A DNA stretch of 40,054 bases from Gemmatimonadota bacterium (lineage in GTDB: Bacteria > Gemmatimonadota > Gemmatimonadetes > Gemmatimonadales > GWC2-71-9), in assembly GCA_003221045.1 (NCBI GenBank), contig QHUC01000003.1, positions 1 to 40,054 of the forward strand, in the 5' to 3' direction. Both the position numbers and the translations under genes were made by a program. Below are positions 1-40,054 of this stretch, piece by piece. The notes below the pieces were generated by a model, which worked only from the letters and a program-made list of their open reading frames with translations, was not told where the DNA came from and did no database searches. Within the stretch, counting starts at the first letter, position 1; each line of letters begins with the position of its first letter.

Positions 1-1
1 C

Positions 2-268
2 AACACCGAGCGACCGATCACCTGCACGCACGGGACCAACCGGCTCGTTCTGCCACGCGGTGACTCCGTGCTCGCGGCGGCCGAGCGCGCCCTGGGGCGT
101 CGCTCGCCGGCCCGGCCGGTGATCGAGCGGTGGGACGGGAAGGCGGCTGAGCGCATCGTGGCCGTCGTGTGCGACGACGCCCGGTTCGACGTCGACGGCG
201 CGGCGGCGTCGCCGCCACAGGTGGCGCGGCGCGCGGCGGCGATCCCGGTCCCGCTCGGCGCGAGTTGA
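2..268 (+). CDS. wecB: UDP-N-acetylglucosamine 2-epimerase (non-hydrolysing), C-terminal part; 5' end outside window
   Basis: Open frame from base 2: NTERPITCTHGTNRLVLPRGDSV...IERWDGKAAERIV, matching the conserved C-terminus of WecB/MnaA epimerases (TERP..V..GTN.LVG ... WDGKAAERI). Confidence 0.85.
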   Translation, partial: NTERPITCTHGTNRLVLPRGDSVLAAAERALGRRSPARPVIERWDGKAAERIVAVVCDDARFDVDGAAASPPQVARRAAAIPVPLGAS

Positions 269-360
269 GCGGAGAGGGCACGAACCCGTGCGTCAATCGC
301 AATGAGTCGTTCTAGAGCGTGCGTAACCAGGGAGGTGTTCGCATGGAAGATGTAGCGCCT

Positions 361-390
361 GCGGGGGGCGGACCGCACGCCGCCCCCCGC
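361..390. repeat. GC-rich perfect stem-loop, 11-bp stem and 8-nt loop
   Basis: GCGGGGGGCGG (361-371) / ACCGCACG / CCGCCCCCCGC (380-390). Lies 3' of wecB; possible transcription or mRNA-end structure, no U-tract. Confidence 0.7.
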
Positions 391-567
391 GACGCCCCGA
401 TCATCCCTCTCGTTCTGCGCAGACCTGCTTCGTCACTCCGTTGGATCAACGCAACCTCGTGCGCACGCCACAGCGGCGGAGGCAAAATCGCTGCGCGCGC
501 ATCGCCGCGAGGCTGCAACATTTTTTGTATGTCTCGACACCTCAGCAGGTTCTCCGCTCCATTTTGA

Positions 568-582
568 TGGCATCGGCTTTGC
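568..582 (+). promoter_or_regulatory. Putative sigma-54 (RpoN) -24/-12 promoter
   Basis: TGGCAT-CGGCT-TTGC, with GG-N10-GC spacing, 62 nt upstream of the ATG at 644. Confidence 0.6.
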
Positions 583-643
583 GTTCCCGGCCCTCTGGTC
601 AGCACCGGCTGCAATCGTCAACAGCGAGGAGGGCAGAACGCAC

Positions 644-1351
644 ATGATGCGAGAACACAGAAGCTTGATCGTCTGGCCGAGCCTCATTGCGGCCGGACTG
701 CTGGCCGCGTCCTGTACCGACCAGCCGAAAGTCAGCATGGCGCCGAACCGCCCAAACTTCTGGCTCACGCCTCCCCCGGCAGTGTGCACCGGAGGAAAGT
801 GGACGGGCGGTGGGCGTATCGACCCCGCGTACCCCGACCCCACGGCGGGAAGCAACTATGACGGAGCGGATGAAGATCTGGCCCACGAGGAGGAGTACTT
901 CGCCTACAAGCTTCCTAACATGACCGGGAAAGTGACTTTCGGGTTCAACATCTTCTTGGCGGTGAATAGTGAAACCCCCAGTCGCTGCTACGTGCAGAAG
1001 GGCGAGATCGAGGTCAATCATCACCCGGCGAAGACCAGTTGGCACGTGTCGATCCACGACGGGACCGATGCCCAAGGTAACACCGTCTATGCGTCGGTAT
1101 TCGCCGATGCCAGTGGAAGGGGCTACTGTCTCGTGGTGGGGATCCCCGACAACTACATGTGGGCGCGTGTCAACGGAAACAAGGGTTATGAACTGACGCA
1201 GTTCGAGGTCTGCGACAACGATCGTGGCCAGCCGCAAAACAGCCGACATGACGCGATGCGCTGGCGGGCCGCGGGTGATGTTAGTCACGATCCAGGCGAC
1301 ACTCACCTCATCTACTTGACGGGTGGCAACATCGTGGAGCACGGGTCGTGA
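644..1351 (+). CDS. Secreted lipoprotein, possibly related to the post-COAP-1 domain
   Basis: Signal peptide with lipobox (LLAASC); AGGAGGG-type RBS upstream; CTGGKWTGGGRI...KVTFGFNIF...GEIEV...VSI pattern resembles domains found with choice-of-anchor P proteins. Confidence 0.7.
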   Translation: MMREHRSLIVWPSLIAAGLLAASCTDQPKVSMAPNRPNFWLTPPPAVCTGGKWTGGGRIDPAYPDPTAGSNYDGADEDLAHEEEYFAYKLPNMTGKVTFGFNIFLAVNSETPSRCYVQKGEIEVNHHPAKTSWHVSIHDGTDAQGNTVYASVFADASGRGYCLVVGIPDNYMWARVNGNKGYELTQFEVCDNDRGQPQNSRHDAMRWRAAGDVSHDPGDTHLIYLTGGNIVEHGS

Positions 1352-1407
1352 GCGGGCGGCACCATCCAAGCTCATTAGCCATGGAAATCCAAGGAAGGAG
1401 TGAACCG

Positions 1408-2124
1408 ATGAACGGCAAGAGCATGCATTGGGTGAACCGCCTCGCGGCCCTCGGGCTCGTGGTAGGGCTCGTGGCTGGGCTCGCGGCGGTGGGTAGCGCC
1501 CAGTCGGTGGGTGGCCAGGCGTACAGCACGTACGTCAACACGCCGCTCGGTTCCAGTGCTCAGTCTCCACTGGCGGTGCTGCCGGCGGTCTCGGGCACCG
1601 ACGGCGCCGAGGCGGACGCCGAAGGAAGTGCGCTGAACGTTGCGGGTGCCCTGTCGTCCGATTTCCTCAACAGCATCACGTCGGGCGAAATCGGCGCCGC
1701 GGAGGCGGGCGCACAGAGCACCGCGAGCGCGGCGAGCGTGAACATCCTGAACGGGCTGATCACCGCAGATGAGGTGGTCGCGAACGTCATGAGCAGCGCC
1801 GGCCAAACCGGTGCGTTCAGCAACGCCGACGGCTCGACGCTCACGAACCTCACGGTAGCCGGCCAGTCCCTGTCCGGCGATCAGCCGGTGGCTCCAAACA
1901 CCAACGTCAGCCTACCCGGCGTGGGGTACGTCGTGCTGAACGAGCAGATCCCCTCGGGCGACGGCGTGTCGAGCAGCGGCCTGACGGTGAACATGATCCA
2001 CGTGTACCTGCAGAATCTGGTCGGTGGCATTCTGAATCCGCTCACCGGTCAGATCATCGGCGGGACGTTGCAGACGACCGGCGAGATCATCGTCGGCTCG
2101 GCGACGAGCAGCGTGGCGAGCTGA
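1408..2124 (+). CDS. Choice-of-anchor P-like secreted protein
   Basis: RBS AAGGAAGGAG; signal peptide MNGKSMHWVNRLAALGLVVGLVAGLAAVGSAQ; repeats of LTNLTVAGQ.., PNTNVSLPGVGYVVLNEQ.., GLTVNMIHVYL.., GEIIVGSATSSV typical of the family. Confidence 0.7.
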   Translation: MNGKSMHWVNRLAALGLVVGLVAGLAAVGSAQSVGGQAYSTYVNTPLGSSAQSPLAVLPAVSGTDGAEADAEGSALNVAGALSSDFLNSITSGEIGAAEAGAQSTASAASVNILNGLITADEVVANVMSSAGQTGAFSNADGSTLTNLTVAGQSLSGDQPVAPNTNVSLPGVGYVVLNEQIPSGDGVSSSGLTVNMIHVYLQNLVGGILNPLTGQIIGGTLQTTGEIIVGSATSSVAS

Positions 2125-2153
2125 CCGAGCGCCACTCGGCCGCAGGGGGACAT

Positions 2154-2210
2154 GAGCGGGAGCGGGCCACCCGAGTCAGAACGGGAGCCCGCGACCCGCG
2201 CCTCTTTTTT
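2154..2210 (+). terminator. Rho-independent terminator candidate
   Basis: GAGCGGGAGCGGGC ... GCCCGCGACCCGCGCCTC extended imperfect stem followed by TTTTTT, immediately 3' of the choice-of-anchor P-like gene. Confidence 0.7.
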
Positions 2211-2330
2211 GTGCAAAGCGTAACACGCTGACGCATCAAACTGTATCACCAACGCCATATCCGCCGTTGCTCCGCATTGTCAACTCGTTGCAGAATCGCT
2301 AGTTATCGCGCGACGCAGTAGGTAGCGACG

Positions 2331-2346
2331 TGGCACTAGCCTTGCT
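2331..2346 (+). promoter_or_regulatory. Sigma-54 (RpoN) -24/-12 promoter upstream of rsbR
   Basis: TGGCAC-TAGCC-TTGCT exactly matches consensus TGGCAC-N5-TTGC(A/T), GG-N10-GC spacing; 42 nt before the ATG at 2388. Confidence 0.8.
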
Positions 2347-2387
2347 GTTGCGCCGCAGCAACATTCAACACCCAAGGACTGCCCGCC

Positions 2388-3296
2388 ATGGCCGCCAAAG
2401 GGAAAGACCCGCAAGCGCCGCTGCCTGACTCCGTCGCGCAACCCGAGTCCACCGCCGCGCTGTTGCGGGAGCTGGTGGCCCTCCTGCGGCAAAACCGCAC
2501 CCAACTGCGTGAGGAATGGGCGCGGCGCATCACCCGGGCCCAGTTGCTCACGGCCATGACCGAAGAAGAAATCTTCGCGGAAGCCACCTCGGTGTACGAC
2601 AACTACGTCGAGGCGCTCGAGACCGGCACCTTCGAGGCCCTGCAAGCCTACGCCCGCAACCTGTCCGAGCGCATCATTCCGCGAGGCGTCGAGACGCACG
2701 AGGTGGTCGGGATCGTGTTGCTGCTGCGTGACGTGCTGGCCCGCTCGCTGTTCGGAAAGTACCACGAGGATTTCGACAAGCTCTACCGCATTCTCGACGC
2801 CTACGAGCCAGCGGCCAACCGGATCGCGAACACGGTGGCGGTCGGGTTCGTGCAGGAGCGCGAGCGTATCATCCGGCAGCAACAGGAAGCGATCCGGGAG
2901 CTGTCCACGCCGGTGCTCCAGGTGCGCGAGCGGCTCTTGATTCTGCCGATCATCGGCGTCATCGATCCCCAGCGGGCGCGCCAGCTGACCGAGCAGTTGT
3001 TGCGCGCGATTCGGACCAACCGTGCGAAGGTCGTCGTGATCGACATCACGGGCGTGGCGGCGATGGACTCGAACGTGGCGAACCACTTGGTGCAGACCGT
3101 CGAGGCATCCCGCCTGCTGGGCGCGACCGTGATCGTGACGGGCCTCTCGCCCGAGATCGCGCAGACCCTGGTGACGATCGGTGTCGATCTGAGCGAGATG
3201 GCAACGGTCGGCGATCTCCAGGGTGGTATCGAAGAGGCGGAGCGCCTGCTCGGCTACAAGGTGCTGCCGCTCGAAGAGGTGGCCCCAAAGGCGTGA
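2388..3296 (+). CDS. rsbR: RsbR-type stressosome scaffold (RsbRD-like N-terminal domain + STAS domain)
   Basis: N-terminal helical sensor region, then AIRELSTPVLQVRERLLILPIIGVID...VVVIDITGVAAMDSNVANHLVQTVEASRLLGATVIVTGLSPEIAQTLVTIGV, a canonical RsbR STAS domain. Confidence 0.85.
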   Translation: MAAKGKDPQAPLPDSVAQPESTAALLRELVALLRQNRTQLREEWARRITRAQLLTAMTEEEIFAEATSVYDNYVEALETGTFEALQAYARNLSERIIPRGVETHEVVGIVLLLRDVLARSLFGKYHEDFDKLYRILDAYEPAANRIANTVAVGFVQERERIIRQQQEAIRELSTPVLQVRERLLILPIIGVIDPQRARQLTEQLLRAIRTNRAKVVVIDITGVAAMDSNVANHLVQTVEASRLLGATVIVTGLSPEIAQTLVTIGVDLSEMATVGDLQGGIEEAERLLGYKVLPLEEVAPKA

Positions 3297-3327
3297 GCCG
3301 GTACCGTACTCCGTCGACGGAGGGCGC

Positions 3328-3720
3328 GTGGAAGTCCCGATCCTGAAGCAGGGCCACTACCTGATCGCGTCCATCCAGTCGGCGCTCACCGACGCCGATC
3401 TGTCGCAGCTGCGCGAGGCGTTGATCGAGCGGGTCGGGAAGTTCCGCGCCCGCGGCGTCATTGTCGACGTGACGGCGCTCGACGTGATGGACTCGTTCGC
3501 CGTCCGCACGCTGCGGGACATCGCCCACATGGCTCGCCTCCGCGGCGCGGAAACGGTGATCGTGGGCATTCAGCCCGAAGTGGCGTTCGCGATGGTGCAG
3601 CTCGGTCTCACGCTCAAGGGCGTGTCGACCGCGCTCGACCTCGAGGAAGGCCTCCTCTTCCTCGACCAGCAGGCGAAGCTCCGCATCGAGCGCGGGACGG
3701 GACGGATCGACCGTGGCTGA
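3328..3720 (+). CDS. rsbS: RsbS-type STAS-only stressosome antagonist
   Basis: GTG start; MEVPILKQGHYLIASIQ...GVIVDVTALDVMDSFAVRTLRDIAHMARLRGAETVIVGIQPEVAFAMVQLGL. The D-S-F motif carries the conserved phospho-acceptor serine. Confidence 0.85.
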   Translation: MEVPILKQGHYLIASIQSALTDADLSQLREALIERVGKFRARGVIVDVTALDVMDSFAVRTLRDIAHMARLRGAETVIVGIQPEVAFAMVQLGLTLKGVSTALDLEEGLLFLDQQAKLRIERGTGRIDRG

Positions 3721-4123
3721 CGAGCTGCGCATCGCGGTCACGGCCGACGTCGACGTGGTCACCGCCCGGCAGCGCGGGCGAGAGGTCGCGGCGCAGGCAG
3801 GTTTTTCGAGCGGCGATCAGACGGTCATCGCGGCGGCCATCTCCGAAGTCGCCCGCAACATTCTCAATTACGCGAAGCGCGGCGAAGTGCAGCTCAGTGT
3901 CGTGACCAACGGTGACCGCCAGGGCGTCATTATCGTGGCCCGTGATCAAGGGCCCGGGATTCCCGACGTCCAGCGCGCGCTCGAGGACGGCTATTCGACC
4001 TCGGGGGGCCTGGGCCTCGGTCTGCCGGGCGCCCGCCGCTTGATGGACGACTTCGACGTGACGTCGGCCGTCGGGAAGGGCACGACCGTGACAATGAAGA
4101 AATGGCGGCGCATGAATGCATGA
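3713..4123 (+). CDS. rsbT: RsbT-type switch kinase (GHKL serine/threonine kinase)
   Basis: N-box EVARNILNYAKRG, G1 DQGPGIPD, G2 GLGLGLPGARRLMDDF; overlaps the rsbS stop. Confidence 0.85.
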   Translation: MADELRIAVTADVDVVTARQRGREVAAQAGFSSGDQTVIAAAISEVARNILNYAKRGEVQLSVVTNGDRQGVIIVARDQGPGIPDVQRALEDGYSTSGGLGLGLPGARRLMDDFDVTSAVGKGTTVTMKKWRRMNA

Positions 4124-4753
4124 GGCGCCCGCCGATGCTGCCACTCTGTTGGATTGGGGCGTCGCGGCGGTCGCGCTCCCCGGAGAGGCGGAATCGGGCG
4201 ACCTCCACCTGGTCCGGTCGGTGGGGGGAGGCGTGCTGGTGGCGGTGGTGGACGGCCTGGGTCACGGCGCGGAGGCGGCGACGGCGGCGCGGTTGGCGAT
4301 CGCCGCGCTGGCGCGGCACGCGCACGAGTCCCCGCCGTCCCTGTTCGAGCGGACCCATCAGGCACTGAAGGGGACTCGGGGCGTCGTCATGAGCCTCGCG
4401 TTTTTCAAGCGCACCGACCCCTCTTTGACGTGGCTCGGCGTGGGCAACGTGGAGGGCCTCCTCGTACACGCCGTCGACGCGGCTCGCGCCGCCCGCGCGC
4501 GGAAGTCGCTCGTCACACGCGGCGGCATCGTCGGCTCGGAGCTTCCGCGCCTGCAAGCGGAGGTGTTACGCCTCACGGCCGGGGACACCCTCATCTTCGC
4601 CACCGACGGTATTCGGGAGGGTTTCGTAGACGGACTGCCGGCCGGTGCGACGCCGCAACAGCAGGCCGAGCATATTCTCGCTCGACATGGCAAGGGCACA
4701 GATGATGCGCTCGTCCTGGTGGCTCGGTATCGCGGCCAGAGCCGGACGGGCAG

Positions 4754-4757
<4 letters not shown>
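4116..4757 (+). CDS. rsbX: SpoIIE/RsbX-type PP2C serine phosphatase
   Basis: [34 protein letters not shown] motifs; overlaps rsbT; same order as the rsbR-S-T module. Confidence 0.75.
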
Positions 4758-6168
<1,411 letters not shown>

Positions 6169-6172
<4 letters not shown>

Positions 6173-7461
6173 CCGGCCCGCCGCCTGTCCGCGTCGAGAA
6201 AGCGCTCGCGCTGCTGCCGGAGCTCGAAGCGCTCGACCCGCTGCGGGCCCTGCTGGTCTCGATCGCGCGGCCGGATGCGCACGCGCTGTGGTCGAGCTCC
6301 GGTCCGTACCTCACCCTGGGGAAACGGGGCGTGCAGCCGGACGAGCTGCGACGGCGCATGCCTCAGGCCTTTCATCGCATCACGGGGCACCTGCAGGCAC
6401 TGTACCGGGAGTATGTGGACGCGCTCGAGTGTCAGCAGGCGGCGGACCCCGCGGGGGTGGTGGGGGCGCTGTTGCGCGGCGGACGCCTCGAGGAGCGGGT
6501 GGCCCGGTTCACACAGGCGCGCGCCTGGTACGCGGTCGCGCTCGCCGTCGCGGAGGCACTGCAAGACCGCCGGCCCGAGGTGGAGACGCTGCGTGCCATC
6601 GGCTACGTGTGCATGGCGCTCGGGCAATACGCCGAGGCTGCCCGGCACTTCCAGCGCTCACTGGCGCTGGCCGAGGCGGAGTTCGACCAGGGCGGAGCGA
6701 CCGGGGCATGCGAAGGCTTGGCGGACGCGGCGCTCGCCCAGGGCCAGTGGTCGGGCGCGCACGCGTGGTACAGCCGCGGGCTGCGTCTGGCTGAAGCCGC
6801 GGACGACGCCGTGCGCGCCGGACGACTGCAGTGCCAGCTCGGCGTCGTCGCGCGCCATCAGGGCGATCTTTCGGCCGCGGGCGAGTTTCTGCGCGAGGCC
6901 CGCGAGCGCCTCGAGTCCGCCGGCGTCGCGGACGAGATGGCGCGCGTGCTGAACGAGCAGGGACGGCTGGACGCCCAGCTCGGTCGTCACGACGCCGCGT
7001 CCGCGGCGTACCGGGAGGCGCTGGCGTGGGCGCAACGGACTCCCGGCGACGCGGGCGACGAGCTGTCGATCCGTCTGAACTTAGCGGAGCTCGATCTCGA
7101 CGCCGGACGCCTGGTGGAAGCCGAGGCGGAGCTGCGGCGCGCCGAGCAGGTGGCCATCGGCGGCGATCTCATGCTTCGGCTGGCGCAGGTCTATGTCCTG
7201 ATGGGCCGGTTGCGCGGCGCGCAGGAGGACGAGACGGGGTTCGTCTTCTTCGAACAGGCGATCGAGCTCGCGACGGCTCTGGACCGCTCCGCGGCGACGC
7301 GGGCGCACGTGTTCTTCGAGTACGGCCTGTTCCGCAATCGGCTCGGGCAGCGGGATGAGGCGCGCGCCTACCTCGAGCAGGCCCGCGAGCTATTCGCCTC
7401 GCTCGGGGAAACGGCCGAGCGCGAGCGGGCCGACGCGGAGCTGCGCGCGCTCACGGCCTAG
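6169..7461 (+). CDS. Tetratricopeptide repeat protein
   Basis: Multiple TPR-like units ([45 protein letters not shown]). GTG start overlaps the activator stop (GTGA). Confidence 0.7.
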
Positions 7462-7592
7462 ACGTTTCAGTTGTTCGTCAGGGGGTTCTTCCCGCGGCCG
7501 GTATCGGGCTTGGCCGCCCCTTTCTTTTTCTGCGCCTGCGACGGCGCGGCGGTCGTCCCGGTCTAATATACGACGGCGACCCCCTGCCGACG

Positions 7593-8480
7593 TCATGTCG
7601 CGTCGCGCACCAGGGGCCGCGTGAGGCAGGTGGGCCCGCCGCCCCCCTTCAGGCAGATTTCCTGCCCGGCGAACTCCTGAACTCCTACCCCCGCACGCTC
7701 GAGCCGGCGCCGGGTCTCGGGATTGCCGGCGACCATCACCACCTCGCGGGGCGCGAGCGCGAGCACGTTGCAGCCGAGCGTCTCGAACTCGGAGCTCGCC
7801 ACCTCGACGAGCTCGATGCCACGGGCGCTGAGCGACTCGCGAAACGGCACCGGCAGCAACGGGGCATGGACGAGCCAGAGGTCGGTGTCGATGGGGCTCG
7901 CGATCGACATGAGGTGGAACACGTCGTCCGGACCGCGCCAGTGGGGCAGGGGCACGACGATCACTTCGTCCACGCAAGCCGCCACGAGCGCGCGCAGCTG
8001 CCGGATCCCTGCGTCGTTGGTGCGGTAGCCCCGCCCGACCACGAGCGTTTTCTCATCGATCCAGCAGATGTCGCCGCCCTCGAGGGTGCCGACTCCGCCG
8101 ATCCGCCCGCAGATCGGGACGCCGGCCGATCGGAAAAACGCTTCCTGCGCCGCAGGCTCGGGGCGCCGCTGCGGCTTGCCCATGTTGCACAAGATGACGC
8201 CCCGGTCGCAGATGATCGCCGCATCGCGGACGTAGATCGAGTCGAGCCCTACGGAAGGATCGGCCGGTAGGCACGTCACGTCCACGCCCGCCTCGCTGAG
8301 CAGCGACAGGAAACGCTCGTACTCGCGCTCGGCACCGGCGACGTCCGGGCGCGCGGTGTAGCGGAGATCGCGCCACTGACGCTCCACGAGGGTGTCGGTC
8401 CCGAACGCCTCGCGCACGGGCTTTACCGCTACGCGGCGGAGCCTGCCGACGTCCGACTGTCCTCCGACTACCCGCGCCAT
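7593..8480 (-). CDS. Amidinotransferase-family protein, dimethylarginine dimethylaminohydrolase/arginine deiminase-like
   Basis: SIYVRDAAII, GVGTLEGGDICWID, HWRGPDDVFHLMSIASPID, ETLGCNVLALAP; C-terminal catalytic Cys in GGGGPTCLTRPL. Confidence 0.8.
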   Translation of the reverse strand: MARVVGGQSDVGRLRRVAVKPVREAFGTDTLVERQWRDLRYTARPDVAGAEREYERFLSLLSEAGVDVTCLPADPSVGLDSIYVRDAAIICDRGVILCNMGKPQRRPEPAAQEAFFRSAGVPICGRIGGVGTLEGGDICWIDEKTLVVGRGYRTNDAGIRQLRALVAACVDEVIVVPLPHWRGPDDVFHLMSIASPIDTDLWLVHAPLLPVPFRESLSARGIELVEVASSEFETLGCNVLALAPREVVMVAGNPETRRRLERAGVGVQEFAGQEICLKGGGGPTCLTRPLVRDAT

Positions 8481-8556
8481 CGCTGGCCGTCGTGTGAAGG
8501 TCGCAGCAAGTTTATCCCTGTTCCCGCCCTGTGTCATTCCATTGAGGAGAGCGCCC

Positions 8557-10200
8557 ATGACCGATCGGCCGATGGATCGCCGCAGCTTTGTCGAGTACCT
8601 CACGCTGAGCGGGGCGGTCGCGGTGGCGAGACCCGTCTTCCCCGCGCTTGCGCGCGGGGTCAGTGAAGCGCCCGCACCGTTTGAGCTGGAAGAAACGACC
8701 ATCTCGGCGCTGCAGGCGGGGATGACGTCCGGCAAGTACACTGCGAAGGAGCTCGCGACGGCGTACCTCCAGCGGATCGAAGAGCTCGATCGAAAAGGGC
8801 CCGGACTGCACGCGATCCTCGAGACCAATCCCGACGCGCTCGGGCAGGCCGCGGCGCTCGATGCCGAGCGCAAAGCCAAGGGTCCGCGCGGGCCGCTCCA
8901 CGGCATTCCCGTGCTCGTGAAGGACAACGTCGCGACCAGAGACCGGTTGCAGAGCACCGCGGGCTCGCTCGCCCTCGTGGGCGTCGTCCCGCCCCGCGAT
9001 GCCTTCATCGTGGAGCGCCTGCGCGCGGCGGGGGCGGTGATCCTCGGCAAAGCGAACCTGTCCGAGTGGGCAAACTTCCGCTCGACCCATTCGTCGAGCG
9101 GCTGGAGCGGTCGGGGCGGCCAGTGCCGCAATCCCTATGCGCTCGATCGGACGCCGTCCGGCTCGAGCTCAGGCTCGGGGGTCGCGGTCTCCGCCAATCT
9201 CTGCGCGGTCGCGATCGGGACCGAGACCGACGGATCGATCGTCTCCCCATCCACCTGCTGCGGCATCGTGGGCATCAAGCCGACGCTCGGCCTGGTAAGC
9301 CGATCCGGCATCATCCCGATCGCCCACAGTCAGGACACCGCGGGCCCCATGGCCCGGACCGTGGCCGATGCGGCGATCCTCCTCGGTGCGCTCATCGGTG
9401 TGGATCCCCGGGATGAGGCCACCGCGGCGAGCGCGGGCCAGTCGCGCACCGACTACACGACCTTCCTCGATCCGAAAGGGCTCCAGGGCGCACGGTTGGG
9501 TGTGTGCCGGTCGCATTTCATGGGCTACAGCCCCCCGACCGACGCGTTAATGGAAACCGCGATCGACGTGCTCAAGCGGGCGGGCGCCGTTATCGTCGAT
9601 CCCGCCGACATCACCACGGCGGGCCAGACGGACGACTCGGAGTTCGCCGTGCTCTTGTACGAGTTCAAGGCGGACCTGAACCGTTATCTCGCGGATTGGG
9701 CGCGCGGCAACGGACCCAAGACGCTCGAAGACCTGATCGCGTTCAACGAGCGGGCGAAGGACAAGGAGCTGATCTACTTCGGGCAGGAGATCTTCGTGCA
9801 GGCCCAGGCCAAAGGGCCGCTCACCGACCAGGACTACCTCAAGGCGCTCGACAAGAATCATCTTCTGATGCGCGCCCAGGGGATCGATGGGGTGATGGCG
9901 GACCAGAAGCTCGACGCGTTGATCGCGCCGACGGGCGGCCCGGCGTCGCTCATCGACCTGGTGAACGGCGATCCGGGGGGCGGCGGCAGCTTCTCGAGCC
10001 CAGCGGCCGTGGCGGGCTATCCCCACGTGACGGTGCCGATGGGCTACGTACACGGGCTGCCGGTGGGGCTTTCGTTCGTGGGCCGCCCCTGGAGCGAGGG
10101 AGTACTCATCAAGCTCGCGTACGCGTACGAGCAGGCGACCAAGGTGCGCCGGCCACCACGCTTTCTTACGACGGCGGCGCTGCCGGCGGACGTGGCCTAG
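8557..10200 (+). CDS. Amidase-signature family hydrolase with Tat-like leader
   Basis: MTDRPMDRRSFVEYLTLSGAVAVA leader; GIPVLVKDN, GSSSGSGVAVSANLCAVAIGTETDGSIVSPSTCCGIVGIKPTLGLVSR. Confidence 0.85.
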   Translation: MTDRPMDRRSFVEYLTLSGAVAVARPVFPALARGVSEAPAPFELEETTISALQAGMTSGKYTAKELATAYLQRIEELDRKGPGLHAILETNPDALGQAAALDAERKAKGPRGPLHGIPVLVKDNVATRDRLQSTAGSLALVGVVPPRDAFIVERLRAAGAVILGKANLSEWANFRSTHSSSGWSGRGGQCRNPYALDRTPSGSSSGSGVAVSANLCAVAIGTETDGSIVSPSTCCGIVGIKPTLGLVSRSGIIPIAHSQDTAGPMARTVADAAILLGALIGVDPRDEATAASAGQSRTDYTTFLDPKGLQGARLGVCRSHFMGYSPPTDALMETAIDVLKRAGAVIVDPADITTAGQTDDSEFAVLLYEFKADLNRYLADWARGNGPKTLEDLIAFNERAKDKELIYFGQEIFVQAQAKGPLTDQDYLKALDKNHLLMRAQGIDGVMADQKLDALIAPTGGPASLIDLVNGDPGGGGSFSSPAAVAGYPHVTVPMGYVHGLPVGLSFVGRPWSEGVLIKLAYAYEQATKVRRPPRFLTTAALPADVA

Positions 10201-10224
10201 CCGCCGGTGGGTCCTTACCCCCTG

Positions 10225-10250
10225 TCCCCCTCTCCAGGTGGAGAGGGGGA
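10225..10250. terminator. Bidirectional stem-loop between convergent genes
   Basis: TCCCCCTCTCC-AGGT-GGAGAGGGGGA, 11-bp perfect stem with 4-nt loop between the amidase (+) and tag (-) stops. Confidence 0.55.
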
Positions 10251-10277
10251 ACGGCCTGGAGTTGTGAACGGTCGTTC

Positions 10278-10856
10278 CTATCGCGAGGCCAGCCGCTGGA
10301 GCTCGCTGTGCCGGAAGCAGGTCACCAGGTGATCGTTCACCATGCCGACCGCCTGCATGAACGCGTAACAGATCGTGGGCCCGACGAAGCGAAACCCGCG
10401 CTCGGTGAGGGCTTCGCTCATGGCGTCCGACTCTCGGCTTCTCGCGGGCAGGTCACGCAACGTGCGACGGCGATATTGCTTCGGCGCGCTGCCCACGAAG
10501 CTCCAGAGGAAGGCGCCGAAGCCGCCTTGCGTCTCCTGAAACTCGAGGAAGGCACGGGCATTGCCGATCGCGGCGCTCACCTTCTGACGATTGCGGACGA
10601 TTCCCGGATCCTTCAAGAGCTGCGCGATCTTCCGGCGGTCGTAGCGGACCATGCGCTTCGGGTCGAAGCCGTCGAACGCCTCGAGGAAGCGTGCACGCTT
10701 GTGGAGGATCACGCGCCACGAGAGTCCCGCCTGGAAGCCGTCCAGCACGAGCTTGGCGAACAGCTCGCGATCGTCGTAGAGCGGCACTCCCCATTCCTCG
10801 TCGTGGTAGGCGAGCATCAACGGGTCGTCGCCGCCGGCCCAACAGCGTCTGATCAT
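10278..10856 (-). CDS. tag: DNA-3-methyladenine glycosylase I
   Basis: MIRRCWAGGDDPLMLAYHDEEWGVPLYDDRELFAKLVLDGFQAGLSWRVILHKR...GFRFVGPTICYAFMQAVGMVNDH. Confidence 0.92.
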   Translation of the reverse strand: MIRRCWAGGDDPLMLAYHDEEWGVPLYDDRELFAKLVLDGFQAGLSWRVILHKRARFLEAFDGFDPKRMVRYDRRKIAQLLKDPGIVRNRQKVSAAIGNARAFLEFQETQGGFGAFLWSFVGSAPKQYRRRTLRDLPARSRESDAMSEALTERGFRFVGPTICYAFMQAVGMVNDHLVTCFRHSELQRLASR

Positions 10857-10905
10857 GGCCCGCGAATTTTGCACGGGCCGGGCCCGCCCGGCTAGTATTG
10901 CCGCC

Positions 10906-11892
10906 ATGAAGTACCTGCACGTCGCCGAGCAGCCGCCGGAGGGCGGGCGGGGGGGGCGGGGGGGACGCTACGTGGCGTCGCTCCGAGAGACCGCGGCCCC
11001 CGTCCCCGGTCGCGGCGAGGTCCTCATCCGCGTGACGGCGTCCGGCGTGAACCGCGCCGACCTTTCCCAGATCGCGGGGCGCTACCCACCGCCGCCGGGC
11101 GAGTCCGAGATCCTCGGCCTCGAGGTTTCAGGGGTACGCGACGACACGGACGAGCCCGTCTGCGCCCTGCTCGCGGGTGGCGGGCACGCCCAGTACGTGG
11201 CCGCGCCCGCCGGCCAGGTGTTCCCCGCGCCGACGGGGCTCGACCTCGCGACGGCGGCCGGCATCCCCGAGGCGTTTCTCACGGCTTACCTGAATCTCGT
11301 CGTCGAAGGCGGCGTGGTCCCCGGCGCCAGCGTGCTGGTGCACGCCGGCGCGTCGGGGGTGGGGCTCGCGGCCATTCAGGTCGCCAAGGTCGGCGGCGCG
11401 CGTCTCGCGGCAACGACCCGCACTCCCGAGAAGCTCGCCGCCCTCGCGGCCGCCGGGGTCGACCTCGCGGTCGACACGTCGCGCGCGGAGGTGGTCGCCG
11501 AGATCGAAGGGCACTGGGGGCGGGATGCGGTGGACATCGTGCTCGATCCCATCGGCGCGGCGACCCTGGGCGGCGATCTCCGGGTGCTCAGGGTAGGCGG
11601 ACGGATCGTGATTCTCTCGACCATGTCCGGGTCGCGCACTGAGCTCGACCTCGGGCTGCTCATGAAGAAGCGGGCCCGGGTCGTGGGGTCGACGCTCCGG
11701 GCGCGGAGCCGGCAGGAGAAGGCGGCAATCGTGACGCGATTCCGCGAGGAGATGCTGCCCCGATTCGCCACCGGCAAGCTCAAGGTGACGGTGGACTCGG
11801 TGTTTCCGGTCGAGCGCGCCGCCGAGGCGTTTCAACGGATGCGCGAGAATCGAAACGTCGGAAAGGTCCTCATCGGCTGGTCGGGCGGCTGA
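10906..11892 (+). CDS. Zinc-independent NAD(P)H quinone oxidoreductase (PIG3/QOR-like MDR family)
   Basis: GEVLIRVTASGVNRADLSQIAGRYPPPPGESEILGLEVSG; VLVHAGASGVGLAAIQVAK; NVGKVLI C-terminus. Confidence 0.88.
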   Translation: MKYLHVAEQPPEGGRGGRGGRYVASLRETAAPVPGRGEVLIRVTASGVNRADLSQIAGRYPPPPGESEILGLEVSGVRDDTDEPVCALLAGGGHAQYVAAPAGQVFPAPTGLDLATAAGIPEAFLTAYLNLVVEGGVVPGASVLVHAGASGVGLAAIQVAKVGGARLAATTRTPEKLAALAAAGVDLAVDTSRAEVVAEIEGHWGRDAVDIVLDPIGAATLGGDLRVLRVGGRIVILSTMSGSRTELDLGLLMKKRARVVGSTLRARSRQEKAAIVTRFREEMLPRFATGKLKVTVDSVFPVERAAEAFQRMRENRNVGKVLIGWSGG

Positions 11893-13067
11893 TGCGCTCC
11901 GGTGTATCTTACGGCTCCGTGATTCGGCAATGGCTCACCGCATTGGTTGTAGCAGCGGCGTGTCGGGGCGAGCGCCGGTCCGCCGTCGCTGCGCACGCGC
12001 CCGCGGACACGGCGCGCCCGGTAGAGGCGGTGAATCTGTACGCGCCCGCGGCCGCGGGCCGCCTGGCTCCCCGCGCCGCTGCGGCCCGCCCCCTCGTATA
12101 CGTGCCCAACTCGCACGACGGGACCGTGACGGTCATCGACCCGCGGACCTACCGCGTGCTGCGCACGTTCGCCACGGGCGCCCTGCCGCAGCACGTCGTG
12201 CCGTCCTACGACCTGAGCACCTTGTGGGTGGCCAACAACCTCGGCAACACCCTCACGCCCATCGATCCTGCGACCGGCCGCGAAGGGCCGGGCGTGCCGG
12301 TGTCGGACCCGTACAATCTCTACTTCACCCCGGATGGCCGCTTTGCGATCGTGGTGGCCGAGCGGCGGCGGCGGCTCGATTTTCGCGATGCTCGAACCAT
12401 GTCCCTCGTGCAATCGATCCCCGTCCAGTGCAAGGGCGTGGACCACATGGAGTTCACCGCGGATGGGCGATTCGCCATCGCGACGTGCGAGTTCTCGGGG
12501 CAACTCCTGAAACTCGATCTCGAGACGCGCACAGTGACCGGCTACCTGATGCTCGACCCTGGGGGACTCGACAGCACCGCCATGCCCCAGGATATCCGGT
12601 CGTCGCCCGACGGGCGCGTGTTCTACGTGGCCGACATGAAGGCGAACGGCGTGTTTCTCATCGATCCCGCGGCGTTTCGCCGGATCGGATTCGTGGCGAC
12701 CGGGAAGGGGACGCACGGCATCTATCCCAGCCGTGACGGGCGGCTGATGTACATCACGAATCGGGGGTGGAATACCACGGCGGGCGGCCGCCACGGTCCG
12801 GGATCGATCACCGTGCTCGACCCCGCCACCGAGCGCATCGTGGCCACCTGGCCCGTGCCGGGCGGCGGCAGTCCCGACATGGGGAATGTCACCGCGGACG
12901 GCACGGAGCTCTGGGTCTCGGGCCGCTACGACGACGAGGTGTACGTCTTCGACACGCGCACGGGTCGCCTGACGCACCGCATTCCGGTCGGCCGGGAGCC
13001 GCACGGGTTGTGTGTGTGGCCACAGCCCGGCCGGTACTCGCTGGGCCATACCGGCAACATGAGATAA
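11892..13067 (+). CDS. YncE/YVTN-family beta-propeller protein (probable lipoprotein)
   Basis: Hydrophobic leader ending VVAAAC; repeats VYVPNSHDGTVTVIDPRTYRVLRTFATG, ITVLDPATERIVATWPVPG, VYVFDTRTGRLTHRIPVG. Confidence 0.8.
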   Translation: MRSGVSYGSVIRQWLTALVVAAACRGERRSAVAAHAPADTARPVEAVNLYAPAAAGRLAPRAAAARPLVYVPNSHDGTVTVIDPRTYRVLRTFATGALPQHVVPSYDLSTLWVANNLGNTLTPIDPATGREGPGVPVSDPYNLYFTPDGRFAIVVAERRRRLDFRDARTMSLVQSIPVQCKGVDHMEFTADGRFAIATCEFSGQLLKLDLETRTVTGYLMLDPGGLDSTAMPQDIRSSPDGRVFYVADMKANGVFLIDPAAFRRIGFVATGKGTHGIYPSRDGRLMYITNRGWNTTAGGRHGPGSITVLDPATERIVATWPVPGGGSPDMGNVTADGTELWVSGRYDDEVYVFDTRTGRLTHRIPVGREPHGLCVWPQPGRYSLGHTGNMR

Positions 13068-13088
13068 CATCCTGCCGCGGAGTCAATC

Positions 13089-15146
13089 ATGGAAACTCGA
13101 CGTCTGTTGGTCGCTGCCGTCACGGTCACTTGCGTCGCCTGCAGTCACGCGGCGCTCCCGGCGCGCGCCGCGCGCGGTCCATCGCCCGCGGTGCTGGCGT
13201 TCGACCGCTCCAGCCTCGACACGACCTGCGCCCCGTGTCGCGACTTCTTCCAGTTCGCGAACGGCGGCTGGTTGTCGCACACCGAGATCCCCGCTGCCTT
13301 CCCGAGCTGGGGCAGCTTCAACCAGCTGTACGAGCACAACCTCGACGTTCTGCACGAACTGCTCGAGGCGGTGGCGAAAGACAACGCGGCGGCACCGGGG
13401 AGTAATCGTCGCAAGCTGGGCACGTTCTATCGGACCTGCATGGATTCGGCCGCCGCGGACGCGGCCGGACTCGAGCCGCTCAAGCCGGAGCTCGATCGCA
13501 TCGCGGGGGTGAGCTCGGGGACCGCGCTGCTGGCGGAAGCGGCGCGGCTCCAGCGCGCCGGCGCGCGTGCCCTCTTCTCGTTTACCGCGGGGCCGGACGC
13601 CAAGCGCTCGACCGAGGTCATCGCCGAGGCGGGACAGGGCGGCCTTGGCCTGCCCGACCGCGACTACTACACCAAGACCGACAGCGCCTCCGAGCGGCTC
13701 CGGCAGCAATACGCGACGCACGTCGCGCGCATGCTCGAGCTCACGGGCACCGGTGCCGACGAGGCTCGCGCGGCCGCGCAACGCATCATGACGCTCGAGA
13801 CGGCGCTGGCCGGCGCGTCGATGTCCCGGGTGCAGCAGCGCGACCCGAACGCCGTCTATCACAAGATGAACGTCACGGAGCTCGGGGCGATCAGCCCCGG
13901 GATAGCGTGGGGAGATTACTTCGGTGAGGTCGGGGCGCCGGCGCTGACGGCGCTGAACGTCCGTCAGCCCGACTTCTTCAAGGCTCTGAGCGGCCTGATG
14001 CGGGACCGGCCGATGGACGACTGGCGCTGGTATCTGCGCTGGCACTTGATCGATCGGTTCGGGGCGTGGCTGGCATCCCCGCTCGCCGGCGAAGACTTCC
14101 ACTTCGAGCAGACGCTCACCGGTGTGAAGGAGCAGCAGCCGCGGTGGCGGCGCTGCGTGCAGGCGACGGACAACGGCCTCGGAGAAGCGCTCGGCCAGGA
14201 GTACGTGGCCCGGACGTTCAGCCCCGAAGCCAAGCGCCGTGCGCTCGAGATGGTGCACGGCCTGGAGGCCGTGATGGAAGACCGGCTCCACGGCCTCCCC
14301 TGGATGGGCGACACGACCCGACAGCAGGCACTGATAAAGCTCGCCGGCTACACGAACAAGATCGGCTATCCCGAGCGCTGGGTGGACTACAGCGCGCTCC
14401 GCGTCGAGCTTGGCTCGTTCGTCGCCAACGTCCAGCGGGCGAGCGAATTCGACACCGGGCGGCGCCTGGCGGAAATCGGCAAGCCGGTGGACCGCACGCG
14501 CTTCGGCATGACGCCGCCGACGGTGAACGCGTACTACAACCCGCGCATGAACGAGATCGTCTTCCCGGCGGGGATCCTGCAGCCTCCGTTCTTCAACCCC
14601 GACGCGGACGACGCGATCAACTACGGCGGCATGGGGGCCGTCATCGGCCATGAGCTGACTCACGGGTTCGACGACGCCGGACGCCAGTACGACGCCGTCG
14701 GCAACCTGCGCGACTGGTGGACGGTGGCGGACGGCGACCGCTTCAAGGCCCAGGCGCAGCTTGTGGTGGATCAATTCGCGGGATACGTGGCTGTGGACAC
14801 GCTCCGCGTGAACGGGCGCCTCACGTTGGGGGAGAATCTCGCCGACCTGAACGGCCTGCGCATTGCGTATGCGGCGTTCGAGCGCTCGCTCGTCGGGAAG
14901 CCCCGCCCGCCGCTCATCGACGGGTTCACGCCCGAGCAGCGCTTCTTCCTGGGATGGGCCCAGGTGTGGCGGGGGAAGTACCGCGACGAGTACGCGCGTT
15001 TGCTGGTGAACGTGGACCCGCACTCGCCCCCTCGGTGGCGCGTGAACGGGCCGCTCTCGGACATGACGGAATTCCGGAAGGCCTTCGCCTGCAACGCCGG
15101 CGACGCGATGGTACGCCCGGATTCCGTACAGCCCCACATCTGGTGA
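13089..15146 (+). CDS. pepO: M13-family (neprilysin/PepO-like) zinc metallopeptidase
   Basis: VNAYYNPRMNEIVFPAGILQPPFF, VIGHELTHGFDDAGRQYD (HExxH), ENLADLNGLRIAY, C-terminal motif ending in PHIW. Confidence 0.9.
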   Translation: METRRLLVAAVTVTCVACSHAALPARAARGPSPAVLAFDRSSLDTTCAPCRDFFQFANGGWLSHTEIPAAFPSWGSFNQLYEHNLDVLHELLEAVAKDNAAAPGSNRRKLGTFYRTCMDSAAADAAGLEPLKPELDRIAGVSSGTALLAEAARLQRAGARALFSFTAGPDAKRSTEVIAEAGQGGLGLPDRDYYTKTDSASERLRQQYATHVARMLELTGTGADEARAAAQRIMTLETALAGASMSRVQQRDPNAVYHKMNVTELGAISPGIAWGDYFGEVGAPALTALNVRQPDFFKALSGLMRDRPMDDWRWYLRWHLIDRFGAWLASPLAGEDFHFEQTLTGVKEQQPRWRRCVQATDNGLGEALGQEYVARTFSPEAKRRALEMVHGLEAVMEDRLHGLPWMGDTTRQQALIKLAGYTNKIGYPERWVDYSALRVELGSFVANVQRASEFDTGRRLAEIGKPVDRTRFGMTPPTVNAYYNPRMNEIVFPAGILQPPFFNPDADDAINYGGMGAVIGHELTHGFDDAGRQYDAVGNLRDWWTVADGDRFKAQAQLVVDQFAGYVAVDTLRVNGRLTLGENLADLNGLRIAYAAFERSLVGKPRPPLIDGFTPEQRFFLGWAQVWRGKYRDEYARLLVNVDPHSPPRWRVNGPLSDMTEFRKAFACNAGDAMVRPDSVQPHIW

Positions 15147-15155
15147 CGTCGTGTC

Positions 15156-15807
15156 ATGCATCGCATTAAGGGAAAACTGATCCTCGTCACGGGGGCCAGC
15201 TCTGGCATCGGCGAGGCGTGCGCCCGGCGGTTCGCCGCCGAGGGCGCGAACCTGGTCCTCTGGGCACGGCGGGCCGATCGCCTCGAGCGGGTCGCCGCCG
15301 AGCTCGGCACTGCGCACCGGGTGTCGGTCTCGGTCGGGGTGGTGGATGTGCGAGATCGGACCGCGGTCAACCGTGCCGCCGAGGCTCTCGTGGTTGAACG
15401 TCACCCGGGCGATCCTGCCCCACATGGTGGCGCGGCGCCGGGGGCACATCGTGAACCTCGGGAGTACCGCCGGCCACATGACCTATCCGATGGGAAATGT
15501 GTACAACGCCACGAAGTTCGGCGTGCGCGCCCTCACAGAGGGAATGAACCTCGACGTCGCTGGCACCCCGATCCGGGTATCTGCCGTGGACCCCGGGTTC
15601 GTCGAGACGGAGTTTTCCGAGGTGCGCTTTCACGGCGACAAGGACCGCGCCAAGGCCGTGTATCAGGGGTTCACGCCGCTCAGCGCGGACGACGTGGCCG
15701 ACGCGATCGCCTACGTGGTGAACCTCCCGGAACACGTGAACATTCTCGACCTGGTGATCATGCCGACGGCGCAGCGCAACGTGTATGTGGTGGACCGCTC
15801 GTCATGA
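15156..15807 (+). pseudogene. Short-chain dehydrogenase/reductase (YdfG-like) with internal deletion and frameshift
   Basis: N-terminal TGASSGIGEACARRFAAEGANLVLWARR in one frame until about 15395; C-terminal LNVTRAILPHMVARRRGHIVNLGSTAGHMTYPMGNVYNATKFGVRALTEG in another frame. The central NNAG region is absent. Confidence 0.75.
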
Positions 15808-16487
15808 CCGTGCGTGCCATGCTGCGGCTCGCCCTGGTGGCCTCACTCGTCGGAGGCGCCGCCTGTAATGACGGTAGCGGACCCCCACCGCCCCAAGGGT
15901 CGGCGTTACGCTATCTGCACGCGGTTCTAGATGGGCCGACCATCTCGGTCTTCGTGGACGGCGGTCGGGGAAACACGATCGCCTTCGGCGAGCTGAGTCA
16001 CGTCTTCCAGCTCTCCCCCGGTCAACACGATCTCGATGTCCTGCCGGCCGACAACACCCCCGCACTGCTGGTGCTTTTCAACAGCGTGGGTGGGGTCAAC
16101 TACACGGCGTTCGTGATCGACACGACCATAGGCGGGTCGGTGACCATGATGCCTGTGCTCGTGTTGGATTCGGGCGCGGTTCCGAGCGGCGTGGGCCGCT
16201 TGCGCCTCGCCAATTTCGCGGCGCTCGCTCCCTCGATCGACGCATTCCGGACGCAGCCGGACAGCATTGGTTTGATCCCCACGCTGCAGCCGTTCAACTA
16301 CCGCGCGATGACCCCGTACTTCGACAGCGCACCCGGCAAGTGGACCGTCGTGATCTCGCACCACGGCACGACCGACACGCTGTTCCTGACCGACTCGATC
16401 GCCGTGGGCGATGGCCATGCGTTCATCGTCGCCATCATCGATTCGACGAATGCCCACGTCACCGCGCGGGTGATCGGGGAGCGTTAG
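15804..16487 (+). CDS. DUF4397-like secreted lipoprotein
   Basis: Lipobox (VGGAAC); LRYLHAVLDGPTISVFVDG... LSPGQHDLDVLPADNT...RLRLANFAALAPSIDAF; ATGA overlap with the SDR stop. Confidence 0.65.
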   Translation: MTVRAMLRLALVASLVGGAACNDGSGPPPPQGSALRYLHAVLDGPTISVFVDGGRGNTIAFGELSHVFQLSPGQHDLDVLPADNTPALLVLFNSVGGVNYTAFVIDTTIGGSVTMMPVLVLDSGAVPSGVGRLRLANFAALAPSIDAFRTQPDSIGLIPTLQPFNYRAMTPYFDSAPGKWTVVISHHGTTDTLFLTDSIAVGDGHAFIVAIIDSTNAHVTARVIGER

Positions 16488-17466
16488 CCCCGCCCACCGC
16501 CGCCGCGAATCGCCGCACGATCTCGCCCGCGGGCTCGATGCTCGTGATCCCGCGCACACTGCGGCCCGCCTGCCAGTAGTCCCGGGACGATTCTCCCGCG
16601 AAGTGACTCCGCCTGAGCCGCCACGCCGACCGGAGCGCGTAGATCGTGCGCATGAGATGCTTCGTCCGCCGGTGCCGCAACAGCCAGCGGGCGAGCGGGC
16701 CGGCTTTGGTACCCACCCGCTCCACATAGGGCGTCCGGATCACGGCGAGCGGCACGCCCGTGACGCGCTCCGTCAGGACGATGTCGTCCTCGTCGGATTC
16801 CACAATCGCGCGCTTGTAGTCGCGGTGAGCGGTGCACTCGGTGGTGGCGATAAAGCGGGTGCCGAGCTGCACGCCCGCGTAGCCCATGCGGAGCGCGGCG
16901 ACGAATTCGGCCGCCTCACCGATACCGCCCGCGCACACCAGCGGCACGTCGAGGTCCCCCAGCTCGGCCATCAGTTGCTCGGCGCTCTTCGGGCCCGCAT
17001 GCCCGCCCGCCCGGCTGTTGACGGCGATCAGGCCGCGCACGCCCGAGTCGAGCGCCTTGAACGCCCATTTTCGCTCGGTCACGTCGTGATACACCACCCC
17101 GCGGACTAGGGCGACGCGATCGACGACCCAGCGTGGTTTGCCCAGCGACGTGATAAAAAATGTCACGCCTTCCTCGAGGGCGATGTCGACGTAGCGGCGC
17201 ATGCGCTCGAGGTAGAGGTTCGACGACTGCTCGATCAGCTCGTTCATGCCGATCGGCTTCTGCGTGAGCCGGCGGATCAGCCGAAGCCCGTCGCGCAGCA
17301 GGCGGCGGTGGACGTACTCCATCGAAAGCGGCTGCACGATCCCGATCCCGCCGGCCTCCGAGACGGCGGCGACGAGCTCCGGGTTGGAGCAGGGGAACAT
17401 GGCGCCGCCGATCAACGGCACCGCGACCCGGGCGTCGCGGGTGAGGGCGGTGTCGAGACTCGTCAC
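16459..17466 (-). CDS. Nitronate monooxygenase-family flavoprotein
   Basis: [82 protein letters not shown] start overlaps the upstream stop. Confidence 0.85.
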
Positions 17467-17933
17467 TTCGCGGGCCGGGGGGGCCGGGGGCCGATGCGCC
17501 AGCTTACCGTGGTACGGGCGACCACGTCGCCGGTCGAATCCGTGATCTCGGAGACGAAGTCGTGCTCCGCCTCGCGGCTCGTGTCTGGCATCGGGCAGCG
17601 CGCCTCGGCCGTGAGGGTGCCGCGAGCCTTCTTCAGGAACGTGATGGAAAGTGCGACCGGGATGCCGCGCGCGCTGGGAGGGAGCCACACGGTGACCGCG
17701 AGGCCGCTCGTCACCTCGCCGAGATTGGCGAGCGCCACGGCGTGAATCGAATGGAGGTGGTTCCGGACCCGCCACCGGTCGCGCATCGTGACCTTTGCGT
17801 AGCCGGGCCGGAGTTCGAGTACGTGAGGCCGGACGGTGCCCGTGTAGGGAACCACGCGCCACAGCAACCAGCTGAACAGCCACCGGCCGCCCGGGAGCGA
17901 GCTGAGGCGCTCCCACCAGGCGGCGAACCTCAC
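17463..17933 (-). CDS. DUF4442 / PaaI-like hotdog thioesterase
   Basis: [45 protein letters not shown], typical DUF4442 hotdog. Confidence 0.8.
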
Positions 17934-19888
17934 GGCGTGGCGGATCCGGTGCGGCCGAGCAGGTACCGTTCGGTGAACAGGATCGTCGCGTAGAACTGGA
18001 AGTCCTGGTTGCCTTTCTTGCGGAATCCGTGCCCCTCGTCCTTGGCCATGAGAAACCAGGCCGGCACGGCGCGGCGCTTGAGGGCCGCTAGCATCTGCTC
18101 GGCCTCACTGCGCGGCACGCGAGGATCGTTCATGCCTTGAACGATGAAGAGCGGCTTGGTCACCTTGTCGACGTTGTTCAGGGGAGCCGTGCGCTCCATC
18201 CAGGCGCGCAGGGTCGAGTCGCGCTCGTCGCCGTACTCGACCCGGCGCAGGTCCTGGCGGTAGCCCGACGTGTGCTCGAGGAATGTGGCGAGGTTCGATA
18301 TGCCCACGACGTCTACGGCGCAGCAGATCGCGCGATCGTACTGGGTCGCCGTGACGAGCGTCATGTGCCCTCCGTAGCTGCCTCCCGTCACCAGCACGTG
18401 ATCGCCGTCCAAGTCGGGCCGCGTACGGATCCACTCGAGGAGGGCGCCGATGTCCTTGTACGCCCCGTCGCGCAGCACACCGTTGTCGAGCTTCACGTAC
18501 GTCTTGCCGTACCCGGTAGAGCCGCGAATGTTGGGAAAGATCATCGCGACGCCGAGCTCGTTGAGATAGTAGTTGTTGCGGCCGAGGAAGCCGGGCCGGG
18601 ACTGGCCCTCGGGCCCGCCGTGGATGTTGATAATCACGGGCCGGCGGCCGGCGAAGTGTGCCGGGGGCTTGTAGAGGAAGCCCGAGATCGCGCGCCCGTC
18701 GAAACCGGGCCAGTGCACCAGCTCCGCTTCGGCGAAGTCGCGGGTGTCGAGGCCCCCGGTCTCGCTCTCCGTCCAGCGCGTGAGCGCCCCGCTCGCAACC
18801 TCGAGCGAGTACGCATCCGCAGGCGCGCGCGACGAGGTGAGCGTAAAGCCCAACTCGGCGCTGTTCGACCGCCAGCGGAGGCCGGAGACCACGCCGGCAG
18901 GCAGCTTGGGGACGCGGCGCTCGACGCCAGTCGCGGTGCCGATCACGTGCAGCACGCCGACCCCACCCTCGTTCGTGACAAACGCAATCGCGCGCCCGTC
19001 GGGCGAGAGGTCGAACTCCTCCACGTCCCAGGGGATCTCGCTCGTCAGGAAGCGATACCGCTTGGTGGCCAGCTCCAGATACGCAAGCCGCTGGAATTCC
19101 GAGCCGCGGTCGGAGGTGAGGTAGACGCCCTTGCCGTCGCGTCCGAACCGCTCGGCGCCATAGGCGATGCTCTCGTCTCCCTCCTTGGGTGTGAGCAGCG
19201 TCTGTTGCCCGCTGGCCACGTCCACGAGCCACAGACGGGTCTCGTTGACCGAGACGCCCTGCCGCAGGAGGATCTGACGGTCGTCCGGTGACCAATCGGC
19301 GGGTTCGTAGCCGCCGCCCTCGAGCTGCGTGACCATGCGGTCGGTGGCGGGCTGGGACGGATCCATCACCCACAGGTCGAGGTCGCGGCCGTCACGACGC
19401 GTCGACATGTATGCGTACCGGTCGCCCCGGTGTGACCAGGCGCCACCGACGTTGCGGGACTTCCCGTCGGTGAGCAAAGTGATCTCTCCCGTCGCCACGT
19501 CGTAACGATACTTCTGGAAGAACTCCGCGCCTCCTACATCCTTCGTGAACACGATGTAGTGGCCATCCGTCGGTTGATACGAGGCGCCGGACACCGGATC
19601 CGGGAAGAACGTGAGCTGCGTGCGGGCGCCGCCCGGAAGGGCGACGCGGTGCAGCTGCGGCGCGTCGCCAAACCGCGTGCCGATGATCATCTCGCGACGC
19701 GTCGGGTGCCAGTCCCAGAACGCGGCCGCTCGGAAGTCACCATAACGCCGCGCGCCTTCGGCGATGGCAGTGGGTATGGGCGGAACCCCGTCGGTCACGA
19801 GATTCTCGGTCGGCGCGATGCTCTGAGCGAGCGAGGGAGTCGGGGCGAGCAGGGCGATCGAAAGCAGCAGACGCAGCAGCGTCGGCAT
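17930..19888 (-). CDS. S9-family prolyl oligopeptidase-like peptidase, secreted
   Basis: Signal peptide [24 protein letters not shown]40/TolB-like propeller repeats; catalytic [26 protein letters not shown]. Confidence 0.9.
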
Positions 19889-20031
19889 AGCGGCTCCTCG
19901 GGGTGGTTGAGCTTCGAAAAAGCTACGGCGGTGTAAGGGCGGTCGCGAGGTATAGGGCGCAGCATGCTGCCGCGCCTCGCCGACGCCCGGTCGGCTGCGT
20001 AGCTTTCCCGCAGCTGCAAAGGGGAGAAACA

Positions 20032-21390
20032 GTGACGCTGAACCGCTATCCACACGGCCACGTCTTCTACCGGAAGCTCGGCAAGAGCTACCCGCGCGTC
20101 GTGCGGGGCGAAGGCTGCTGGCTGTTCGACGACACTGGGAAGGCGTACCTCGACGCCGTCGGGGGCGCCTACGTCGCGAACCTCGGCCATTCGAACCCCG
20201 AGATTGCGGACGCCCTGGCCCGCCAGGCCCGCGAGTTCGGCTACCTGTCGGCTACCGCCTTCACCCACGGCCCGGTGGAAGAGCTCGCCGGCGAGCTCGC
20301 CGAGACGCTCCCGGGGGACTTGAACAAGCTCTATTTCCTCTCCAGCGGCTCGGAGGCGGTCGAGGCCGCCCTGAAGCTCGCGCGGCAGTACTGGATCGAG
20401 GCAGGCAAGCCCTCGAAACACCGCATCATCGCCCTCAATCCCTCATATCACGGCAATACGCTGCTTGCGCTGTCGGCGTCGGCGCGCGAGCAGTACCGAC
20501 TGCCGTTCCGTGAGTGGCTCGTGGACGTGGAGCGGATTCCGGCCCCATACGCCTATCGATGCGCCTGCCGGGGCGATGACCCCACGTGCCCCACGTGCAG
20601 TGGCGCCGCGCTCGAGGCTCAGATCCAGCGGCTGGGCGCCGACACCGTCGCCGCGTTCATCGCGGAGCCCGTGGGCGGCTCGTCCACGGGGGCATCCACG
20701 CCCCGCCCCGACTACTTTCGTACGATCCGCGAGATCTGCGATCGCCACCAGGTCCTGTTCGTGGCCGACGAGATTCTGTGCGGGGCGGGTCGCACCGGCA
20801 CATGGTGGGCCGTCGAGCCGTATGGCGTGGTCCCCGACCTGATGGTGGTGGGCAAAGGAATCTCGGGTGGCTACGCCCCACTGTCGGCGGTGGCCGCGCC
20901 GGAACGGATCGTCGACGTGATCGCCGAGGGCTCGGGCAGCTTCCTCCACGCGCAGACGTTCTCCTTTCATCCCGTGTCGTGCGCGGCCGGGCTGGCCGCC
21001 GTGCGCGTGCTCAAGCGCGAGCGCCTCGTGGAGCGGTGCGCCAAGCTCGGGGTCACCTTGCAGCGGCGCCTGGCGACACTCATGGACCTGCCGCACGTGG
21101 GCGATGTGCGCGGGCGTGGGCTCCTTGCCGGGATCGAGTTTGTCGAAGACAAGGGCACGCGGGCGCCCTTCCTGCGCGCCGCGAAATTCGTCGAGGCGTT
21201 CACCGAGGCGGCCCAGGAGGCCGGCCTCATCGTCTGGCCCAACGTCGGGCACGCGGATGGCGTGAATGGTGACCTCGTGGTGGTGGCGCCACCGTTCGTG
21301 GTCACGGAGCAGGAGATCGACCAGATCGTGACCCGATTCAAGACCGCTCACGCCGCGGCGTTGAAGGCGGTCAAGGTAGGCGCGCGGTGA
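20032..21390 (+). CDS. Class-III PLP-dependent aminotransferase
   Basis: GTG start after GGGGAG; YFLSSGSEAVEAALKLARQY, VADEILCGAGRTG, VVGKGISGGYAPLSAV. Confidence 0.88.
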   Translation: MTLNRYPHGHVFYRKLGKSYPRVVRGEGCWLFDDTGKAYLDAVGGAYVANLGHSNPEIADALARQAREFGYLSATAFTHGPVEELAGELAETLPGDLNKLYFLSSGSEAVEAALKLARQYWIEAGKPSKHRIIALNPSYHGNTLLALSASAREQYRLPFREWLVDVERIPAPYAYRCACRGDDPTCPTCSGAALEAQIQRLGADTVAAFIAEPVGGSSTGASTPRPDYFRTIREICDRHQVLFVADEILCGAGRTGTWWAVEPYGVVPDLMVVGKGISGGYAPLSAVAAPERIVDVIAEGSGSFLHAQTFSFHPVSCAAGLAAVRVLKRERLVERCAKLGVTLQRRLATLMDLPHVGDVRGRGLLAGIEFVEDKGTRAPFLRAAKFVEAFTEAAQEAGLIVWPNVGHADGVNGDLVVVAPPFVVTEQEIDQIVTRFKTAHAAALKAVKVGAR

Positions 21391-21395
21391 GACCC

Positions 21396-22982
21396 ATGAC
21401 CACTACGGCGCCGACCGCATCCAAGGTCACCTACACCTCCGCCGACGTCGACTGGGAGTCGTTCCATCGCCAGTTCGACGAGGCGCTGGCCCGCATTCGG
21501 GGAAGACTCGGTGGCAACCATCCGTTGCACATCGGGAAGGATGCGATCCCTTCGGGCGGCCCACCGATCGTGGCCACCTCGCCGATCGATACCAGCGTGA
21601 TGCTCGGACGGTTCGCCACGGCCACGCCTGAGCAGGTGGGGCGGGCGGTGTCCACGGCCAAGGCCGCGCAACGCGCGTGGGCACGGCTGCCGTGGAGCAA
21701 GCGGGTGGCCACGCTCCGCCGGGCAGCCGGTCTGATCCGTGACCGCAAGTTCGAGCTCGCCGCCATTATGAGCCTCGAGGTCGGGAAGAGCCGGCTCGAG
21801 TCCATGGGGGACGCCGAGGAGTCGGCGGACCTGATCGAGTACTACTGCAAGCAGGTGGAGGACGCGGGCGGGTTCATCCGGTCGATGGCGCGGGTGACCG
21901 CGGCCGAGCGTAACACGGATATGCTGCGTCCTTATGGGGTCTTCGCCTGTATCGCGCCGTTCAACTTCCCGCTCGCCCTCTCGACCGGAATGTCCGCGGC
22001 GGCCCTCGTCGCCGGGAACACCGTGGTCTACAAGCCCGCCGAGGACACGCCGTGGACCGGGCTCAAGCTGTTCGAGGTGTACCGCGACGCTGGCGTGCCG
22101 GCCGGCGCCTTCAACTATATCCCGGGCACGGGCGAGGTCACGGGCGAGGCGCTATGGCGCCATCCCGGCGTGGACGGCGTGGTGTTCACCGGCTCCCAGG
22201 CCGTGGGGATGCGTATTTATCACGGCCTGTCCCATCAGTGGGTGAAGCCCTGCCTGCTCGAGATGGGCGGTAAGAACGCGACGATCGTGCTCGACACGGC
22301 CGATCTCGACGCCGCGGCCGAGGGCGTGACGCGATCGGCGTTCGGCCTCCAGAACCAGAAGTGCAGCGCCACCTCGCGGGTGTACGTGCACACGGGCGTG
22401 GCGCGGCCGTTCCTCGAGCAGCTCGTCGAGAAGACCCAAGCCCTGAAGATGGGCGATCCGACGGAGCGCGACGTGTATTTCGGTCCGGTGATCAACGCTG
22501 CGGCGGTGGAGCGCTTCGAGCAGGCGGCGTCGCAGGCGCGCCGCGAAGGGGCGATGCTGCTGGGGGGCGACCGCCTCCGCGGTGGAGTGTTCGATCGCGG
22601 CCACTTCGTCGCGCCCACGATCGCGCGGCTACCGCTCTCGTCGACGCTCTTCCTCGAGGAGCTGTTCGTGCCGCTGCTCGCTGTGGGCGAGGTGACGGAG
22701 CTCGACCAGGCGATCGCCGAAACCAACAAGGCGCAGTACGGGCTCACCGCGGGAATCTTCTCGAAGAAGCCAGAGGAGATCGAGCGCTTTTTCGACGAGG
22801 TCGAGGCCGGGGTGTGCTACGTGAACAAGCGCACCGGCGCGACGACCGGCGCGTGGCCGGGCGCGCAGCCGTTCACCGGCTGGAAAGGCTCGGGCTCGAC
22901 GGGGAAGGGTGGCTGCGGGCCGTACTACGTCGCGCAGTTCCTGAGGGAGCAGAGCCGAACCGTGATCGAGGAGGCGCGATGA
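21396..22982 (+). CDS. Aldehyde dehydrogenase family (L-glutamate gamma-semialdehyde/1-pyrroline-5-carboxylate dehydrogenase-like)
   Basis: IAPFNFPLALSTGMSAAALVAGNTVVYKPAEDTP, VFTGSQAVG, LEMGGKNATIVLDTADLD, QNQKCSATSRVYV. An in-frame GTG at 21387 is an alternative start. Confidence 0.88.
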   Translation: MTTTAPTASKVTYTSADVDWESFHRQFDEALARIRGRLGGNHPLHIGKDAIPSGGPPIVATSPIDTSVMLGRFATATPEQVGRAVSTAKAAQRAWARLPWSKRVATLRRAAGLIRDRKFELAAIMSLEVGKSRLESMGDAEESADLIEYYCKQVEDAGGFIRSMARVTAAERNTDMLRPYGVFACIAPFNFPLALSTGMSAAALVAGNTVVYKPAEDTPWTGLKLFEVYRDAGVPAGAFNYIPGTGEVTGEALWRHPGVDGVVFTGSQAVGMRIYHGLSHQWVKPCLLEMGGKNATIVLDTADLDAAAEGVTRSAFGLQNQKCSATSRVYVHTGVARPFLEQLVEKTQALKMGDPTERDVYFGPVINAAAVERFEQAASQARREGAMLLGGDRLRGGVFDRGHFVAPTIARLPLSSTLFLEELFVPLLAVGEVTELDQAIAETNKAQYGLTAGIFSKKPEEIERFFDEVEAGVCYVNKRTGATTGAWPGAQPFTGWKGSGSTGKGGCGPYYVAQFLREQSRTVIEEAR

Positions 22983-24310
22983 CGCGCGACTATCCCCGGA
23001 TCGTTGTACCGCCGCCCGGTCCCAAGGCGAGGGCGATCGTTGAGCGCCAGGAGCGCTGGGCTTCGACCTCGTATCCCAAGGAATATCCGCTCGCCATCGC
23101 GCGCGGAGAGCGTGCCATGGTGGAGGACGTGGACGGGAACCGCTACCTCGACTTCATGGCGGGCATCGCGGTCGCCTCGACCGGGTACGGCCATCCCAAG
23201 GTGATCAAGGCGATCCAGGAAGCGGCGGGCCGGTTCCTGCACATCTGCGGCAGCGACTTCTACTTCGAGAGCTTCGCCGCCCTGTGCGAGCGGCTGGCCC
23301 AGCTCGCTCCGGGCAAAAGCAAGAAGCGCGTGTTTCTGTCGAACTCGGGCACGGAGGCGGTTGAGGGGGCGATCAAGCTGGTGCGGCAGTCCACGGGGCG
23401 ACCCGCGATCATCGCGTTCAGCGGCGCCTTCCATGGCCGCACCTACGGCGGGTTGAGCCTCACCGCGAGCAAGTCGATCCAGCGAGCGGGCTTCGCGCCC
23501 TTTCTCCCCGAGGTCTATCACGTCCCCTACGGCTACCGCTATCGCTGCGACTTCTGTCGCGGCGAGCCGGCGTGCACCATGCGTTGCGTCTCATCCATCG
23601 AGGATGGCCTGTTCGCCACGCGGCTCGATCCCCAGAGCGTGGCCGCGGTGTTCGTGGAGCCGATCCAGGGAGAAGGTGGCTACGTGGTGCCGCCGCCCGG
23701 CTACCTGAAGGCACTGCGCGAGCTGTGCGATCGCTATGGGATCCTGCTCGTCTGTGACGAGGTGCAGTGCGGCGTGGGTCGGACGGGCAAGATGTGGGCC
23801 TGCGAGCACGAGGGGATCGAGCCCGACGTTCTGCTCACGGCCAAGGGGCTCGGGAGCGGCATGCCGATCGGCGCAATCATCGCCCGCGAGTCGATCATGA
23901 AGTGGCGACCCGGGGCGCACGGCTCCACGTTCGGTGGGAACCCGGTGTGCTGCGCGGCCGCGCTCGCCACGCTCGAGGTGGTGGAGCACGAGCTGCTGCC
24001 CAACCTGCCAAAGACGGGAGCCCGGCTCTTGGCGGGCGCGGAGCGGCTGCAGCAGAAGTATGCGTCGATCGGGGACGTGCGGGGCCGAGGCCTGATGATC
24101 GGCATCGAGTTCGTGAAGGACCGCGCCACGCGTGAGCCCGCGCCGGAGATCCCTCACGAGCTCGTCGAGCGCGCGTTCCGCAAAGGCGTGCTCCTCTTGG
24201 GCGCGGGAAAGAGCACGCTGCGGCTGGCGCCACCGCTCGTCGTGGACGACTACGATGTGGATGCCGCACTGCGCATCATCGACGAGTGTCTTCACGAAAT
24301 GACGGATTAA
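22979..24310 (+). CDS. Class-III PLP-dependent aminotransferase (4-aminobutyrate aminotransferase-like)
   Basis: VFLSNSGTEAVEGAIKLVRQSTGRPAIIAFSGAFHGRTYGGLSLTASK, VEPIQGEGGYVVPP, CDEVQCGVGRTGKMWACEHEGIEPDVLLTAKGLGSGMPIGA. Confidence 0.9.
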   Translation: MTRDYPRIVVPPPGPKARAIVERQERWASTSYPKEYPLAIARGERAMVEDVDGNRYLDFMAGIAVASTGYGHPKVIKAIQEAAGRFLHICGSDFYFESFAALCERLAQLAPGKSKKRVFLSNSGTEAVEGAIKLVRQSTGRPAIIAFSGAFHGRTYGGLSLTASKSIQRAGFAPFLPEVYHVPYGYRYRCDFCRGEPACTMRCVSSIEDGLFATRLDPQSVAAVFVEPIQGEGGYVVPPPGYLKALRELCDRYGILLVCDEVQCGVGRTGKMWACEHEGIEPDVLLTAKGLGSGMPIGAIIARESIMKWRPGAHGSTFGGNPVCCAAALATLEVVEHELLPNLPKTGARLLAGAERLQQKYASIGDVRGRGLMIGIEFVKDRATREPAPEIPHELVERAFRKGVLLLGAGKSTLRLAPPLVVDDYDVDAALRIIDECLHEMTD

Positions 24311-24322
24311 GCGTCCTCCGTC

Positions 24323-25237
24323 ATGGGTGACGCCTCCAAGGTCCTCTCCATGCGCGAGGCGGTCTCGCGTTTTGTCCGCGACGGCGACACGGTCGTCATC
24401 GAAGGCTTCACCCACCTCATCTGCTTCGCCGCCGGTCACGAGATCATCCGCCAGGGACGCCGCAACCTCACCCTGGCCCGCCTTACGCCGGACCTGATCT
24501 ACGATCAGCTCATCGCCGCGGGCTGCGCGCGGAAGCTCGTGTTCTCGTGGGCGGGGAATCCGGGGGTTGGATCGCTGCATGCGTTCCGGCGCGCCGTGGA
24601 GGGCAAGGAGGCTTCCGCCCTCGAGATCGAGGAATATTCGCACTTTGGGATGGTCGCACGCTTCTCGGCCGGCGCCGCGCGGTTGCCGTTCTGGCCGCTC
24701 CGGAACTATTCCGGCACGGACCTGCCGCGCGCCAATCCGCGCATCAAGGCCGTCCTGTGCCCCTATACCGGCGAGACGCTCGCGGCCGTTCCGGCGCTGA
24801 ACCCCGACGTGGCGATCGTGCACGCGCAGCGGGCCGACGCGGCGGGCAACGCGCAGATGTGGGGGCTCGTCGGCGTCCAGAAGGAAGCAGCCTTCGCGTC
24901 GGCGCGCGTGATCGTGGTCGTGGAAGAGCTCGTCGATGAGTCGGTCATCCGATCCGATCCCAACCGCACCGTGATCCCGGGGATGATCGTGAGTGCGGTG
25001 GTCGTCGAGCCGTGGGGGGCGCATCCGTCGTATGCCCAAGGCTACTACGATCGCGACAACGATTTCTACGTAGCCTGGGAGGCGATCTCGCGAGACACCG
25101 CGAAGGTGGGCAGGTACTTGGACGAGTTCGTCTACGGCGTGCCCGATCGCGCGGCATATCTGGCGAAGCAGCCTCAATTAGCCGCAAGGCTCAAGGCCAA
25201 AGAACGCCGGTCGAGTGGGGTCAACTACGGCTTCTAA
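24323..25237 (+). CDS. CoA-transferase subunit A (glutaconate/3-oxoacid CoA-transferase alpha-like)
   Basis: DGDTVVIEGFTHLICFAAGHEIIRQGRRNLTLARLTPDLIYDQLIAAG; paired with subunit B. Confidence 0.85.
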   Translation: MGDASKVLSMREAVSRFVRDGDTVVIEGFTHLICFAAGHEIIRQGRRNLTLARLTPDLIYDQLIAAGCARKLVFSWAGNPGVGSLHAFRRAVEGKEASALEIEEYSHFGMVARFSAGAARLPFWPLRNYSGTDLPRANPRIKAVLCPYTGETLAAVPALNPDVAIVHAQRADAAGNAQMWGLVGVQKEAAFASARVIVVVEELVDESVIRSDPNRTVIPGMIVSAVVVEPWGAHPSYAQGYYDRDNDFYVAWEAISRDTAKVGRYLDEFVYGVPDRAAYLAKQPQLAARLKAKERRSSGVNYGF

Positions 25238-26024
25238 CGCCGCCTATACGCCGGACGAGATGATGGCGGCCGTCGCGGCACGCGAGCTGCGCGATGGCGA
25301 GGTCGTCTTCGTCGGCATCGGCCTCCCGAATCTCGCGTGCAACCTCGCCCGCGCCACGCACGCGCTTAACCTCGTCCTGATCTACGAATCGGGTGCCGTC
25401 GGAGCGGTGCCGGAACGCCTGCCGGTGTCCATCGGCGACCCGGCGCTCGTGACGGGATCCCTCATGGTGTGCGGCATGGCGGATGTGTTCCAGCTGTTCC
25501 TCCAGAGCGGAAGGATCGAAGTCGGCTTCCTGGGCGGCGCCCAGGTGGACCGCTACGGCAACATCAACACAACCGTAATCGGCCCGTACGAGCGGCCCGC
25601 CGTACGCCTGCCGGGGTCCGGCGGGGCCGCGGAGATCGCGGTCCACGCGCAGCGCACGCTGATCGTCGCCAAGCTCAACGCTCGGGCGTTTCCCGAGCGT
25701 GTGGATTTCGTGACGAGCCCGGGTCAGCGCTCCGGCGGCCGGACCCGCCGCGAGCTGGGACTCCCGGGCGCGGGACCGGTGAAGGTGATTACCGACAAGG
25801 GGATCCTCGAAGCGGACCGGGCGACCGGAGAGATGACGCTCGCGGCGCTCTACCCGGGTGTTTCGGTGGATGACGTACAAGCCGGCGTCGGGTGGCCGCT
25901 GGCGCGTCGCGAGGTCCTCGGGACCGTCACGCCCCCCAGCGAAACCGACCTTCACCTGCTGCGGGAGGTCCTCGACCCGAAGCGGCTCTATCTGAGATCG
26001 AAGGGCGACGGAAAGACGGAATGA
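25215..26024 (+). CDS. CoA-transferase subunit B
   Basis: VFVGIGLPNLACNLARATHALNLVLIYESGAVGA (active-site Glu motif); FLGGAQVDRYGNINTTVIG; overlaps subunit A. Confidence 0.87.
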   Translation: MGSTTASNAAYTPDEMMAAVAARELRDGEVVFVGIGLPNLACNLARATHALNLVLIYESGAVGAVPERLPVSIGDPALVTGSLMVCGMADVFQLFLQSGRIEVGFLGGAQVDRYGNINTTVIGPYERPAVRLPGSGGAAEIAVHAQRTLIVAKLNARAFPERVDFVTSPGQRSGGRTRRELGLPGAGPVKVITDKGILEADRATGEMTLAALYPGVSVDDVQAGVGWPLARREVLGTVTPPSETDLHLLREVLDPKRLYLRSKGDGKTE

Positions 26025-26034
26025 CGGAATGACG
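26007..26034. repeat. Octanucleotide tandem repeat across the stop/start junction
   Basis: GACGGAAA GACGGAAT GACGGAAT GACG: three full units plus a partial fourth. Confidence 0.7.
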
Positions 26035-28581
26035 AGGCGACACGCCCTCTTTCTTGTTGCTCTGTGGTCGGCCGCCGGCGGCATCCGGAGCGCCCTCGCG
26101 CAGCGCGAGCCGGTGCTGAAGCAGGTCGCCGTGCCGCACGCCTACTACTGGCGCGAGATGTACGTCCCACAGGTGACGAGCGGCCCGAGTGCGGTTACCT
26201 GGTCACCCGACGGCACGGAGCTGATCTACTCGATGCAGGGCTCGTTATGGCGGCAGCGGATCGGCTCCCGCGTGGCCGTGCAGCTCACCGGCGAGTTCGG
26301 ATACGACTACCAGCCCGACTGGTCGCCCGACGGCCGATTCGTGGTGTTCGCACGCTATGCACACGACGCGATCGAGCTCGAGCTCTTGGACCTCGCTTCG
26401 AAGACCGTGCGGGCGGCCACGGCCAACGGGGCCGTCAACGTCGAGCCGCGCTGGTCGCCCGATGGGAGCCGCATCGCGTTCGTCTCATCGACCTTCAACG
26501 GCCGCTGGCACCTCTTCACGCTCGCAACGGAGGACGGCGTCCCGGGGGCGGTCACGCAGCTGACCGAAGACAACGACAGCAAGCTTCCGCGCTACTACTA
26601 CAGCACGTGGGACCACTACCTCTCACCCACGTGGTCGCCGGACGGGCGCGAGCTCATCCTCATCTCGAACCGCGGACACATCCATGGCACGGGGGGGATG
26701 TGGCGCATGACCGCCACGCCCGGAGCGCCGCTCCGCGAGATCCGCTACGAAGAGACTACCTGGAAGGCGCGGCCCGACTGGTCTCCCGACGGTACACGCG
26801 TGGTGTACAGCTCGTACCTCGGCCGCCAGTGGCATCAGCTCTGGCTCATGACGAGCGAGGGCGGGGATCCGTTCCCGTTGACCTACGGGGAGTTCGACGC
26901 TACGGCGCCGCGCTGGTCCCACGACGGCAAGCACATCGCGTACGTGTCGAACGAGTCGGGGAATACGTCGCTCTGGGTGATCGACGTACCGGGCGCGCGC
27001 CGGCGCGAGGTCGTGCCTACCGACCGCCGGTATCATGAGTCCGTCGGGCGGCTACGCATCGCGATGGTGGACGTCGCAGGACACCCACTCGCCGCCCGCC
27101 TGTCGGTGACCGGCCCCGACGGGCGGGGCTATGCCCCAGACGACGCGTGGCGCCACGCGGACGAGGCGTTCGATCGCTCGGAGCGCCGGTTCGAGGTCAC
27201 GTATTTCCACACGGGTGGAGTGGCCGAGCTGACCGTGCCCACGGGCAGTGTGGCGCTAGAGGCCTGGCACGGACCGGAATACCGGGTCGCGCGAGCGGTC
27301 GTCCAGGTGCAGACCGGGAGGACGGTGACCAAGCGGCTCGTGCTCGAGCGTCTGGCGAACCTGTCCGCCGAGGGATGGTGGAGTGGCGATCTCCACGTGC
27401 ACATGAATTACGGTGGGGCGTACCGCAACACGCCACCGCACCTCGCGTTCCAGGCGCGGGCGGAGGATCTGCACGTGGTCGAGAACCTGATCGTCAATAA
27501 GGAGCAGCGAATCCCCGACATCGCGTACTTCCGCACCGACGCCGATCCGGTGTCGGGCCCCGGCTTCCTGCTCATGCACGGTCAGGAGTACCACACCAGC
27601 TACTGGGGCCACACGGCATTCCTCGGCCTCACCGACCACTATCTCCTCCCCGAGTACGCCGCATATCCGAACACGGCGGCGGCGAGCCTGTACCCCGCGA
27701 ACGCCGATGTGGGCGACCTGGCTCATGCGCAGGGGGCCCTGTTCGGGTACGTACACCCGTTCGATGCGCGGCCCGATCCGAGCGACACGACTGCCCCGCT
27801 CACCTACGAGCTTCCCGTCGACGCGGCGCTCGGTAAGGTGGATTACGTGGAAGTGACGGGGTACTCGGACCATCTCATCACCTCAGCCATCTGGTACCGC
27901 CTGTTGAACTGTGGCTTTCGCCTGCCCGCGGGAGCGGGGACCGACGCGTTCCCGAACTTCGCTTCGCTACGCGGTCCACCGGGATTGGTGCGCGTATTCG
28001 CGCACGCGGGCCCGAAGCTCGATCACCGTCACTGGCTGGCGGCGATCAAGGCGGGCCGGACGTTCGTCTCGAACGCGCCGCTGCTCGAGTTCACGCTCGC
28101 GGGACGCGCGATCGGCGACGAGATCCGGTTGCCGGCGGGCGGGGGTCGGCTCACCGCGCGGGTGCGGCTGCGCTCGAGCGTGCCGGTGGATCACCTGGAG
28201 GTGATCGGGAACGGCCGCGTGGTCGCGACGATCACGCTCCGCGGCGACCGTACGGCGGCGACGGGCAGCGTGGCGATTCCCGTCGCGCACAGTGGCTGGT
28301 ACGTCCTGCGCGCGTGGAGCGAGCGAGCGGAGCAGCCGGTGCTCGATCTCTATCCGTTCGCCTCCACGAGCCCGATTTACGTGCGGGTAGGTCGCGAGCC
28401 GGTGCGTTCGGCCGAGGATGCGGAGTTCTTCCTCAAGTGGCTCGACCGGTTGCAGCAGTCGACGGAGGCGCACGAGGGATGGAGGACGCCGGCCGAGCGG
28501 GAGCACGTCATCGGGCTGATCGACCGCGCGCGGTCGGTGTACATGGGGCAGATGAGCGCCACCCGCGCCAGATCAGAATAG
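26029..28581 (+). CDS. TolB/PD40 beta-propeller fused to CehA/McbA-family metallohydrolase (PHP-like)
   Basis: Repeats such as DWSPDGRFVVFARYA and RWSPDGSRIAFVSS; then GWWSGDLHVHMNYGG, HGQEYHTSYWGHTAFLGL, GYVHPFDA, AGTDAFPNF. Confidence 0.85.
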   Translation: MTRRHALFLVALWSAAGGIRSALAQREPVLKQVAVPHAYYWREMYVPQVTSGPSAVTWSPDGTELIYSMQGSLWRQRIGSRVAVQLTGEFGYDYQPDWSPDGRFVVFARYAHDAIELELLDLASKTVRAATANGAVNVEPRWSPDGSRIAFVSSTFNGRWHLFTLATEDGVPGAVTQLTEDNDSKLPRYYYSTWDHYLSPTWSPDGRELILISNRGHIHGTGGMWRMTATPGAPLREIRYEETTWKARPDWSPDGTRVVYSSYLGRQWHQLWLMTSEGGDPFPLTYGEFDATAPRWSHDGKHIAYVSNESGNTSLWVIDVPGARRREVVPTDRRYHESVGRLRIAMVDVAGHPLAARLSVTGPDGRGYAPDDAWRHADEAFDRSERRFEVTYFHTGGVAELTVPTGSVALEAWHGPEYRVARAVVQVQTGRTVTKRLVLERLANLSAEGWWSGDLHVHMNYGGAYRNTPPHLAFQARAEDLHVVENLIVNKEQRIPDIAYFRTDADPVSGPGFLLMHGQEYHTSYWGHTAFLGLTDHYLLPEYAAYPNTAAASLYPANADVGDLAHAQGALFGYVHPFDARPDPSDTTAPLTYELPVDAALGKVDYVEVTGYSDHLITSAIWYRLLNCGFRLPAGAGTDAFPNFASLRGPPGLVRVFAHAGPKLDHRHWLAAIKAGRTFVSNAPLLEFTLAGRAIGDEIRLPAGGGRLTARVRLRSSVPVDHLEVIGNGRVVATITLRGDRTAATGSVAIPVAHSGWYVLRAWSERAEQPVLDLYPFASTSPIYVRVGREPVRSAEDAEFFLKWLDRLQQSTEAHEGWRTPAEREHVIGLIDRARSVYMGQMSATRARSE

Positions 28582-28582
28582 A

Positions 28583-30268
28583 TCAGCGCGTGACCGTAAT
28601 CTCGCGCCGTGCCATGACCCGGTCTCCTTCAGCGGGTGAAACGGCAACCTCGATCACATAGCGGCCGGAAGCCAGATCCGAGAGGTCGACCACCAACGAG
28701 CGGGGCGTCACCGGGCCCGGCTGGGGAACCTCGTCCCATTCCAGACGCACGTTCTTGTGCGGACCGACGAGCCCGAGCGACTGCACGGCGCGACGCAGCC
28801 AGCCTCCACCCTCGCGCGTAACGGTGAGGGCCATCGTAACCGCGGCTTCACCGGAGCCGACCCCGTACAGCTCCCAGAACACGCCGACCCGGTGCGGCGC
28901 GGAGAAGCGCGTCGCTCCGTAAGCCCGGGGAATCACCGCCGACAGGTTGTCCGGCACGGAGTCCGGTGGATCGAACAGCAGCAGATCCGAAATCTCGACC
29001 TGATTGGGCCGTGCCGACGGCGTCACGCCGTACCGGGCCCGGGCGACGTGCTTCTCGCGGGGTGCGAGCGCTTCGAGCGAGAGGACGAACGGTTGGCACG
29101 GTGCGGTCGCGGTCAGGGCCCGGGTGCCCCTCACGACCCCCGAGTCGCGGGAGAGGGCGACCGTCTGCTCGTCCGCGGCGAGCACGAGCGCGCCCGTGAC
29201 CGAGGCGCCGGCGAACAACGTGTCGCCGGACAGGTCGTAAGCACCCACCACGACACAGGAGTCTGCGCGTCGGAAGACCGCCGCCTGGTGGTCGAGCTCC
29301 ACGAACGCCCGCGCGTAGGCGGGAGCGTACCGTTCGCGGGCGCGCCGTGGGTCGAGGACCCAATCCTCCGGCCGCGCGCCACCGGGGTCATCGAACGCCT
29401 GCATGGTCGCTCCGAAGTGAAGGCTCGGCGACGGTTCGTGGCCGGCGATGCGCGGCTCCGATGGCACGAGCTCCGATCTCGGCGGCTCGCGCGTCCAATA
29501 CGTCGCCCATCCGTAACGCACCAGGAGATCCCGCAGGTCGTCCCCCCAGTAGAGACCAAAGGTCGTGCGGGCTTCCCGCTCGATGCGGGCGAACGTGCGG
29601 CGCGCGAGGTGCTCGGTCCGGCGGTCGTTCCCACCGAGCGAATAGAGTGGCCGCGTGAGCCACCACCAGCGCGCGGCGAACGTCTCGCGCCCCGCGCAAT
29701 CCAGACGGCGGTACCGCTTGGCCAACTCACCTTCGAGCAGCGGCGAGATATCCGTCCAGCCGCACCGCTCATCCTCGGGCATGTCCCGGAGCGCCGCAGT
29801 GAACGTACTGTCGGCGCCGGCGAAATCGCCCGCCGCGTGCCGTGCCATCCCGCCCAGCGCCTCGCACCACCAGGTCGTCGCGCGGCATGCCGTCGCCACG
29901 TGGACGGCGGCATCGAACGCCTGGTGCTCTATCAGGTACCGGACGCGCTGGCCGGCGATCCACTCGTCGCCGGGCAACGCCACACTCGCGTCCGCGAGCG
30001 TTGCGAGGAGCCTGACGCGCGCCTCACGGATCCTGGGGGGCTCCTCCGGGGCGGTATCGAGGCCGCCTTCGTACCAGTAGCACATTCGCCCGATGCGCTC
30101 GTCGCACCTGTCGCTTGCGAACGCGGGTTGCACAGGGAGGTTTGCCCGTCGGGTAGCTTCGAAGGTCTGCTGGGCGCGTCGGGCGGCCTTGAGCAGGGCG
30201 AGGGAGTCCGTCCCGTGGCCTCGCCACGGGCCGCCGAGCAGCCAGAAGAGAGGAAGGATGCCCACCAT
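28583..30268 (-). CDS. Hypothetical secreted protein
   Basis: Long coding-like frame with hydrophobic leader MVGILPLFWLLGG; GDDLRDLLVRYGWATYWTREP motif. Family not confidently recognised. Confidence 0.65.
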   Translation of the reverse strand: MVGILPLFWLLGGPWRGHGTDSLALLKAARRAQQTFEATRRANLPVQPAFASDRCDERIGRMCYWYEGGLDTAPEEPPRIREARVRLLATLADASVALPGDEWIAGQRVRYLIEHQAFDAAVHVATACRATTWWCEALGGMARHAAGDFAGADSTFTAALRDMPEDERCGWTDISPLLEGELAKRYRRLDCAGRETFAARWWWLTRPLYSLGGNDRRTEHLARRTFARIEREARTTFGLYWGDDLRDLLVRYGWATYWTREPPRSELVPSEPRIAGHEPSPSLHFGATMQAFDDPGGARPEDWVLDPRRARERYAPAYARAFVELDHQAAVFRRADSCVVVGAYDLSGDTLFAGASVTGALVLAADEQTVALSRDSGVVRGTRALTATAPCQPFVLSLEALAPREKHVARARYGVTPSARPNQVEISDLLLFDPPDSVPDNLSAVIPRAYGATRFSAPHRVGVFWELYGVGSGEAAVTMALTVTREGGGWLRRAVQSLGLVGPHKNVRLEWDEVPQPGPVTPRSLVVDLSDLASGRYVIEVAVSPAEGDRVMARREITVTR

Positions 30269-30349
30269 AATATTCCTCACCAAATCATACGCCCGTCCCC
30301 GGCTGCACGCGAGCTTGACGCCACCGGGGCGAGGCGTAATGTCGGCGCG

Positions 30350-31918
30350 ATGCTCCCCCGCGACTGGAACGCCGGCCACTGGTTCGTCGACCGCCACGTC
30401 GACGAGGGCCGGGAGGGCTGCCTCGCGATCCTGTACGAGGGCCGGCGCCTGACCTATGGGGACGTGTACGCCGGTGCAAACCGGCTCGGCAACGCCCTTC
30501 GCCGCCTCGGGGTGGGGATGGAGCAGCGCGTGGCCCTGTTGCTGCACGATTCGCCCGAGTTCGTGTGGAGCTTTTGGGGCGCGCTCAAGATCGGAGCCGT
30601 TCCGATCCCGACCAACACGCTGCTCAAGCCCCACGATCTGGAATACATCCTCCGCGACAGCCGGGCGGCGGTGGTCATCGCGAGCGAGCCGCTCGTGCCC
30701 GCCATCGAGGTAGTCCGGCCGCGGGTACCGGGTCTCACGAACGTCGTGGTCGCCGGGAAGGCGTCGGCCGGCCAGCTGTCGTACGCCGAGCTGGTGGGGA
30801 GCGAGAGCGCGGACTTGGCGCCCGCGGCGACCACCAGGGACGACGTGGCGTTCTGGCTGTATACGTCGGGCACCACCGGGACGCCCAAGGCGGCGGTCCA
30901 CCTGCAGCACGACATGCTCGTCTGTTGTGAGGGGTTCGGGAAACACGTGCTCGAGATCGGGCCGGAAGACCGGACCTTTTCGGTGGCGAAGCTCTTCTTC
31001 GCCTACGGCCTGGGGAACGCGCTCTACTTCCCGTTTCACGTGGGCGCGTCGACGGTGCTCTATCCCGGCCGGCCCGAGCCGGCAAGAGTGTTCGACGTTA
31101 TCACGCGCGAGCGCCCGACCATCTTCTATGCCGTTCCCACCGCGTACGCCGCGATGCTGCAGGTTCCCGACGCCGACCGCCTGTACGACCTGCGCTCGGT
31201 CCGCGTGTGTAGCTCGGCCGGGGAGCCGCTGCCGAAGGCGATCTACGAGCGGTGGCTCGAGCGGTTCGGGATCGAGATCCTCGACGGGATCGGGTCGACG
31301 GAGATGTGCCATACGTTCATCGCGAACCGGCGCGGCCACGCCCGTCCGGGCTCGAGTGGGACCCTCGTCCCGGGGTACGATGCGCGCCTCGTGGACGACG
31401 AAGGACGGGACGTGCCCGTGGGAGAAGTGGGTAACCTGCTCGTGAAGGGTGACAGCGCTTGTTCCTGCTATTGGAACCAGCACGAGCGCACCGTGCAGAC
31501 CATCCAAGGCGAGTGGGTGCGCACGGGTGACAAGTACCATCGGGACACGGATGGCTACTTCTGGTACGCTGGCCGGAGCGACGACATGATCAAGGCGAGT
31601 GGGATGTGGGTGTCACCCGCCGAGGTGGAGGGGGCGCTCACCGAGCACCCTGCGGTGGTCGAGGCCGGCGTCGTGGGCGCGGAGGACAAGGATGAGCTGG
31701 TCAAGCCGCTGGCATTCGTGGTGCTGGCCCGCGGAAACGCGCCGAGCCCCGCCCTAGAGAGTGAGCTGAAAGCGTTCGTCAAGAATCGGCTCGCGCCGTA
31801 CAAGTACCCGCGGTGGATCATGTTCGTCGATGAGCTGCCGAAGACGGCGACGGGAAAAATCCAACGGTTCAAACTCAGGGAAATAGCAAGAGAGACGGGT
31901 AGGAAAAGCAAAAGCTAG
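30350..31918 (+). CDS. Benzoate-CoA ligase-family acyl-CoA synthetase
   Basis: YTSGTTGTPKAAVHLQHDMLVC, FFAYGLGNALYFPFHVGASTVLYPGRPEP, GIGSTEMCHTFIANRRG, TGDKYHRDTDGYFWYAGRSDDMIKASGMWVSPAEVE, PKTATGKIQRFKLR. Confidence 0.9.
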   Translation: MLPRDWNAGHWFVDRHVDEGREGCLAILYEGRRLTYGDVYAGANRLGNALRRLGVGMEQRVALLLHDSPEFVWSFWGALKIGAVPIPTNTLLKPHDLEYILRDSRAAVVIASEPLVPAIEVVRPRVPGLTNVVVAGKASAGQLSYAELVGSESADLAPAATTRDDVAFWLYTSGTTGTPKAAVHLQHDMLVCCEGFGKHVLEIGPEDRTFSVAKLFFAYGLGNALYFPFHVGASTVLYPGRPEPARVFDVITRERPTIFYAVPTAYAAMLQVPDADRLYDLRSVRVCSSAGEPLPKAIYERWLERFGIEILDGIGSTEMCHTFIANRRGHARPGSSGTLVPGYDARLVDDEGRDVPVGEVGNLLVKGDSACSCYWNQHERTVQTIQGEWVRTGDKYHRDTDGYFWYAGRSDDMIKASGMWVSPAEVEGALTEHPAVVEAGVVGAEDKDELVKPLAFVVLARGNAPSPALESELKAFVKNRLAPYKYPRWIMFVDELPKTATGKIQRFKLREIARETGRKSKS

Positions 31919-32042
31919 ACGCGCAGACGCACAGCGGTGAACAGTGAGCCGGGATGGTGAACGGTGAGGAGGAATGAGGAGAAGCACTTTAGGGGAGCAG
32001 GCGCATACCAGGGGAGGCATCTGGAAGGTTCATGTTTCGGTT

Positions 32043-32392
32043 GCCCCACCCTCAGGGGTGGGGCCATGGTGAGCTTCCTGATTTCTGATGTACGCGATAA
32101 CGCGCCTCTCGCATAGATGTGAACATGGTCCCGCCATCCACCCACCGCGAGGACCATGGCTCCTTTTCGCTTGGCGATCGCGGCGAGACAGCGATATAGA
32201 CGTTCCTGCCACGCGAAGGCGATCCATCGTTGGCGCCGGTACGTGCTCCACACGAGGTGGACCCGCACCCACAAGAAGGTGTGACGCACACTCCCATCCT
32301 ACCGGATCGCCGCGAGTGGAGCGGATCGGTTTCACGCAGCCGGGACCCGAAGATCGCGATCCGGACATGGCCCCGCCCGTCAGGCGGGGCCA
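32043..32392 (-). mobile_element. Decayed IS200/IS605-like (Y1/HUH transposase) element with end hairpins
   Basis: Hairpins GCCCCACCC-TCAG-GGGTGGGGC (32043-32064) and TGGCCCCGCC-CGTCA-GGCGGGGCCA (32368-32392) bracket a minus-strand frame with Y1-transposase N-terminal motifs. Confidence 0.65.
32066..32289 (-). pseudogene. Truncated IS200-like Y1 transposase
   Basis: FLWVRVHLVWSTYRRQRWI...RLYRCLAAIAKRKGAMVLAVGGWRDHVHIYAR contains the HUH motif (HVH); the C-terminal catalytic-Tyr region is missing. The open frame runs on to 31915. Confidence 0.65.
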
Positions 32393-32543
32393 ATTGAGAA
32401 CCGATGCAATTGGATGAATCGTGGCCGACACATCTCGGGGAACAGTGAGCCGGGATCAGGTAGTCTTCCTGACTCCTGCTCACCGTCACCCCTGTGCGTC
32501 TGCTGCGTCTAGCAGTTGCAGGTCCTGCCTGTCCGATCCGTGT

Positions 32544-33305
32544 CTACCGTATGAGTAGAAGTGAAACGTCGTACAACGCATGTGTCCACGCCGTGATCCC
32601 AAACCCCCGGGTGAGGTAGAGCGCCGAGAAAAACAGCCCCGCCACCATGCGGAACACGAACGAGTAGACCTGCAGTCGGTCCCCGTAAGGGCCGATATAA
32701 TGAAAGGCCGAGAAGATGGCCGCGCCCAGGAGCGTGGCCACCACGCCGGCCGTCAGCGGACGCCAGCCGAGCAGCGCGCGGGCGCCGGCCGAGATCGCGC
32801 CCACCAGCAGCACCCGGAAAAGGAGCTCCTCGTAGATCCCGGCCCCGAGGGAAACCATCAAGTGAGTCCATGAGTCGAGACCGCCGCCAGCACCTGCTCC
32901 GATAGAGAGCATCTGGAGCAGGCCCAGCACGCCGGACGTGACGCTGCCGACGCACAGGCCGAACACCAGGGCGAGACCGACCGACTCGGCGAGCATCGTG
33001 AAGAACACGCCGCCCTTCAGGCGCGACCCGTGAGCTCCCATGTCGCGGACCACGAGCCACAGCCCAACGCCGATCAGACAGAGCATGAAGAGCGGCGGCC
33101 CCCACGCGCCGGCCACTGCGGTGAACAGGGCCTGCAGAATCACATCGGCGCCGTTCCGCACCGAGCGCGGGCCGTGCGCGAGCAGCACGGCGAGGATCTG
33201 GTAAAAAACGAGGAGAGGGAGCGCCAACAGCAGGCTGTAGCGCGGCGCGCGGCTCAGCTGCCAATAGGAACGGGCGGACGCGGAGGGAAAGACGGTGCCG
33301 GTCAT
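32544..33305 (-). CDS. CPBP-family intramembrane glutamic endopeptidase
   Basis: Polytopic hydrophobic protein with GIYEELLFRVLLV (EExxxR), IFSAFHYIG and WTHALYD motifs. Confidence 0.85.
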   Translation of the reverse strand: MTGTVFPSASARSYWQLSRAPRYSLLLALPLLVFYQILAVLLAHGPRSVRNGADVILQALFTAVAGAWGPPLFMLCLIGVGLWLVVRDMGAHGSRLKGGVFFTMLAESVGLALVFGLCVGSVTSGVLGLLQMLSIGAGAGGGLDSWTHLMVSLGAGIYEELLFRVLLVGAISAGARALLGWRPLTAGVVATLLGAAIFSAFHYIGPYGDRLQVYSFVFRMVAGLFFSALYLTRGFGITAWTHALYDVSLLLIR

Positions 33306-33432
33306 AGGGGCAGGAATCTAGCGTGGATCGTCGAGGGGTCTACGTAATGCCGCCCCTTCGTTCTTCACGTTCTTGCCACCCCTCCCGTCGGCTCGTATCC
33401 TACCGGACCCACGCCCCCACGCCCGGTGGCTC

Positions 33433-34614
33433 ATGAAGCTCGCCCTGTTCGTCGCCTGTCTCATCGTCGCGCCCCCCTCCGGCGCCGCCGCGCAGAAGCC
33501 CGAGCGCGCCCGCGATTTGGGCGTCCCCTTCGAGGGCACCCCGGGCCCGCTCGATGCCATCACGGACGTCGGGGGCGTCGAGGTCGGTCACCGCACCCTC
33601 ATCGTGGGGAGCGGCAAGCTGGTCGTGGGCAAGGGGCCCGTTCGGACCGGCGTGACCGCGGTGTTTCCCCGCGGCAAGGGCTCCGACGACCCCGTGTTCG
33701 CCGGGTGGTTCACGATGAATGGCAACGGCGAGATGACCGGGACGACCTGGGTCGAAGAATCGGGATTTCTGTGGGGGCCGGTGCTGATCACCAATACGCA
33801 CTCGGTTGGAGTGGTGCGGGACGCGGTGATCGAGTGGATCGTCGGCAAGGGCCGCATGCACAGCGACGAGTGGTCGCTTCCCGTCGTCGCCGAGACCTGG
33901 GATGGTGGCCTCAACGACATCAACGGCTTCCATGTCACCAAGCAGGATGCCTGGGCCGCGATGGACAGCGCGCGTGGGGGGCCGGTGGCCGAAGGCAGCA
34001 TCGGGGGCGGCACCGGCATGGTGTGCAACCGCTTCAAGGGCGGGATCGGTACCGCGTCGCGGCGCGTTCCGGGAGAGGGCTACACGGTCGGTGTGTTGGT
34101 GCAATGCAACTACGGCGGCCGCGCCCCGCTGCGCATCGCCGGCGTACCGGTTGGCCGCGAGATCACCGATTTGCTGCCCTGCCGAGCTCCGTGTGGTGGC
34201 ACGCGCAGTGATGCGAACGCGCGGCTCGCACAAGATCTGGGCTCCATCATTATCGTCGTGGGCACCGACGCGCCGCTCCTCCCGCACCAGCTCAAGCGGA
34301 TCGCGCGGCGGGCAGTGCTCGGCGTCGGCCGGTTGGGCGGGCTGGCGTCGAATTCCTCCGGTGACATCTTTATCGCGTTCTCGACCGCCAATCCCCAGGC
34401 ATCGCGCGATACCGGCCTGGCCCGCGTGACGATGGTCGCGAACGATCAGATCACCCCGTTGTTCGAGGCGACGATCCAGGCCACCGAAGAGGCGATCGTC
34501 AACGCCATGGTCGCCGCCCGTACGATGACCGGCGCCGACGACCTCACCGTGTACGCCCTTCCGCACGACCGGCTGCGGGAGATCCTCAAGAAATACAACC
34601 GGCTGAATCCGTGA
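33433..34614 (+). CDS. P1-family peptidase (DmpA / beta-aminopeptidase-like), secreted
   Basis: Signal peptide to AAAQ; PGPLDAITDVGGVEVGHRTL, SIGGGTGMVCNRFKGGIGTASR, LASNSSGDIFIAFSTAN (autocatalytic Ser region). Confidence 0.9.
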   Translation: MKLALFVACLIVAPPSGAAAQKPERARDLGVPFEGTPGPLDAITDVGGVEVGHRTLIVGSGKLVVGKGPVRTGVTAVFPRGKGSDDPVFAGWFTMNGNGEMTGTTWVEESGFLWGPVLITNTHSVGVVRDAVIEWIVGKGRMHSDEWSLPVVAETWDGGLNDINGFHVTKQDAWAAMDSARGGPVAEGSIGGGTGMVCNRFKGGIGTASRRVPGEGYTVGVLVQCNYGGRAPLRIAGVPVGREITDLLPCRAPCGGTRSDANARLAQDLGSIIIVVGTDAPLLPHQLKRIARRAVLGVGRLGGLASNSSGDIFIAFSTANPQASRDTGLARVTMVANDQITPLFEATIQATEEAIVNAMVAARTMTGADDLTVYALPHDRLREILKKYNRLNP

Positions 34615-35723
34615 GTTCGACGTCCCGCAACGGCGCCTTTCCCCGGCTCAAAGCGGCCGACCTGCGAATCGCCCCGCTCGCCCGTGCCGAAACGATCCCG
34701 TCGGCCTGGTACACCGACCCGCGGTTCCACGCGCTCGACCGGGATGCCGTCTTCGCGACTACCTGGCAGCACGTAGGCGACGTCCGACAGCTGGCGCGAC
34801 CCGGCGATCACATCGTCACCGACGTCGCGGGCGAGCCGATCATCGTGGTGCGGGGGCAGGACGGCGAGCTGCGTGCCTTCTACAACGTCTGCCGCCATCG
34901 GGGCGGGCCGCTCGCCATGAAGGACGGCAACGCCGACATGCTCATCTGCAAGTACCACGGCTGGACCTACCGGCTGGACGGGATGCTGCGTGGGGTGCCG
35001 CACTTCAATCGCGTGGAACTGTTCGACAAGCGGAATTATGGCCTCACGCCCGTCCACCTCGCCGCGTGGGAAGGGCTGCTGTTCGTGAGCCTGGCGGCGC
35101 GTCCCAAGCCGGTCGAGACCTATCTCGCAGGCATACGGGAGCGGATCGCGCCGACCCGCATCGGCGAGCTGACATTCGCGCGGCGGATCGAGTACGACGT
35201 GCACGCGAACTGGAAGGTGTACGTCGACAACTACCTGGAGGGCTACCACGTCCCTTACGTGCACCCCGAGCTGTATTCCCTGTACGACTACGAGGGCTAT
35301 GTCACCGAGGTGCACGACTGGTACTCGGTGCAGGTCGGTCCGCTCACGGGCGACCGCAACGTCTACACCGCGGGAGGTGGGGAAGGGCTGTACTACCAGG
35401 TGTTCCCCAACCTGATGCTCAACGTGGTCCCGGGGCGCCTGCAGTCGAACGTGGTGATCCCCACCGCTTCCGACCGCTGCAAGGTGATCTTCCGCTATTA
35501 CTACGACGATGTCGAGTCGCCCGCGGCCCGCGCGCGGATCGAAGAGGACATTGCGTTCTCTGACCGCGTGCAGACCGAGGACGCGGAGATTTGCGAGCGC
35601 GTGCAGCAAGGCCTCGGCTCCCGGGCCTATGACAAGGGCCGCTTTTCCGTCCGCTTCGAGGAAGGCGTCTACCACTTCCAGAACCTCCTGAAGAACGCTT
35701 ACCGAAGCTGGCGCAAGCGCTGA
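34611..35723 (+). CDS. Rieske non-haem iron oxygenase, catalytic (alpha) subunit
   Basis: CRHRGGPLAMKDGNADMLICKYHGWTYRLDG Rieske motif; NWKVYVDNYLEGYHVPYVHPEL mononuclear iron site. GTG start overlaps the upstream stop. Confidence 0.88.
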   Translation: MSSTSRNGAFPRLKAADLRIAPLARAETIPSAWYTDPRFHALDRDAVFATTWQHVGDVRQLARPGDHIVTDVAGEPIIVVRGQDGELRAFYNVCRHRGGPLAMKDGNADMLICKYHGWTYRLDGMLRGVPHFNRVELFDKRNYGLTPVHLAAWEGLLFVSLAARPKPVETYLAGIRERIAPTRIGELTFARRIEYDVHANWKVYVDNYLEGYHVPYVHPELYSLYDYEGYVTEVHDWYSVQVGPLTGDRNVYTAGGGEGLYYQVFPNLMLNVVPGRLQSNVVIPTASDRCKVIFRYYYDDVESPAARARIEEDIAFSDRVQTEDAEICERVQQGLGSRAYDKGRFSVRFEEGVYHFQNLLKNAYRSWRKR

Positions 35724-37072
35724 TGCCGGATCTCAAGCGCCAGCTCGGGCTCCTCGACTCGACGATGATCAACGTCGGGACGATCGTCGCGTCGGCCATC
35801 TTCATCGTTCCGAGCGTCATCGCCGCCACCTTGCAGGCGTCCGTGCCGTCCGTCCTGGTGTGGGTGGTGGGCGGCGTCGTGTCGCTGCTCGGCGCGCTGG
35901 CCGTCGCGGAGCTCGGGGCCGCGATGCCCAAGGCGGGCGGGATCTACGTCTACCTGAGCGAGGCCTACGGCCCGGTCTGGGGGTTTCTCTATGGCTGGTC
36001 GAGCGGGGTCGTGATAAACCCCGCTTCGATCGCCGCGATCGGGTTGGGCTTCGCGACCTATTTCGGATTCTTCGTTCACCTGGGAGACGCAGGAATCAAG
36101 GCGGTGGCGGTGGTCTCGATCATCGCGCTCACCGTGGTCAACTCGCTCGGCGTGCGCCTCGGCGCCATCACCCAGAACGTGCTCACCCTCACCAAGATCG
36201 GGCTGGTGACCGCGTTGATCGTGGTGGGGTTCGTGCTCCCGGGAGGCAACCTCGCGAACTTCGCCCCGCTCTGGTCCGACGCGCCGTTGGGGCAGGAGAT
36301 CGCCTCGTTCGGCGTCGCGCTCGTGGCGGTGCTGTGGGCCTACGATGGATGGATCGAGAGCACGTACGTCGGAGGGGAGGTCACGGACCCGGGCCGCAAC
36401 CTGCCACGCTCCATGATCCTGTCGACGTTCATCGCGATCGCACTGTACTGCCTGGTGACGGCATCGTTCGCCTACGTGCTGTCACCGGCGAAGATGGCGG
36501 CATCATCCCTCGTGGCATCAGACGCGGCGCAAGTCACGCTCGGCCGCGCGGGTGCGGGATTCGTGGCTGTCGCGATCATGGTCGCCACGCTGGGATCGAA
36601 CAACGGTATCGTGCTCACCGCCGCGCGCGTGCCGTATGCGATGGCACGGGACGGGCTGCTCCCGCGGTGGTTGGCCGGCGTTCACCCACGCTTCCTTACG
36701 CCCGTGCCATCGCTCGCGGTGCAGTGCGCCGTCTCCGTCGCGCTCACGTGGATCTCGACCGAGCCGTCGTGGAAGAACGTCTACAACCGGCTGTTCACGT
36801 ACGTCGTCCTGGCGGAATTCGTCTTCTACGCCATGTCGTGCGGAGCGGTGATCCGGCTACGCCGCAAGGCGCCCGATCTGGTTCGACCGTACCGTGCCTG
36901 GGGGTACCCGGTCACCCCGATCGTCTTCATCCTGTTTTCGCTCTGGCTCGTGTTCAACACCGCCAAAGAGCAACCTGGCGACACGGCGATGAGCGCCCTG
37001 CTGATACTGGTGGGATTACCGCTCTACTGGTGGCAGCGCGCGGGCGCGCGCCGCCTGAAAACCGCTTCGTAG
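35723..37072 (+). CDS. APC-superfamily amino acid permease
   Basis: LGLLDSTMINVGTIVASAIFIVPSVIA, AELGAAMPKAGGIYVYLSEAYGPVWGFLYGW, about 12 hydrophobic segments. Confidence 0.88.
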   Translation: MPDLKRQLGLLDSTMINVGTIVASAIFIVPSVIAATLQASVPSVLVWVVGGVVSLLGALAVAELGAAMPKAGGIYVYLSEAYGPVWGFLYGWSSGVVINPASIAAIGLGFATYFGFFVHLGDAGIKAVAVVSIIALTVVNSLGVRLGAITQNVLTLTKIGLVTALIVVGFVLPGGNLANFAPLWSDAPLGQEIASFGVALVAVLWAYDGWIESTYVGGEVTDPGRNLPRSMILSTFIAIALYCLVTASFAYVLSPAKMAASSLVASDAAQVTLGRAGAGFVAVAIMVATLGSNNGIVLTAARVPYAMARDGLLPRWLAGVHPRFLTPVPSLAVQCAVSVALTWISTEPSWKNVYNRLFTYVVLAEFVFYAMSCGAVIRLRRKAPDLVRPYRAWGYPVTPIVFILFSLWLVFNTAKEQPGDTAMSALLILVGLPLYWWQRAGARRLKTAS

Positions 37073-37080
37073 CATCCCCC

Positions 37081-39528
37081 CTACTCGTCGTCCGACCCCG
37101 GTTTCTTGAGCTGCTCGAGCGCCGCGTCGACGTCTTTCTTCGTATCGGCGTACTTGAGCGCGCTCTCGATCGCCGGCAGGCGCGGCACGCCGGGCTGGCG
37201 CGGCAGCGTGAACCGAAAGGCCTCGACCGCCCAGCGCCGCACGGCGGGGCGCGGGTCGTCCAGATGTGCGGTGAGCACGTCGAAGGCGTGCCCGCTCCCT
37301 CGCGCGGCAAGCGCCGCGAGGACGTGCGCCGGATAGCGACCGGTGCCGAGGAGCGCCTCGACCTGAGGTATGGCGCTTGAGTCATCGGTTTGGGCCACGA
37401 TGCGGTAGGCGGCTTCGCGGATGACGTCCTGGTAGGACGGCGTCGCGAGTCCCCAGGCAACCGCGCTGTCGCGCGCCCTGGAGTCGGAGTGCGCCAGCGC
37501 CGTGAGCGCGGCTGCCCGCACCCCGTAGCTTGAGTCGGTGCGGAGCGTCGCCCGCGCGAGCTCGGCGGCTTGTGCGCCGCCGATCTGTCCGAGGGCCGTG
37601 ATCGCGGCGCGACGGACCTGCGCCGAGGTGTCTCGGAGCGCCGACGCCAGGGGCATCCGGCCGGCGGCGGAGAAGCCCGCCAGCGCCTCCGCGGCCCCGG
37701 CCCGGCTGAGATAGTAATCGGCCGACGTGGCGGCCCAGGCGAGCGCCGCGCCGGCGGCCGTGTCGGCGGTCCGCTTGGCCAGCTGCTCGATCGCCCATTC
37801 GCGGTTCCACAGGTCGGGATCCCGACGCAGCTGGGTAGCGAGCCAGGCCGTAGGCTGATCGAATGTCAGCTCCTTTACGGTCGTATTCCCGTCGTCGAAC
37901 ACCACCATCGTCGGCGGTCCGGAGAGGTCCGGGATTTCGATCGTCTGCTCGCGGGCGTCGAGCTCCGCGCGCCGTACGACGTCACCCCGCGCAGTCCCGA
38001 CGCGCACCGTCACGGGCATGTGGAACGCAGCAGGCGTCTCGAACTTGATCCCCCCCTTCGTTGTGTCGGCCTTACCGGAGTCGGACTGGGTCTGCTTCAC
38101 GGTCAGCGTGAGCTTCCGCGCCGTGGTGTCGTAGGCCGCGGTGACGATGAACTGCGGATGGCCCGCCCCGTACATCCACTGCTCCCAGAACCAGGCGAGG
38201 TTCTCGCCGGTCGCGTCGAGCACCGCCTGCCGCAGGTCGTCCGTCGTCGCGTTCCGGAGGGCATGCCGCGTGAGATACAGATGAATGGACGCCCAGAAGC
38301 GCTCCGGACCCAGGTAACGGAGCAGCATCCGGAGGACTAGGGCGCCCTTGGGATACACGTTGTTCGAGCCGAGCGCGGCGAGTGGCATGCGGCGCCGCTG
38401 GTCGACCTGGAGATACTGGCGGTACTCGTCGAGATAGTAGTCATCCTCGACGTGGGGGCCGAGCTTGGCGCGCCAGTACTGCCCCGGGAGGAATTCGGCG
38501 AACCCTTCGTTGAGCCACATGTTCGCCCAGTTCTCGAGCGTGACGTAGTCGCCGAACCACTGATGCGCCAGCTCGTGCGGAATGAGGATCCACTGGTACC
38601 ACGGACGGTCGAGATACGCGCGCTCGTCGGGTAGCCAGTCCACGAGCGTGGTCGCGCTCACGTTCTCCATGCCGCCGAAGAAATCCGCGACCGTGGTCTG
38701 CGCGTACTTGGGCCAGGGATACGGGACGCCGGTGAGCCGCGAGTAGACGTCGATCATGTCGGGCGTGACGCCGAACAGACGCCGGGCGCGCGCCGAATCG
38801 GCGCGATACACGTAGTAGTCCACGGGAATGCCGCGCCACTGGTCGGTCAGCTTCACGAGCGGGGCCACGATGAGCGATACCAGATACGTCGAGCTCGGCT
38901 GATCCTGGCGCCATGTGACCGTGCGCACACCGCCCGGACTCCTGCGGTCGGCCACGAGCCGACCGTTCGAGACGACCGTGTACTCGGCGGGCACGGTGGC
39001 GACCAGCTCCCAGGTTGTCTTGTCATTCGGGTAGTCGTACGTCGGGAACCAGAAGTGATTGTTCTCGTCCTCGCCCTGGCTCCAGATCTGCTGCGGCCGG
39101 TGCTCCTGGCCATCGGGCTTGATGAAGGTCAACCCGCGACCATTGTCGATGCGGGCATGATACTCGATGGTGAAGCGCAACGTGTCGCGGAAGGCGAGGG
39201 CGCGGGCCGGGTAAACGACCAGCGTATCGCCATGCGGCGCACTGCGGAGTGCCGCTCCGCGCGCGTCGACGACGCGGGCGACGGCCAGTCCCTTCCCGGC
39301 GTCGAGCACTACGGAATCGAGGCCGGGACGGAGCGCCAGGAGCGTGGTCGTCACGCGGCCGTCGAACGACGTCGAGTCCCAATCGAAGTTCCGGACCTCG
39401 ATCCGCTGATGCACGAGGTCGTAGTCGTGCGATCGGGAGTACGCATCGTTGGCCATCCGCTCCGCGTTCGACTGGGCAGCGGCGGCGGCGGGGGCGAAGA
39501 GGAGCAGAGCGGCGAAGAGTAAGCGCAT
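37081..39528 (-). CDS. M1-family aminopeptidase with C-terminal HEAT-like repeats
   Basis: Signal peptide MRLLFAALLLFAPAAAAAQ; GGMENVSATTL, HELAHQWFGDYVTLENWANMWLNEGFAEF; C-terminal repeats such as VRRAAITALGQIGG and VRAAALTALAHSDS. Confidence 0.9.
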   Translation of the reverse strand: MRLLFAALLLFAPAAAAAQSNAERMANDAYSRSHDYDLVHQRIEVRNFDWDSTSFDGRVTTTLLALRPGLDSVVLDAGKGLAVARVVDARGAALRSAPHGDTLVVYPARALAFRDTLRFTIEYHARIDNGRGLTFIKPDGQEHRPQQIWSQGEDENNHFWFPTYDYPNDKTTWELVATVPAEYTVVSNGRLVADRRSPGGVRTVTWRQDQPSSTYLVSLIVAPLVKLTDQWRGIPVDYYVYRADSARARRLFGVTPDMIDVYSRLTGVPYPWPKYAQTTVADFFGGMENVSATTLVDWLPDERAYLDRPWYQWILIPHELAHQWFGDYVTLENWANMWLNEGFAEFLPGQYWRAKLGPHVEDDYYLDEYRQYLQVDQRRRMPLAALGSNNVYPKGALVLRMLLRYLGPERFWASIHLYLTRHALRNATTDDLRQAVLDATGENLAWFWEQWMYGAGHPQFIVTAAYDTTARKLTLTVKQTQSDSGKADTTKGGIKFETPAAFHMPVTVRVGTARGDVVRRAELDAREQTIEIPDLSGPPTMVVFDDGNTTVKELTFDQPTAWLATQLRRDPDLWNREWAIEQLAKRTADTAAGAALAWAATSADYYLSRAGAAEALAGFSAAGRMPLASALRDTSAQVRRAAITALGQIGGAQAAELARATLRTDSSYGVRAAALTALAHSDSRARDSAVAWGLATPSYQDVIREAAYRIVAQTDDSSAIPQVEALLGTGRYPAHVLAALAARGSGHAFDVLTAHLDDPRPAVRRWAVEAFRFTLPRQPGVPRLPAIESALKYADTKKDVDAALEQLKKPGSDDE

Positions 39529-39609
39529 GCAGCAATCTAGCCTGGACGGAAGCCGCTTTCCGATGCAGAATTCGGCGGCCGCCACCATGCCCTTCACAGG
39601 AGATTCCAC

Positions 39610-40054
39610 ATGAGAGGTACGTTCGGCACCATCCTGCTCGCCGTCTGCGTGCTGCCCGCGGCGAGCGCCGCGCAAGCCCAAAACCCCGTCTCGAACGCGC
39701 TCCGGGCCTCGGAGCAGCGCCAGGAAAAGAGCATCGTCGCTGCCGCCGAGGAGATGCCGGCCGACAAGTACGGTTTCAAACCCACCCCGGCACAGATGAG
39801 CTTTGGCAAGGTGGTCGCTCATCTGATCGCGGAGGGAAACTATGAACTCTGCAGCGCCGCGTCCGGCCAGAAGGCTCCGGAGGTTGGGAAGTTCGACGAA
39901 TCCGACCCCAAGGACAAGCTCGTGGCTGGCTTGAAGGACTCTTTCAAGTTCTGCGAGACCGCGTTCGCGCAGTTGCAGGACGCGCAGCTCGCCGATAGCA
40001 CGCCGTTCTTCGGCGGCCGCAAGGTCACACGCGCGCTGGCCGTCTTGGTCACGG
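39610..40054 (+). CDS. DinB-family protein, secreted; 3' end outside window
   Basis: Signal peptide to AQAQ; ALRASEQRQEKSIVAAAEEMPADKYGFKPTPAQMSFGKVVAHLIAEGNYELC, typical DinB-like four-helix pattern. Confidence 0.75.
   Translation, partial: MRGTFGTILLAVCVLPAASAAQAQNPVSNALRASEQRQEKSIVAAAEEMPADKYGFKPTPAQMSFGKVVAHLIAEGNYELCSAASGQKAPEVGKFDESDPKDKLVAGLKDSFKFCETAFAQLQDAQLADSTPFFGGRKVTRALAVLVT

Follow-up and report, generated by a model that had tools for sequence, protein, structure and literature searches.

A probable sigma-54 promoter of an exported lipoprotein/choice-of-anchor P pair and its possible link to an adjoining stressosome module

The closest described precedent for the locus examined here is the PEP-CTERM/EpsH regulon with its PrsK-PrsR-PrsT proteins (PMC1569441). 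In this PrsR/PEP-CTERM regulon of Proteobacteria, the upstream motif lies on average 63 nt from the -24/-12 site (PMC1569441), and pepA of the PEP-CTERM system is RpoN-dependent (PMC9850573). A second relevant system is the minimal RsbRSTX stressosome of Vibrio vulnificus, the predicted output of which consists of two-component-type proteins (PMC9237108). The circuit proposed below bears on what stressosomes control outside the sigma-B bacteria; in the open-access literature that we searched, nothing relevant linked the stressosome to sigma-54 activators or to Gemmatimonadetes.

The promoter at 568-583 and the gene pair behind it

In the window, by which we mean the whole stretch of DNA analyzed (40,054 bases, from a soil Gemmatimonadetes genome), two genes for exported proteins follow a -24/-12 site on the same strand. 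The original prediction had claimed this site at 568-582 with GG-N10-GC spacing, 62 nt from the gene at 644, and both details were confirmed: letters 568-582, TGGCATCGGCTTTGC, carry GG at 569-570 and GC at 581-582 with ten bases between them, inside the pattern TGGCAY-N5-TTGC, and the ATG at 644, with AGGAGG ahead of it, lies 62 nt past the GC. A transcript from this promoter would be expected to start near 593. The features concerned are as follows.

568..583, + strand: predicted sigma-54 promoter, -24/-12, TGGCATCGGCTTTGCG (pattern match and conservation in relatives)
644..1351, + strand: lipoprotein with lipobox LAASC and a conserved TGGGRIDP...GKVTFGFN motif, of no known family
1408..2124, + strand: choice-of-anchor P family protein (NF040603, E 2e-41), second gene of the operon

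The second gene, earlier described as choice-of-anchor P-like, is a true member of that family, scoring 142 bits against a cut-off of 27. The lipoprotein matched no Pfam or NCBIfam family; its AlphaFold model, all-beta, has a low mean pLDDT of 61, and a Foldseek search with this weak model returned nothing (best E 0.3). In 19 of 19 loci the choice-of-anchor P gene comes after an open frame that encodes a GGG(R/K)(I/V/L) motif, in most cases with FG after it, and judging from these sequences the pairing of the two kinds of protein looks general. On the 5' side, at 2-268, the contig opens within a gene that probably encodes a UDP-N-acetylglucosamine 2-epimerase (PF02350, below cut-off), of which just the end remains.

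The strict pattern TGGCAYN5TTGC occurs exactly twice in the window, at 568 and 2331, and both sites are intergenic, on the + strand and correctly oriented; the expected number, taken as the mean over 200 sequences from a first-order (dinucleotide) model, is 0.095. The chance of a strict match in the 374-nt gap on the strand of the 568 site is ~ 4e-4. The genome encodes RpoN (PF04552, E 8e-57) and contains 11 strict sites in 2.81 Mb, as counted by pattern search, compared with seven for the reversed control pattern. The 568 site is thus among the best of the genome but tied with others. A weight matrix built from the sigma-54 consensus gave scores that serve only to rank sites. The composite of upstream half-dyad and promoter has a single match in the genome, the 568 site itself; extended to the whole order, this composite search gave many control matches outside the genus and is not used as evidence there. 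Thus, the earlier claim that only two sites are convincing holds within the 40-kb window but overstated their uniqueness in the genome: as a strict match the 568 site is not unique, yet its occurrence by chance is unlikely.

Of the nine strict sites elsewhere in the genome, those on C10, C59 (3438) and C122 fall inside genes, while others lie upstream of genes on C97 and C219 and, at C59:5897, upstream of an exported JAB-domain protein (PF14464; L178:2204-2912). Similar JAB-type genes with a nearby strict site were seen in relatives (L111, L121, L136 and L139). The pilin genes of this genome have no strict site upstream. On C22, a pilin-like gene (L169:830-1190) stands just after where a second probable bEBP, with a Fis-type helix-turn-helix, ends, and the DNA between them is rich in GCAAC/TGCA. 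A first look yielded 22 bEBP gene candidates in the genome, which probably has further bEBP genes besides the one described below.

One additional piece of evidence was provided by comparison with related genomes. At this locus, the closest named relatives are soil MAGs of Gemmatimonadetes. Ortholog identities are 77-92% for the choice-of-anchor P gene and 58-66% for the lipoprotein. A strict -24/-12 site stands just 5' of a lipoprotein-like gene in G000, G001, G002 (twice), G004 (twice), G006, G019, G028, G039, G049 and G071. Upstream DNA of 1.4 kb or more was available for 19 choice-of-anchor P loci; in 12 of them a strict site was present, at 654 to 840 nt on the 5' side (reversed control, 0/19). 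An alignment of 14 pair promoters shows no change in TGGCA or TTGC, against a spacer and flanks that vary. The site is kept also at pairs away from the stressosome genes (G001, contig 84; G004, contig 268), which indicates that its conservation is no by-product of linkage to that module. The proposal of a sigma-54 promoter for the pair is thereby strongly supported, by this conservation and by the presence of rpoN; on these comparisons the promoter at 568-583 is almost certainly real, and the pair is very probably switched on from it.

The stressosome module and a shared upstream dyad

Downstream of the pair lies a six-gene module, preceded by the second strict site of the window.

2331..2346, + strand: predicted sigma-54 promoter of the rsbR operon, TGGCACTAGCCTTGCT
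2388..3296, + strand: RsbR-like stressosome protein (RsbRD_N, STAS)
3328..3720, + strand: RsbS-like STAS protein
3713..4123, + strand: RsbT-like ATPase/kinase (HATPase_c_2)
4116..4757, + strand: RsbX-like phosphatase (SpoIIE domain)
4754..6172, + strand: sigma-54 activator (bEBP) with pseudo-receiver, AAA+ domain with GAFTGA, and Fis-type helix-turn-helix
6169..7461, + strand: TPR protein, last gene of the module

RsbR (N-terminal domain and STAS), RsbS, RsbT and RsbX are present in order, the RsbRD_N match being just under cut-off (23.7 of 24.3 bits), and the gene order from 2388 to 7461 is the same in relatives. No rsbU, rsbV, rsbW or sigB was seen in the cluster. A simple scan found no terminator-like site between 2124 and 2388. 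In G001, two complete stressosome/bEBP modules (L076 and L077) lie on separate contigs with an identical rsbR promoter. In L095 and L097, where the exported pair is absent, a strict site (7544-7559 and 6221-6236, respectively) precedes the rsbR site by ~ 284 nt, and just a short frame or a possible small RNA lies between the two sites.

The bEBP at 4754 is of the NtrC type in having a sigma-54 interaction domain and a Fis-type helix-turn-helix, the latter nearly identical across 17 aligned sequences. Its N-terminal domain, residues 24-149, is predicted to have a receiver fold (mean pLDDT 73; PDB receivers matched at E 6e-7) but has neither the phospho-acceptor aspartate nor the acidic pair expected of an NtrC-type bEBP under phosphorylation control: strand 3 ends in WDVVLAVLG, and strand 1 reads VVPGEG (mostly VVAGEG in relatives). 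Since the phospho-acceptor is missing, control is probably exerted by protein contact and not by a histidine kinase. By analogy with the RsbT-RsbU contact in Bacillus (PMC12143880), the contact partner may be RsbT.

These features raise a key question: is there a site from which such an activator could act on the two promoters? The following candidates were found.

503..520, + strand: candidate activator (UAS) dyad CGCCGC-GAGGCT-GCAACA, centered 56 nt upstream of the -24 T
439..456, + strand: possible second activator dyad cgttgg-ATCAAC-GCAACC, weak, centered at -120
2242..2259, + strand: dyad position upstream of rsbR (-80), weak in this genome and clear in relatives
2346..2363, + strand: perfect dyad TGTTGC-GCCGCA-GCAACA, just downstream of the rsbR promoter -12

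The consensus GYTGC-N6-GCRAC lies ~ 56 nt upstream of pair promoters, and the same N6 dyad is found at rsbR promoters. Of the 14 pair promoters, 12 have it between -56 and -58; of 33 further sigma-54-like sites from the genus, one has it at -56. Similar second dyads occur near -120 or -150 in relatives. Mean dyad scores were 8.34 at pair promoters versus 5.12, none of 20,000 random draws being as high, and with strict matching the best upstream fit was at -56 in the pair set (z 5.4) and at -80 in the rsbR set (z 5.0); all these statistics are optimistic, as the dyad was noticed before scoring and the sequences are related. When arm spacings from 3 to 13 were compared, N6 was best in both promoter sets. 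On this sequence evidence a single activator common to pair and rsbR promoters is quite likely, and we think it probable that the 4754 bEBP would be that activator.

In other genera of the family, a sigma-54 site with a GCRAC half-site ~ 50 nt upstream stands 5' of pilA, and the conserved site with a GTTGC-N10-GCAAC-type dyad was seen before pilA in L150, L151, L152, L157, L159, L160 and L161. A PilR protein presumably acts at these pilA promoters. We dropped the idea of an upstream half-site reserved for the 4754 activator, since pilA in these genera is likewise preceded by it; the N6 arm spacing alone separates the pair and rsbR dyads from the N10 dyads of pilA.

The copy at 2346-2363 is the only perfect TGTTGC-N6-GCAACA dyad in this genome. 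This inverted repeat overlaps the point where rsbR operon transcripts would be expected to begin, and it is kept in 14 of 16 promoters from relatives, with arms that are conserved around a variable middle; an autoregulatory operator and a 5' hairpin are candidate readings of it.

The pair as a possible output of the stressosome

Another important question is whether the pair belongs to the outputs of the stressosome/bEBP module, as had been suggested. Neighborhood, co-occurrence and the common upstream dyad speak for this part of the original prediction, and the probable presence of other bEBP genes speaks against it. In genomes with the full module, all 11 TGGGRI-type pairs have the site, including pairs on other contigs. 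In G035, which has no bEBP ortholog at E 1e-90, two pairs lack a strict site; in G071, likewise with no ortholog at E 1e-90, the site is present and the dyad absent; and in G057, where the module is divergent, the pair is without a strict site. TGGGKL-type pairs are without a strict site even in genomes that have the module, and not every lipoprotein/choice-of-anchor P pair would therefore belong to the regulon.

The explanation that we favor as a whole joins the 568 promoter, the 503-520 dyad, the 4754 bEBP and the stressosome link, with a probability of roughly 0.7; sequence comparison supplies its promoter core and conservation, common dyad, gene neighborhood and receiver fold. According to this explanation, 568-583 would be the working sigma-54 promoter of a two-gene operon (644-2124), where RpoN-RNA polymerase would be held closed at -24/-12 until a bEBP acts. 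A bEBP bound ~ 56 nt upstream at the 503-520 dyad would open the promoter by ATP hydrolysis; the acting protein would most probably be that encoded at 4754-6172, from the RsbR-S-T-X module, and it would be controlled via protein contact, e.g. by RsbT released from the stressosome. With the N6 dyad also at the rsbR promoter, the module would regulate its own operon jointly with the exported outputs. The identity of the activator, the RsbT-bEBP contact and actual expression are the parts that we infer. For direct control of the 4754 bEBP by the stressosome, we put the chances at about even, and the same balance applies to the fuller proposal that the stressosome directly controls a sigma-54 activator via a receiver-like domain not open to the usual kind of phosphorylation and so switches the exported pairs and its own operon.

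Three other explanations have to be weighed against this one. That the 568 match is a chance short consensus in GC-rich intergenic DNA, with the pair transcribed from another promoter, is highly improbable: the seven control matches against 11 true ones imply that many strict matches do arise by chance, and several fall within genes, but the 568 site is kept at the same place in many relatives despite diverged flanks, and no sigma-70-type site was found in 240-2400 as an alternative. The promoter could instead be real and driven by another bEBP, e.g. a PilR-like two-component activator, the adjoining stressosome being incidental. We regard this as unlikely, even with the related half-site at about the same distance 5' of pilA in other genera of the family, the other bEBPs probably encoded in this genome and the pairs away from the module in G001 and G004, given that the arms are 10 apart in pilA promoters and 6 apart in pair and rsbR promoters, that pairs adjoin the module in several genomes and that the G035 pairs, in a genome with no close bEBP ortholog, are without the site.

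The dyad itself might be a repressor operator or, at rsbR, a 5' RNA hairpin, with sigma-54 regulation acting via sites not yet seen. The perfect rsbR copy, downstream of the -12, is placed where a repressor or a 5' hairpin would fit. However, the dyad keeps a constant distance upstream of the pair promoters, and in G028 a perfect copy stands 5' of rsbR, at -80; both placements would suit an enhancer. The conservation of the arms around a variable middle also counts against the operator or hairpin reading. We consider this alternative decidedly unlikely.

Comparison with known systems

If the favored explanation holds, the stressosome would have an output other than sigma-B or two-component proteins, and an output via a sigma-54 activator would be a new kind of stressosome output. 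The proposed circuit is concrete and testable, with a conserved promoter, a candidate activator site and target genes, and it would give choice-of-anchor P proteins and their lipoprotein partners a regulatory setting. Relative to pilA promoters, the pair promoters differ in arm spacing (N6 versus N10) and in target, which there is a pilin. Like that of V. vulnificus (PMC9237108), the present cluster has a four-gene rsbRSTX without rsbU, rsbV, rsbW and sigB, followed by a separate output module; unlike in V. vulnificus, this module consists of a bEBP and a TPR protein. With the PrsR regulon the locus shares a Fis-type bEBP, a TPR protein, an upstream motif ~ 60 nt from the -24/-12 site and a small number of exported target genes. 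In contrast to PrsR (TIGR02915), the 4754 bEBP remains under the family cut-off (354.8 of 502.6 bits) and has no phospho-acceptor; RsbR-S-T-X is found here and no PrsK-type kinase; and the targets are lipoprotein/choice-of-anchor P pairs, with no PEP-CTERM match. Judged by these sequence differences, the present circuit is not a member of the PrsR/PEP-CTERM regulon and would parallel it in another phylum with a different sensor.

Follow-up and report, generated by a model that had tools for sequence, protein, structure and literature searches.

Sequence match and conservation confirm the motif at 2331-2346 as the predicted sigma-54 promoter of a six-gene operon, rsbR-rsbS-rsbT-rsbX-EBP-TPR, in which stressosome genes are combined with the gene of a sigma-54 activator of the enhancer-binding protein (EBP) type (Table 1). 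We propose, with a probability of about 0.6, that the EBP activates this promoter from a dyad at -90, brakes it from a second copy of the dyad at the transcription start, is controlled by RsbT and also controls a DUF4402 operon. Binding of the EBP to the dyads, the sign of each site and the control by RsbT are what we infer from the arrangement of sites and genes.

Table 1. Features of the analysed DNA, in order of position
Feature	Positions	Strand	Characteristics
Second -24/-12-like site, TGGCAT-CGGCT-TTGCG	568..583	+	counterparts before matching genes in L160, L162, L166 and L168
Upstream degenerate dyad copy	2242..2259		-90 from GG, fixed position; proposed EBP enhancer site
Sigma-54 promoter	2331..2346	+	-24 TGGCAC, -12 TTGC; match and conservation in 18/18 orthologous loci
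Start-site dyad, TGTTGC-N6-GCAACA	2346..2363		abuts the -12 element; perfect arms in 16/18 loci; proposed operator (brake)
rsbR	2388..3296	+	RsbRD_N and STAS; RsbRD_N match just below the cut-off
rsbS	3328..3720	+	STAS; start codon chosen with the help of an alignment
rsbT	3713..4123	+	HATPase kinase domain
rsbX-like SpoIIE phosphatase	4116..4757	+	domain match
Sigma-54 activator (EBP)	4754..6172	+	pseudo-receiver, AAA+ with GAFTGA, Fis-type HTH
TPR protein	6169..7461	+	domain match

The promoter and its conservation

The site reads TGGCAC-TAGCC-TTGCT on the forward strand, with the GG (2332-2333) and the GC (2344-2345) 10 bases apart; direct inspection bore out the sequence, coordinates, strand and GG-N10-GC spacing given in the original prediction. 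The accompanying claim that the consensus is matched in every conserved position held for the TGGCAC/TTGC core, but a T replaces the G that follows CAC in the consensus TGGCACG-N4-TTGC(T/A) (PMC9765219). The motif is separated by 41 bases from the ATG of rsbR, and the position of the -24 and -12 elements predicts a transcription start around 2357. It is the sole sigma-54 site with 0 mismatches in the window, that is, the whole stretch of 40,054 nucleotides analysed. The host, which among named relatives is closest to soil Gemmatimonadetes MAGs, is represented by a draft genome of 2.81 Mb (85% complete). This genome contains rpoN, on whose presence the prediction depended, and encodes nine strong Sigma54_activat proteins.

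Counts of the bare motif were rejected as proof of a promoter. The genome contains five exact TGGCAY-N5-TTGCW sites, about the chance number by our own uniform-composition estimate for 2.8 Mb, and sites with at most one mismatch showed no excess genome-wide (66 versus 134 in a reversed-pattern control). The case must therefore rest on position and conservation. If the count were all there was to consider, the match could be a functionless product of chance; we consider this practically negligible, because every orthologous locus keeps the motif amid diverged flanks and the motif is absent where the operon has no EBP.

The promoter was found at the same place in all 18 orthologous operons of the EBP group (17 genomes). 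The distance from the first base of the block GGCAY-TA-N3-TTGC to rsbR is 53 to 73 nt (134 nt in L170), and the core of the block is strictly kept. Averaged over the 12 relatives that align without indels, with the window as the reference, identity was 0.98 in the 14-bp core, versus 0.39 in the 5′ flank and 0.57 at the fourfold sites of rsbR. In 17 of these loci the contig that carries the promoter also carries the EBP gene; in G021 the latter is on another contig. At eight loci of a sister genus (RsbR 84-91% identical) the promoter is absent and the upstream gene is different; no EBP is present in these operons as far as their downstream regions can be seen (in G002 the contig ends too early). 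Five more distant operons devoid of EBP likewise have no such promoter. The promoter and the operon EBP occur together across genera. In the sister genus, g3 (L171-L178), rsbR comes directly after a GGDEF/diguanylate-cyclase-like gene, and the operon has lost its EBP.

The operon and its activator

RsbR, RsbS and RsbT are encoded together, as STAS, STAS and HATPase proteins in that order, with an RsbX-like phosphatase, a gene content typical of a stressosome. The sigma-54 activator expected in the operon is encoded by the fifth gene. Its product has an AAA+ Sigma54_activat domain with GAFTGA and a C-terminal Fis-type HTH, as an enhancer-binding protein should, and both the GAFTGA and the ATPase motifs are intact. 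The AlphaFold model of the whole EBP is poor (mean pLDDT 51), the N-terminal domain alone being usable; this domain adopts a receiver fold (residues 24-147, pLDDT mostly around 80). None of 15 orthologues gave a Response_reg match, and no aspartate occupies the phospho-acceptor position, which sets the protein apart from NtrC-type response regulators. A receiver-like domain devoid of its phospho-acceptor makes control by a histidine kinase unlikely. A DNA-binding domain was recognised in no operon product other than the EBP; the TPR protein was rejected as a DNA binder because no HTH was found in it.

The EBP would probably be controlled by RsbT once the stressosome releases this kinase, possibly in concert with the TPR protein, and would then be the output of the stressosome. 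Two sister-genus genomes (G005 and G011; L327 and L328) have, besides a main stressosome operon without EBP, a distinct rsbT-EBP-TPR cluster where neither rsbR nor rsbS was found. A cluster of this composition fits RsbT as the direct partner of the EBP. In another genome, G026, the entire stressosome-EBP operon is present twice in diverged form (L155 and L156), either by real duplication or because strains were mixed. Elsewhere in the window, 19903-37072 is occupied by a catabolic run comprising class-III aminotransferases, an aldehyde dehydrogenase, two CoA-transferase subunits, an AMP-binding enzyme, a Rieske oxygenase and an amino-acid permease.

Dyads at the operon and DUF4402 promoters

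The start-site dyad is 18 bp long and spans about -11 to +7, straddling the predicted start. Its six inner bases vary among loci while the arms stay, the exceptions being one mismatch in L168 and a paired change, TGTGG/CCACA, in L170. The recognition helix of the EBP is nearly invariant among orthologues; an altered helix accompanies the altered dyad of L170, and L169 has another helix variant, yet perfect dyads. Both L168 and L170 show the dyad displaced by 1 bp relative to the -12 element, indicating that it is a module separate from that element. Nearly every locus has a degenerate second copy some 90 bp upstream of the GG, where enhancers are commonly located. This copy has on average 3.4 mismatches (7.1 in shuffles), 4 in the window, and ranks first among about 120 positions in 15 of the 18 loci; it is perfect in L169 and poor in L166. 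The better kept of the two is the start-site copy.

The paired change of L170, which preserves the arms, could be read differently: the conserved block would be chiefly an RNA leader hairpin, UGUUGC-N6-GCAACA, transcribed from a start further upstream, and the -24/-12 match would be incidental. A sigma-70-like sequence, TTGTCA-N17-TAGTTA, is indeed present at 2277-2305; it was rejected, however, since it is not clearly conserved. Moreover, the -24/-12 bases are no less strictly conserved than the dyad, and the pairing of the two recurs at DUF4402 operons. We consider the leader hairpin very improbable.

In the model that we favour, the EBP would bind TGTTGC-N6-GCAACA at both places. From the -90 copy it would contact the sigma-54 RNA polymerase by looping and activate its own operon, and at the start-site copy it would obstruct the polymerase and so cap expression. 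The original prediction of positive autoregulation is thus upheld in that promoter and EBP co-occur and a dyad lies at an enhancer-like place, and has to be qualified in that the start-site dyad, where a bound protein would be in the way of the polymerase, hints at a negative arm as well. From the sequences, autoregulation of the operon is likely, and it probably has two signs. It weighs against this model that an activator would not usually act from a position on the start site. The intact GAFTGA and ATPase motifs and the co-occurrence of promoter and EBP would also suit an EBP that is purely an activator, as originally predicted, with the start-site dyad being an activator site or having no regulatory role. 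We find this unlikely, since that dyad overlaps the region which the polymerase must occupy and is the best kept of the two copies.

Searching 290 genomes of the order for the promoter-dyad composite, in exact or near-exact form, returned only the stressosome-EBP operon and a DUF4402 operon. In three congeners the same composite precedes the gene of a secreted DUF4402 (PF14352) protein. The locus has the look of a fimbrial-type operon; on inspection by eye, a chaperone-like protein and additional DUF4402 proteins are encoded there too. All 29 scorable genomes of the family have a -24/-12-like promoter before the DUF4402 gene (upstream regions L276-L305), and by this sequence criterion sigma-54 control of the DUF4402 fibres looks general in the family. 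All 8 genomes that possess the stressosome-EBP operon have a dyad with at most two mismatches overlapping the DUF4402 promoter, and none of the 21 that do not possess it has one (Fisher p 2e-7, uncorrected for shared descent, the EBP-bearing genomes being mutually related). The 21 genomes, among which G011 with its diverged rsbT-EBP-TPR cluster is counted, have at least 4 mismatches in their best dyad match at this promoter. The association is also seen within genus g4, where G015 and G016 have EBP and dyad, while G013 has neither a detectable EBP (genome 85% complete) nor the dyad.

The DUF4402 dyad starts between +2 and +11 after the C of the -12 element, depending on the genome, and in G001 it overlaps the -24 side. 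Such variable placement is more in keeping with an operator blocking the polymerase than with an activator site in fixed phase. Since the same dyad lies on the coexisting DUF4402 promoter, the stressosome would probably control surface fibres too, most likely by repression at this promoter. The DUF4402 gene was not found in the 85% complete assembly of the host itself; that the sole other dyad-bearing sigma-54 promoter found has no detected counterpart in this genome speaks against our model.

A dyad that overlaps the start at a variable distance from the -12 element is, on the other hand, typical of a repressor, and the DUF4402 promoters devoid of the dyad keep their -24/-12 elements, so that another EBP must serve them. 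The sigma-54 promoter could accordingly be real and the dyads be bound by some other, co-inherited repressor or activator, with the EBP acting elsewhere or from unrecognised sites. Although the foremost of the alternatives, this is still rather unlikely: the dyad tracks the stressosome-EBP operon and is found at an enhancer-like position too, and the EBP alone among the operon products has a recognised DNA-binding domain. Genomes that lack the stressosome-EBP operon, belonging to several genera of the family, contain longer palindromes, TGTTGCGT-N2-ACGCAACA, which are probably the site of another regulator.

Further targets of the EBP were sought around the remaining sites. The second -24/-12-like site of the window precedes two secreted-type genes, at 644-1351 (family unknown) and 1408-2124 (choice-of-anchor P, NF040603). 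Around -66 of it there are dyad-like sequences with 3-4 mismatches, which are only suggestive; the site is a possible further target of the EBP system. Among the exact dyads of EBP-bearing genomes outside the DUF4402 promoters, none of those examined lay on a plausible -24/-12 and most were inside open frames; these were rejected as targets, as were the near-exact dyads of the host genome. No convincing dyad was seen near those of the other exact -24/-12 sites of the host genome that were examined, and several gave nothing to score.

Known systems and possible meaning

The EBP shares with NtrC-family regulators the AAA+ domain with GAFTGA, the Fis HTH and a similarly built dyad. NtrC sites have the sequence TGCACC-N5-GGTGCA. 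The protein described here departs from that family in its half-site, in the lack of a working phospho-receiver and in having one dyad copy at the start site. The RsbR, RsbS, RsbT and RsbX modules are common to the sigma-B stressosome of Bacillus subtilis, whose output is RsbU-RsbV-RsbW and sigma-B, whereas such genes are absent from the present operon and the candidate output is the EBP. The stressosome operon of Vibrio vulnificus (PMC9237108) is similarly organised: it contains rsbR-rsbS-rsbT-rsbX but neither rsbU nor a sigma factor, and a presumed output module is co-transcribed behind these genes; the output genes there encode two-component proteins, in contrast to the sigma-54 EBP and TPR protein found here. 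Autoregulation of an EBP is already known, for example for nla28 (PMC9765219). The nla28S-nla28 operon of Myxococcus xanthus likewise includes the EBP gene and is preceded by a -24/-12 promoter and repeated EBP half-sites, but its input is a histidine kinase (PMC9765219), as opposed to a stressosome module, and the dyad copy on the start site distinguishes the present operon from it. No report of a stressosome with a sigma-54, RpoN, EBP or NtrC output was found in the titles and abstracts of the literature searched.

Few stressosome outputs are known beyond the sigma-B lineages, and the operon, its promoter and the candidate operator point to one: a sigma-54 activator, with the operon itself and the DUF4402 fimbriae as candidate targets. 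The start-site dyad could exemplify how a single activator restrains a sigma-54 promoter by means of a second binding site of the same kind. More tentatively, at somewhat less than even odds, an EBP output independent of phosphorylation, dyads of opposite sign and a fimbrial operator gained or lost with the operon would together mean that in these bacteria stress sensing is coupled to surface fibres.
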